Shown: positions 1-64,000 of the stretch, piece after piece | Layout of the letters: each line of letters opens with the position of its first letter | Numbering within the stretch: the stretch's first letter is position 1 | Origin: Agarophyton chilense | Lineage: Eukaryota; Rhodophyta; Florideophyceae; Gracilariales; Gracilariaceae | Direction of reading: 5' to 3' | NCBI GenBank assembly: GCA_030374765.1 | Contig: JARGXX010000099.1 | Location: 2,604,001 to 2,668,000 of the forward strand | DNA length: 64,000 nt | Position numbers and translations under genes: made by a program | Notes under the pieces: generated by a model | The model's database searches: none | The model's input: the letters and a program-made list of their open reading frames with translations, nothing else | Told to the model about the DNA's origin: nothing

Positions 1-1055
1 GCAGTGCGGACGGCCCATTCGCTTACCACGACGGACCACCACCCCGACTGGGGATCGTTCAAGAACGACGACCCCACATAGGTGAATACTGGGGGCAGCT
101 CAACGAAGCAACCCCAGCACGCCTCCAAGGAGGACCACCAGTCTGGGAGACTGACGTACCGACCACGTCGGTGAGCAGGCGCGATGCGCTCAATCTCCGT
201 GTTCTGGTACGGTACGAAATACCCGGTCCGGGCCCGCCAACGCCGCTCATCGCGGATGAAGTTCTGAAGGAAGTTCGAGCGCGACTGCCGCGGTTGGTAG
301 CGGAACTCTGCCCGAAGAATCGGTCGTGCCCAGCAAAGGGCTTCTTGCCGAGCGATCGGTGTGCCCCTCCAAGCGAGGGTTTCCAATCCGTTAAGACGGT
401 CACAGTACGACATTTCCCCGCGAGTGCAGTAAAGGTGGACGTCGAATTCGACCTCTGGCGGTATCGGAAACTCGAAAGGCGCCCGATGGTGCCTGAGATA
501 AGCGATCCGCACAAGCGCGGCTTGAGCCTCCGCAGAGGATTCACCGCGTCGGCGGAGTATGTGGTGTACCGGGATGGTGATACGATTACGCCAATCCCAG
601 GACGGGGTCACCACGCCGGGCAGGTCGCCCGGGAGCATCTCCGAATTATCGGTGTAGGATTGGATCAAATCCTCGTCACGGACAGCCAATGGGTGAAACC
701 AAGGCGCATACCGCAACCTCGCTGAGCCATGCCGAGTTCTCGGATTTGCACCCACAAGGGCGTCGTAGGTCGGCCACTGCGGTGGGTCCGCCTGTCCGCG
801 AAAGCGGGCGCCAATACGGTGGTCTTCGTACGCGAGGTTGGTAACATCCCCAGGGTGGGGCGCGGACCGGAAGCCGGTGGAACCGCCAAGGGCGGGAGTC
901 GCGGATGTGTTATGACGATCGGGGTTGGACCTGGTGCGTGTTGGTGTGCTGTTGTTGGAATCGGATGCGGAGAGCGTGCGTGGGATCCTTGGTGAAGGTG
1001 TGTTGGTTTCCGGAGACCAGGTGTCGGACGCGCTCTTATCATGACGAGCTGCCAT
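1..1055 (-). pseudogene. Gypsy-A copy 1: antisense accessory reading frame, partial and degraded
   Basis: Minus-strand relative of the 591-residue antisense frame at 32051-33826. Its start codon (1053-1055) lies 48 bp inside the 3' LTR, as in the other copy. The N-terminal part of the protein falls in the window and the rest is off the left edge. The copy looks broken, with a few breaks. Function unknown; see the whole-looking copy for the description. Confidence 0.6.
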
Positions 1056-1102
1056 GCCGACTTCCTCTTCGAGGTGTTCGCCCTGTCTTAAAGGGGGGGA
1101 TA

Positions 1103-1966
1103 TGAAGAGCAACGTCCTCCACGGAGGTTTGTGGGGACTTAAGTTTTTTCCGGAGCCTCCGGCGTGCAACCTCGTTATGAGTACGAGTAATCCGTTTCAC
1201 GGCGATGGCCGGAACGCCGGTGATGCACCGGCGGGACCGGGTGCCATACACGTGGCCGCAGCGCTCGCGCGACACGTGGCCGCCAGATTGGCCCTTTTTG
1301 TTAGACGGACATTTAGCTATTTAGGATAGACTTTATTTATTCTATTCTACGGTGACTACAGTACTTAGGCCGCCGGCCTCGCGGCCGCCGGTCCAGTAAA
1401 GTCTCGCCAACAAGGGTGATCTTGGTCTTCCAGATCTTGGCTCTGGGTCGAACCGCCTGCACGGATATACAACTCCTTACGGAGGGATTTCCCGTGGTGC
1501 ACGGCTTCCCAACCCCCTTGGACATTCAAGCAGCCTTCGTGTGTTGGGTATCTATTCCCACTTTCGTGGTTCCGCCCGTGTATACGGTTTGCTACACCCG
1601 GCAGTGCCGGCTATTCCCGAGTCCCCTCTTGCGACTCGTGGTCAACCTCGCCCTCTTGCCTCCGTTCCCGTTTTCCTTCCCTTTTCCTCCCCTTCATTGG
1701 GCAATTCCCGCTCTTGCGGCTCGCACTGACACCTGTCGTGCTCGCCACTCTCGTGGGTTTTGCCTCCTCAGAGGATACGCAAGCACCGCTTCGGCGGATA
1801 TTATCGGCTTCTTTCAGCCTCCCTGCGCCCGTCGCGACGGTTCGGCTCCGGCTTACACCCGGCATTGCGCGCCGATCCCTGGGAGGGCTCTACCGCGCCG
1901 GTTACCTCGTGAGAGGAAGATCCGGACGTCTTCGTAGGTTTTCCCCCTTGGGGGCATTGTCCTACA
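1103..1966 (+). repeat. Gypsy-A copy 1, 3' LTR
   Basis: An 864-bp LTR starting TGAAGAGC and ending CCTACA, preceded by the purine tract AAGGGGGGGATA. It has the same length as the 3' LTR of copy 2 (33873-34736). It holds two ACACGTGG motifs (1248-1255, 1272-1279), an AT-rich TTTATTTATTCTATT stretch near 1329-1345 that could serve as a core promoter, and a GC-rich GGCCGCCGG direct repeat near 1370-1392. The plus-strand frame at 1416-1937 is open, but it is not taken as a gene. Confidence 0.9.
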
Positions 1967-2723
1967 AAACCGTTGGATCGGGAATGGGTATGGGTATCCC
2001 AAAGAATGGGGGAAAATCCGGCGAAGAGGAAAAACGGGGCGAGGGTCGGGCACTAACAGGCACCGGACCCGAGAACCAGAAAAGGGGCGAAACAACAAAA
2101 GAAACCCAATATAGGGGCGAAAACCTGTCCTCGAAAGGAAACACAAAAAGCACGCAACAGGTAAGCAGAACCCCCACGGGGTATCGTGCACGCAGGTCGT
2201 CTGAGCGGTCCCAAGGGGGTGGTTGCACGGAACCCAAGCGTGGGCACTCTCCAAGTGAAGTCGTGTCCCTACGCAGGCGTTGCTAACCAGAGCTCGTCCC
2301 GGGTTGTAAGGCCGAAACGATGGCGACGAAGAACTTCTAAAGGTATCGAAGACCAACCTTGGTTCCCATTTACTTTGAGCCTCGGACGGTCAGATCTCGT
2401 CTCACTAAGTAGGGCCCACTAACTAAACTCTACAGTAGTGCACACCTGCTCAGGGCCATACACGTGGAGATCCCATTGTCAGGGCCCAAAAATTCAAGGT
2501 TCTAACAAATATCCGAAAAATCGGTGCCAAATTAAGCCACGTGTATCACGGGGCCAATCCAACCGTGGGCCATCCGAATTTTCCCTTATAGGCGAAATCT
2601 AACCAGAAATCAGTGCCACCTCAGCACACCTTAGAGGGGATCATAATCATAACCCTCGGAGGGTTCAATCCTCATTCTATGAGTTGCATCTTCAAGTATC
2701 CCCTGACTGGGCGTTGCTCTACA
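1967..2723 (-). repeat. Reversed Gypsy-B LTR, entered by Gypsy-A copy 1
   Basis: The reverse complement of this block matches the Gypsy-B LTR (13423-14336) from its first base, TGTAGAGC, which here ends at 2723. The remaining part of the LTR would lie beyond the Gypsy-A insertion, off the left edge. It is either a solo LTR or the end of a second Gypsy-B copy. It stands head to head with the forward Gypsy-B LTR that follows, and the two make a large inverted repeat. Confidence 0.85.
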
Positions 2724-3550
2724 CTAAGTTGTGCTGAGGTGGCACTGTTTTCTGGTTAGAGCTCGCCTATGAAGTGACAATTCGGATGGCCCATGGTTGG
2801 ACTGGCCCCGTGATACACGTGGCTTAATTTTGGCACCGATTTTTGGATATTTGTGAGAACGTTGGACTTTTGGGCCCTGACAGTGGGATCTCCACGTGTA
2901 TGGCCCTGAGCAGGTGTGCACTACTGTAGATTTTAGTTAGTGGGCCCTACTTAGGGAGACGAGATCTGACAGTCCGAAGCTCAAAGTAAATGGGAACCAA
3001 GGTTGGTCTTCGATACCTTTAGAGGTTCTTCGTCGCCATCGTTTCGCCCTTACAACCCGGAACGGGCTCCGGTTAGCAACGCCTGCGTAGGGACACGACT
3101 CCACTTGGAGAGTGCCCACGTTTGGGTTCCGTGCAACCACCCCCTTGGGACCGCTCAGACGACCTGCGTGCACGATACCCCGTGGGGGTTCTGCTTACTT
3201 GTTGCGTGCTTTTTGTGTATCCTTTGGAGAACAGGTTTTCGCCCCTGTACTGGTTTTCTTTTGTTGTTTCGCCTATATACTGGTTCTCGGGTCCGGTGCC
3301 TGTTAGTGCCCGACCCTCGCCCCGTTTTTCCTCTTCGCCGGATTTTCCCCCATTCTTTGGGATACCCATACCCATTCCCGATCGAACGGTTTCTACCCCT
3401 CACCTCCGCCGGTAATGCCGGAATCCCCCGTGAGAGGTACACCCCACACTACGGGTGGAACGGAGGGCTCTGTCTCTGAGTCTGCCTCCCCCAGGGAGCA
3501 AGGCTTCGAACACCTTGAGAGCACTTCCCGTCGCCGGGTTTTGCTCCACA
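2724..3550 (+). repeat. Gypsy-B 5' LTR
   Basis: Matches the 3' LTR at 13423-14336 and ends in the same TTGCTCCACA. It begins within the family LTR, directly at the junction with the reversed LTR, so the first 100 or so LTR bases are represented only in the reversed copy. It includes the ACACGTGG motif that recurs in the Gypsy LTRs of this window. Confidence 0.88.
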
Positions 3551-3552
3551 AG

Positions 3553-3570
3553 TGGTCTCCCGACTTAGAA
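3553..3570 (+). other. Gypsy-B primer-binding site (tRNA-Tyr-like)
   Basis: TGGTCTCCCGACTTAGAA lies two bases after the 5' LTR. Its complement ends in CCA and fits a tRNA 3' end with A73 and G72. A C1:G72 pair with A73 is typical of eukaryotic tRNA-Tyr. The same 18 bases follow the 5' LTRs of Gypsy-A and Gypsy-C. The tRNA assignment is inference. Confidence 0.8.
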
Positions 3571-3831
3571 TCCGTTCTCGGACTTTTGGGTTGGTCATCC
3601 ACGTGTTGGGATATCTCTTGGAAGAGGAAGCACCGTCGTGAAGATTTGTTGTAGTGGTCTCCTTTGGAAAGGGTGGAATTGGTTTTTATTTTTGTTTTGT
3701 GTTACGTCATCCGTTCTCCGGGAATCTCGTGATCGAATTTCATCGTTACCCCGAATCGTCGGTGTCGTGTCTGCAGCATTTCGCCGCCTACCCGTGGTTC
3801 CAGGACTGGATCGAACCGTCAAGCGGATTCA

Positions 3832-5810
3832 GTGCCCCCGGCCCCGCCTAGGCCGAGGAGCTCAATTCCCGAAGGTCGGAACGATTCCGGTATCGATCCG
3901 GACACTCGGAGAGCACCCTCAGTGGTTTCAGGTCCTCGAGAGTTCGTGGCTGTGGGCCCAGCTCCAGTGGTGGAGACCCCCTCAGCAGCACCCCGAAGTC
4001 GGGCCGACCCTGAATTACAGCGCCTGGAGACTCGAATCGATATCGCCAACGCGGCTCACTTCGAGCTCCTTCAGGAGGTTACTACCCTCCGCCTCAGGGT
4101 GGAGGACGCCCAGGTGCGGGGAGTCGCCGATGACCGTCGTACCCTGAGGAGGGATGTGAACTCCCTTTTGGAAAGCTTTGGTACCCCTGGGGTCTTTATC
4201 CAGGAATATCGGAGCCTCGTGGAGGAACGCCGCCTGCAAGCGGAACGCTTCCGAGCTCGGCTGGACACCTTCGAGGCCATTATCCGTATTGACGGAGACA
4301 CAGAAGCGTCGAAGGATAAAACCGACGTTTCGGAAGACGAATAACACCGCTCCGCTAAATGGGACCGCCGCAAGTCCAAGAAGAGGGTTCACCTCCAAGA
4401 GTATTTATCGGATTCCGATCCCAATCCCTCGTCATCGAGTTCGTCCTCCGAATCTTCGGATAGTGAAGATGAACGCCGTTCATCCCGGGCGACTCGGTCG
4501 AAGGCTACTTACACCTTTCAAGGGGCAATCCGTACCCGGAAGAAGGGTAGGAAACACCTTGGATTAAGGGAGCTGAAGCCGACGAATCCTCTCTATCGGA
4601 AGCTGCTATCGTACCACTATTACCGGTTGGATAACCCTTCGGGAGATCGAACATCCCGCGGAACGGGTAAGGTCAAGGACTACATCAAAAGGCTGAGCAT
4701 CACCCTACTGAAGAGGGAGTTCACAGGAACAGATCCAATTCTGGTGCTCGATTTCCTTGTAAGGTTCGTCCAGGAGGCTGACATCCTCGGTATGAGTGAA
4801 GCGCAAGCGTATCTTGCATTACCCTATTTCTTAAAGGGGATGGCTGAAGACCAGTTCAACTCCGTCCGTGGATCATCCCGAGCCTCGGAAGGGGGAGTCA
4901 CGTGCTGGCCCGAAGCGGTGCAGTACCTCTTGAGGTCATACGCTACTGGAAATGCGATTCAGGAAGCAATCCTTGCATTAATGGATACGCGGCAGAAGCC
5001 GATGGAAACCGAAACGGTGTATTCAACTCGCTTGAATAAAGCGTTTCACCGATGCAGGAATGTATTCCCCGCCTAAGAGGGATGCACCATGTTTGTGGAT
5101 GGTTTGGACGCCTCGATAAGGGCATTGGTTGCCCGACATCGGGAAGAGAAGCGCAAGCTGACCTACTTGGAACTGGTTCAGTACGCCCAGGCTGAGGGGG
5201 ATACTCTCCGTGCCCGGCAGAACCGAAAGAGTCGGCCGACACGTGCACTCCTCGCCAATGGAGGTAACTCGTCTTTGTCACTCGCAGGAGGCCCTGCCCC
5301 TGTGGGAGTCAATGATAACATTCACTTCATGGGAAGTAACCCCGAATCTATGGGTACGTCTAAGTTGCCGTCGACATCCGCTCCGACTACGGATGAAGAC
5401 CCTGCGCTCTATACCCAAGGACGGAGGGTGCCAGCTGCATCGCTACCTTTTTGCGAATACCGCTGCTCGGTTCTCTCGCCCCGGATGGAGGGATACAGCA
5501 CCACGTCGCGTGGATTCACGTCCACAACCGAACCCGGCAGAGCTGATTTGCTATTTGTGTTACCTTCATGGTCACAAAGCACCAGACTGCACATTTCCCC
5601 TGCGGGGGGGTTTACGAATTATCGCTCAGTACGAGACTCTGACCCCTGAGGAGAAAGCTCGAGTCCCGAGTAGGTCCTATGAGGAACAAAGGATACTCCG
5701 AGCTCACCTTGCTGACAGGGATACAGAACTTGTACCCGCGAACGGGGAACAACCGGTCCCCTTCGAGGCAGCTGCACCGAATTCGGTGGGGTCCGCTTCG
5801 AAAAACTAAA
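3832..5810 (+). pseudogene. Gypsy-B gag region
   Basis: Gag forms the particle that packages the RNA. A central segment around 4630-5080 carries blocks shared with Gypsy-A gag, such as DPILVLDFL and RGSSRASEGGVTCW. These are followed by a zinc knuckle of CX2CX4HX4C form (CYLCYLHGHKAPDC) near 5548-5590, which binds RNA. The N-terminal part is predicted helical and the middle is rich in serine and acidic residues. It is part of a broken element and carries a few breaks. Gypsy-A and Gypsy-B gag are clearly sister families; Gypsy-C gag is more distant. Confidence 0.8.
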
Positions 5811-5879
5811 CTTGGGAGTCTCCCCTGCGGGAGGGGCGTCTTCTAAGCCGGAGTTGAAGACGCCCGAGGCGCTCCAGCT

Positions 5880-6360
5880 TCGCTCCCCAGCTGTAACTAT
5901 CCTTTCAAGGAGAACGGCTGACACCGACGTTAACTCGGGATACTTTAGTGTCCTCCGTCGCCCGTGGATCCTGTCCCGTAATCTCCGTATTCCGGATCGA
6001 GTTATGGTAATGGCCAAGCGGAATTATAAAGTATTCGCCGACTTTGGCCTGTCCAACCAGTTTATGGTTCGTCAAATATCTGTCCTGGATACAGGAGCCG
6101 CTCCTAACTTAGTTCATGTTGAATTGTTACCCCCGCTGCTCCGGGTTCAAGTTCGTACCGGTCCACGTTTGGATATCGCCGATGCGAACAACAACCCGCT
6201 ACGGACAGTGGGTACAATTTCCCTCATGGTGAGGTTAGGCTCCTATCTCTTTCCGCTAGAGTTTATTGTATGCAAGTCACTTGCAGCACCAGTCATACTG
6301 GGTTGTGACTTTTGCGACCGCTTCGTGGAAGCCATCCGTCCTCGGAATAGAACTGTGTAA
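5880..6360 (+). pseudogene. Gypsy-B retropepsin-type protease region
   Basis: An aspartic protease domain that would cut the Gag-Pol polyprotein. The active-site motif is seen as LDTGAAPNLV near 6087-6116, followed by the flap and glycine-rich end (PVILGCDF) near 6290-6315, the usual retropepsin spacing. The same two motifs occur in Gypsy-A at about 27985 and 28190, and the first in Gypsy-D on the minus strand. It belongs to a broken element. Confidence 0.8.
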
Positions 6361-6449
6361 CTCGAAGACGGGTCTACGATCCCAATCGTTCGTAACCCTT
6401 ACAGGGAGCAGCGCGAACACGCGTTCCTCTCCCTGTCGCGCAGGAATCT

Positions 6450-8290
6450 GTGAAGAAGGACCCGGTGTCTACACGGGTAAAGGTTGCGAAGTCAGTGGCT
6501 ATCCCGCCAGAAACCCAGGTTTGGGTCACAGTTTTTACCAAGCAAATTGGTGTGCATGTGGTACAACCGAACCCGTCTCTCTATACGCGGCGTCAACTCG
6601 CCCTTGCGAATGGGGTTGTCTCCGTGGAACCGGATAAACCTTTCAAGGTTTTGGTAGCCAACTTTGGAAAGACAACGCAGCATTTGGTCAAACACCAGAT
6701 CCTGGGTTCTGTTCTTCCACACCCGCATGCGGTCGTACCTAAAAAGATCTCTATCGCAGAGGTCCTTGGTGTGGCGGACCCTAAGGAGGGGGAGGACACT
6801 GCCGAAATCGCGGAAGACGGTGAGCATACGACTGCAGCTCCACACGCTGAACACTTTAAACCTCAGGAGGTTACGGCCCCTATCACAGGAGCAGACCAGA
6901 CGGATCCTGTTCAGGAATTGGAGAAATGGGATCTCAACCATGTACCCGCATCTCATCGGGAGGAGCTGAGGCACATGCTTCGTGCATTTACCCCCATGTG
7001 GGATGGTTCCCTTGGAACTATTGGGATTACAGAACACCGCATCCACTTGTTACCGACCACTCGGCCTATTGCCCAACACCCTTACAGGGCTGGACCGAAA
7101 GCTCGGGAAGAGGAGAAATCTCAGGTGGAGAAGATGCTTAAAGCGGGCGTAATTGAACCTGCCCAGTCCGCTTGGGCCTCACCAGTGGTGTTAGTTCCGA
7201 AACCGGATGGATCGTGGCGTTTCTGCATCGATTACAGACGTCTGAAAGAGGTAACCATTAAGGATGTGTACCCGATCCCTCGGATGGACGAATACATCGA
7301 CTCCCTTGGGAGTGCTACTGTTTTCTCTACCCTCGACGCCAATTCGGGCTACTGGCAAGTCCCTATTAGGGAGGAAGATCGAGACAAAACGGCTTTCGTG
7401 TGTCATCAAGGACTTTTCCGATTCCGGAGGATGCCTTCTGGGTTGACAAATGCCCCCGCAACGTTTAAACGGGCGATAGACATTCTGTTGGCTCCCTTCA
7501 AGTGGAGGACGTGTCTAGTGTATTTTGACGACATTATTGTCTTCTACAACAACCTGGATGACCACCTCGAACACGTCAGGGACGTATGAAGATACTCCGC
7601 GACGCGGGAATCACCTTGAAACTCAAGAAGTGCGAGTTTTTCACCGATTCGGTTAAGTATCTGGGTCATATCATCCGTCCCGGACAGCTTTCAATCGATG
7701 AAGAACGAGTGAAATCCTTGAAGGAAGCAAAACACCCGAAAACTCAAACGGAGTTGCGATCCTTTTTAGGTCTGTGTAACGTGTATCGCCGATTCGTCCC
7801 GAACTTTGCGGATATTGCCACCCGCTCAACAGGCTCCTGACGAGGGGACAACCAGTTGAACTGGAACCTTTTGGCGACGCGGAAGCGTCTGCCTTCACGG
7901 CACTGGTGAATGCCGTAACATCACCGCCAATCTTGGCTCTACCCAATCCTGGGCTCCCTTACGAAGTGGACACCGATGCTAGTGCAAACCAAGTAAGGTG
8001 TGCACTGTTCCAATCCTCTGAGGATGGTGAACGTCACCCTATTGGGTACTGGTCACGTTCCCTCAATGTCCATGAAAGGAACTACTCGGTCTCCGAGAAA
8101 GAATGTTTAGCCGTTGTGTGGGCCTTAGCTACACTTCGCCCCTATCTGATGGGTACTCGTTTCAAAGTCCATACGGACCACGCATGATTGCGTTGGCTCC
8201 TGGAGATCTCCGAACCCTCGGGCCGCCTTATGCGCTGGCGTCTCCGACTGTCGGAATTCGACTTTGAGATCCTGTACAAGAAAGGGAAGC
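6450..8290 (+). pseudogene. Gypsy-B reverse transcriptase and RNase H region
   Basis: Copies the RNA into DNA and removes the RNA strand. Reverse transcriptase blocks are seen in order: the N-terminal RAGPKAREEE and VEKMLKAGVIEPAQSAWASPVVLVPK, the fingers DGSWRFCIDYR, FSTLDANSGYWQVP, the primer-grip region, and the catalytic YFDD near 7520-7535. The connection block LGLCNVYRRFVPNF comes next. RNase H then follows with DTDASANQV, SEKECLAVVWAL and the HTDH motif to about 8180. These are ordinary Ty3/Gypsy signatures. A few breaks fall within it. Confidence 0.88.
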
Positions 8291-8639
8291 TGAACACTCA
8301 GGCTGATGCACTATCTCGCTTGGGAACCACAGCGGAAACAGAACCCTACGAGGACGATGACATCCCATGTTTTATGGTATCGGACCTCGAGGGAGGAGCT
8401 CAACCGCTGACGGATGATGTTTGTGACGATATACTCGTCAACGAGAGTCTGGATTCGCCGACCGGCTCTTTTATACCTATCTCTCCAGAGGAGATGATAC
8501 GCGAGCAACAGCTCGACCCATTCTGTACACGGATTCGGGCTCGCCTCAACGGAGGATTGCAGTTACCTTTCGAGGACGACGATCAGGGTTACCTAATCAG
8601 GACCGTTGGACCTCGCCCGAGGATAGTGGAGCCGCACAC

Positions 8640-9780
8640 CCTACAACAGAGGGTATTACACCTCACTCACTATGTGAAGGTTGGCGCCCACCCCGGGGGA
8701 AGAAAACTGTACCTCACGTTGAGAAGGGACTTTTACTGGCCGGCAATGGCATTCGATTGTTACGCCGTCAGACGGGCCTGCGCCAATTGCGCCAAGAATG
8801 ACGTCAAACTTCGGAAGCACTCTAAGAAGTTGACGCTGTTCCCGGCACGGGCTCCACTCGAATTCGTGGCCATAGACATCCTAGGGGAGTTTATCAGGAC
8901 GCCCCGAGGTCATCGGTATCTGCTTGTCATTTCTGACAGATTCTCTAAGCTAACGAGAACTGTGCCGCTGAAGCGGATCACCGCCGCTACCGTTGCGCAA
9001 GCGTTCGTGACCCATTGGGTGTTCGTATATGGACCGCCGGTGCAGTTGTTATCCGACAACGGAGGGCAATTCGCATCAAAGTTCTTTCAGGATGTATGTC
9101 GAATACTTGATGTAAGGAATTTATTTGTTACTACGTATCACCCTCAGGGGAATGGCCAGGTGGAGAGGTTTAACCGCACGATACTCAACTCTTTGAGATC
9201 GTATGTTGCGGATCACCCCAAAAATTGGGACTTGTACACAGACGCATCGGGTTACATCGTTATCCCCATTCGAACTGGTACTGTCGAAGACACCGCCGCC
9301 GGTCGCCATCGAGGCTCAACCGACGCTGTCGACGTACCCGTCACCGGGATTGTACCGAGAAGCCTGGAAGGAGTGTCTTACGAAGATGGTGCCGATAGCC
9401 CGGAAAGCAATGGACAAAGCTCAACGCGCCTACAAGAAGGACTTTGACAATCGGGTTCGCAAACCTCTACCTCAGATGGAGCCCAACGACTTCGTCTTCC
9501 TTCGAAAGGAATACTACAATCCTGAAAAGGAACGTAGGCACAAGCTTTCGCCGATTGTGGACGGACCCTATCGGGTGGTTTCTGTAGACCCGGACACGGT
9601 GGTATTGGATATCGTTAACCGCCACGAACGGATCTCCAGGGACCGCATCACACGAGCGCCCAACCCAAATGTGGAAGTGGTGTCGGCACCAACGCCCTCC
9701 ACAAGGGATGATTCAACGGAAGTTAACCCGTCAGGCGGAGATTCGAACACCCGCCCCGTTATACTTCCGCACCGGTAACG
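8640..9780 (+). pseudogene. Gypsy-B integrase region
   Basis: Inserts the DNA copy into the genome. An HHCC zinc-binding part (GAHPGGRKLYLTLRRDFYWP, then CANCAKN) precedes the catalytic core with AIDILGEF, LLSDNGGQFASKFF and YHPQGNGQVERFNRT, which supply the D, D and E residues. The C-terminal part includes the GPYRVVSVD block near 9560-9590 seen in many Ty3/Gypsy integrases. It belongs to a broken element. Confidence 0.85.
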
Positions 9781-10880
9781 TGGTTTAACCGACCTACCGG
9801 AAACTTCGGATACTCCCGAACCTGGGCCCGCTCCCTCAAGGGCCCAGTCAACGAACTCTTACAGAGTTACTCCCCCACCGGAGGTAATCAAGCCTCCTGG
9901 CTCTCCGCCTAAGGAGAGGGGAGGAGGACTTAGTTCCTTCGCAGGACGATGTTTCGGCGTCAGCCAGTCGCCGTAACAGGGAATCTAGTTCTCACAGTGA
10001 GACAGCGAGCCCGACTGAGCCGGCGACAGAGAAGTCACAACCCCAGCGTATGGGTAGCGACATCACCGCCGACCCAGCCGAGCACGACGTCAGAAAAGAT
10101 GACGAAAACCCGCCTAGGGAGAGTCGTGTGGAGAACTCCGCACCCGGAACGCCTACAGAGCCGACGATCACCCGCCGCCGCGGAAGAGACACTGAGGTGT
10201 TGCACACTCAAACCCCGCTTTCTCGGGAGCGAGCTGTGTCAGCGGACCCGCACGGAGAAGATCTCGACGACGAGGTTGACCAAATTCGGCTCTCCGTTAT
10301 GGAATGGGAATAGGAACTCCTAGGGAGACACTGGAACCCTCAGGAATGAGAAAGAAATGAGTGAGACCCGTCGGGGACAGCTCAGGAGAGTGCTAGCGCG
10401 TGCCGAAAGCGCCACCTCACATCCGCTTGCGGAGTGGCAACCGGCGCCCACGCATTTATGTGGCCCACGTCGAATGGAACCGAGCCAATCAAAAGGCTCT
10501 GACGACCAACCGTCGCGCAAACCGCCTCCGTCGCACGGCGCGTTGCACGAGAGCAACCTTCGTCCCCGTAGCTCGGGTTGACGTTGAAGTCTTACCCCCC
10601 TGAGATTGGGGACGCTACTTCGTCGCGTTTTTTCAACCGTCACGGAATCTAAGAACACCGTTGTCATCGGGAAGATCTCAGCTTTAAGAAGAACCCAAAC
10701 GTTGGCCGTTTTGACTCCGTAGACGGAAGTTACAACGTAGCCCACAGGCCACTCGGCGCCGTTTGGACGAAGTGCTGAGACCCGCTCGCAACACGGAAAA
10801 GAACCCACCGGGGTGTGTCTAGACCCTACGTTGACACCCTCAAGGGAACTAGAGCGTTCCAAGATGGAAGAGAAGCCCGA
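9781..10880 (+). other. Gypsy-B linker between integrase and chromodomain
   Basis: About 1.1 kb rich in proline, serine, threonine and charged codons (EPGPAPSRAQ-like text, many ACC, CCC and GAG codons). No domain is recognised. Gypsy-C has a similar low-complexity linker at about 20650-20930. The stretch is probably a disordered tether for the chromodomain; no separate gene is seen. Confidence 0.55.
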
Positions 10881-10887
10881 ACAGGGA

Positions 10888-11060
10888 AAAGTGTACCCGC
10901 AGGAATTCGTTATCGATCGCATCGTGCGTCACATCTACACCCCCGAGGGAGAAGCTCGCTACCAAGTCCGATGGTACGGATTCTCGCCTGATGAGGATAC
11001 AGTGGAACCCATTGAGCACCTTCCGAGGTCTAAGGTTTTATCCTATCACCGACGCGCTCG
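10888..11060 (+). pseudogene. Gypsy-B chromodomain at the end of pol
   Basis: Seen: EFVIDRIVRHIYTPEGEARYQVRWYGFSPDEDTVEPIEHL, the chromodomain pattern of an N-terminal strand, a YxVRWYGF core with aromatic residues, and a DxxxEPxEHL helix start. (The residues are given here in pieces: VIDRIV, YQVRWYGF, DTVEPIEHL.) In chromoviruses this domain binds modified histone tails and biases where integrase acts. Gypsy-A (about 31510), Gypsy-C (about 20940) and Gypsy-D (about 37300, minus strand) have matching ends. Confidence 0.85.
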
Positions 11061-11276
11061 GTTAACCTTGCCTCCAAGTCTGGATCGTGCCCAAGTCGGG
11101 TAAGCCACCGCGGGAACTGGTGTGGATGCGACCTCGAAGTGAGGAAGATGTTGGACCTCTGAAGAGGAATTGAGGAGAGTATCCCGAGGAACACGTATTG
11201 AGAGGGAATTTTTACTGGCCCTCGGCCTAGCGCCGTTAACCGGGGAACACAACACCGGTTATCGGGACAGTGTATA

Positions 11277-11430
11277 ATGAAAAAGGAAAAGAAGACCCAC
11301 GAAGTGGAGAAGAAGATTAAGAAGAAGATTGGACCCTAGGAAGGGCAAAAGATGAAGAAGATCCTAAGAAGGAATGAAGAAGATGAAGAAGATCCTAGGA
11401 AACAAGAAGAAAAGAAGTTATGCAAATATC
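11277..11430 (+). repeat. Purine-rich GAA/AAG tract between pol and the antisense frame of Gypsy-B
   Basis: About 150 bp made almost wholly of A and G on the plus strand (repeats of AAGAAGAT and AGGAAAAG). It lies between the end of pol and the end of the converging antisense frame. Gypsy-C has a comparable tract in the same place (21165-21440). Confidence 0.75.
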
Positions 11431-11484
11431 AGAAGTTTACTATTGTCGCCAAGCTATGGACTCTACAATTGCCCGAAGGCGGAA

Positions 11485-13380
11485 CTACGGAAAGCCCGAG
11501 GAGGGACCCGCCCCACTGTTGGGATTCTGACCCTGATGGTACGCCGAGGCGAAAGCCAACATCTGGCTCACATCCGTCATACCCGGGGGAATCGGAATGC
11601 CTGCGTTCACGAGGCCTTGTCGCACACTATCCGCTTCCGGAGTGGAAACCGGCGCCTGCGCAAGGGTGTTCACACCCCACCCGGGGGGAGCAGATGGACC
11701 GCTACCGGATGCATTCGCCGCCGCAGCTGAGGTCGTTCCCACTGGTTGGAAGGGTGCAGATGGCTCCACAGGGAGTACTCCACTAGGAGCTGGCACTTCG
11801 TTATCCAACGCTGGATCGTCCAGATCTACTGGAGGCTCGTACTCGTAATCGTCGGTATAAATGAACCCCGTCGGGTGTCCCACCGGCATCGGTCGAGGCG
11901 AGTCAATCAGCGCCCGTGCTTGCGCCTCGCTGATGCGAACCCCTTCTAAGGGATTGTAATAGACCCAGTTACCGGAGCCCGGATCGTACCGGCCAGGAGA
12001 CTTGTCTCGCGCGGATCCTTCCCCTGCGGGCTGATTTGCCACTGGAACTCGATCCCATTGGGTGTTGTCGATCACGTCCAAGATTGGATACAGGTCCTGC
12101 ACGTTGCTGGCCGAACCCAACGCTGGGACAAGGTTGATATGACGCATGATGGTCCGTAGCATCGGAGGAATATACCAGATACGGAAATGGTCATGAGCAT
12201 CCCAGAGGAGGTGCGCCGCTACGCGGGCTGCCCACTCGGCTGCAACGAGGGCCCAGTATCCCGAGTTCGGGTCGTGCATCAAACGAGACCCGATATAGTA
12301 GATGCATGGGGGCAGTTCAGCAAAGCATCCTCGGGGGACCTCGACCTTACTCCACCAAGCTGGAAGGGGCACGAATCGCCCAACCTTCGCCGTGTTACGG
12401 ATACGCTCCAGTTCCACGTGAGGATACGGGACAAAGAACCCGAAACGGGAGCGCGAGCGGCGCTCGAAGCGCACGCGTCGATCGAACCCATACTGGGTAA
12501 ACTGCCGTTGAAGGTACCTGAATTCAGCCCGAAGGATGGGACGACTCCATTGGAGCATATCTTCTCGGAGAGGAAAACCCGGTCCGCGGAACTCGGCTTC
12601 GGGAAAGGCTGCCAGGTTATCCCCGTAGGAGACCTCACCGTACGTGCGGTAATAGGCGACGTCGAACCCGTACTCCGGGGGAACCAGATGGTCAAAGCGT
12701 GACCTCTCCAATCGCTAGGAGGCCAGAGCCGCCATCGCTGCGCGCGCCTTGTCCAGGGACTCCCCGCGACTGCGGTATAGATACTGAGGTTCTATGGCTA
12801 CCCGCGCCCTCCAATCGGGAGAACGTACAACCTCAACAGGTAGGCCACCCGGCAATAAGCCGTCCTCCACGTAGGAGTCGATGAGCTCATCGTCGCGAAC
12901 CGCTGTCGGATGGAACCACGGAGCGCGGTAATATATCACCGGATCGGTAAGGGGACTCCACCTTCGAAAAGATTCGTTTGAGATCCAACCTCTGGAGTTT
13001 GCTACCAAGGGCATCGCATGAGCGGAGTTCCACGCCACCGCGTTAATGTCCAAATCCTCCTGAGGATGTCGGTTGCTCGCCGAGGCGGAAGGTTCGGTAC
13101 CTGACGGAGCCGCATCCAAACCGGAGAAATATCCACCCTGCTGGGGAGCTTCGTTGTCCGCCGGCGCGGAGGCCGATGGCCCCGAGAGTGGGTGGAGGAC
13201 GTATGGGTTCATTCCCTTGAGAGGGCTAGTCGAGACCGCTGTTGCGAGAAGTTGCTTATCGCCGAAAGTCGGAGGAGTAGAAGAAAGTTGTACCGATGTG
13301 CCGGTTTTGTGGCGATCCTCAGAAGTGGTGAAGGACCCCATTGGAAAAGAAGTATGTATAGTGATCGGAAAGTTAGACAC
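11485..13380 (-). pseudogene. Gypsy-B antisense accessory frame (unknown family)
   Basis: A minus-strand reading frame of about 630 codons, opposite to gag-pol, between pol and the 3' LTR, with about one break. Its start lies 43 bp inside the LTR. It is homologous to the 591-residue antisense frame of Gypsy-A along its length. Shared blocks include APWFHPxAVRD, FDVxxYRTxGExSYxD, RPILRAEFRY, GRxVxLPxWWS, GCFxELPP and LWYxPP/IWYIPP. An acidic middle with a FVYF/WVYY start and a short C-terminal helix ending DVxxMxxxxA are also shared. No signal peptide, membrane span or zinc motif is seen. I do not recognise the family. Confidence 0.75.
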
Positions 13381-13408
13381 CCGCGGCTCGGAATGTTCTT
13401 CCTCGTCT

Positions 13409-13422
13409 TAAGGAGGGGGAGA
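13409..13422 (+). other. Gypsy-B polypurine tract
   Basis: TAAGGAGGGGGAGA ends exactly at the first base of the 3' LTR. Such a tract resists RNase H and primes plus-strand DNA synthesis. Confidence 0.8.
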
Positions 13423-14336
13423 TGTAGAGCAACGCCCAGTTAGGGGATACTTGAAGATGCAACTCATAGAATGAGGATTGAACCCTCCGAGGGTTATGAC
13501 TATGATCCCCTCTAAGGTGTGCTGAGGTGGCACTGTTTTCTGGTTCTATTTCGCCTATAAGGGAAAATTCGGATGGCCCATGGTTGGATTGGCCCCGTGA
13601 TACACGTGGCTTAATTTTGGCACCGTTTTTCGGATATTTGTAGAACGTTGGACTCTTGGGCCCTGACAGTTGGATCTCCACGTGTATGGCCCTGAGCAGG
13701 TGTGCACTACTGTAGAGTTCAGTTAGTGGGCCCTACTTAGGGAGATGAGATCTGATAGTCCGAAGCTCAGAGTAAATGGTAACCAAGGTTGGTCTTCGAT
13801 ACCTTTAGAGGTTCTTCGTCGCCATCGTTTCGGCCTTACAACCCGGAACGGGCTCTGGTTAGCAACGCCTGCGTAGGGACACGACTCTACTTGGAGAGTG
13901 CCCACGTTTGGGTTCCGTGCAACCACCCCCTTGGGACCGCTCAGACGACCTGCGTGCACGATACCCCGTGGGGGTTCTGCTTACTTGTTGCGTGCTTTTT
14001 GTGTTTCCTTTCGAGGACAGGTTTTCGCCCCTGTATTGGGTTTCTTTTGTTGTTTCGCCCCTTTTCTGGTTCTCCGGTCCAGTGCCTGTTAGTGCCCGAC
14101 CCTCGCCCCGTTTTTGCTCTTCGCCGGATTTTCCCCCATTCTTTGGGATACCCATACTCATTCCCGATCCAACGGTTTCTACCCCTCACCTCCGACGGTA
14201 CTGCCGGAATCCGCCGTCGGAGTTACACCCCACAACACGGGTGGAACGGAGGGCTCTGTCTCTGAGTCTGCCTGCCCCAGGGAGCAAGGCTTCGAACACC
14301 TTGAGAGCACTTCCCGTCGTCGGGTTTTGCTCCACA
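13423..14336 (+). repeat. Gypsy-B 3' LTR
   Basis: A 914-bp LTR from TGTAGAGC to TTGCTCCACA. It carries ACACGTGG at 13602-13609 and a second CACGTG near 13680. The right flank starts CTTTC and leads into AT-rich host-like DNA. It is the only complete LTR of this family in the window and serves as the reference for 1967-2723 and 2724-3550. Confidence 0.9.
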
Positions 14337-14722
14337 CTTTCATAGTCACTCTTTCGCATAGCAGCTTCACGCACGTATCTAATATGATTGATATAAAGAT
14401 AGCACAAGTAGGGGCTATTTGAATCGAAAAGTAAATTACTTGCGTCATTTGCAGAGCATCCATAAAGTCGACTGTATTCAGCTAGAAAATTCTCCACGAA
14501 TCTTGACTCCAGGGCCATGAGTTTGTACAATTTGAAGTCGCTAGAGGTCTTCCAAGCCTCTGGAGATGGAAGCAAGCCGCATCCTTTTCCATTTCTTATA
14601 TTTTTGTTTATAGAATTGCAGGTGCAACAATCATGTTTTACGTATCCTATGTTGAATTTGGTGCATCGATTGATCCAAGAACGTAGTGATCGTCTGGATT
14701 TTCCCTTTCCATACTTTCTGCT
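14337..14722 (-). pseudogene. Possible host exon fragment cut by the Gypsy-B insertion
   Basis: An open minus-strand stretch of about 125 codons with mixed, natural-looking composition, including several cysteines at the upstream end (CCTCNS) and a helical middle (VENFLAEYSRLYG). It has no start codon that can be preferred, and its downstream end is replaced by LTR sequence. A very weak resemblance to the C-terminal helix of class I haem peroxidases was not enough to name it. It could also be chance openness in AT-rich DNA. Confidence 0.3.
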
Positions 14723-15267
14723 GTTTCATATAACATTCCAACCGTAATCATCATCACAACAATCTCTGAACAGCCATAGGCTTTGCGATATTGTGCAGTC
14801 AATTGAACAGAATGGGTTAAGTACTAACTCTGTATTGACTTCTGCACGCTTCTGTAACTTTGGTCGTCGTGAACGAGAAGAGTTTGCTTGGTTTTCGAGA
14901 GTTACATGAACCACAAGCAAAGCAAACAGTCCGGTACTCCCTCCGGGAAGAACGTAGATCTACTGTATCGCGTTTCCCCGTTTCCATTGTTATGCCTCTG
15001 CTGAAAGATGAAGAATATTCCAGTACTAGAAATTACTAGCTGTACGTCAACAGTGGGGGCGGGCACGTCGTAAAAAGAGTTCTCAAACTATAGCTAATGT
15101 GGTGTGGACATTAAGGGTCAAACGGGAACGTAGAGATTTAATCAGTGACGGAGGAGGGTTTTGGAGTGTGGAAACAACGATCTCCAATTCGGCACATTGG
15201 CATTTTTTCCCAAAATGCCATTCGAAATCAAGAAATCACCGACTGTAACTGGAACATACTTCTGAAC
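14337..15267. other. AT-rich island 1, probably host DNA
   Basis: About 930 bp with base composition and codon use unlike the surrounding elements. On the minus strand, 14337 to about 14720 stays open and reads like natural protein (for example SRFVENFLAEYSRLYG and YLCYLYINHIRYV). It runs into the Gypsy-B LTR at its C-terminal side, as if an exon had been cut by the insertion. A second open minus-strand piece lies at 14726-14920, and a GT...AG intron between them is possible. I do not recognise the protein. The plus-strand end of the island (15145-15267) is also open. No complete gene can be supported. Confidence 0.4.
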
Positions 15268-15788
15268 TGTAGTATAATTACGTTTAGCGCGACACCTCAG
15301 GGGTATGGGTACACGTGGGCTATCGGGGCCGCGGTGCACATACCAAGGGGGTAGTTTTTCGCGCTGTAGTTGTACCATGTAGGTTGGGCCTTATAGTAGA
15401 TCTGGGCACTGCATGTGCACCTCCCGGTGCACACGTGGACGCCTGGCGGCTTACCCTCCTGCACTTAGGCAGGGAGGTGAGCGCCCCTCCTTCCTCATGG
15501 TAAAGTCAAGCACCATCTGGACAATTCTTGCACCGCTTTGGTTTCTACAGTCAGCCATCGCGTACCGTTCAGGTTTCTGGGTTTCCTAGCACGCGGGCGC
15601 CGACTTCCACTCACTACCAACGTGGTACCGGTTAGCACGCCTTGCTACACTGCACCCTAGTTGTCGGTGCTACTACTCGCCTCTCAGGTTCCTCGTTCAT
15701 CACCTCCTAGGTTGAGCCCATTGTGCGCTTCCTAGTCCCGCGCGTTACGAACTACCATTTAGTCACCGACACCGCCAGTTGTACCACA
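15268..15788 (+). repeat. Gypsy-C 5' LTR
   Basis: 521 bp from TGTAGTATAATTACG to TTGTACCACA. It carries ACACGTGG at 15311-15318 and 15431-15438. The second of these lies next to the short inverted repeat GTGCACCTCCCGGTGCAC. Confidence 0.95.
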
Positions 15789-15791
15789 TTT

Positions 15792-15809
15792 TGGTCTCCC
15801 GACTTAGAA
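15792..15809 (+). other. Gypsy-C primer-binding site (tRNA-Tyr-like)
   Basis: TGGTCTCCCGACTTAGAA, three bases after the 5' LTR. It is identical to the sites of Gypsy-A and Gypsy-B although the three LTRs are unrelated in sequence. Confidence 0.85.
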
Positions 15810-15924
15810 ACGTGTACGACAACCGTATCGGTTTGGACATCTCGAAAGGGAGTTTTGGTGACTTGGATACCTATTAGTGAGAAGCGACCACTAATAACAG
15901 TCTATTTGTGGATCACCAGTTGCT

Positions 15925-17560
15925 ATGTCGAAGCAACTTCGCAGCTCAAACCGGGCACTGCGTGCCCAACCTGATGGTGAATTGGCCCCGGCCGCCGCGG
16001 CCGAGCCGATTCTGGACAACCCCGAGGAGGTTCTACGCAAGGGGAAAACCGGTACGGTGCGTGGGAGAAGGGGCTTGGCTGGGGGCCAAGCCCTAGTTCC
16101 TAAAGACACCACATGGGTAGACGCGACACCTTCGGCGGAGTTGGAGGAGGTGCCGTCGCGTACTGCATCGGTGGACCAACTGGAATCACCTTATGTGTCA
16201 CGTCTGGATCTGGACGAAATCACCCGCCGGGTAGTCGACAGGGCCTCTTTGGAACTGTCGCATCGTGTACCAGTTGTGGTGCTCGATTACCTGGAGACCA
16301 AGGTGAGAGGGCAAATTGACCGGCTGGTATCGTTGTCTTTACAGCAACATGGCTGGACACGAGACTACCACCAGGGTACGAGATCGACTCCGGAACCACC
16401 TCTACAAGTCAATCACTTTGGAGGGCTGCAGTACGCATCGACCCCAATCAACCTTCCGAAGAACCAAATTGGTGAGAAGCATCCCGACCGAGATCGGAGC
16501 GGGGCAGAGCCTCCTAGAGTGGAGGGCCCTGGGATATATTTACCCCCGATACCTATTGGTAGGACCGCGCAGGGACCAGACGGTGGAGACCCTGGTGGTG
16601 GTTCGTCGAGCTCTGAGGATGAGCGCAGACGCAGACCGAAACGGAAAAAGAAGACCAAAAGGGGTGGGAGAAGGGGGCGCCGGTCGGACCCCGACTCCTC
16701 GAGCTCTGACACCGATACGGATTCAGACGAAGACGGCAACGGTAAAAAGAAGAACCGGAAGGTACCCCGCCATCGAAAGGGGAAAAAGAACCGCAAGGGT
16801 AAGACCAAGCGGTATGACTCGTCGGAGTCAGATTCTGACGCGGAGACCGACCTAGAGGTGCTACAGCCTTTGAACGACTTGTTCACAAAGGCTGTCGACT
16901 TCCGCACCTATAGGTTGGAGAATCGGAAAGCTGAGTACACCAGTGAGGTGGCTCAGAGGATAACTAAGCATCACAAGAAGCTTAGTTTCCAAATGGGTGA
17001 CACCCGTTTTAACGGTGATGACCCGAATGCGGTGATAGACTTCCTTCAGACGTTTAGAATCACGTGTGACCAAAATGGTTTCTCGGAAGGGGCTGTAATG
17101 TGGCTGTTTCAGTTTTACCTAAAGGGTCAGGCTGGGGACCTACTGCACAGTAACCTGCAGGGCAATACCATGGCGGTGGACGAAGAGCAAACTGAGATGC
17201 TCACTACATACCCGCAGGTGGTGAATTTCCTCTTGGAAACATATGCGACCGATGAGGTAATACAGGAGGCCTACTCTGAGGTCCTCACGCACCGCCAGCG
17301 GGCTGCACAGACCGAATTGGACTACGCTAGGTCGCTGTGGGCCACCGCCTCTCGGTGCGGAAGCGTCTTTACCACCACTAGGTTGAAGTCCATGTTCGCG
17401 GATAATGTGGACAAACCGATTCGGTCCCAGGTTCGTAACTACTTGGGAAACAACCGTAAGGTGTACTACAATGCGCTGGCTCGCTACGCGCAGGGACTGG
17501 TTGACAAACACATGACCTTAATGGCTAATGGCATCATGGAGAATGTACCCACCAAACCGT
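15925..17560 (+). pseudogene. Gypsy-C gag region
   Basis: The frame opens at ATG 15925 (MSKQLRSSNRAL). The N-terminal 200 or so residues are followed by a highly charged stretch near 16620-16850. This holds lysine/arginine runs (RRRRPKRKKKTKRGG), serine/aspartate runs (SSSSDTDTDSDED), then another lysine-rich run. These could act as nuclear-localisation or RNA-binding segments. The capsid-like part at about 16860-17500 has TRFNGDDPNAVIDFLQTFR and FQFYLKGQAGDLLHSNL, matching Gypsy-A and Gypsy-B gag at low similarity. It belongs to an element that is not whole. Confidence 0.75.
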
Positions 17561-17779
17561 TCAAGTTGTATCTGAGTAACTTTAGTAACCATTTGGTGAA
17601 GCTACCGAAGAACACCGTGGTGGGGCTCGCGCTACCGGCCCCTGGTCACATCTTTACCATCACACCAAATTGGCGGGACGAGGACGTTCCAGCTAAGGAG
17701 GGGGGTGGGACTCAGGGTGAGTCGACCGACGAGGTAGCAGACGCGAACAGTTTGACCAACGAGGTAGCGGGAGAGAACA

Positions 17780-19230
17780 GTACCGATAAGGTGGAAGACT
17801 GGAGAAAGGATGTCCAGATTGGCCTTGAAGGTGAAACGACGAGAGAAAGAGTGCTCACCATGTTGGAGCCTTTTAAAACCATGTGGTCGGGACGCCTGGG
17901 GGCCATCAAGGCAACTCAGCACCGAATAGAGCTGACGCCGGGGGCACACACGATCCACCAACAACCTTATAGGGCTGGACCGAAGGCCCGTGAGGTGGAG
18001 ATGCAGGAGGTGCAACGCATGCTCCGTGAAGGCGTGATTGAACCCGCAAATGCGGAGTGGGCCAGCCTCGTGGTGCTCGTCCAGAAAAGAGGTGATACCC
18101 GTATGCGGTTTTGTGTTGACTACAGAAAGCTAAACGCCGTAACGGTGAGGGATTCATACCCGATACTTCGAATGGACAAGTGCATCGATTCGTTAGGCGA
18201 TGCGCGCATCTTTACCACATTGGACGCCAATTCTGGTTATTGGCAGATCAACATCCCGGAGGAAGATCGGGACAAGACTGCCTTTACATGCCACTCTGGT
18301 TTATACAGCTTTCGGAGAATTCCTTTTGGTTTGCGAAACGCGCCAGCCACGTTCCAGCGCGCCCTGGACATTATTCTGTCCAAGGTGAAGTGGACGACCG
18401 CATTGGTATATATCGATGACGTGGTCATCTATTCCCGCACCTTAGAGGAACATTTTGATCACGTGCAAACCGTACTGGGACTCCTAAAAGGTGCAGGTGT
18501 CACGCTGAAGCTAGCGAAGTGTATCTTCTTTGACCAAAAGGTGGAATACCTGGGCCACCTCATAAGCCCAGGTCGACTCGAAGTAGCAGCGCGTAACGTC
18601 CGTGCGGTCCAGGAAGCGAGGCTTCCAAAAACCCAGACGGACGTCATCTCCTTCATAGGTTTATGCAACGTCTACCGGCGGTTCATCAAGGGTTTTGCCA
18701 AATTAGCAGCCCCGCTGAACCGCCGCCTTCAGAAGGGACAACCATCTAGGTTTGAGTGCTTGGAGGACGATGAGGTAGCGGCTTTTCAGCATTTGAAAGC
18801 CACCCTCCTCTCGCCACCAATTCTGGCACTACCGAAAGCGGGGAAGCGGTACACGTTAGATACGGATGCCTCGGAGAGTCAGATAGGTTGCTGTCTAATG
18901 CAGGAGCAAGACGATGGCAGCAAAGCACCAATTGATTACTGGAGTCGCGCACTATCGCCAGCCGAGAAAATCTATTCGGTGACCGAGAAGGAATGCCTAG
19001 CGGTGGTGTGGAGCATGTTGATGCGACGGCCGTACCTATATGGTGAGCGGTTCACGCTGCGCACGGATCACGATTCTCTAAGGTGGATATTGGGGCTCAC
19101 AGACGCCTCGGGGCGGCTGGCCCGGTGGCGGTTACGCCTGTCCGAATTCGACTTTGAAATGCAATACTGCCCTGGTATAAAGCACAAATTCGCAGATGCG
19201 CTGTCGCGCCTAAACACCGAAGGGTTAGAC
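17780..19230 (+). pseudogene. Gypsy-C reverse transcriptase and RNase H region
   Basis: In order: RAGPKAREVEMQEVQRML and GVIEPANAEWAS, FCVDYRKLNAVTVRDSYPI, FTTLDANSGYWQI, the catalytic YIDD near 18411-18422, and LGLCNVYRRF-type connection. RNase H follows with DTDASESQIG, TEKECLAVVWSM, RTDHDSLRWIL and the C-terminal HKFADALSRL. Standard Ty3/Gypsy signatures lie in an unusually well-kept frame. Confidence 0.9.
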
Positions 19231-19559
19231 ACCGGAACGGTGGATGACGACATCCCCTGTTTTATGCTCCAACCAGCTAGGCCGAACAAAGACGCTCCGT
19301 TAGAGGGGACTTGCGACGACCACGGAGGTATAGGACTGAAGGACAGTTCGGGTGACCAGACCAAAGCACCGATGATGGTAGCCGACGTGGAAGAAGAAGA
19401 TGATGCCCCTATAACCCGTGAGGAGATGCTCGCTGCGCAGGCGGCGGATGCCTACTGCCGAATGCTAAGTGACCAGATTGGTTTAAAGAAATATCAGTTC
19501 GACGTTGACCACGAAGGGTATATCGTGCGGCGTTCACCGTTAGACGGTTCCCTCCAAAA

Positions 19560-20660
19560 GGTGGTCCCCGAGGCTCTAAAAGCCCGGGTTCTTTACCTCG
19601 CCCATCACCCACGGTTGGCTTGACATCCAGGAGCTACGCGGATGTACTACACCTTGCGGTCGTCGTTTTACTGGCCCCACATGTCCAAGGATATATATAC
19701 CTACGTTGGTCAATGCGCCTCTTGCGTTAAAACCCGTGGTGGTGTAAGAAAGCACCGGATGTATCTCAAGCTATTTCCGGCGGCCGGGCCCCTGGAGTTC
19801 GTCGCAATTGACGTCCTGGGGCCTCTACCGAAAACGGCCGAAGGATACCGCTTTGTGGTTGTCATTACCGACAGGTTCTCGAAGCTAACTAGGGCTATCC
19901 CCTTGAAAAGTACTACCTCAACGGTCTTGGCTGAGGCCTTCCTTAACAATTGGGTGTACCCGTACGGGGCTCCGATGTACCTCCTCACCGCTAATGGTTC
20001 CAACCTAGCCTCGAAATTCTTCGAAGCAGTCTGCGCCATGCTTGGTATTCACCACTACTTCACTACCGCGTACCACCCCCAGACCAATGGGCTGGTGGAA
20101 CGTTTTAATATGACCCTAGTGGCCAGGCTCCGCCATTATGTGGAGGAGCACCAAACGAGGTGGGCGGAGTACGTGCAACCGCTGACGTACGCCTACAACC
20201 TTCAGGTGCATCGGACTACACAGATTACACCGTTCGACTTGGTGCTGTCTCGGGCCCCTCCTAACATTGTTCTTCAATGGGGGCCCGAGAACTACAGCTC
20301 CGCTGGGACTCTGACACCGGCAGCGGTAAAACGGAACATCATTAAGAAGCTTCGAACTACCCTACGTGTCGCCAACGTCAAGCTTACCGCAGCCAAACAG
20401 CGGTACAAAGCGTACTACGACCAAAAGGTTTCAAGAGTCACCACAGTCAAGAAGGGTGACTTTGTTTTTATGGATGCACCACTTTCGGGTTCAAGGCCTA
20501 CGCCGGCCGAGCAGAAGGACGATATTACCGTGGACGGTGACATCCGGTCTAAGCTCCTCCCTAAATCTATTGGACCTTATGAGGTTTTGGAAGCGAACGA
20601 CCACACGGTAACCGTCGTAATGGATGGCCTCGAGAACACCATATGGGTCGAACGCATCTC
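19560..20660 (+). pseudogene. Gypsy-C integrase region
   Basis: The zinc-binding part (LRSSFYWPHMSKD, CASCVKTRGG) is followed by the core with AIDVLGPLPKTAEG, the second aspartate region near 19990, and AYHPQTNGLVERFN with the catalytic glutamate. A C-terminal block IGPYEVLEANDHTVTV lies near 20568-20615. It inserts the element DNA into the chromosome. The linker to the chromodomain (about 20660-20930) is rich in P, T and S. Confidence 0.85.
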
Positions 20661-20934
20661 GATAGACCCGACGCCACGCACGCCCGACTCACCCGAGGGT
20701 AACATTGAAGAGACCACACCGACGGGTCCCTCCACTACGTCGAACCAAACCCCGGCGTCTCCCTCGGGACCCCAACCCGAATTGCGCCCTGCACCCGAGT
20801 CCTTAACCAGAGTGGTATCTGCTGACCCTACTGGTCCTGACCAGTCAGATGCATCCGCAGGCAATACCTCCGAGGTCACCCCAGCCCTTGCACATCGCTC
20901 CGTTTCGGATGAACCACCGCAAGGTCTACACCAG

Positions 20935-21132
20935 GAGGTAGTTCCTACCGAAATCTGCGTGATCGACACCATCATTGGTCACGAGCACACCATCAGAGGT
21001 GTACGGTACCGCGTTCGGTGGTACGCCTGGGCGGCGTACAAGGACACGATAGAACCACCGGGTCACATTCCGCGCAACTTCCGCCTGCGCTATTGGCGGA
21101 ATCGCAACGAACCGATGCCACCCGATGGGTAA
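20935..21132 (+). pseudogene. Gypsy-C chromodomain and end of pol
   Basis: ICVIDTIIGHEHTIRGVRYR, then VRWYAW, DTIEPPGHIP and a basic tail, the same layout as in Gypsy-B. It probably guides integration to marked chromatin. Pol ends at 21132, about 2.1 kb before the 3' LTR, which leaves a long post-pol region. Confidence 0.8.
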
Positions 21133-21164
21133 ACCCGTGGGGTCCACAGGTTAGGAGGGGGGAC

Positions 21165-21440
21165 GACAGTGGTGTGAGTGACCAGAAGAGAAAGACCCAA
21201 AGGTGAAACATAGAAGAAAAGAGGGAAGACAGTGGAGATAGAGAAAACCAGAAGGTGCTGAGTTTAAAAAAGAAAGAATGGGACCAGAAGGTGAATAGAA
21301 GTAGAAAAAGAAACGTCATACTAGCGTGGGAATCAAGAACAGACACAGAAATGAGGATAAAGAAGAAAGAAACCGGGAATGGTGTACCCTTAGAGGTCTT
21401 TGCCCGGCATTTGCGCTTGACGAAAACGAAAAGATGAACA
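21165..21440 (+). repeat. Purine-rich tract after Gypsy-C pol
   Basis: Strongly A/G-biased plus strand (AGAAGAGAAAGACCCAAAGG-like units, AGAAAAAGAAACG). It lies just after pol, as in Gypsy-B. No reading frame of note is seen. Confidence 0.65.
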
Positions 21441-22079
21441 TCAAAATCTGATATTTAATGCGGAAGACAACTGACGGTGGCATGCAGAGCGCCGTGGCGA
21501 AGTAACCGATTCGGTTTACAATATTGTGCCTAGTGCGCGCGCGCGCAATCGCTGAAAAATCTGAGTATTTTGATCGCGAGGCAAGCGCAAAGCCGCCCGT
21601 CAGAGCCTCTGTAACCCCTTCGTTTCGGAGATACAGACCAAAAGGTTTTTGTGCGTTTTTGCTATCACCTGGAGGGGTAATTTTCTCGTGGGATTTTTTG
21701 ATTCGCCTTGCAAGTAACCTCTGGTCTCGTGCGATGGCTACGGACGCATACGCCGTCCGAGGCAATGCAAACCGCCCTAATGCATCGCTGGCTCACGACC
21801 TCAGCGCGTGCTTCGCAGATCAACTGCTTGGTGTTGAAGCCGTGAGGCCGCCCGAAGAAATGATTCCCCTATGGTTCGTGCGTGGTGCCGTTCGGGGAGG
21901 AGGAACGGGTGTTTTATTGTTCACCATGGTGGTAGTTTGGACTATGACTGTCAAAAGCACTGCACATATTCTAGCGCACCAAATAGGTTCTAAGACGAAA
22001 TGGATAACTCAAATGTTACTGCTGCCAGAACCTGAATGGTGGACAATCAACGAATGATGGAAGACCTCGATGGTCTCGG
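21441..22079. other. Gypsy-C post-pol stretch without a recognised gene
   Basis: A mixed-composition stretch between the purine tract and the tandem-repeat block. It includes a GCGCGCGCGC run near 21537-21546. The plus-strand frame 21524-22057 is open but resembles nothing I know, and it probably is not a gene. Confidence 0.4.
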
Positions 22080-23115
22080 CGGGAGCGCATCTAAAGAGAT
22101 AGCGCTCAAGAAACCTTCGGGTGGCGCGAACCACAGTGGTTTCGCTAGCCGCAGCGAGCGGCAACAATCCAATCGGAAAGAGGCATCCGCACCCAACCGC
22201 TCATGGCGACTTTGTTCCTCTTTCGACTCCAAACCAATCGGTGGCGACGTGCCGAGCCGTGGCACCGCGCAGCCAACGTGGCACCATCTTGGTTCCCGCA
22301 GTCAGGCGAATGAGCGCGCACCTTGATAACCAAAACGGTCGACACTTCAAGGCGACCAACTGGATGCGGCTCAACCGAAAGGGTACGGAGGACACTCACC
22401 GGACCCCACGTGGCGTGAAGAACGGACAAAGGAGAAAGACCGCAGCGCGGCCAGCAGGAAAAAAAAGGCGACGGATGACTTCGCGACAGCCACCGCAAGG
22501 GAAACCACACTGGTCTAAGGAAGACAGAAGGAGGCTCGGCATCCCCGCCTAAATACCTCTGAGGTGGAACGAACCGTAGTGGCTGTCCGGACCGTAGCGG
22601 TTTGTCCAAGTCGAAGTATGAGGGGGCGTCGCCACGAGCGGAATCGCCCGGACGTGGCCCCTCCGGCGAAGGACCACTTGGTAAAGAGTCGAAGTCGATG
22701 GGGCGCGCAGCCGGCGTGGCACCATCGGGGTTCTCGTCTCCGGAGTCGCAAACGCCTGCCATTGCCACCAAAGCGGTCGGGACCGATGAGAAGACGACGA
22801 TCCGAAGGGGTATGGGCAACATGTGGCCAACACCGCGTGGAGCACCAGACCACCAAAGAAGCGCAAAACGCGGGCCGTTCGGTGGATGCACACGACCACT
22901 CGGTGCAAACGGAGGAAGAAGGGGCCCGTGAGAGCGTTCCACGAGGTAACGGCGGGTATTACCAAGCTGGTTGACTGAAGGCAAAGTCGCCCACCGATGT
23001 GCTTCGACCCAAAGTGGTGAGGCCACACGCAACAAAAGAAGAGAAACCCAGCGGTCGCGCTCAATCGTATCGGCGCGGTGGCGGCGGTCTCCAAAAGGCC
23101 GCATCCCTCCCCGCA
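22080..23115. repeat. Two diverged direct repeats in the Gypsy-C post-pol region
   Basis: Two units of roughly 440-500 bp repeat in the same direction. Paired landmarks are GCGCAGCCAACGTGGCACC near 22268 with GCGCAGCCGGCGTGGCACC near 22708, and the GTGGCGCGAACCACAGTGG region near 22113 with GTGGAACGAACCGTAGTGG near 22564. The units are well diverged. They lie between pol and the polypurine tract, in the slot where Gypsy-A and Gypsy-B carry their antisense frame. Confidence 0.65.
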
Positions 23116-23116
23116 T
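22145..23116 (-). other. Open antisense frame over the Gypsy-C repeat block (323 codons)
   Basis: The minus strand is open for 323 codons over GC-rich repeated DNA. The translation repeats itself (DGATPAAR and DGATLAAR) because the DNA does. It shows none of the blocks of the Gypsy-A and Gypsy-B antisense protein (no PWFHP, RPILRAEF or LPDWWS). It may be openness forced by base composition, or a different accessory protein. The long frame and its matching position are the only arguments for coding. Confidence 0.3.
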
Positions 23117-23233
23117 AGGTCAAATGCCTCGAACACCACGGCGGTCGTAACCGACCCCCGGGAGTGGGACGGAACACGGCGCGCGAGCGCGGATCAATGC
23201 GAGCGGAGTACAGTCACGGGGCGTGCCTGTTGG

Positions 23234-23246
23234 TAGGAGGGGGGTC
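23234..23246 (+). other. Gypsy-C polypurine tract
   Basis: TAGGAGGGGGGTC lies directly before the 3' LTR and primes plus-strand synthesis. Confidence 0.75.
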
Positions 23247-23769
23247 TGTAGTATAATTACGTTTAGCGCGACACCTCAGGGGTATGGGTACACGTGGGCT
23301 ATCGGGGCCGCGGTGCACATACCAAGGGGGTAGTTTTTCGCGCTGTAGTTGTACCATGTAGGTTAGGCCTTACAGTAGATCTGGGCACTGCATGTGCACC
23401 TCCCGGTGCACACGTGGACGCCTGGCGGCTTACCCTCCTGCACTTAGGCAGGGAGGTGAGCGCCCCTCCTTCCTCATGGTAAAGTCAAGCACCATCTGGA
23501 CAATTCTTGCACCGCTTCGGTTTCTACAGTCAGCCATCGCGTACCGTTCAGGTTTCTGGGTTTCCTAGCACGCGGGCGCCGACTTCCACTCACTACCAAC
23601 GTGGTACCGGTTAGCACGCCTTGCTACACTGCACCCTAGTTGTCGGTGCTACTACTCGCCTCTCAGGTTCCTCGTTCATCACCTCCTAGGTTCACCCCAT
23701 TGTGTGCGCTCCCTAGTCCCGCGCGTTACGAACTACCATTTGGTCACCGACACCGCCGGTTGTACCACA
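23247..23769 (+). repeat. Gypsy-C 3' LTR
   Basis: 523 bp, nearly identical to 15268-15788, followed by the target duplication TGAAC at 23770-23774. Confidence 0.95.
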
Positions 23770-23774
23770 TGAAC

Positions 23775-24593
23775 ACTCTTCCTTTGATAGCCCCAACTCT
23801 TGAAGTATGATTTCTTAGATGATTGAAGGATACCTTTCCTTTCGACATGTTTTCTTTGGATCGGTTGAGACAAAAAATATTTGGCTGTTGTTTTTTCTGC
23901 GACTACTCAAGTTTTCTACTATAAAAGTATATCTTTTTAAAGAAGAGTATAAAAGCTTTGTTTGAATAGATTCCCGAGTTTTTTTCAATGATAAAGATAT
24001 ATCGTTTTTATTTTTGTTTTCTTCCTTATAGCTCTAAATTAGAAAATTGAAATCTTTAATGAAGTTTAGTTACTTTTTAAGAGAACTTAAAGCTTCAAAC
24101 GAGACCAATCCGGTCTCATATGAGATCAATTTTCCGGGCTTGTAGACACTAGAGGTGCAAAGGGTCCGCAAAGTTGTGAAAATTGTAAGCGCGGACAAAT
24201 CCACCGCACATTCCAGTTCAATTTTTTTTCTGCCTGCAAGTAAATCTTTCTGTCAGAAACTGACTTCCGAATGAGGTGATCCGAAGAAATGGGAAGTGAG
24301 GCATTGTACTTAAAATAAAAGCTTTTGCAGAACAGATATAAGAGCATTTCCAAAACACAGAACAGTGAATTATTTAAACAGGTTTTCAACAAATATTCAA
24401 ATAAATTGAGCTAAACGAATTTTTACCATGGCACTCTTCACCGAAGATAAAACAAATTCATTACCAGAAACGGATATTTTTTCTTAAAAATGCTAGTCTC
24501 AAGACTGGTATGCTTTTTATTCATCATTTAATTGACTTTTGATCAAAACATAGCTGCCGTGCTAACGCTTGCTGACAAGGCAGCCAAGAAAAA
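23775..24593. other. AT-rich island 2, probably host DNA
   Basis: About 820 bp, strongly AT-rich, with poly-T runs. A Kozak-like ACCATGG at 24427-24433 opens a short frame, MALFTEDKTNSLPETDIFS, which then stops. Near the right end the plus strand from about 24537 is open up to the Gypsy-A insertion and continues in the same frame on the far side (34742-34760). The joined end reads AAVLTLADKAAKKNDEIEK and then stops, like the charged C-terminus of a real protein. This could be the last exon of a host gene split by Gypsy-A, but the stretch is short. Otherwise nothing is recognised. Confidence 0.35.
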
Positions 24594-25481
24594 TGAAGAG
24601 CAACGTCCTCCAGGGAGGTTTTTGGGGACTTAAGTTTTTTCCGGAGCCTCCGGCGTGCAACCTCGTTATGAGTAAGAGTAATCCGTTTCACGGCGATGGC
24701 CGGAACGCCGGTGATGCACCGGCGGGACCGGGTGCCATACACGTGGCCGCAGCGCTCGCGCGACACGTGGCCGAAGCGCTCACGCGACACATGGCCGCCA
24801 GATTGGCCCTTTTTGTTAGACGGACATTTAGCTATTTAGGATAGACTTTATTTATTCTATTCTACGGTGACTACAGTACTTAGGCCGCCGGCCTCGCGGC
24901 CGCCGGTCCAGTAAAGTCTCGCCAACAAGAGTGATCTTGGTCTTCCAGATCTTGGCTCTGGGTCGAACCGCCTGCACGGATATACAACTCCTTACGGAGG
25001 GATTTCCCGTGGTGCACGGCTTCCCAACCCCCTTGGACATTCAAGCAGCCTTCGTGTGTTGGGTATCTATTCCCACTTTCGTGGTTCCGCCCGTGTATAC
25101 GGTTTGCTACACCCGGCAGTGCCGGCTATTCCCGAGTCCCCTCTTGCGACTCGTGGTCAACCTCGCCCTCTTGCCTCCGTTCCCGTTTTCCTTCCCTTTT
25201 CCTCCCCTTCATTGGGCAATTCCTGCTCTTGCGGCTCGCACTGACACCTGTCGTGCTCGCCACTCTCGTGGGTTTTGCCTCCTCAGAGGATACGCAAGCA
25301 CCGCTTCGGCGGATATTCTCGGCTTCTTTCAGCCTCCCTGCGCCCGTCGCGACGGTTCGGCTCCGGTTTACACCCGGCATTGCGCGCCGATCCCTAGGAG
25401 GGCTCTACCGCGCCGGTTACCTCGTGAGAGGAAGATCCGGACGTCTTCGTAGGTTTTCCCCCTTGGGGGCATTGTCCTACA
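24594..25481 (+). repeat. Gypsy-A copy 2, 5' LTR
   Basis: 888 bp, TGAAGAGC to CCTACA. It is 24 bp longer than the other two Gypsy-A LTRs because the unit around GCGCTCGCGCGACACGTGGC is present twice in tandem near 24750-24797. This also changes the number of CACGTG-like motifs. Confidence 0.92.
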
Positions 25482-25484
25482 AAT

Positions 25485-25502
25485 TGGTCTCCCGACTTAG
25501 AA
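25485..25502 (+). other. Gypsy-A primer-binding site (tRNA-Tyr-like)
   Basis: TGGTCTCCCGACTTAGAA, three bases after the 5' LTR, identical to the Gypsy-B and Gypsy-C sites. Confidence 0.85.
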
Positions 25503-25595
25503 GTCAAGACCGCTTGTGTCCTCTCTGAGGTTGTTTTCCGTTTAACGGGTTTTCTTCGGTCTTACCGGTTTGCTTTCTATTCTTCCGTCGAGACG

Positions 25596-27470
25596 GTGTG
25601 GCCAATGCCGAGGAATCCGCCTAGCATGGAGCCTCCTGCAACACGCAGCCGTTCCCGCCAAATCGTTGATGCCAGGGGCACTAATGTTCCACAGGCCCTG
25701 GCTCCAACACCGGCTTCCCGGGAGATACCGGTCACCGGCACTGAAGACCTGCAGCCCGATTCCGGGTTAACGACCGTCGCAAGGGTGGTTTCTCCGCCTC
25801 CGCGGTTGGTCGACCAAGCGCGGATTGTACGCTTGGAAGAGCAGCTCCGCTCCCTGCGGGCTGCTCACAATACCCTCTCGAGGGAATTCACCTCTTTGCG
25901 AGGAAGCCTCGCTAACCCCCCTACGAGTGAGTTAGCCGAGGATATCCGCGTATTGCGGTCGGACGTCAATACACTACTCGAATGTTTTGGCGCTCCGTTT
26001 TCCTTCGCAGAAGGTCTGGAGAATCGCTTCGAGCGTCTCCGAAGCCGACTTGAGTCGGTCGAGAGAACGTTAACCTCGCCCGCGAACGCGGCTAGACCGG
26101 TTGTCTCTCATCGAGAGACCCAGTCGCGGAACCGGAAGAGCCGGAAGAAGCGGGATTCTAACCGTAAGCACGGACCCCCGTCCGACTCATCATCTGAGTC
26201 GGACGGTAAACCGAGTGACTCGGAGAGTTCCGATTCGTCGGTGAGCGATGACCCACAGGATCGTTATGGGCGCTCTTCCCGCTCAAAGCGGTCCTCTGCG
26301 ACCTACAGGGCCATCCGGTCGCGCCCCAAGGGTGGGCGACATCCGGGCCTCAAACCCTTGAAGCCCACCAACCCTCTGTACAGGACACTCCTGTCCTACC
26401 GGTATTACCGGCTAGAAGATTCCTCTTTAGGTTCAGGTCGGACACCGCGTGACACGGGTAAAGTAAAAGACTGCATCAAGCGGATGCAGCTTTCACTTCG
26501 TAACCAGTCCTTTACTGGGGATGATCCAATTCTGGTCTTGGATTTCCTAGACCGCTTTGTAGCGGAAGCCGATATACTCGGAATGAACGAAGGACAAGCC
26601 TACGTGGCGCTACCCTACTTTCTACGGGGTGTCGCTGAAGATCAGTTTTTGTCGGTTCGGGGCTCGTCGCGAGCCTCCGAAGGAGGTGTGACCTGCTGGC
26701 ACGAGGCCGTGCAGTACCTCCTGCGTTCTTACGCAACCAACTCCGCGATACAAGCGGCAATACTCGCTTTGCCAGACACTCGACAACGCTCCGGCGAGCT
26801 CGAGACCGATTACTCGGTACGCCTGAGTAAGGCTTTCCACCGTGATGGTAATGTATACCCCGCTGGGGAACGCTGTACGATGTTCATTGATGGCTTGGAT
26901 CCAGCCATCAAGACTCTTGTCGCCCGTTACAGGGAACAAGAGCCGAAGGTGACCTACCTTGAACTCGTACAGTTTGCCCGTGCAGAGGGAGATGCACTAC
27001 GTGCACGCAATCCGGGAACCCGGTCGAAGGCCGCTAAAGCATTGCTGCTTGAGTCAGACTCTTCTTCACCGTCATTTGCGACGGATGGCATCCCCAAACA
27101 GGGTTATGACAATATGAATGTCATCTATCACGATGGTTTATCTATTCCGACAACGGAATTACCGTCTACGGCGGATGGCTCGGTTGACTCAACTGCAAGG
27201 GACACGGAGAACGGGCAGGTCCTTTATCTTAATGAGCGCCGCACTCCGGCCCCCCGTGTGCCGTACTCGAACGGAATGACACGAAGTCAGCGCCCTGGAT
27301 GGGTTGGAAACCGGGAACCCGGAAGATACACCGATGCTCGGAATGCCGCACCGCGAAACGCGGGAGTGACGTTGGTGTGCCATTTGTGCTACGAGCGCGG
27401 GCACACCTCCCCGCAATGCCTTTTATCGCTACGAGATACGGCGCGAGTGGTGGATAATTACGAGCCCTCT
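25596..27470 (+). pseudogene. Gypsy-A gag region
   Basis: Opens with MWPMPRNPPSMEPPATR at 25596. A helical segment at about 25820-26070 (VRLEEQLRSLRAAHNTLSRE) looks like a coiled coil. It is followed by a basic and serine/aspartate-rich stretch near 26120-26260 and a capsid-like part near 26460-26960 (NQSFTGDDPILVLDFLDRFV, RGSSRASEGGVTCWHEAV). The CCHC knuckle CHLCYERGHTSPQC lies near 27379-27420. This gag is the best-kept of the Gypsy families here and is useful for reading the others. Confidence 0.85.
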
Positions 27471-27756
27471 CCCTGTAGGAGAAGGGCTCCGTGCCACTCA
27501 CGTCATATCTCCGCGCGAAGACGGACTTCCCCAACGCATTGGCTCACACTCCGAATTCTCGGTACAAACCGGCTCAGCTGGCACGCGCCGCACCTGCGCC
27601 AAACCACGCTGGTGGATCTCAACCCGCTCCTGCGGTAGTTACCGTGCAACGGAATCATGCACTCGTTGCCGAGGAAGTCGGGCCTTCGCCCGACCAGGAC
27701 CCTGTACAGGGAAAAGAATAGAGGGAGTCTCCCCTTCGGGAGAGGCGTCCTCAGAG

Positions 27757-28260
27757 TTGAGGCTGACGACGCCCGAGGCGCCGATGCCTCGCTCCTCGGT
27801 GAAAATCCTGACAAGGAAGGACACCGCAGACGCGGACTCTAAACACCTCGGTGTGTTGCGTCGACCGTGGATATGGATTAGAAATAACCGGATCCCGGAT
27901 AGAGTCTTGGTAATGGCCAAGCGTAACTACAAGGTTTACGCTGACCTTGGTCTGCACACGCAGTTTATGGTGAGACATCTCACTGTCCTGGATACAGGTG
28001 TTGGGCCGAACTTTATTGTGAAATCGGTTTTACCCCCGCCATTGCGGTCACTCATCCGTTCTGAGACGGTACCCGACGTGTCGGACGCCAATAACAACCT
28101 GTTGAAAACGGTTGGTGTGATCGACCTGGTCGTCAGGCTAGGGCGGATGGTGGTTAAACTAACATTTATTGTGTGCCGCTCGCTGGCCGCGCCAGTTATA
28201 CTGGGATGTGACTACTGCGACAGGTTTGTCGACGCCATCCGCCCACGCCTTAAGCAGGTG
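27757..28260 (+). pseudogene. Gypsy-A retropepsin-type protease region
   Basis: The active-site motif is LTVLDTGVGPNF near 27979-28014, and PVILGCDYCDRFVDAIRP lies near 28192-28245. The region matches Gypsy-B 5930-6350 closely. It would process the polyprotein. Confidence 0.85.
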
Positions 28261-28849
28261 GAACTTGAGGACGGATCGACCGTCCCCATTGTTCGTCAAC
28301 CGCTGAAGCGGGCATCGAGGAAACCCGTTCCTCTACCTGCTGCGCAGGAACCCACACCGGCGAACCGGGATTCTACGAAGCTACGCGTTGCCTCGTCAGT
28401 AATCATACCCCCGGAGAGCCAGGTTATGGTTTCAGTCAATTCCCGTCAACACGGTCTTCGGGTTGTTCAGCCCTCGCCCTCGTTGTACGAGAAATTTCAG
28501 TTAACCGTTGCGAACGGAATCGTGCAAGTCACGCCGAATTCCCCTTTCAGGGTGTTGGTTGCCAATCTGGGAAAGGCTCCCCAGACGCTGGCAAAGAACC
28601 AAGTCATTGGGTCTGTGACGCCGCACCCGCTCGCGATGCTCCCTACAAAGGTGACGGCTGCCGAAGTACTCGGAATAACTCCCTCTACCGAGGATGGTCT
28701 CCCGGTATCCGGTGCAGAAACCTCCGGGGAGGCACAGCAGTTGGCGCTCGATAAAACCGTCAAGACGGATGCATTTCCGACCTCGTCGGTTCCCACACCT
28801 GACACCAGGGCACAGCTTACGAGCTACGATAAGATAGACCCGATCAAGG

Positions 28850-30270
28850 CCCTCGAGGACCTGGACCTGAGTCATGTACCGGTCTCACACCGGGAGCGCT
28901 TACGCGGAATGCTACGCGATTTTACCACAATCTGGACGGCTCACTGGCTGAGATCAATACAACCGGACATCGGATAGACTTGCTACCGGACGCACGTCCG
29001 GTTGCACAACCCCCTTACAGGGCGGGACCGAAGGCTCGGGAGGAGGAAGAATTTCAGTTGGACAAGATGCTCCGTGCTGGAGTCATCGAGCCCGCCCAAT
29101 CTCCTTGGGCTTCACCGGTGGTGCTGGCCCTCAAGGCTGACGGCACGTGGCGGTTTTGCGTTGACTACCGCTGCCTCAATGCCGTCACCGTGAGGGACAC
29201 CTACCCGATTCCGCGCATGGACGAGTGTACAGACTCGCTCGGGGACGCTACCGTGTTTACGGCTCTGGATGCTAACTGGGGCTACTGGCAAGTCCCAGTC
29301 CGGGGAGAGGACCGAGACAAAACCGCGTTTGTTTGCCACTCGGGTTCCTACCGCTTCAAGCGGATGCCGTTTGGTTTAACCAATGCACCGGCCACCTTTC
29401 AAAGGGCAATAGACATACTGATGTCGCGTTTCAAGTGGCGCACGTGCCTTGTCTACTTGGGCGACATCATTGTCTTTTCCAGAAACCTGGACGATCACCT
29501 GACCCACGTGCGGGACGTGATGACCGTACTGCGAGAAGCAGGAATAACCCTCAAGTTGAGGAAGTGCGAGTTCTTCACCAACACGGTGAAGTATCTCGGG
29601 CACGTCATCCGTCCAGGACGGTTAATGATCGAACAAGTTCGTATCAAGTCCCTCTGCGAGGCGAAGGAGCCCCGTACTCAAACGGAGCTCCGATCCTTTT
29701 TAGGTCTGGTCAACGTCTATCGACGGTTTATAGCGAGTTTCTCGGATATCGCCGCTCCGCTAAACGCGCTACTGCGGAAGGGCCAGCCACCGAAGCTTGC
29801 GCCATTTACCACCGATCAGTCGGAATCTTTTCGCTCCTTGATTAAGGCAGTTACGACAGCTCCCATCCTATCCTTGCCCAAACCTGGGCTTCCCTACTCC
29901 ATCGACACCGACGCCAGCGACCACCAGGTGGGTTGCGCACTGTTCCAAACCACCCCCGAGGGGGACCGCAAACCAATCCGCTATTGGTCCCGCACGCTGA
30001 ACGTCCACGAGCGCAACTACTCGGTCTCCGAGAAGGAGTGCCTCGCAGTGGTCTGGGCGCTATCCATTCTGCGCCCATACCTCATGGGCGTTCATTTCAC
30101 CGTGTAAACGGACCATTCCTCGTTGAGGTGGCTGCTGAACATCGCAGATCCTTCTGGCCGCTTAATGCGGTGGCGCCTCCGCCTGGCAAAATTCGACTTC
30201 ATGGTCGTCTACAAAAAGGGTGTCCAGAACACCCAGGCAGACGCCCTCTCTCGATTACCTACGACAGGTG
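28850..30270 (+). pseudogene. Gypsy-A reverse transcriptase and RNase H region
   Basis: RAGPKAREEEEFQLDKML, GVIEPAQSPWASPVVL, WRFCVDYR, the FTALDAN-GYWQVP block, MPFGLTNAPATFQRAIDIL, LVNVYRRFIASFSDIAAPLN, DTDASDHQVGCALF and SEKECLAVVWAL appear in order. A C-terminal RNase H part ends near 30265 (NTQADALSRL). These are clear Ty3/Gypsy signatures. The region is part of a broken gag-pol. Confidence 0.88.
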
Positions 30271-31505
30271 AAGCACTTGCCGACCCGGAGGTCGACGAGA
30301 TCCCGTGCTTTACCTCCTTGGAAGGGGAAACACCGACGGAGTCGGATTGGCCCGAAACCGGGGAAGACACCATGGAAATGGATGAGCTACTCGCAGCGCG
30401 CGAGAATGAAACACCCGTACCCGTGGCACCATGGCTTAGAAGCCCCGCCGTGGTACCGCACCTCTCACGGGGTCTCTCCGATATACCGACTTTATCGGAA
30501 CCACCGGCAATGCCGGAAACACCTGGCCCTCGCGGCCAGCTACCCTTATAGGCGCCGCGCAGCGGTGTTTTTACCCGCCATGCGGTTAGCCCACCATCAC
30601 CCGTCGCTCCGTCTAAGGAGGGGGACGGGACCCGCTCAATCGCAGAAGCATCCCCGTCGCAACGGAAGTTTAACCGGACACCCCGGGCAAGGCTCCCGAG
30701 CGGGCATCCGGCATCGTCGCCGGACGTTACTCCGCTCCCGCGGGATGCGGCGGTCAATCCGACCGCCACGCAACCCCGAAAGGGGAACCGAGGCGCTCGA
30801 AGACCCGAAGCCAGGAAGCGAGACCCTACGGACGCTCCGCATCGCGTGGAAGCAACTAAGGGCTCCTCTCACATTCGCGGTCGCACACCGAGCGTTTCGG
30901 TCGATACCGGTACTCCGGCGGGCGCTGCGCAAGCAGGTCTAGCGAGCCACTCCGTTGAGAACGGTACGAACCCCATAGGGGAAAAGGGGCGCAACCACAA
31001 GTCGAAAACCGCCTCCCTTGCCGAACAATCGGAGCCAACCGTCCGCAACGGCCCGACCACCCGTCCTCAAGGTCACGTGACCCGGGCGGGAGATCTGACC
31101 AATGGGCACCCGGCATCCCGGTCATTGGCTGACCGTCACCCCGCGGAGGCGGATCGCCGGGACGGTGAACCACTCACCGCCCACGGCGCACCGCACAGCG
31201 GAAACTGCCCACCAATGGGAACGCTGCATGCCGCAACATAAGCGGAGGCCTCCGGCGAACCGTCACCAAGACGAAAGGACCCCCGCAAACTCGCGGTAAG
31301 GGCGGACTTCAGGGAAGCCCCTACCGCCCAGCGGAAAAACTACCCGGCCGCGCCGGCAACTTCCGCGAAGCAGTGCGGCAGCCCCGGCAACCCGGCAACA
31401 ACTGCAGAGCGGAATGACAGACCGGGTGACCCGGAACAGGTGACGACGAGCCCAGCACCACACGGCGCTGAGGCTCGGGGCACCACCACCCGGCAAGGCC
31501 GGCAA
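30271..31505 (+). other. Gypsy-A linker-like stretch before the chromodomain
   Basis: About 1.2 kb of GC-rich, proline- and arginine-rich text with no domain I recognise. It resembles in composition the disordered linkers that precede the chromodomain in Gypsy-B and Gypsy-C. Confidence 0.45.
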
Positions 31506-31720
31506 GTTTACGTGCAGGAGTACGTCCTCGACCGAATCGTCGGACATAGCTACGATGGGCACGGGGTGCTCCAGTAACGGACCTGCTGGTACGGATACGG
31601 GCCGGAGTGGGACACCCCGGAGCCCATCGAGCACCTTCCGCGCTCTGCGGTAATGCGATACCACCGCCTTGCGGGGACCGCACTCCCAGCCACGCTGGTA
31701 AACGCCCAAGAGGGATAAAC
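31506..31720 (+). pseudogene. Gypsy-A chromodomain region
   Basis: The plus strand reads QVYVQEYVLDRIVGHSYDG and later DTPEPIEHLPRSAVMRYHRL, matching the Gypsy-B chromodomain and tail (VIDRIV, TVEPIEHLPRSKVLSYHRR). It marks the C-terminal end of pol. The 330 bp up to the antisense frame hold a short purine-rich patch near 31935-31985 and nothing else recognised. Confidence 0.75.
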
Positions 31721-32050
31721 CGTGAACACGGAATGGAATGGCTGATGGCGCCACGCGCCATCTCCGTCCATGCCCCAACGCGGGGAAGGAAGCAACCGCT
31801 CACGCTATCCCAACGTCGTTGGTGGTCGTGCCAGTTACCTGGTCCGCGCGCGAAGCGCCCACCGCTAAACACGGAACTCCCAGCTAGGCTGGTTCCCTGC
31901 AACGCCGGAACCCCGGTTGAAGGCCGGTACCCCGGAAAGAAAGAAGTGGACTTGGGAAAGGGCGTCGGAAAGGCGACCCTCTTCTTTTATTTCTCACTAC
32001 TGGCAAGGGCGCCCTAGGGGCGCCGCCCTACATTCTACCGGAAGCTCCGG

Positions 32051-33826
32051 TCATTCCTTCGCACAAGGTGGACCCCTGCCCACGCGGTTGGCTAAGGCAT
32101 CCCGCATGGCGGCCACATCACCCGAGATCTCGGAAGGGCGAAGCCCCACCTCCCGAAGGAAGCGCGCGATGACCTCGCCCCGCTCCGCGCCAGCGGCAGT
32201 TGCGGGCGGGCCCGCCACCGATGGAGTCGGATAGGAATCCGTTCGCACGGCATCAGCAGCCCTGGATGGAGCCGCACCACCGTATTCAACGGACTCCTCA
32301 CCGGCCTCGCCGGACTCGTCATCCTCCATCGGAGCGTAACCCGGATCCTCCGGTTCGTTGTCCATCATCGGGTCACCATCCGCATCGTCGCGGTAATAGT
32401 CGCTCGAGTCGACATATCCTCGCGGGTTGTCGGCCGGGACTTCACGCGGCGCATGCCGGTTGGCTTCCGCTTCCTCGCAGCTGATCTCGTGGTAATCCCA
32501 GGGGTCGAAGTAAACGAAATCCCCCGCTAGCGCGGTATTCCTCCCGAATCCGGGGCCAGACCCGCGACGCGGTTGAGTGCGTTGGGAGTTCTCCAGCGGG
32601 ACCTCATCCCACTGGACCCCCTCCACAAAATCGAGGAGGCCCAGCATCTCTTCTTCGTTCGCCTCGCCCCCGAGGGGGATGCGCATGTCCAAACGGCGGA
32701 TCGCAGCCCACACACGCGGTGGCACGTACCACAATCGGTATTGGTCGTACGCCTCAGCGAGGATAAAAGCCGCGGTGCGGACGGGCCATTCGCTTACCAC
32801 GACGGACCACCACCCCGACTGGGGATCGTTCAAGAACGACGACCCTACATAGGTGAAGACTGGGGGCAGCTCAATGAAGCAACCCCAGCACGCCTCCAAG
32901 GAGGACCACCAGTCTGGGAGACTGACGTACCGACCACGTCGTTGAGCAGGCGCGATGCGCTCAATCTCCGTGTTCTGGTACGGTACGAAATACCCGGTCC
33001 GGGCCCGCCAACGCCGCTCATCGCGGATGAAATTCTGGAGGAAGTTCGAGCGCGACTGCCGCGGTTGGTAGCGGAACTCTGCCCGAAGAATCGGTCGTGC
33101 CCAGCATAGGGCTTCTTGCCGAGCGATCGGTGTGCCCCTCCAAGCAAGGGTTTCCAACCCGTTAAGACGGTCACAGTACGACATTTCCCCGCGAGTGCGG
33201 TAAAGGTGGACGTCGAATTCGACCTCTGGCGGTATCGGGAACTCAAAAGGCGCCCGGTGGTGCCTGAGATAAGCGATCCACACAAGCGCGGCTTGAACCT
33301 CCGCAGAGGATTCACCGCGTCGGCGGAGTATGTGGTGTACCGGGATGGCGATACGATTACGCCAATCCCAGGACATGGTCACCACGCCGGGAAGGTCGCC
33401 CGGGAGGATCTCCGAATTATCGGTGTAGGATTGGATCAAATCCTCGTCGCGGACAGCCAATGGGTGAAACCAAGGCGCATACCGCAACCTCGCGGAGCCA
33501 TGCCGAGTTCTCGGATTTGCACTCACAAGGGCGTCGTAGGTCGGCCACTGCGGTGGGTCCGCCTGTCCGCGAAAGCGGGCGCCAATACGGCGGTCTTCGT
33601 ACGCGAGGTTGGTAACATCCCCAGGGTGGGGCGCGGACCGGAAGCCGGTGGAACCGCCAAGGGCGGGAGTCGCGGATGTGTTATGACGGTCGGGGTTGGA
33701 CATGGTGCGTGTTGGTGGGCTGCGGTTGGAATCGGATGCGAAGAGCTTGCGTGGGATCCTTGGTGAAGGTGTGTTGGTTTCCGGAGACCCGGTGTCGGAC
33801 GCGCTCTTATCACGACGAGCTGCCAT
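32051..33826 (-). CDS. Gypsy-A antisense accessory protein, 591 residues, unknown family
   Basis: A single minus-strand frame that looks whole. It is opposite to gag-pol and fills the space between pol and the 3' LTR. The ATG at 33824-33826 was chosen because copy 1 has its start at the equivalent place; the frame stays open a further 80 codons into the LTR. Residues 1-110 are Ser/Pro/Arg-rich and probably disordered. Residues 115-415 form a conserved core rich in W, Y, R and P (APWFHPLAVRDEDLI, RPILRAEFRY, RYVSLPDWWSSLE, GCFIELPP, LWYVPPRVW). Residues 430-520 are strongly acidic. A short helix at 550-585 ends DVAAMRDALA. No membrane segment, signal or known catalytic motif is seen. Gypsy-B carries a diverged homologue in the same slot. 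Function is unknown; a regulator of sense transcription, a chaperone or a targeting factor are guesses. Confidence 0.75.
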   Translation of the reverse strand: MAARRDKSASDTGSPETNTPSPRIPRKLFASDSNRSPPTRTMSNPDRHNTSATPALGGSTGFRSAPHPGDVTNLAYEDRRIGARFRGQADPPQWPTYDALVSANPRTRHGSARLRYAPWFHPLAVRDEDLIQSYTDNSEILPGDLPGVVTMSWDWRNRIAIPVHHILRRRGESSAEVQAALVWIAYLRHHRAPFEFPIPPEVEFDVHLYRTRGEMSYCDRLNGLETLAWRGTPIARQEALCWARPILRAEFRYQPRQSRSNFLQNFIRDERRWRARTGYFVPYQNTEIERIAPAQRRGRYVSLPDWWSSLEACWGCFIELPPVFTYVGSSFLNDPQSGWWSVVVSEWPVRTAAFILAEAYDQYRLWYVPPRVWAAIRRLDMRIPLGGEANEEEMLGLLDFVEGVQWDEVPLENSQRTQPRRGSGPGFGRNTALAGDFVYFDPWDYHEISCEEAEANRHAPREVPADNPRGYVDSSDYYRDDADGDPMMDNEPEDPGYAPMEDDESGEAGEESVEYGGAAPSRAADAVRTDSYPTPSVAGPPATAAGAERGEVIARFLREVGLRPSEISGDVAAMRDALANRVGRGPPCAKE

Positions 33827-33858
33827 GCCGACTTCCTCTTCGAGGTGTTCGCCCTGTC

Positions 33859-33872
33859 TTAAGGGGGGGATA
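33859..33872 (+). other. Gypsy-A polypurine tract
   Basis: TTAAGGGGGGGATA directly precedes the 3' LTR. The same tract precedes the LTR of copy 1 at 1089-1102. Confidence 0.8.
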
Positions 33873-34736
33873 TGAAGAGCAACGTCCTCCAGGGAGGTTT
33901 TTGGGGACTTAAGTTTTTTCCGGAGCCTCCGGCGTGCAACCTCGTTATGAGTAGAAGTAATCCGTTTCACGGCGATGGCCGGAACGCCGGTGATGCACCG
34001 GCGGGACCGAGTGCCATACACGTGGCCGCAGCGCCCGCGCGAAACGTGGCCGCCAGATTGGCCCATTTGTTAGACGGACATTTAGCTATTTAGGATAGAC
34101 TTTATTTATTCTATTCTACGGTGACTACAGTACTTAGGCCGCCGGCCTCGCGGCCGCCGGTCCAGTAAAGTCTCGCCAACAAGGGTGATCTTGGTCTTCC
34201 AGATCTTGGCTCTGGGTCGAACCGCCTGCACGGATATACAACTCTTTACGGAGGGATTTCCCGTGGTGCACGGCTTCCCAACCCCCTTGGACGTTCAAGC
34301 AGCCTTCGTGTGTTGGGTATCTATTCCCACTTTCGTGGTTCCGCCCGTGTATACGGTTTGCTACACCCGGCAGTGCCGGCTATTCCCGAGTCCCCTCTTG
34401 CGACTCGTGGTCAACCTCGCCCTCTTGCCTCCATTCCCATTTTCCTTCCCTTTTCCTCCCCTTCATTTGACAATTCCCGCTCTTGCGGCTCGCACTGACA
34501 CCTGTCGTGCTCGCCACTCTCGTGAGTTTTGCCTCTTCGGAGGATACGCAAGCACCGCATTACGCGGATATTCTCGGCTTCTTTCAGCCTCCCTGCGCCC
34601 GTCGCGACAGTTCGGCTCCGGCTTACACCCGGCATTGCGCGCCGATCCCTGGGAGGGCTCTACCGCGCCGGTTACCTCGTGAGAGGAAGATCCGGACGTC
34701 TTCGTAGGTTTTCCCCCTTGGGGGCATTGTCCTACA
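33873..34736 (+). repeat. Gypsy-A copy 2, 3' LTR
   Basis: 864 bp, TGAAGAGC to CCTACA, with the target-duplication base run AAAAA after it. Besides its sense role it must hold the antisense promoter if the 32051-33826 frame is expressed, because that frame starts only 47 bp upstream of it. Confidence 0.93.
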
Positions 34737-34741
34737 AAAAA

Positions 34742-35278
34742 TGATGAAATTGAAAAGTAAAAAATATCAGACAGAATTGAAGAGGAATACGAGACCTTTT
34801 TTTTATATTTTGATTCATTTAACAACAGCGGTGATAATTAGTACATATTTTGTATAAGTATATTTACTTGTTTGGAATTCCAAAAAATAATGATATTTTG
34901 TCTCACACATATACACAAATTGAGATGTTGCAACTGGTAACAGATGCGACTATAGCGCAAAATTTGTCTTTTTAAAATATTACTTGTTCAAAAACGTGCC
35001 GGTCAATGAGACTATTTGTCGGCAGTTCTTTGGGTAATGATTCGAACTTCTGAAAAGATGGTTTTTTTTTGTTCGTTCAAATAATTTAAGAGTACTGGAA
35101 TGAACTTTTTGTGGATAACGTGAAAAAGATGTATACTATCGAGCTTTTGCATGACAATAATGAGCCATTTAAAAGTAATCCCCGCAGTTTTTATGCTACT
35201 GATGTGTTTCACACCAAACAAATAGGTCTCTTGGAAATCTTTTGGATGCAAAATTATACTACAGTGTAACGCAATGAC
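34742..35278. other. AT-rich island 3, probably host DNA
   Basis: AT-rich DNA continuing island 2 across the Gypsy-A insertion. The minus strand is open at 35012-35251 with natural-looking text (IKTAGITFKWLIIVMQKLDS, FIPVLLNYLNEQKKTIF), which may be an exon piece; the family is not recognised. Nothing else can be supported. Confidence 0.35.
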
Positions 35279-36040
35279 TGTTGGGTCAGCGTACGGGCCT
35301 CGACCGGTGGTAGCGTGGTAGAGCGGGTTCTAAGGTTCGAATCCTAGACGGCGGCACTCCCAGAGTACTTGGTGCAATGGGCTGGCGTTTACTGCGTAGT
35401 CCTACAGGTTGGAGCTACGGAAACGGTGGCTTGAAGACCAAAGGGTGGAACTAATATACCAAAGGGGGGTATTTAGTACCCTAACGGTGCCTACCGTACT
35501 CTAAGGTAGAAGCGTCACTCGAGCCAAGTAAATAGTACTGGCGAGGCGCTGATATCTGCCTGGCACTGCCCTGCTAATCTATTACACTAATTAATAGAAA
35601 TTGATACTCTACATGAGTCCACCTGAGGTCAACCAATACACGTGTCACCGCAAGATCCTTCGGGGCCCGGCAGCTTACAGGGCTCAGCCGTTCTCATCGC
35701 CCCTTCACCTGTCTCCCTTCTTAGGATTCGACCGTCACGGCGAAGTCCAAGTGGCCTCACACCTTCCGGGGGGTCTGGCTCTAACTGAACGAATGGGTGA
35801 ACCTCCAACCTTGCCTTCGGGGTCGGAACGTCGTGATCCTGAGCGTTCTAATGGCCTGGGCACGAGCGGTGCCATACCCGACATTTCAGCGTCTTATGAC
35901 CATCCTGGGGGTTAGTTGCTCTCGTTACCAGTGGGCGCAACAGGACGTGGCATCGCCACCATCCTCGGGGGTACCAGTTCCTAAGAGCTCACCTTTGGCG
36001 CCAGGTTGGTAAATAGTTCACCTAAAGTACTGTACGCGCA
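35279..36040 (-). repeat. Gypsy-D 3' LTR (inner edge approximate)
   Basis: Starts on the plus strand with TGTTGGGTCAGCG after AT-rich DNA. The core from 35404 to about 35695 matches 44140-44434, including a long stretch around GGTAGAAGCGTCACTCGAGCC and CTAATCTATTACACTAATTAA. ACACGTGT lies at 35637-35644. The inner edge is uncertain because the other LTR is cut short by the Copia-E insertion. Confidence 0.65.
35300..35360 (+). other. tRNA-like segment with a perfect B box
   Basis: GGTTCGAATCC at 35334-35344 is a perfect pol III B box. TAGCGTGGTAGAGC about 20 bases upstream resembles a D-arm/A box, and ACGGCGGCA downstream resembles an acceptor end. The A-to-B spacing is too short for a whole tRNA, as if the anticodon arm were absent. 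It is absent from the other Gypsy-D LTR. It may be a tRNA-derived SINE head or a tRNA fossil. Confidence 0.3.
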
Positions 36041-37180
36041 CCGAGGGGGGGGGATCCTTTCCGCTTTTTCTATCCTTCGGTATTCCTTTGGCAACCCTAC
36101 GCGCGTCGTCCGCCGTGATCCACGGTGTGCGCTTCGTCCATTCAAGGTCACGTCAGTCGTCCTGCCCGATTCGGTTTCATCTTTCCTTCTTTCCGTCGCG
36201 TTATTCCTCCATTGGTCGCTTGCAATGCCGCGATCGTCTTATAAGCCCGTTGGATATGCCATTCTCCCTCCTTACTCTGTCGCTTCCGTCGGTTTTCCTA
36301 TCTATTCCCGGGCGGACCAACCTGTGGGCACCGGCATCATGGCTTCGAACAACCAAGCGGGGAACTTCTCTGGTTACCAAGTAGCTTAAGAGCGCCCTGG
36401 GGACCGCTATGACCATACCATCAAACGAAACCCGCGTGCAGTGCGTCATGCCATTCCGCCGTCCCGTTCGTATTACTGCCTCGATGGACATTGCGAAAGT
36501 CTGAGGGAAGTTTGCTCCTGAGCGCGTCGTTTGGCGCGCTACGCCACGGTTGTCCAACGGGGTCAAGATCTGAAGACCGTTATAGTAAATCTCCTTCGTC
36601 AGAATACATGAATGATGTCCCAGAGGGCTACTCCCGACTTGGATGCCGGGTGTGGTTTAAATCTGAGCGACCGGCAGGCTTCAGAGACTGACAATAATTT
36701 TCAGGGGAGTCTTGGCCGAAGAAGCGTGCTCGGCTAGATGGGGCCGGTTCGGGTTGTCCAGATGGCTCTTCGGGTGACCCTAGTCCCGGTTTCACTCCTG
36801 CAGGTTTTAATGAGGACGACGGAGTTACTTCTGCACCGCCCCACTGAGTTCCGTTGGTGTTCGAAGCGCTTCCGCAAACCTTGAAGTCATACCGAGGGCG
36901 GTCAGGCTTCTTTTAGTTACTCGAATAGTTAAGTAAAGTAGTGCTTGTGCTTTCCCAAGGTCGTTCTTTTATCTCAAATGTGCGTGCCCGGGGCGGCGTC
37001 CAATCTTGAAAGTATCTCAGGTCTTCCTTTGGTGTCTCCGAAGGACTGACCTTGTTCCCTGATGCGGGAGCTACGACGAACCGTCGTATCGGGAGGTGCC
37101 TTGGGAGGCGTTTTGGGATTATTCGGACCAATGGTTGCCTCCTCCTGAAGGCCGCGCTCCGACTTGCTGATTCTGCGCCA
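36041..37180 (-). other. Gypsy-D region between chromodomain and 3' LTR
   Basis: About 1.1 kb in the slot where Gypsy-A and Gypsy-B carry the antisense frame. The plus strand is open at 36006-36389 (127 codons), but none of the antisense-protein blocks is seen. A pyrimidine run near 36050-36080 could be the complement of a polypurine tract. Nothing firmer is recognised. Confidence 0.4.
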
Positions 37181-37345
37181 TTAGCGGGCGATAAAATTAG
37201 CCGGAATGGTTTGAGGCTCTTGCCAAGTGTCTTCCTCAGGGGTGTAGCCGAACCATCGGACGCGGTAGAGCATAGTTCCATGTTCTCCCTGACCGGCGGA
37301 GATGATGCGCTCAGTCACATATTCAGGTTGGTGCTCATCCTCCGG
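37181..37345 (-). pseudogene. Gypsy-D chromodomain and end of pol
   Basis: EYVTERIISAGQGEHGTMLY, then RVRWFGYTPEEDTWQEPQTI, the chromodomain layout. Immediately upstream, at about 37345-37600, is a proline/threonine-rich linker. Confidence 0.8.
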
Positions 37346-37599
37346 AAGGAGAGTGTGGTCCAGAGGAGCGAATCCATCGGAGTCCGTTGGGAGTTTTGGG
37401 TCATAGTAGTTGGTCTTGACCATCTGGTCCGTGGGGCTAGTCAAGACCGCGGGAACTGGCTTAGGGAGCGCGGATACTTGAGCGTTGATCTGAGTTCGTG
37501 GTGCTTCCGTAGGGTTAGAGGGCTGGGACTTTGGGGGTCCGGAGGAAATGGGAGCTCGTGTCACGCGGTCAATAGACACGGTGTCCTGTAGGCCGTCAA

Positions 37600-38680
37600 T
37601 TAGCAACGTGATGGTGTGTTCGCTGGCCTTAAGGAATTTTTATGGTACCGTAGAGCGGGGTAAGAGCTTCCGCGTAGTGTCCTTGAGTTTCTCACTGCCC
37701 TTTTGTGGCCTGTCTAGGGAAACGAGATCTTTTTTCCCAAAGGTCGGTGTGCTTTAAACGGTTTTGTCGAAATTGAACTTGTAGCGCCGTTGGGCTTTGG
37801 TTAGTACAGTTCTGGCCGATTGGAAAATGCGGTCAATGCGATGGCGCGAGTAGCGCTTCGCCTGGGTAGGAGTCATCCCTTCGGTTATGGCCTTGGGTAG
37901 GATCGATTCCTGAAGGTCAACAGCTATCGGTGGCGGGGCTCTCTTTAGCGTTAAGTCGAAAGGCGTTGTCCTTGTGGAAGCGTGCACCTGCGTGTTGTAG
38001 GCAGAAACCAGGGGCTGAACGTATTTGTCCCAGGCCAATTGGTGCTCCGATACGTAATGTGCCAATCAGTCCAGAAGGGTGCAGTTGAAGCGTTCGGCGT
38101 GGCCATTGGTTTGCGGGTGGTACGCCGTGGTGATCACATGTTTGATACCTAAGGTAGCACAGACATGCGAGGAGAATTTGGATACAAACTGGCTGCCGTT
38201 ATCCGTAAGGAGGTAGAGTGGCATGCCATATGAATATACACATTGGGACAAGAATGCCGTGGCGACATCCGTGGCAGTTGTCTTTCCTAGGGGTAGGTCT
38301 CGGGTAAGTTTGGTAACCCTATCGGTTGTAACCAAGACAAAGCGTTTCTCATGGGACCACTTAGGCAAATGCTCAAGTATATATATTGCGACAAATTCCA
38401 TTGGACCTGCGGCGGGGAAGAGCTTCAGTTTGGCCTGATGGATGGCGCGAGACCCTCGGATCTGTGCGCACGATGCACAGTTCCGTGCGGTTTGCCATAG
38501 GTCCTGCGCCATTAGCGGCCAGTAGAAGAACTTTCTTAGGGTCTGGTACATTCGTCGGCCTCCAGGATGACCAGCCAAGCGAGGGAAATGGGCGAGCTAT
38601 AGGAATTGCGCCCTTAGCGAAGTTGATACTACCCGTTGGAGTGCGCCATCCAGCGGTGAGCGGGGACATAGTAGTCTAAA
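37600..38680 (-). pseudogene. Gypsy-D integrase region
   Basis: Zinc-binding part (GHPGGRRMYQTLRKFFYWPL, CASCAQIRGS) and catalytic core with FVAIYILEHLPKW, LLTDNGSQFVSKF and YHPQTNGHAERFN. A C-terminal part follows. The signatures are of Ty3/Gypsy type. The element is heavily broken. Confidence 0.8.
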
Positions 38681-38739
38681 TCGGTCATAGTCGAACAGAC
38701 ATCCTGGGGTTTCTACCAATTGGACTGTTTCCTTGCAGT

Positions 38740-41080
38740 ACTAGTCCTCGACCTGCGCCTGTAGGAGTTCCTCAATAGTTATAGGGAGGAGTTCTTTTTC
38801 CTCCGGGGCTATCGCATTAACCTGAGGTGGTGCCGAATTGGGCGGTACTGTCTCCCAGTCCAATAGGTAAACTTCGTTCTTCTTTACATTAGGATCCTCT
38901 GATTGCACCTTACCCATAAGGTCATCTGTTTCCATATAGTTCTGAGGTCCATCGTCTGTAAAGGGGGTAGGAATTAGGTCGTCAAATGGAGTTTCATCAG
39001 TTCCGTCGGTAATGATTCGCAACAGGGCATCGACCGCCTTGTGCTTGATGCTTGGTCTATAGATTATCTCGTAGTCATATTCTGCCAGCCTGAGGCGCCA
39101 CCTAGCGAGGCGACTGGATGCATCGGTCATATTTAGTAGCCAGCAGAGTGAATCATGGTCTGTCCTAATGGTAAACCTGGTTCCCTCGAGGTACGGACGG
39201 AGTGTCAATACAAACCATACGATGGCTAGACATTCCTTTTCGGTCGTACTGTAGTTTCGCTCCGCGCTGGAGAGCGTTCTGCTCCAGTAGCCAATAGGTC
39301 TATAGTCCTTCGAGGATTCCTGTTCATGTAGCAGTGCACAAGCCACTTGGAAATCAGAGGCATCCGTGTCCATGACGAAAGGCCTTTTGGGCTTTGGTAA
39401 AACCAATATGGGTTGGGGTTCAGCAATTTGTACTTTAGGGTCCGAAATGCTTCGTGCTGGTCGTCCGTAATGGCTTCGAACTCCGAAGGTGTTCGCTTTT
39501 TCAGCATCGCGTTGAGAGGGGCCGAGATCTGAGCAAACCTGTAGTATTCTACTATGTCGGGGAATCCGATAGGTTGGTTTTTCGCGAAGTCGCGGTTGGA
39601 ACTCATAAGTGAGTGTTATCATCAGCATTGTGATATGAAGCGGCATCCCGCATCAGATGCCTAGAGGCAGAATGTCTTAGTGGAACACGTGGCGTTATGG
39701 GTCGAGTGGCTTACGACGGCTCGCGCATAGTTGCGACCCTTCGTAGGAAAATGCCATATTGGCATCGGCGCATGTAGTGGCGATCCACGGGAAGGGCTTT
39801 ACTACCCTTCTTAGCTAGACGTCCATTAGGGACCATACCCATACAGTGGTTTGGCTAAGTGGCTGACCACTGGGTATTATTTATGTATTTATTTGGGCAC
39901 TCACCATTGTACACAGTATATAGTGTACCAGAGGTGAGCGCCGACTCCAAGTGAAGGAGACAACATGGGCATCATGACTATTCTGTTCCTCGCTTAGGAT
40001 TCCTTAACCGGAGATCTGGACGAGCTATAATAGATAGTCAGCCCCGAACCACTTCACGAGCCGTCTTGTACCTACGTTCCATCAACGTTTTACAGTTGAA
40101 CTGTTCACCCTCGCTGGCGAGTAGTGACCTTACACCCCACTTCAAGCTCGCTGGTGTTGTAGCTCTACCACCCCTTTTCCTTCACCGCAAGCGACCCATC
40201 GGCAATCCGAACGCTGTCGCAGGTGTCTGCTCTCTCCGTTAGAGCGGATACTACAAAACCTTTGGACGAACCGTCAGTAAACATTGCACAAGCCCACGAA
40301 GGATCATAGTTCCGTGTGGGTCTTAGGAGGCTTAGCCTGGCGAATCGCATTTTTGGTCCGTGTGGCCAACTTTAGCTTTCCTTGGAGGACAACGTGACCG
40401 AGATAGTCCACTGAGGCCTGGAAGGAAGCGCATTTGCGGAGTTTCAGTGTTACTCCAGCGTCCTGTAGGATTTTGAGCACCTTCTTCACGTGGCGAAAGT
40501 GTTCCTTTACGGTCCGTGAGAACATTATAATGTCATCCAAATAGACCAGTGCGAAGTTCCATTTTACTCTGGACAGTATAATGTCTATTACCCTTTGGAA
40601 AGTGGCTGGTTCATTCTTCAAACCAAAGGGCATACGAGTAAATCTGAACAGACCTTCATCGGTGGTAAATATTGTCAGCGCTCTCGCGTCCTCGGCCAAA
40701 TGGAATTGCCAATATCCCTAGTTAGCGTCCAGTATGGTAAATACGACAGCTTCGCCAAAGGAATCCAGACAGTCGCCCATACGGGGTATCTGGTATGAGT
40801 CCCTCTTGGTTACCGCATTCAGCTTCCTGTAGTTGACTTAGAACCTGAAAGAGCAATTTTTTCTCACTACGAGAACAAGGAGACTTGCCCGTTCGGATTG
40901 GTTTGCAGGCGCCGGCTCTATGACTTGAGCTTTGCGCATCTTGCCCATCTGGTCGGGGGCAATTTCCCTAACTTTAGTGCCGGTACGATACGGGTGCTGG
41001 AACTGTGGTCTAGCCTCATCCTTAAGGTCAATTCGGTGTGTAGTGGCTCTGTTTTTTGCCAATCTAGCTGACCACATGGC
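38740..41080 (-). pseudogene. Gypsy-D reverse transcriptase and RNase H region (split by a solo LTR)
   Basis: From high to low coordinates: HPYRTGTKVREI and MRKAQVIEPAP, FTRMPFGLKNEPATFQRVID, the catalytic YLDD near 40532-40545, and VTLKLRKCASF. The solo LTR at 39540-40255 follows, then ISAPLNAMLKK, MDTDASDFQVACALL, TEKECLAIVWFVL, RTDHDSLCWLLNM and the RNase H end IKHKAVDALL near 39010. The family is clear and several breaks are present. Confidence 0.8.
39540..40255. mobile_element. Solo LTR of another family inside Gypsy-D
   Basis: A 716-bp block starting TGTAGTATTC and ending GGATACTACA, so its ends are inverted copies (TGTAGTAT and ATACTACA). It is flanked by the 5-bp duplication AAACC (39535-39539 and 40256-40260). 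Gypsy-D coding sequence resumes on both sides. No internal coding region remains, which fits LTR-LTR recombination. It has ACACGTGG at 39685-39692. No other copy is seen in the window, so the family cannot be named. Confidence 0.85.
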
Positions 41081-41689
41081 CTGGTATTCCCTGAGGAGAT
41101 CAAGTACCTGGGGCCTATAGGACTCGAATTCTTCGCCGATGGCGACCGTCCCCTCCCAAGAGTCGACATCCTCGTCGGAGTTTTCGTCGCAAGATTATCC
41201 ATTTGGGCCTTCATAATGCCCACGGACGCGGGTAGAGTGATACAAATCAATGTACCTTTAGGTCCCCCCCCTAGTTTATCTCGGAAGTTGCTGATTGTGA
41301 CCAAAAAGGACATATTGGGGTGGATGTCCATTACTCCATTGGCCGTTAATTAGGGTGCTTCAGAACCGTTTTCGGGTGGTTCTGAATCGTTACGAGACCT
41401 GAAGACTGGGAATGGACCCATACAATTATTTGGGTCGTCTGGGGTATCGTCATGGCCTTCGACAGGCGAACCTTATCGCACTTCGTGTTTTCAGAGACAA
41501 CCGCTCATTTGCGGTTCGCTCCTGGCCCTGGGGCGGAACCAGTTATGGAGATGGAAGGTGCTCGGTAGAACGCGACTTTTCTGAGCCCTGGATAAGTGGC
41601 CTTAATGTATCGGTCGATAAAGGAGGTCCCTAGGACTGCCTCAGCGCCCAAGTTACGACATAAAAGAAACCACGTGCAGACTTTGAATT

Positions 41690-41890
41690 GTCATGCCTCG
41701 AGGTAAAGTGGTACTATCCCTTTAATGTCCATTGGTCTACGTGATGCATCGGTAATTTTTCGAATCTTCCTTGCCTGAACGAAACCTTTCCAACCCAGTG
41801 GGTGTAGCTGAGGATGGACCAAGTTGGGACCAGCGCCTGTGTCCAATACGCCAGTGGTCACTCGAGAGTTGTTGGAACGAGGTCCCACAG
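41690..41890 (-). pseudogene. Gypsy-D protease fragment
   Basis: TTGVLDTGAGPNLVHPQL gives the retropepsin active site (DTGA) near 41825-41855. It is followed by text like that of the Gypsy-A and Gypsy-B proteases (ITDASRRPMDIKGI). Confidence 0.7.
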
Positions 41891-42239
41891 TTACTCGAAC
41901 TTTTTATTTCTCTTTCCTGAGGATACAGACGGGGTCTTTACTGTGTTCCAATTGTGGTTCATCTTGAGTGGTCCATTGTGGCTGGTTCGTATTGGGAGTT
42001 GAGGAGCTCATTGGCTCATGACCGTCTAATTTGTTGAGGCAGGGCTTGAAGAGGGAGGATTTGCCTCCATTCGTCCCTCTAGGAGTTTCCCGATGGAGTT
42101 TCCGTTTCTTCCTGAAGAAACGATTCTTCCACGGGGTCGTCTGTAGGGTCTACAATCCGGAGGCGTGGCACAGCGTGAGCTTACAGGGGTCTCTATATTT
42201 CGTTGCTGTGCCCTTTTTATATTTTTCTTCGGATCTCCC

Positions 42240-43920
42240 CACCCGGTAATTCTCTTCCCTTAAAGCTAGGAGGTTTTTACGTGCTTCCTTAGGCAGATAC
42301 CTCGTGCAGTCCCAAGGTTGGGTCACGGAAAGGCAGAGGAAGCAAGCCCTTGAGGAGCAAATCAAAACGTACTTGCGGGGCGGAAAGGGAGAATAAGTGG
42401 GTGTGCGTAGTGCAGTGATCGTCGTAGTTCTGTGGGAGGTATATGATGGGGGCCCGGACGGAGGAGCACTGAAATTGAGCGCGAGGACATCTCCCGAATC
42501 AGCGTAATGGAGTGATGCATGCATGTGCGACTCCCTGGAGCTAACCAAATGGGATTGGTTGGGGTTATGCAATGGAGTTGCGTGTTCTCTGGTTATATCA
42601 GCATTGCGCCTGGAGGTCCTGTAGGTTTTGCCACAACTCTCAGCGTAGGTAACGAGCCTTCGGAAGGAGTATTGCGGGTTTTCCTTGTGGTAATTGCGCA
42701 AATGTGTCCGAAAGACAGGGAGCAATCTCGTTAAGAAGTGACGTTTAAGCTGTCGTTCGGAGAACACGTTTCCACTACGGTACGCTTTCTTCTTTAGGCC
42801 GTCTGCAAAGGCCGATTCGGTCATGTTGGAGCTCTGCCTAAAGGATATTACTTCCTGGTGAGCATTTATTATAACGTCAACCGTGGCGTAAGTTTTTAAG
42901 AGGTTATGAACAATCTGAGGGTATGGCCTGAGGAGCTCACGGTCTTGAGCATCCACGACGTCAGTTGTGCCAGATATCTTCGTAACCACTCGGTCACGCG
43001 CCTGTCTTGTAAAGAAGAATTGGAAAAGGTACAGAGCAGCGCCCTCGTGGACACCGTTCTGATCGCAGGCCGTACGGAACAAACTGAGAAACCTAAGGAC
43101 AGCAATGGGATCGCAACCCGAGGACTTGTCCGTAATAGTTAGTAGCATCTGTTTGGCCCATTTGGCGACTCTGCGAGCCACCGAACCAGAATATTTCGGA
43201 GACCTGTCGGCCAGCCGGTAATTCCGGTAGTCTAGAACCTTAAGGAAAAGTTCGTTTGTGGTTGTCAGTGGTTTGAGGCCTCGAACGGCAGCCTCATCCA
43301 CTTCCGAGTCGGTCGTTTCGGTCGAGGCTGATTCGGAATCACTGGTGTCCGAATGATCTCCTCTCTTGCTTCTTCTGTTTTTTCTCTCCTGCGGTTACTT
43401 CTTTTCTTTCCAGCGGAGTAGGGACCTCAAGGATCAATCTCTCTATCAGATCCGATGGAGCCCTGAGGTCGCTGTACCTCATATAATCCGTCAGGTGGGG
43501 CCATCGGTCTCTCTTCTAGAGGCGGAGCTTCTCTTCTGCTCTTCGCTTGTCCCACCCTTGGATTCTCCTGATGGGCAACCTATCACGTTTCTAGACGCGG
43601 AGCTTCTTCTCTGCTCCTAGATTGTCCCACCATGGGGTTTTCCTAATGGTATTCCTGGCGAAGGGCGGATAACGCCGCCGCTCCTGGGGGTTCAGTAGGC
43701 GGTTGCCATATGGAGACTGGATGGTTAGTTTGTGGTGGGGTGGTCCTAAGGACCAAATTTCCTGCCTGGCGGGTGACGGTTCCTCGAACAGCCTGTAGGA
43801 GGGAGTCTATGAATAAGTCAGACTCCAACACCATAGGGACGAATCGCCCGATGAGGTAATCCGTATGGTCAGCGATCGCCGTAGCGAGTTGCCCGTCCAT
43901 AATGGAATCCACGTGGGTTG
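42240..43920 (-). pseudogene. Gypsy-D gag region
   Basis: The central capsid-like part near 42620-43300 has AVRGLKPLTTTNELFLKVLD, SGCDPIAVLRFLSLFRTACD and YLFQFFFTRQARDRV, parallel to Gypsy-C gag. An N-terminal part lies near 43643-43912. A knuckle-like CSSRACFLC sequence near 42335-42370 is less certain. The element is heavily broken. Confidence 0.7.
43515..43649 (-). repeat. 75-bp tandem repeat in Gypsy-D gag
   Basis: Two units, starting at 43515 and 43590 (TCTAGAGGCGGAGCTTCT and TCTAGACGCGGAGCTTCT), each running into a TTGTCCCACC block. The period of 75 bp equals 25 codons, so the duplication keeps frame. The copies have diverged. Confidence 0.65.
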
Positions 43921-44439
43921 AGCAGAACTCACGGAGACGGGGCCAGAGAAGGTCGGCAAGCCCTGCAGGTATGTTTTGTCGAATTCCTTCGGTCTGGGGG
44001 TTTCTCCTTGAGGTGGCCCTGGCCTAGAAGTGGCCCTGGTGAGGCGTTTTCATAAACGAGCTGCCAACGTGGGTTCTCTGTGAGTCCTTTCAGGGTTATC
44101 CAGTGCGGTCAGTACTTCCTGCGGCTGGCTCCTCGTGCTCAGGTTGGACCTACGGAAACGATGGTTTGAAGACGAATTGGTGGAACCAATGTAACAAAGG
44201 GGGTTATTTAGTATCCCAACGGTGCCTATCGTACTCTAAGGTAGAAGCGTCACTCGAGCCAAGTAAATAGTACTGGCGAGGCGCTGATATATCCCTGGCA
44301 CTGTACTGCTAATCTATTACACTAATTAAAATAAATTAATACTCTACATGAGTCCACCTGAGGTCGACTCGTACACGTGTCACCTGCAAGATCCTTCGGG
44401 GCCCGGCAGCTTACAGGGCTCAGCCGTTCTCATGGCTCC
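43913..44439 (-). repeat. Gypsy-D leader and 5' LTR remnant
   Basis: The LTR core at 44140-44434 matches the other LTR; ACACGTGT is at 44373-44380. The LTR probably begins near 44075. Before it, on the minus strand, TGGCAGCTCGTTTATG could be a primer site; it is not the tRNA-Tyr-like site of A, B and C. The LTR is entered at 44440 by Copia-E copy 2. Confidence 0.6.
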
Positions 44440-45116
44440 TGTTGAGTATTTAGGTGTACAGCCACTCCGACCTCCTGGGAAGCTTGGAAATAGTGGAAAA
44501 CCAAAAGTGGATTTAAGCATGGGCACTTTTGGACACCCTTCGTGGAAAAACGCATATGCGCCTCATCTCAATCTTAACGTGAAACGGCCATCTGATTGGC
44601 TACTGCAAATGCCCTCATGCAACGTGGTATGGACAAGTGTTCTGGTTCTAATGGGGCGTGTTGGGGCTTCGGCCCAAGTGGGGCGATTTGATTGGACGAG
44701 AGCGCTGAATGAGCACGGGCTATGTAGTTGGAGAGAATGTGCGAAGGGGGGCTGAATATTGGGTTTGTCCGTAACAGCCGAATCTGGGCTGCTCGGGGCC
44801 GTTGGCATTGGCGCACCACTTTGGATGATTTTTTGAGGTTTTATTAGTTATGATTTATGTTTGAAATTGTTTTGGCGCGCAACTCCTCGTGGCACGGTGG
44901 CAAGCTGTGAGACGTGGATGACCCGCCGACGGTCAGCACCGGCTGTGGAAGTGCGTGCAAGGTAGTTGTAGGTTGTCAACGACGGTCGCCGACGACCATA
45001 GTAAATTGTCAAGGCTGATGACTACCTTCATTTGTTTTTCTTCTTTTACTTTCCTTTCGTTCTCGTCTTTTTCTTTCTTTTCCTTTTCCTTTTCATAACC
45101 TGCGCTCACTTTGTGA
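44440..45116 (+). repeat. Copia-E copy 2, 5' LTR
   Basis: 677 bp, TGTTGAG to TTTGTGA. It matches the 674-bp LTRs of copy 1 in reverse, apart from a diverged first 45 bp or so and small changes elsewhere. It holds the promoter-like core shared with Copia-F (44492-44626). Confidence 0.88.
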
Positions 45117-45134
45117 GGTTATGGGCCCAGAGCG
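45117..45134 (+). other. Copia-E copy 2, half-tRNA primer-binding site
   Basis: GGTTATGGGCCCAGAGCG follows the LTR directly. Its complement contains CTGGGCCCATAACC, the anticodon stem-loop of eukaryotic initiator tRNA-Met with the CAU anticodon. This is the primer type known from Drosophila copia and yeast Ty5. Confidence 0.85.
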
Positions 45135-46045
45135 TCGACTCTTCGCAGACGTCACGCTCTTCTAACACTCATTTGGATTCAAGAAGATTCCCTACTGCGA
45201 CAGGTGCGCGATCTACGACTAACGCTCATCTGGATTCAAGAAGTTATTTTGTTTTGCGACAGGCGTGTACCCTGCGGACTTCCTCCTTGGTGGCGAAAAC
45301 ATATCGCGTTTGTTAGTACCCCCTTGGCACGAGACCGGGAAGTCTGCCAAATCCTGCTCTCCGTCCGTAGAGTACGGAGGTCGATGAATTGGGCTTGGAA
45401 GTGTAGGAGCAACCGTACTACACCGCACGACCGCGCTACTTTCCCGCGAGAGGCTAGCTTGGGTCAACTGGGGGAAGTGTATCTTGACGACACCCCTCCT
45501 TGGGACGCCTCGTAGGGACTAAAAGCGCCGGACTCTGAAGTGCGCAGAGTTCGGTAGGTAATCAAAGCGTACCTCACCTAGAGAGAGTAACCAGGGTCCA
45601 GGGGATCATCGTTTAGGGTAGCGGAGGTAGTTTCTCCCGCCAGTGCGCCCGCCTACCTCGAGCAAGTCTCGGTAGGTTCAATCAAGAAGTTTCAACCCGA
45701 AGTCGAGAAGTTTGTCTGTTCCGGGTACGCCTTCTGCCACTGCCCGTGAGTATACTCCAAGCGTGGGAGCACCCGAGCTCCGCTTGTGATCGCGTCCGAG
45801 ACGCGTCTTGGTGAGCGTTGCAGGATACGTCAAAAGTCTCCGCTGTCGTCCTCGCTGTCGAACGTTGGAGTTCGGATACTCCGTTCGTGCAAGCTCGGCC
45901 ACGAATTCATTAGTGCCCGTGGCCCTTTCTCTTAAACTTCCCAAAGCATTGAGTCCCTCACTCTGCTATCCTCTACTAGTTAATTTCGTTTGGTTCCGTT
46001 CTATCTGCTTCGTGGATAACAGACTCAAACATTTCGGACACGGAG
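45135..46045 (+). other. Copia-E copy 2, leader
   Basis: About 0.9 kb of 5' leader between the primer site and gag, matching 55175-56069 in reverse. Short direct repeats (GGATTCAAGAAG near 45174 and 45231) are present. No gene is seen; small open frames here are taken as chance. Confidence 0.6.
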
Positions 46046-46540
46046 ATGGAATCCGAAAGTACTACCGGGATAAAAATCCCTCGTTTTCATGGTGGTGATG
46101 ATTATGCCCTATGGCGCCATCGCCTTCGTGCTGCATGGCGTGTTCAAGGTGTGTGGTGTTCATGTGGAACGTTGTGGATTCCGATCCTGGATATTCAGCA
46201 ACTACTGAAGCAACATCGGATACCGCTATTGATAGCGCTCGAGTTGTCGCCAAGCTCAAGAAGGCATGTGGAATCATAATATGCGCCTTGGGTGATGCGC
46301 CACTTCGTGTGGTCATGGATGTCGACGACGACCCGGCGCGCATGCTCGCACTACTTGATGCACGGTACGCGTCCAATCGCCATTTATCCAGAATTGCTGT
46401 GCAGACACAACTATTCCGTATGGGATACAATAGTCAGAATATGTCAGGCTATGTGGACCAGTACATGGCGTTATTTGCTCAGTTAGAGCGCATGGGGAAG
46501 GATGCGGCAGTACCGGAGTCGCACAAAGCTCCCATATTAC
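46046..46540 (+). pseudogene. Copia-E copy 2, gag N-terminal part
   Basis: MESESTTGIKIPRFHGGDDY followed by the Copia-E gag text through SHKAP, where Copia-F begins. It is the same as residues 6-168 of copy 1 with a few changes and about one break. Confidence 0.8.
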
Positions 46541-47238
46541 TGTTGGAAAGGGAAAATGCTGAAGGAAAGGTTGAGGGAATGAAAAGGAAGTTCGCCAGCT
46601 CTGGCTTGGATTTGCTTGGAGGCGCTCAAACTTTCACTTATATACTACTTCAAAACGTCAGCTGTCTAGACTCCAACCCAAAGTAAACCCTAGACTACAA
46701 AGCAGGGACACTCAATACTACCAATCATATTCAAGCATGACATTAACCCTAGTCAATGTTCATTGCAGCGCACAACAAGGCAATATACAGTGCACACAGT
46801 GCACAGCCAATAATTACACTGACGTGTGCACAAATTCAATATGCCAGCACACACTACTTGCAATCCGCCTCCATACACATTCAAGTTCCAGCACAGTACA
46901 CCAAGTCTCCTGTAATACACATGTCACGTCTCTTCTCCAAGTACATTCGTTACACCTTGTGAGGTGTGTTCATAGTACACCAGCTGGACAGGTTGAACAG
47001 CGTGCACAGTAGTACAAATAGACCACGTACACACGTGTACCACAGACAAACCCAATAGTGCCATACCACTTGTACACACCCCATTGCATGTGCACATTTG
47101 CAGTAGCCAATCACAGCCCGAGTTCACGTTGAGATCCGACTGACACGCATATGCGCTTTTCCAGAGGCACCCTCCAAAACAGCCCATGCTCCCCTGCACT
47201 TTTGGTTTTCAGTGACAGCACAGGGTCAACAGCCAACA
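46541..47238 (-). repeat. Copia-F copy 1, 3' LTR
   Basis: 698 bp with inverted ends TGTTGG...CCAACA. It holds ACACGTGT at 47031-47038 and, near 47083-47212, the core block shared with the Copia-E LTR. A polypurine tract (CAGAGGGGGAG on the minus strand) lies at 47239-47249, next to the LTR. Confidence 0.92.
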
Positions 47239-47258
47239 CTCCCCCTCTGTCACTGACA

Positions 47259-50199
47259 TCAAAGGTCTAGGTGTCGGACGCCACTGTCTTCACGGAACCT
47301 CTCGTGCTTCACACGGCAAAGTGGTTTGTTGAGCATATCGGCAGTCATGCAATCGGTAGGGCAGTAGAACAACACAATCGACTTGTCACGTAGAGCTTCT
47401 CGAGTAAAGTGAAAACGAATGTCGATATGCTTGGTACGCTTGTTAACAACGCCATTTCGGGCAAGGTCAATGCACCCTTGGTTGTCAACATATACAGGCG
47501 TTGGTTCAAAAAGCAACTTTACCGAATCGTCCACTTCTACTCCAATGACTATGCCGATGCCATTCCACAAACGCCTAAGCCAGATGGTCTCTTTGGAACC
47601 ACTGCACAGACTCACATACTCAGCTTCAGCACTAGACAGTGCAACCACTTCTTGCTGACGTGAACACCATGACACAGGACCTCCAGCCATCATGAACAAG
47701 TACCCACTGGTAGACTTGCGGTTTGCAACATCGCCTGCCCAGTCAGAGTCCACGTAGCCGTGAAGTGCCAAATCGGTGTTTAAGCCGTAGGTGAGACCAA
47801 ATGTACAAGTACCGTTGAGATAGCGAAGCACACGTTTGACTGCCTTCCAGTGAATCTCTCCAGGTTTCTCAACATACTTGGCAAGTTTGGACACCGCGTA
47901 TGAGATATCTGGACGAGTTCCTACAGACAAATACATGAGACAGCCAATTGCCTGACGATGCAGCACCTCCCTGAGAACATCCTGAATCGCAGACAGGTCC
48001 ATGCCAACTTCCATTGGAGTGTCAACTGGTTTGGACTGGTGCATGCCAAAACGTTCCAAGACCTTTTGTGTGTACGCAGACTGAGTCAGATACAACTCTC
48101 GCATAACTCTGTCACGGTGGATCTCGAATCCGAGTACCATGCGAGCTTGATAGAGGTCTTTCATGTGGAACCGAGACGACAGCTCTGCCTTTACACGATC
48201 CATTGTCTTCATGCTCGGACTTGCAATAAGCAAGTCATCAACGTATAGAGCAATCAGAACAACAAATCCCAGTATCTTTCCGCTGTACACACACTCATCT
48301 GCGTCATTTGGCGTCAACTGCATCTCCTCAACAAGGAACGAGTATATCTTTGCATGCCACTGTCTGGGTGCCTGTCGTAGCCCATAGATGGCTTTCTTCA
48401 AACGACACACCAGATCCTTGTTACCTTGCTGCACAAAACCTGTTGGCTGCTCCATGTACACTGTCTCCTCAAGGTCACCGTTCAGAAAAGCTGTTTTCAC
48501 ATCCATCTGGTGCAAATGAAAGTCTCGTACAGCAGTCACTGACAGAATCATCCTGATCGAGGTAAACTTAACAACAGGTGCATATGTTTCAGAAAAGTCA
48601 ACACCCTCGATCTGCAGGAATCCTCTAGCAACCATACGAGCCTTGTACCTGATAGTTGGTTCACCAGATGGTGCTGCTTCATACTTCTGCACATACACCC
48701 ACTTGGACGAAATCACGTTGCTGTCTGCTGGCCTTGGCACTAAGTCCCATGTGTCATGCTCAATTAGTGACTGGTACTCACTCTTCATTGCCTTCTTCCA
48801 TGCTTCGGAATCAGGACGTGACACAGCATCATCATATGACGACGGGGTGTCATCACTGGCAGTGAGTAGAGCAGTTGCACGCCACCATGAGCTCGGCTTC
48901 CTACGTTCACGCGTGGACCTACGAACAGGTTGTGTCTCATGCACTACAGGCTCAACTGGTGTATCAGCTGCGGAATCATCAACAGAGCTGTCAGAAGCAT
49001 CATCAGAGTCAGGCAAAGGCGCAGAAGGGTCATCATCGCTGGGTCCACTAGATGTGTCAGATGTAGAGGTATCATGTGGACTAGACATATTACTAAAGTC
49101 AATGTCTGCGTAGTCCTCTTCCTCATAGCTAAACTGGTTGTCTGAGCCCGAAAACTCATCAAACCGTACATCTCTTGACACAATCACCTTTTTCTTTTCA
49201 GAGTCCCACAACTTGTATCCGTGAGACCCTGGGGTGTACCCAATAAAGATACCTTCCACACCACGCTCCTCTAGCTTCTTCAGCTTATGATCCACAACCT
49301 TGTACCAGCATCGGCTCCCAAACACACGCAGGTTGCTCACATCAGGCTTCTGACCGTGCCACAGTTCATATGGTGTCACACTACTTGGAAGAGCTTTGCA
49401 AGTCACACGGTTGCGCACATACACTGCAACATTCAGTGCCTCAGCCCAAAAGTGCTTTGGCAATTTCTTGTGACATAACATCGATCTGACCAAGTCCATG
49501 AGTGTGCGGTTGAACCGTTCGGCAAGTCCATTCTGCTGAGGATTGTAAGGCATAGTTCGCTGATGCTCAATACCGTGACGTTCAAGTTCTTTGGTAAAAC
49601 GATGTGACAGATATTCACCACCGTTGTCAGTGCGCAATGCTTTGAGCACACTCTCACGTGCGGTGATGGTTTTCACTTGTCTGCCAGTTTGGTTTTGAAC
49701 AAACTTGAGCCACCTTAGGAACATCTGGAAGACCTCATCCTTAGTTTTGAGCATGTAGAAGAAGCAGAAACGACTGTGATCATCGATGAATGTGACGAAG
49801 TAGTGCGAGCCTCCCAAGGATTTCACACCTACTGGACCTGACACATCGGAGTGAACAAGTTCCAGTACGTGTTTTGCTCGTTCCCCCCTTTGCTTGGGAG
49901 TCGGAGCACGGGTTGCTTTTCCTACTACACATGAGCCACACACATCTGAATCCTGCGCAACGTCTACATTGAGCCCTGACACAACCTTGTTTCGAGCCAT
50001 ATGCTTGATACCATCCACATTCACATGAGCCATTCGAGCATGCCATAGTGACAAGTCCGACACAAGTGCGCTGTTTACATCTGTACACTGGTGTGCAGCA
50101 GTGCAAAGGTAGTATAGGCCTTTGACGCGGCGCCCCACGGCAACCACTTTTGACCCCTTGTATACACATACCTTCTCTTTTTCAAACACTACTTTGCAC
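47259..50199 (-). pseudogene. Copia-F copy 1, integrase, reverse transcriptase and RNase H part
   Basis: In reading order: the pre-integrase block LWHARMAHVNVDGIKHMAR with CGSCVVGKATRAP, the integrase core (LVHSDVSGPV, LRTDNGGEYLSH, NGLAERFNRTL), a Ser/Asp-rich linker (SNMSSPHDTSTSDTSSGPSD), and RT2-type reverse transcriptase (ETYAPVVKFTSIR, MDVKTAFLNGDLEE, LYVDDLLIAS). RNase H follows with VDSDWAGDVANRKSTSGY, SSAEAEYVSLCSGS, YVDNQGCIDLAR and TADMLNKPL. The order PR-IN-RT-RH defines Ty1/Copia. The text is nearly identical to copy 2. The coding region continues on the far side of the nested Copia-E. Confidence 0.92.
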
Positions 50200-50204
50200 C
50201 CCAG

Positions 50205-50878
50205 TCACAACGTGAGCGCAGGTTAGGTAAAGGAAAAGGAAGAAGAGGGGGAAAAGACGAGAAGAAGAGAAAAATAAAAGAAGAGAAACAAAGGAAGGTA
50301 GTCAGCCTTGACAATTTACTTCGATCGTTGGCGACCGTCATTGAAAACTATATCTACCTCGCACGCAGTTCCGCCGCCGGTGCTGACCGTCGGCGGGTCA
50401 CCCACGTCTCACACCTTGCCACTGTGCGACGAGGAGTTGCGCGCCAAAACAATTTCAAACATGAAGCATATCAAATAAAAACTCAAAAAAATCATCCAAA
50501 GTGGTGCGCCAGTGCCAACCACCCCGCGCAGCCCAGATTCGGCTGTTACGGCCAAACCCCGTATCCAGCCCACATTCGCACATTCTCTCCAACTGCATAG
50601 CCCGTGCTCATTCAGCGCTCTCGTCCAATCAAATCGCTCCACTTGGGCCGAAGCCCCAACACGCCCCATTAGAACCAGACCACTTGTCCATACCACGTTG
50701 CATGAGGGCATTTGCAGTAGCCAATCAGATGGCCGTTTCACGTTGAGATTGAGATGAGGCGCATATGCGTTTTTCCGCGGAGGGTGCCCAAAAGTGCCCA
50801 TGCTTAAATCCACTTTTTGTTTTCCACTATTTCCAACACTCCAAAGGGCTTGGGGGCACAGTCGACCAAACCTCAACA
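50205..50878 (-). repeat. Copia-E copy 1, 3' LTR
   Basis: 674 bp, reading TGTTGAGG...GTTGTGA on the minus strand. The first six bases (TGTTGA) also code the last cysteine and the stop codon of gag-pol. The core shared with Copia-F lies near 50697-50830. Confidence 0.95.
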
Positions 50879-53800
50879 CTCCTCCTCGACTGGTCGGCCA
50901 AGTCCAACACGGTCCGCGTTATTGTTGTGAAGACCTGGGCCAAGTGGTTTAGTTAAGAAGTCCGCATCATTGTCTTCACTTGGAACGTACGTCACATTGA
51001 TGTGACAATCCTTGACTAGTTCCCGAACGAAGTGCAACTTAACGTCAATGTGCTTAGCGCGACCCGACGGACAGCGTTCACCAGTTGCCCAGTCAATGGC
51101 GCACTGGTTGTCCGAACGAATGGGCACAGCACCTTGCACTTTCCATCCAATCTCCTTAAGCACACGCTTCAACCAAATGACCTCCTGACACGCAAGCGTC
51201 AAAGCATAATACTCGGCCTCGCCGGTAGACAACGCCACCGAAGCCTGTTTTCTTGCGCCCCACATACATGTCGCTTTGCCAAGCTTCACTAAGAAACCAG
51301 ACATTGACTTGCGATCACGCGTGTCCGCAGCGTAGTCAGAGTCAACGTACGCCTCCAGTTTCACCATGCCAGAGTGATAGTGCACACCATGTTCAGTTGT
51401 ACCGCGAAGGTAACGAAGAACCCGCTTTGCTGCCTTGTGACAGTAGGCCGTGGGCGATTTCTGAAAACGAGCCAAGATTAGGACGGGTGCTAATATATCC
51501 AACCGAGTTCTCAGTGCCAAATACAAAAGCGATCCAATGATCTGCTGGTACAGCTGAGTATCCTGGATGGATTTGTCTTTCTCAGATGTCCACCCGGTAA
51601 AAAAAGATTCTACCATAGGGGTGCATGCCGGCTTGGATCGCTGAAACCCGAAACGGCGCAACACGCTTTCCGTGTACAGTGACTGACCAAGATACAGCGA
51701 CACAGGTCGACCATCTGAATCTAAAGTCCATTTGAATTCAACGCCGAGGTACAAGTTCACTTCGTCCGCCACACGCAGCTCGTAAAACGACTTAAGCTCC
51801 TCCAAAATCGCATCACGTTCCATGGCAGAAGTTGTGAATATTAGCAAGTCATCCACATAAACTAGCACGAACGCATCCTCATTGCTCTCGTTTTGGCGGC
51901 GAAACACGCAAGGTGCACTCGGTAACTCTTCAAAACATATGCTTTTCATATCCTCGCATAGTTTGTTGTGCCATGCCAAGTGCGCTTGCTTCAGTCCATA
52001 GATAGCCTTGAGCAATTTGAAGCATCGTGAAGTCACGCCAGGTATACCTCGAGGTGACATGATCCACACATCTTCCTCAAGTTCGCCATTGAGAAACGCA
52101 GTCTTCACATCCACCTGTACCACATACATGCGCAAGCATAACGTCAGATACAAGAATATGCGAACCAAAGAGAACGAAACAACTGGTGCATAAGTCTCCA
52201 TGTAGTCCTGACCATATGTTTGGTGGTTTCCACCGGCTACAACACGAGCCTTAAAACGTTCAACTGACCCATCAGCATTGCGCTTTACCTTCAGTATGAC
52301 GTGAGTTGGTAGTGGTTGTGAAGCAGGAGAGTCATCAGGTTTCCAAGTTTGCTTCGACTCCAATGATGAAAACTCTTCATCTACGGCTGCTTGCCACATG
52401 GTACGCTCCTCCGCACTGGCGGACATTGCCTCCTTGAGTGAGGGCTCATCACTAGTAGTGACTTTGACTTGCGATGTACAGTGAGCAGACCCTGCCATGA
52501 ACCACCTCAGAGGTTGACGGCGCGTGCGCCGCGGGTAGCGTGGTTCCGTATCAGCGTTGGCAGATGTATCAAGGTCATCAGCAGCACTTTCGTCATCACT
52601 TTCGGAATCCTGTGCATCGTCTTCATTGCTGCCGGAGTCTGACTCCGACTGCCTGAGTGCTGGAATCAGGTGCGAGGATCCGTCATGAACCACCTCCTCC
52701 TCAACATTATCGACGGAGAAGGTATCCGATTCGTCATCAATGCTATCACATAATCCCATATCGGAGCTATAGTCAGCATCTGACGCACTTTCATCATCCA
52801 TGTAGTTGGCAAGAGATGATGCGCCAGGGAACTTGGATTCATCAAAAGTAACATGTCGTGACTCAATAATACGCGGAGTACCGTCATTATCAACGACGAG
52901 TACCTTGTACACACCATGCTCAAGAGTCTCCAAGTATACTCCCTCAAGTGCACGAGACTCGAACTTGGGTCCACGCGGAGTCCTTAGCACGAATGCAGTG
53001 CATCCAAACACACGCACGTGCTTCAACAAAGGTTTATTTCCAGTTACCAGAAAGTAGGGACTGTTGTTAACAGTAGAATGTTGCACTCGATTACGCACAA
53101 AGATAACATGTTTCAGCGCATATGGCCACAAACATTCTGGTAGATCGGCTTGGATCAGCAACGATCGAGCAGCTTCCACCATGGTACGATTGATGCGCTC
53201 AGCTATAGCGTTGTGTTCGGGGGTGTATGGAGCAGAGAAAGAAGTGAGGCCATGTTCTGCTGCCAAGTTCTCTTGCAGGGCAATATATTCTTCTGCACCG
53301 TCCGAGTGCAAACTTTTGATATGCACTCCTCCAAGCTGCTTAAACTTTGCCGCAATACCCACAAACACATCACTAAGAGCACTGCGATGGATCACCAGAC
53401 CTAGGAACACATACCGTGAGTGATCATCGAGGAATGTACATGCATATTGAAATTTGTCCGGAAAAGACTTTTCCAGAGGACCTACAATATCCGAGTGCAC
53501 AATGTCACCAACCGCGGATGCATGTTCAAAGTGACCTGGGAACGGAAGCTTATGAGCCTTGCCAAGTCGACATGCTCGGCATACCTCCTCCATGTCACAC
53601 AAGTGCGGCACTCCATCTGCGTACTTGTGTACATGTTGCAGATCACGTTGGTTGATGTGAGCCAGTCGTCGGTGCCACAGTTGAGTCTCCGTAGACTTTG
53701 TCGAAAGCGCAAGTTCCACGCCAGCATGCCCTAAAGGTTGAGGCAGTGTGTACATGCGAGATACCTTGTCACGATCACCATTGCCCACCTCAAAACCATT

Positions 53801-55174
53801 TGACTCTAGCGTCAAACGTACACTATGACGACCGAAGAGCGACTCAATACCTTTGTCGGCCAAACACCCGGTTGAAACCAAGTTGTATCCCAGAGCGGGG
53901 GTCAGTAGGGCATCACTCAGACGTATGTTCGCATTGTCCAAAGGAATGATCACCTCTCCGCGTTGTTTAGATACAACAGATGTGTTATCGGCAAGCATCA
54001 CTGTCCTTTCGTCGCAAGGTTCAAGTGAACCGGGCACGAACGCACAAACAGAATGGAAGCAATGTACTGTCGCACCGCTGTCTGCGTAGGTACTCAGGTC
54101 ATTCGGCGGAACTATAGTGGTCCTTTCCACAGTTGCACCAGCAATTTCGATTTTTCCAGACTTTCCAGAAGACTTGCTCGAGGCGCTTCTACCACTACTG
54201 CCACCCATTCGCTTGGGTTGTGGCGACAGTTTATCGAGGATACTCTGCGGCAAGTGGTTGTCCGGGTTGTCCGGATTCATAAAGCAACGATCTTGTGTGT
54301 GTCCATCGCGATCACAGAAGTCGCAATGATGTCCATTGCTCGATCCAGAACGATCAAATGATGACGATCTCAAGGCGGCAGCAAGTGCACGAGCAGTAGA
54401 CTCAATGTCGGAGTGACCATCAGACTCCTCATCTTCGTTGTTTGCACTACTGCGGGTACGATTAGTCGATTCAGAATGTCGACCAGATTTTTTCCTGCCC
54501 TTCTTCTTGCGACGTGAACTACGTCCAGACGGCCTTGCAGACACCTGTTTCGCGTTGTATTCATCTATGAGGGTCGTGGCCACGTAGTCCCATGTAAGCT
54601 CAGCGATATCCTTGGTTCGAAGAGCTGCAGCAGTAGACTCCAGTGTGCAATTGGGATCAATAGAAGCAAGTAACATGGGAGCTTTGTGCGACTCGGGTAC
54701 TGCCGCATCCTTTCCCATGCGCTCTAACTGAGCAAATAACGCCGTGTACTGGTCCACATAGCCTGACATATTCTGACCATTGTATCCCATACGGAATAGT
54801 TGAGTCTGCACAGCAATTCTGGATACAGTACGATTGGACGCATACCGTGCATCAAGTAATGCGAGCATGCGCGCCGGGTCGTCGTCGACATCCATGACCA
54901 CACGAAGTGGCGCATCACCCAAGGCGCATATTATGATTCCACATGCCTTCTCGCGCTTGGCGACAACTCGAGCGCTATCAATAGCGGTATCCGATGTTGC
55001 TTCAGTAGTTGCTGAATATCCAGAATCGGATTCCACAACGTTCCACACACCTTTAACACGGCATGCAGCACGAAGGCGATGGCGCCATAGGGCATAATCA
55101 TCACCACGCCTTCCATGAAAACGAGGGATTTTCATCCCGGTAGTACTTTCGGATTCCATTTCCGTGTCCGACAT
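50873..55174 (-). CDS. gag-pol: Copia-E gag-pol polyprotein, 1433 residues
   Basis: One frame from MSDTEMESESTTG (ATG at 55172-55174; a second ATG follows five codons on and is the one used in copy 2). Gag, about residues 1-340, ends with a CCHC knuckle CDFCDRDGHTQDRC (284-297) after a basic RRKKKGRKKSGR patch. Protease has DSGAT at 365-369. The integrase has HHCC residues near 501-550 (LWHRRLAHINQ, CRACRLGKAH), catalytic DIVGPL at about 562, HSDGAEEY at about 625 and AIAERINRT at about 659. An acidic linker spans about 785-875. Reverse transcriptase has ETYAPVVSFSLVR (about 993), VDVKTAFLNGELEE and YVDD (1106-1109). RNase H has VDSDYAADTRDRKSMSGF, TGEAEYYALTLACQE, SDNQCAIDWATG and ADFLTKPL, ending at 1433. 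It makes the particle and all enzymes of copying and insertion. A single frame without a gag/pol shift is usual for many Copia elements. Confidence 0.95.
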   Translation of the reverse strand: MSDTEMESESTTGMKIPRFHGRRGDDYALWRHRLRAACRVKGVWNVVESDSGYSATTEATSDTAIDSARVVAKREKACGIIICALGDAPLRVVMDVDDDPARMLALLDARYASNRTVSRIAVQTQLFRMGYNGQNMSGYVDQYTALFAQLERMGKDAAVPESHKAPMLLASIDPNCTLESTAAALRTKDIAELTWDYVATTLIDEYNAKQVSARPSGRSSRRKKKGRKKSGRHSESTNRTRSSANNEDEESDGHSDIESTARALAAALRSSSFDRSGSSNGHHCDFCDRDGHTQDRCFMNPDNPDNHLPQSILDKLSPQPKRMGGSSGRSASSKSSGKSGKIEIAGATVERTTIVPPNDLSTYADSGATVHCFHSVCAFVPGSLEPCDERTVMLADNTSVVSKQRGEVIIPLDNANIRLSDALLTPALGYNLVSTGCLADKGIESLFGRHSVRLTLESNGFEVGNGDRDKVSRMYTLPQPLGHAGVELALSTKSTETQLWHRRLAHINQRDLQHVHKYADGVPHLCDMEEVCRACRLGKAHKLPFPGHFEHASAVGDIVHSDIVGPLEKSFPDKFQYACTFLDDHSRYVFLGLVIHRSALSDVFVGIAAKFKQLGGVHIKSLHSDGAEEYIALQENLAAEHGLTSFSAPYTPEHNAIAERINRTMVEAARSLLIQADLPECLWPYALKHVIFVRNRVQHSTVNNSPYFLVTGNKPLLKHVRVFGCTAFVLRTPRGPKFESRALEGVYLETLEHGVYKVLVVDNDGTPRIIESRHVTFDESKFPGASSLANYMDDESASDADYSSDMGLCDSIDDESDTFSVDNVEEEVVHDGSSHLIPALRQSESDSGSNEDDAQDSESDDESAADDLDTSANADTEPRYPRRTRRQPLRWFMAGSAHCTSQVKVTTSDEPSLKEAMSASAEERTMWQAAVDEEFSSLESKQTWKPDDSPASQPLPTHVILKVKRNADGSVERFKARVVAGGNHQTYGQDYMETYAPVVSFSLVRIFLYLTLCLRMYVVQVDVKTAFLNGELEEDVWIMSPRGIPGVTSRCFKLLKAIYGLKQAHLAWHNKLCEDMKSICFEELPSAPCVFRRQNESNEDAFVLVYVDDLLIFTTSAMERDAILEELKSFYELRVADEVNLYLGVEFKWTLDSDGRPVSLYLGQSLYTESVLRRFGFQRSKPACTPMVESFFTGWTSEKDKSIQDTQLYQQIIGSLLYLALRTRLDILAPVLILARFQKSPTAYCHKAAKRVLRYLRGTTEHGVHYHSGMVKLEAYVDSDYAADTRDRKSMSGFLVKLGKATCMWGARKQASVALSTGEAEYYALTLACQEVIWLKRVLKEIGWKVQGAVPIRSDNQCAIDWATGERCPSGRAKHIDVKLHFVRELVKDCHINVTYVPSEDNDADFLTKPLGPGLHNNNADRVGLGRPVEEEC
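50879..50890 (-). other. Copia-E polypurine tract inside the coding end
   Basis: GTCGAGGAGGAG on the minus strand, directly before the 3' LTR. The same bases code Val-Glu-Glu-Glu of the gag-pol C-terminus, so the sequence serves two roles. Confidence 0.7.
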
Positions 55175-56069
55175 ATTTCAGTCTGTTATCCACGAAGCAG
55201 ATAGAACGGAACCAAACGAAATTAATTAGTAGAGGGAAGCAGAGTGAGGGACTCAATGCCTTGGGAAGTTTAAGAAAAGGGCCACGAGCAGTGATGAATT
55301 CGTGGCCGAGCTTGCCCGAACGGAGTATCCCAACTCAAACGTTCGACAGCGAGGACGACAGCGGAGACTTTTGACGTAGCCTGCAACGCTCACCGAGACG
55401 CGTCTCGTACGCGATCACAAGCGGAGCTCGGGTGCTCCCACGCTTGGAGTATACTCACGGGCAGTGGCAGAAGGCGTACCCGGAACAGACAAACTTCTCG
55501 ACTTCGGGTTGAAACTTCTTGATTGAACCTACCGAGACTTGCTCGAGGTAGGCGGGCGCACTGGCGGGAGAAACTACCTCCGCTACCCTAAAGGATGATC
55601 CCCTGGACCCTGGTTACTCTCTCCAGGTGAGGTACGCTTTGATTACCTACCGAACTCTGCGCACTTCAGAGTCCGGCGCTTTTAGTCCCTACGAGGCGTC
55701 CCAAGGAGGGGTGTCGTCAAGATACACTTCCCCCAGTTGACCCAAGCTAGCCTCTTGCGGGAAAGTAGCGCGGTCGTGCGGTGTAGTACGGTTGCTCCTA
55801 CACTTCCAAGCCCAATTCATCGACCTCCGTACTCTACGGACGGAGAGCAGGATTTGGCAGACTTCCCGGGCTCGTGCCAAGGGGGTACTAACAAACGCGA
55901 TATGTTTTCGCCACCAAGGAGGAAGTCCGCAGGGTACACGCCTGTCGCAAAACAAAATAACTTCTTGAATCCAGATGAGCGTTAGTCGTAGATCGCGCAC
56001 CTGTCGCAGTAGGGAATCTTCTTGAATCCAAATAAATGTTAGTAGAGCGTGACGTCTGCGAAGAGTCGA
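55175..56069 (-). other. Copia-E copy 1, leader
   Basis: About 0.9 kb between the primer site and gag; no gene is recognised. It is conserved with copy 2 (45135-46045). It probably carries packaging signals and the 5' untranslated region. Confidence 0.6.
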
Positions 56070-56087
56070 CGCTCTGGGCCCATAACC
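56070..56087 (-). other. Copia-E copy 1, half-tRNA primer-binding site
   Basis: Minus strand GGTTATGGGCCCAGAGCG, directly after the 5' LTR. It is complementary to the initiator tRNA-Met anticodon arm (CTGGGCCCATAACC), so a tRNA half cut in the anticodon loop is the likely primer. Confidence 0.87.
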
Positions 56088-56761
56088 TCACAACGTGAGC
56101 GCAGGTTAGGTAAAGGAAAAGGAAGAAGAGGGGGAAAAGACGAGAAGAAGAGAAAAATAAAAGAAGAGAAACAAAGGAAGGTAGTCAGCCTTGACAATTT
56201 ACTTCGATCGTTGGCGACCGTCATTGAAAACTATATCTACCTCGCACGCAGTTCCGCCGCCGGTGCTGACCGTCGGCGGGTCACCCACGTCTCACACCTT
56301 GCCACTGTGCGACGAGGAGTTGCGCGCCAAAACAATTTCAAACATGAAGCATATCAAATAAAAACTCAAAAAAATCATCCAAAGTGGTGCGCCAGTGCCA
56401 ACCACCCCGCGCAGCCCAGATTCGGCTGTTACGGCCAAACCCCGTATCCAGCCCACATTCGCACATTCTCTCCAACTGCATAGCCCGTGCTCATTCAGCG
56501 CTCTCGTCCAATCAAATCGCTCCACTTGGGCCGAAGCCCCAACACGCCCCATTAGAACCAGACCACTTGTCCATACCACGTTGCATGAGGGCATTTGCAG
56601 TAGCCAATCAGATGGCCGTTTCACGTTGAGATTGAGATGAGGCGCATATGCGTTTTTCCGCGGAGGGTGCCCAAAAGTGCCCATGCTTAAATCCACTTTT
56701 TGTTTTCCACTATTTCCAACACTCCAAAGGGCTTGGGGGCACAGTCGACCAAACCTCAACA
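56088..56761 (-). repeat. Copia-E copy 1, 5' LTR
   Basis: 674 bp, the same as 50205-50878 by eye over its full length. The target duplication CCCAG follows at 56762-56766. Confidence 0.95.
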
Positions 56762-56766
56762 CCCAG

Positions 56767-57846
56767 ATCACAAATCGCAGATACAGAAAGCAAATGGTAC
56801 CTTAAATTCGGTACATGAACAACTTGCTTCAGCTGGCACTTTCGTTTGGACCCTTCCACAATCAGATCAAGCTCCACACTACCGTGACCAACAGACTCTA
56901 GCTTGGAATCATTACCGATGCTAACGCCAGAAGACACCTTACTATCATATGTTTGGAACATGGATTCGTCAAAAGTCATGTGGGCAGTAGCACCAGAGTC
57001 AACAATCCAGTCACTGTTCGTGGCTTTATCAGAGCCAGTAGCAATGAGACATACAAAGTCAGAGTCGTTGCCACCCGTACCTCGTTCATCGCTGAGCTCA
57101 GTATTGACAGTTGGGTGAGCAGCACCGACCTGATTCCTGTTAGCCCCATCACGTTGCTTCTTGAAACAGTTCCTCTGGATATGACCCTTCTTATGACAAT
57201 AATGACACTCGATGTTCTTCCATCGCGACTGCCTGCCAACCAAAGCTGCCTCACTTCCACCAGGATCCTCCTCGGCACGATCGTTCATTCGCTGCTCTTC
57301 TTGCAGCAGACGACTCTTCACAAACTCTAGAGTGAGTTGACGATCGCCAATCGTGGTATCAATTGCCACGATGAGGTGCTCGAATCTTTCCGGAAGTCCG
57401 CATAGGATGGCCATAGCGATGCCCTCCTCCTCAACAACAACGTCCATACACTTCAGGTCCTATGCCAGATGACGTACACGGTTGATGAACTGTAGCATTT
57501 TCTCATCATCACGCATCTTGGCAGAGTAGAAGGACCGTCGGGCGTTGATTTTGTTGAGCAGAGTCTTGCGTTGGAACACATCGCAAATGGCTTTCCACAT
57601 ATCGGCAGCGTTGTCGGCGTCCCGCACATGATCTAAATGCTCATCACTGAGTGTGAGACCAATAATAGCTCTGGCCTTGGCATCTTTCTTTTTCCAAGTC
57701 GACAGCTCATCTTCGTCAGTGGGTCTAACAGAGTCGAGGTGGCCGTCGAGGTCCTTGAGTGCAAGCAGCAGCTCAATCTTCTGCTTCCATACGTGGAAGT
57801 TATCCTCAACCAGCTTTTCGATTTCCACCCCACTGAACGAATCCAT
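56767..57846 (-). pseudogene. Copia-F copy 1, gag and protease part
   Basis: Gag begins at MDSFSGVEIEKLVEDNFHVW (57844-57846), with a UBN2-type gag text (WKQKIELLLALKDLDGHLD, AKARAIIGLTLSDEHLDHV). The CCHC knuckle CHYCHKKGHIQRNC lies near 57158-57200, and protease DSGATAHMTF near 56965-57000. The coding text then runs to the Copia-E insertion near 56767. It is almost the same as 62713-63791 in copy 2. Confidence 0.88.
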
Positions 57847-59047
57847 GTTGTGCAAAGTGTCACAAGAGGCCGAGAGAGATGGCTTGACAGCAACAGACAA
57901 GTGAACAACAACAACAGACAACAACAACAAAGAAAAAACAACAAACAACAAATAATTCTTCAAGATTGAACAGAGAATAGTCTGCGGGCGCACTGGCAGG
58001 GCTTCCTATACCCGCGTCCCTAAAGGTCGGATTCCTGGCCCCCAGAGCTCTTCTGGGTAGATAACGGTTTTCTCCGGTCTACCTCCTCCCACGTCAAAAG
58101 GAGAAGGCGCGTTGCTCCTTACGAGGCTTCCAGAGGATGGTTAATGACCGAAGATATGCCTTCACCAAGTTGACCCTCTCTGGCCTCTTTCAAGAACTAG
58201 CGCGACCTCGAAACCGAAGCTACTTCAACACCAAGATACGCTTCTAACGAGCAATCAATGAAGATCGCACGCGGCCTGGTCCTGGAAAGGAGGTCAGCCT
58301 TCGAAACGTCGCCTCCCCGCGTACTGCGGATCAAAAGCTCCTTATGGATGCTGTTCACAACAGTCCAAGTGCCCAACCACAAAGGTCGGGCTCACACACA
58401 AGTCAAACAACCAGCCAAATGCAGTGCGCCACGGCACCCCGTCCACAAATGCACCCGCAAAGTTCAACCAGATCTTTCGACCGTCACTGTTATCCGCCCT
58501 AAAAGGACCAGTGGGGAACCCGCTTGACAGTACACCTGCTTTGGTGCAACCCGCCAGGCTAACGTCCCCGAGTACAAGGAATCACCCAAAGTACCTCGGA
58601 TCAACCGCTCGTCGCACAGGCAAAGATGCAGACCAAACACACAAACACACACGAACGCTGAGCCAAGAACTCCAGGCCCAGACTTCAACAAACACGGTCC
58701 TCAACCTCTCAGATCAGAACCCGCAACACGACGCAGGGATCCACAAAACAACGAAAGAGAGGGAGACCAAACGAAACGGATAGCGATCGACAAACACGGG
58801 CAACAACGAGCACCCAAACACAATCACGATAATAACGTCCAACCACTACCACCACAACGCCCTCAGGGAGGAAGGCAAGACCGAAAGAAAATACCAACAC
58901 CAACCCACGATACGGTCACACACCCGACGAAACGGCTACTACGGCGGAAACGAAGAGAAAAGAACAGCGAAACGGGTGAACGGCGGTGCGGAAGAGCGGC
59001 GAGAGACGAACTAGACGGCAGAGGTCAGCGGGGCTGGGCCAATAACC
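57847..59047 (-). other. Copia-F copy 1, leader with CAA-rich tract
   Basis: About 1.2 kb between gag and the shared LTR. A CAACAACAACAG-type low-complexity tract lies at 57903-57953. A primer site GGTTATTGGCCCAGCCC (minus strand, 59031-59047) abuts the LTR; it resembles the half initiator-tRNA site of Copia-E with one difference in the anticodon-loop part. The plus strand of 58259-58780 is open in short frames, none convincing. Confidence 0.6.
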
Positions 59048-59745
59048 AGTTGGAAAGGGAAAAGGCTGAAGGAAAGGTTGAGGGAATGAAAAGGAAGTTC
59101 GCCAGCTCTGGCTTGGATTTACTTGGAGGCGCTCAAACTTACACTTATATACTACTTCAAAACGTCAGCTGTCTAGACTCCAACCCAAAGTAAACCCTAG
59201 ACTACAAAGCAGGGACACTCAATACTACCAATCATATTCAAGCATGATATTAACCCTAGTCAATGTTCATTGCAGCGCACAACAAGGCAATATACAGTGC
59301 ACACAGTGCACAGCCAATAATTACACTGACGTGTGCACAAATTCAATATGCCAGCACACACTACTTGCAATCCGCCTCCATACACATTCAAGTTCCAGCA
59401 CAGTACACCAAGTCTCCTGTAATACACATGTCACGTCTCTTCTCCAAGTACATTCGTTACACCTTGTGAGGTGTGTTCATAGTACACCAGCTGGACAGGT
59501 TGAACAGCGTGCACAGTAGTACAAATAGACCACGTACACACGTGTACCACAGACAAACCCAATAGTGCCATACCACTTGTACACACCCCATTGCATGTGC
59601 ACATTTGCAGTAGCCAATCACAGCCCGAGTTCACGTTGAGATCCGACTGACACGCATATGCGCTTTTCCAGAGGCACCCTCCAAAACAGCCCATGCTCCC
59701 CTGCACTTTTGGTTTTCAGTGACAGCACAGGGTCAACAGCCAACA
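59048..59745 (-). repeat. Copia-F middle LTR shared by copies 1 and 2
   Basis: A 698-bp LTR matching 46541-47238 with only a few differences. To its left is the leader and primer site of copy 1, so it acts as that copy's 5' LTR. To its right is the polypurine tract and pol end of copy 2, so it is that copy's 3' LTR. The shared core block lies at 59590-59719. Confidence 0.9.
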
Positions 59746-59765
59746 CTCCCCCTCTGTCACTGACA

Positions 59766-62700
59766 TCAAAGGTCTAGGTGTCGGACGCCACTGTCTTCAC
59801 GGAACCTCTCGTGCTTCACACGGCAAAGTGGTTTGTTGAGCATATCGGCAGTCATGCAATCGGTAGGGCAGTAGAACAACACAATCGACTTGTCACGTAG
59901 AGCTTCTCGAGTAAAGTGAAAACGAATGTCGATATGCTTGGTACGCTTGTTGACAACGCCATTTCGGGCAAGGTCAATGCACCCTTGGTTGTCAACATAT
60001 ACAGGCGTTGGTTCAACAAGCAACTTTACCGAATCGTCCACTTCTACTCCAATGACTATGCCGATGCCATTCCACAAACGCCTAAGCCAGATGGCCTCTT
60101 TGGAACCACTGCACAGACTCACATACTCAGCTTCAGCACTAGACAGTGCAACCACTTCTTGCTGACGTGAACACCATGACACAGGACCTCCAGCCATCAT
60201 GAACAAGTACCCACTGGTAGACTTGCGGTTTGCAACATCGCCTGCCCAGTCAGAGTCCACGTAGCCGTGAAGTGCCAAATCGGTGTTTAAGCCGTAGGTG
60301 AGACCAAATGTACAAGTACCGTTGAGATAGCGAAGCACACGTTTGACTGCCTTCCAGTGAATCTCTCCAGGTTTCTCAACATACTTGGCAAGTTTGGACA
60401 CCGCGTATGAAATATCTGGACGAGTTCCTACAGACAAATACATGAGACAGCCAATTGCCTGACGGTACGGCACCTCCCTGAGAACATCCTGAATCGCAGA
60501 CAGGTCCATGCCAACTTCCATTGGAGTGTCAACTGGTTTGGACTGGTGCATGCCAAAACGTTCCAAGACCTTTTGTGTGTACGCAGACTGAGTCAGATAC
60601 AACTCTCGCTTAACTCTGTCACGGTGGATCTCGAATCCGAGTACCATGCGAGCTTGATAGAGGTCTTTCATGTGGAACCGAGACGACAGCTCTGCCTTTA
60701 CACGATCCATTGTCTTCATGCTCGGACTTGCAATAAGCAAGTCATCAACGTATAGAGCAATTAGAACAACAAATCCCAGTATCTTTCCGCTGTACACACA
60801 CTCATCTGCGTCATTTGGCGTCAACTGCATCTCCTCAACAAGGAACGAGTATATCTTTGCATGCCACTGTCTGGGTGCCTGTCGTAGCCCATAGATGGCT
60901 TTCTTCAAACGACACACCAGATCCTCGTTACCTTGCTGCACAAAACCTGTTGGCTGCTCCATGTACACTGTCTCCTCCAGGTCACCGTTCAGAAAAGCTG
61001 TTTTCACATCCATCTGGTGCAAATGAAAGTCTCGTACAGCAGTCACTGACAGAATCATCCTGATCGAGGTAAACTTAACAACAGGTGCATATGTTTCAGA
61101 AAAGTCAACACCCTCGATCTGCAGGAATCCTCTAGCAACCATACGAGCCTTGTACCTGATAGTTGGTTCACCAGATGGTGCTGCTTCATACTTCTGCACA
61201 TACACCCACTTGGACGAAATCACGTTGCTGTCTGCTGGCCTTGGCACTAAGTCCCATGTGTCATGCTCAATCAGTGACTGGTACTCACTCTTCATTGCCT
61301 TCTTCCATGCTTCGGAATCAGGACGTGACACAGCATCATCATATGACGACGGGGTGTCATCACTGGCAGTGAGTAGAGCAGTTGCACGCCACCATGAGCT
61401 CGGCTTCCTACGTTCACGCGTGGACCTACGAACAGGTTGTGTCTCATGCACTACAGGCTCAACTGGTGTATCAGCTGCGGAATCATCAACAGAGCTGTCA
61501 GAAGCATCATCAGAGTCAGGCAAAGGCGCAGAAGGGTCATCATCGCTGGGTCCACTAGATGTGTCAGATGTAGAGGTATCATGTGGACTAGACATATTAC
61601 TAAAGTCAATGTCTGCGTAGTCCTCTTCCTCATAGCTAAACTGGTTGTCTGAGCCCGAAAACTCATCAAACCGTACATCTCTTGACACAATCACCTTTTT
61701 ATTTTCAGAGTCCCACAACTTGTATCCGTGAGACCCTGGGGTGTACCCAATTAAGATACCTTCCACACCACGCTCCTCTAGCTTCTTCAGCTTATGATCC
61801 ACAACCTTGTACCAGCATCGGCTCCCAAACACACGCAGGTTGCTCACATCAGGCTTCTGACCGTGCCACAGTTCATATGGTGTCACACTACTTGGAAGAG
61901 CTTTGCAAGTCACACGGTTGCGCACATACACTGCAACATTCAGTGCCTCAGCCCAAAAGTGCTTTGGCAATTTCTTGTGACATAACATCGATCTGACCAA
62001 GTCCATGAGTGTGCGGTTGAACCGTTCGGCAAGTCCATTCTGCTGAGGATTGTAAGGCACAGTTCGCTGATGCTCAATACCGTGACGTTCAAGTTCTTTG
62101 GTAAAACGATGTGACAGATATTCACCACCGTTGTCAGTGCGCAATGCTTTGAGCACACTCTTACGTGCGGTGATGGTTTTCACTTGTCTGCCAGTTTGGT
62201 TTTGAACAAACTTGAGCCACCTTAGGAACATCTGGAACACCTCATCCTTAGTTTTGAGCATGTAGAAGAAGCAGAAACGACTGTGATCATCGATGAATGT
62301 GACGAAGTAGTGCGAGCCTCCCAAGGATTTCACACTTACTGGACCTGACACATCGGAGTGAACAAGTTCCAGTACGTGTTTTGCTCGTTCCCCCCTTTGC
62401 TTGGGAGTCGGAGCACGGGTTGCTTTTCCTACTACACATGAGCCACACACATCTGAATCCTGCGCAACGTCCACATTGAGCCCTGACACAACCTTGTTTC
62501 GAGCCATATGCTTGATACCATCCACATTCACATGAGCCATTCGAGCATGCCATAGTGACAAGTCCGACACAAGTGCGCTGTTTACATCTGTACACTGGTG
62601 TGCAGCAGTGCAAAGGTAGTATAGGCCTTTGACGCGGCGCCCCAAGGCAACCACTTTTGACCCCTTGTATACACATACCTTCTCTTTTTCAAACACTACT

Positions 62701-63791
62701 TTGCACCCCACATCACAAATCGCCGATACAGAAAGCAAATGGTACCTTAAATTCGGTACATGAACAACTTGCTTCAGCTGGCACTTTCGTTTGGACCCTT
62801 CCACAATCAGATCAAGCTCCACACTACCGTGACCAACAGACTCTAGTTTGGAATCATTACCGATGCTAACGCCAGAAGACACCTTACTATCATATGTTTG
62901 GAACATGGATTCGTCAAAAGTCATGTGGGCAGTAGCACCAGAGTCAACAATCCAGTCACTGTTCGTGGCTTTATCAGAGCCAGTAGCAATGAGACATACA
63001 AAGTCAGAGTCGTTGCCACCCGTACCTCGTTCATCGCTGAGCTCAGTATTGACAGTTGGATGAGCAGCATCGACCTGATTCATGTTAGCCCCATCACGTT
63101 GCTTCTTGAAACAGTTCCTCTGGATATGACCCTTCTTATGACAATAATGACACTCGATGTTCTTCCATCGCGACTGCCTGCCAACCAAAGCTGCCTCACT
63201 TCCACCAGGATCCTCCTTGGCACGATCGTTCATTCGCTGCTCTTCTTGCAGCAGACGACTCTTCACAAACTCTAGAGTGAGTTGACGATCGCCAATCGTG
63301 GTATCAATTGCCACGATGAGGTGCTCGAATCTTTCCGGAAGTCCGCATAGGATGGCCATAGCGATGTCCTCCTCCTCAACAACAACGTCCATACACTTCA
63401 GGTCCTATGCCAGATGACGTACACGGTTGATGAACTGTAGCATTTTCTCATCATCACGCATCTTGGCAGAGTAGAAGGACCGTCGGGCGTTGATTTTGTT
63501 GAGCAGAGTCTTGCGTTGGAACACATCGCAAATGGCTTTCCACATATCGGCAGCGTTGTCGGCGTCCCGCACATGATCTAAATGCTCATCACTGAGTGTG
63601 AGACCAATAATAGCTCTGGCCTTGGCATCTTTCTTTCTCCAAGTCGACAGCTCATCTTCGTCAGTGGGTCTAACAGAGTCGAGGTGGCCGTCGAGGTCCT
63701 TGAGTGCAAGCAGCAGCTCAATCTTCTGCTTCCATACGTGGAAGTTATCCTCAACCAGCTTTTCGATTTCCACCCCACTGAACGAATCCAT
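59766..63791 (-). pseudogene. Copia-F copy 2, gag-pol region
   Basis: The fullest view of this family. Gag starts at MDSFSGVEIEKL (63789-63791). A CCHC knuckle CHYCHKKGHIQRNC, protease DWIVDSGATAHMTF, pre-integrase block LWHARMAHVN and integrase core (HSDVSGPV, RTDNGGEY, NGLAERFNRT) follow in order. Next come a Ser/Asp-rich linker, reverse transcriptase (ETYAPVVKF, MDVKTAFLNGDLEE, YVDDLLIAS), and RNase H (VDSDWAGD, YVDNQGCIDLAR), ending in KHERFREDSGVRHLDL. Everything from the knuckle on is in one long frame. It makes the particle, processes it, copies the RNA and inserts the DNA. Confidence 0.9.
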
Positions 63792-64000
63792 GTTGTGCAA
63801 AGTGTCACAAGAGGCCGAGAGAGATGGCTTGACAGCAACAGACAAGTGAACAACAACAACAGACAACAACAACAAAGAAAAAACAACAAACAACAAATAA
63901 TTCTTCAAGATTGAACAGAGAATAGTCTGCGGGCGCACTGGCAGGGCTTCCTATACCCGCGTCCCTAAAGGTCGGATTCCTGGCCCCCAGAGCTCTTCTG
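63792..64000 (-). other. Copia-F copy 2, leader (partial)
   Basis: The same as 57847-58046, including the CAA-rich tract at 63848-63898; cut by the window edge. Confidence 0.75.

What the first reader, a model, noticed from the sequence alone, without database searches (positions are those of the whole stretch)
32051..33826. Conserved antisense protein in two Gypsy families, family unknown
Seen: Gypsy-A has a whole-looking 591-codon frame opposite to gag-pol. Gypsy-B (11485-13380) has a diverged homologue in the same slot, with many shared blocks (APWFHP, RPILRAEFRY, LPxWWS, GCFxELPP, FVYF/WVYY, a C-terminal DVxxM helix). Similarity at this distance, with the DNA clearly diverged, suggests selection for the protein. 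Known: some plant Ty3/Gypsy elements (for example Grande and RIRE2 types) carry antisense frames, and HTLV-1 has HBZ. I know of no match to this sequence. Inference: an accessory protein expressed from the 3' LTR.
Basis: partly seen in the sequence, partly recalled or inferred. Interest (0 to 1): 0.88.

Follow-up and report, generated by a model that had tools for sequence, protein, structure and literature searches.

The report
Antisense gene in seaweed jumping elements
Three families of gypsy-type jumping elements, in what is likely a red-seaweed genome, carry a long open frame on the strand opposite their other genes whose protein sequence is conserved while its silent positions are not; it is predicted to be a helper protein made from the element's own end, and its role is untested.

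Summary
The 591-codon frame (32051-33826, minus) lies between pol and the 3' LTR of a Ty3/Gypsy element. Homologous frames sit in the same slot of two further families of the same genome: B (window) and C (L061). 74, 102 and 68 matches were scored for A, B and C (lower bounds); 49, 66 and 21 have no stop in the matched part. Between families the core protein is 37-44% identical; codon positions 1 and 2 are 55-65% identical, position 3 only 28-34%, so selection acts on this frame, not on a sense frame. Pfam, NCBIfam, PHROGs and PDB sequences gave no usable match. Named relatives are from Gracilariopsis, Agarophyton and Gracilaria. The start codon lies 46, 81 and 24 bases from the LTR edge in A, B and C, so a promoter would have to lie inside the LTR; a directional motif, GCCACGTGKAT, recurs in all three LTRs. 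I read it as an accessory protein, most likely nuclear and regulatory: a new protein family of a known kind (antisense ORFs of LTR retrotransposons). Expression, fold and function are untested; the structure tool failed and was then switched off.

The parts
32051..33826 (-). antisense frame of family A, 591 codons from ATG
33827..34066 (-). in-frame upstream extension into the LTR (to ATG 34066, 671 aa), with a basic run RRRLRKKLK; not shared by all copies
   Evidence: open frames of 612-679 aa
33873..34736 (+). 3' LTR of element A (TG...CA); would hold the antisense promoter (inferred)
24594..25481 (+). 5' LTR of element A; AAAAA flanks the element on both sides
33859..33869 (+). polypurine run TTAAGGGGGGG just before the 3' LTR
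34016..34026 (-). motif GCCACGTGTAT in the LTR, 190-200 bases upstream of the aORF ATG
31986..31991 (-). AATAAA, 62 bases after the start of the aORF stop codon (possible poly(A) signal); in 28 of 30 A loci
28980..30107 (+). reverse transcriptase and RNase H of element A
11485..12711 (-). family B antisense frame, C-terminal piece (408 aa)
12715..13380 (-). family B antisense frame, N-terminal piece (ATG at 13341); an in-frame stop separates it from the other piece in this copy
13423..14336 (+). 3' LTR of element B
13600..13610 (-). motif GCCACGTGTAT in the LTR of B, 259-269 bases upstream of the aORF ATG
10813..11103 (+). chromodomain at the end of pol in element B
   Evidence: Pfam Chromo, 3.3e-8
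1..1055 (-). part of the antisense frame of a second family A copy, cut by the window edge

Best explanation
A minus-strand frame between pol and the 3' LTR of three Ty3/Gypsy families encodes one conserved protein family, which is likely expressed from a promoter inside the 3' LTR and most likely acts as a nuclear accessory regulator of the element. Shown: position and convergent orientation without overlap; homology between the families; the codon-position signature of protein selection; no matched known domain; no strongly hydrophobic segment in nine members; a shared directional motif in the three LTRs. Inferred: transcription starts in the U3 part of the LTR, because the start codon is only 24-81 bases from the LTR edge, and ends in the 300-380-base gap after the frame (AATAAA in A and C, none in B). 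Inferred with the least support: the protein binds chromatin or the LTR and tunes the element's own transcription or silencing, the tryptophan- and tyrosine-rich core binding and the acidic tail with its end block recruiting partners.
For: Position and gap. Homology. Codon positions. Within-family constraint: (binomial p for shared variants: 0.022 A, 0.011 pol-side sample, 7e-5 B). LTR edge. Motif: 6 in the window against 0.06 expected, 0 of 1000 shuffled trios, 25 of 30 A and 28 of 30 B loci and 2 of 6 C loci (the other four C loci hold under 200 bases upstream). No hydrophobic segment, acidic tail (pI 4.1-4.8 in 8 of 9, 5.1 in P0004). Analogy: nuclear Grande gene23 and predicted DNA binding of TRP28 (PMC7264820, PMC11963269).
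Against: No transcript, protein or fold was seen. No clear nuclear-localisation signal in A, B or C. N-terminal charge varies between members (pI 4.5-11.2). The motif was first seen by eye, is built on the palindrome CACGTG, and could serve the sense promoter. AATAAA is absent from B (0 of 30). Singletons are near neutral, and 4 of 5 further A copies have a frameshift, though decay after insertion would explain both. Antisense RNA could trigger silencing of the element, a cost.
Confidence: 0.45

Rival explanations
1. The protein would be a particle, packaging or nuclear-import factor that works beside Gag and Pol, not a regulator.
For: The frame is element-bound and conserved like a working gene; a disordered, proline-rich tail with a small end block would suit assembly or docking.
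Against: No Gag-like match by profile comparison (probability 0.2) or Pfam; a structural protein made from the antisense strand would be unusual (general knowledge).
Confidence: 0.25
2. The gene was captured from the host or is also kept as a host gene, and its function is that of an unknown algal protein.
For: Gracilariopsis chorda and Gracilaria domingensis relatives are annotated as ordinary hypothetical proteins.
Against: Multi-copy in three families of this genome; no clear single-copy host relative was seen, but only best-scoring candidates were scored and the contexts of the other species' copies could not be read.
Confidence: 0.12
3. The antisense RNA, not the protein, is what matters, for example by pairing with the genomic RNA.
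For: Antisense RNAs regulate other retroelements (passages of PMC7264820 and PMC12786077).
Against: An RNA role does not predict position-3 freedom with positions 1 and 2 held.
Confidence: 0.06
4. The frame is a by-product of a sense-strand gene or of base composition.
For: A sense shadow frame also aligns between families, and sense frames of 216-271 codons overlap it in A and C.
Against: The aORF frame scores best in 3 of 3 comparisons; its third positions are the free ones, the reverse of what the in-register sense frame would show.
Confidence: 0.02

Closest known systems
Antisense ORFs between pol and 3' LTR of plant Ty3/Gypsy elements (aORF-3R: Grande gene23, RIRE2, Retand TRP28, PvRetro13) and fungal Boty (PMC7264820, PMC11963269)
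   Same: Same slot, same orientation, present in many copies, conserved, function unknown; Grande's protein is reported as nuclear.
   Different: No match to Pfam, which includes PF04195 (TRP28 domain), at E up to 5 in 15 members; carriers B and C have a chromodomain whereas Retand is described as non-chromovirus; host likely a red alga; the start codon sits at the LTR edge, so the promoter would be in the LTR, whereas gene23 is reported to have a promoter upstream of the gene.
HTLV-1 HBZ (antisense protein from the 3' LTR; from PMC7264820 and PMC11963269 and recall)
   Same: Minus-strand gene that would be read from the 3' LTR; acidic part and a regulatory role proposed.
   Different: No bZIP or other Pfam match; no sequence relation claimed; transcript not shown.
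VANC anti-silencing proteins of VANDAL DNA transposons (recalled, from no call)
   Same: A transposon protein without transposition chemistry that acts on short motifs of its own element: the model for the boldest reading here.
   Different: Different element class; no sequence comparison made; motif binding here is only a hypothesis.

Membership tests
Antisense aORF (aORF-3R) of LTR retrotransposons | frame between pol and 3' LTR, antisense to gag-pol | tested here: met
   A and B in the window, C in L061 (the C LTR edge is inferred from the polypurine run, its 5' LTR was not fetched)
Antisense aORF (aORF-3R) of LTR retrotransposons | present and conserved in many copies of the family | tested here: met
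   17 of 17 pol-side A copies that were read have it; of all 40 found, at least 15 are whole, 5 have stops, 4 a frameshift, 16 were not examined
Antisense aORF (aORF-3R) of LTR retrotransposons | antisense transcription from its own or an LTR promoter | not testable with these tools
   only geometry and a shared LTR motif
Retand TRP28 proteins | TRP28 domain (PF04195) | tested here: not met
   no Pfam match to it in any of 15 members, E up to 5
Retand TRP28 proteins | carried by non-chromovirus elements | tested here: inconclusive
   Pfam chromodomain in B and C, not in A (A only resembles B there over 32 residues); no RT tree was made
Grande gene23 | sequence homology to gene23 | not tested
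   gene23 sequence was not fetched
ENV-like aORF | sense orientation and a transmembrane segment | tested here: not met
   antisense; best 19-residue hydropathy 0.91-1.45 in nine members
HBZ-type antisense regulator | bZIP domain | tested here: not met
   no Pfam bZIP match
HBZ-type antisense regulator | expressed from a promoter in the 3' LTR | tested here: inconclusive
   start codon 46, 81 and 24 bases from the LTR edge; no RNA data

The most novel reading that the evidence does not exclude
Red-algal Ty3/Gypsy elements evolved, apart from the TRP28 and gene23 proteins of land plants, a self-recognising regulator: an antisense gene driven by the U3 of the 3' LTR, whose protein binds the GCCACGTGKAT motif of that same LTR and lifts or sets the silencing of its own family.
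Probability: 0.2. Interest if true: 0.78.

Novelty: new variant of a known kind. Interest (0 to 1): 0.55.

Why it matters
Antisense genes of LTR retrotransposons have been described for years, mostly in flowering plants, without a known function. A protein family with no match to the known ones, kept across three element families and found in records of three seaweed genera, would suggest that the arrangement itself (a convergent gene read from the 3' LTR) has been useful more than once. It gives sharp predictions (minus-strand RNA from U3, binding to one 11-base motif) in a genome with many open copies.

Tried and rejected
Sense-strand explanation: rejected. Envelope: rejected on orientation and hydropathy. 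Copy of Gag: no support (one comparison). Known domain: Pfam, NCBIfam, PHROGs (5 proteins) and PDB sequences (none at E up to 1) gave nothing usable; the only library hits were one member each, E 0.15 (SH3-A_UBE2O) and 0.28 (PRK04758.1). Plasmid records and viral contigs (25 pattern matches, none confirmed) held no relative. The pol 3' end of A, meant as a coding control, itself looks unconstrained (dN/dS 1.01 and 1.10), so only the LTR serves as control. The promoter scan is for bacterial promoters and says nothing here. Print: searches listed no title or abstract describing such a frame in red algae; the library is open-licence only and supplements were not searched. PMC7264820: parts 1 and 2 of 3 of the text seen; PMC11963269: part 1 of 5 and passages; PMC12786077, PMC2864245, PMC12477816: passages only; the rest listings only.

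Full report
What is there. The frame 32051-33826 on the minus strand is open for 591 codons from an ATG. It lies inside a Ty3/Gypsy element with LTRs at 24594-25481 and 33873-34736 and with RT and RNase H on the plus strand. AAAAA flanks both ends, and a polypurine run stands just before the 3' LTR. The two LTRs of A differ at 22 positions plus 26 gap columns in 892. gag-pol and the aORF converge without overlap: the gap is 332 bases in A (measured on copy L003), 381 in B and 300 in C. Pfam finds a chromodomain at the end of pol in B and C, not in A, where only a 32-residue stretch resembles B.

The genome. The window is part of a 79.8-Mb assembly in 135 contigs. Named protein relatives are from Gracilariopsis chorda, Agarophyton chilense and Gracilaria domingensis; an Agarophyton protein is 89% identical to the C-family protein, and Agarophyton is in Gracilariaceae (that the other two genera are too is recalled). 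The host is therefore likely a gracilariacean red alga. This is inference.

Copies. Family A gave 74 scored matches, 49 without a stop. B, searched with its 408-aa piece, gave 102, 66 without a stop. C, found with P0004, gave 68, 21 without a stop over the matched part. These are lower bounds, and the copies were picked by protein score. As a sample not picked by the aORF, 40 A copies were found with the DNA of 31100-32040. Comparing coordinates by eye, 19 of the 40 are in the list, 14 of them stop-free and 5 with stops. Five of the other 21 were fetched: one is whole and four have a frameshift. So at least 15 of 40 are whole, 5 have stops, 4 a frameshift, and 16 were not examined.

Selection. 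Between families, over 311-313 core codons, identity is 0.55-0.57 at position 1, 0.56-0.65 at position 2 and 0.28-0.34 at position 3; amino-acid identity is 0.37-0.44. The aORF frame is the best tblastx frame in 3 of 3 comparisons. Within families, variants were compared with the expectation from the observed mutation spectrum. Variants shared by at least two copies give dN/dS 0.61 (A, 26 of 30 copies after near-identical ones were dropped), 0.48 (16 of 17 copies of the pol-side sample, 12 of the 17 also being in the first set) and 0.26 (B, 30 of 30, C-terminal part only). Singletons give 0.69, 0.79 and 0.71. A non-coding LTR stretch treated the same way gives 1.12 and 1.11, and the pol 3' end of A 1.01 and 1.10. 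Binomial p for the shared variants is 0.022, 0.011 and 7e-5. Pooled pairwise dN/dS is 0.50 (A) and 0.38 (B) in the aORF frame; the opposite-strand frame that gives 0.61 and 0.43 holds 16-20 stops on average.

The protein. Three searches of 5.8 billion proteins gave 5, 10 and 25 relatives, each scoring only the 8,000 or fewer candidates that shared most words. The conserved core is about 320 residues with 11-17 tryptophans in nine members. The C-terminal part has a pI of 4.1-4.8 in eight of nine, 5.1 in P0004; the N-terminal part varies (4.5-11.2). A small block near the C-terminus recurs. No library named the family. A maximum-likelihood tree of 16 cores groups A with a Gracilariopsis chorda protein and P0001 (100/99), B with the unnamed P0006 (97/97), and C with two Agarophyton chilense proteins (100/100); 7 of 13 inner branches are unresolved. 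If inheritance was vertical, the families split before those genera did.

How it would be expressed. The start codons lie 46 (A), 81 (B) and 24 (C) bases from the LTR edge, which leaves little room for a promoter outside the LTR. The C edge rests on the polypurine run alone, since its 5' LTR was not fetched. The LTRs of A, B and C do not align (best E 0.027 over 16 bases), yet all carry GCCACGTGKAT on the aORF strand, 190-269 bases upstream of the start codon: 6 in the window, all in LTRs of A and B, against 0.06 expected; 0 of 1000 shuffled trios share such an 11-mer; it is in 25 of 30 A, 28 of 30 B and 2 of 6 C loci, the other four C loci holding under 200 bases upstream. I saw the motif by eye first. 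In A the part of the LTR next to the frame varies less than the far part; B shows no such gradient. AATAAA follows the stop at 62 bases in A (28 of 30 loci within 130 bases) and at 55 in C, but not in B (0 of 30).

Interpretation. Antisense ORFs in this slot are a known kind (PMC7264820, PMC11963269), with nuclear location reported for Grande and DNA binding predicted for TRP28. By analogy, and because nine members lack a membrane segment and have an acidic tail, I favour a nuclear regulator of the element. Direct evidence for that last step is thin: no nuclear signal was found in A, B or C, and neither RNA nor fold could be examined. What is new is the protein family, its likely host group, its carriers and the LTR-edge geometry with a shared motif.

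Noticed in passing
22145-23116 (-), in a Gypsy element with LTR repeats at 15267 and 23246: A fourth Gypsy element has an unrelated 323-codon antisense frame in the same slot; 4 matches in the genome, 3 stop-free, 92% identical; no relation to the family A protein.
   Followed up: partly
1-1969: The end of a second family A element, 97% identical to 32772-34739, lies at the window's start.
   Followed up: partly
1967-3550: An inverted copy of the B LTR (1967-2723) abuts the 5' LTR of B, which lacks its first 89 bases, so the two form a near-palindrome.
   Followed up: no
L061:9341-9736 (+): Part of a further, diverged relative of the antisense protein (49% identical to A over the piece) lies just beyond the C element, possibly a fourth family.
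   Followed up: no
47259-63392 (-): A cluster of Copia elements on the minus strand, with direct repeats that suggest nesting.
   Followed up: no
L001-L030, pol 3' end (about 870 bases): The last part of pol in family A shows no sign of constraint (dN/dS 1.01 and 1.10), and Pfam finds no chromodomain there in the one copy tested.
   Followed up: no
33827-34066 (-): In this copy the frame runs on into the LTR and would add a basic run (RRRLRKKLK) at the N-terminus; open-frame lengths differ between copies.
   Followed up: partly
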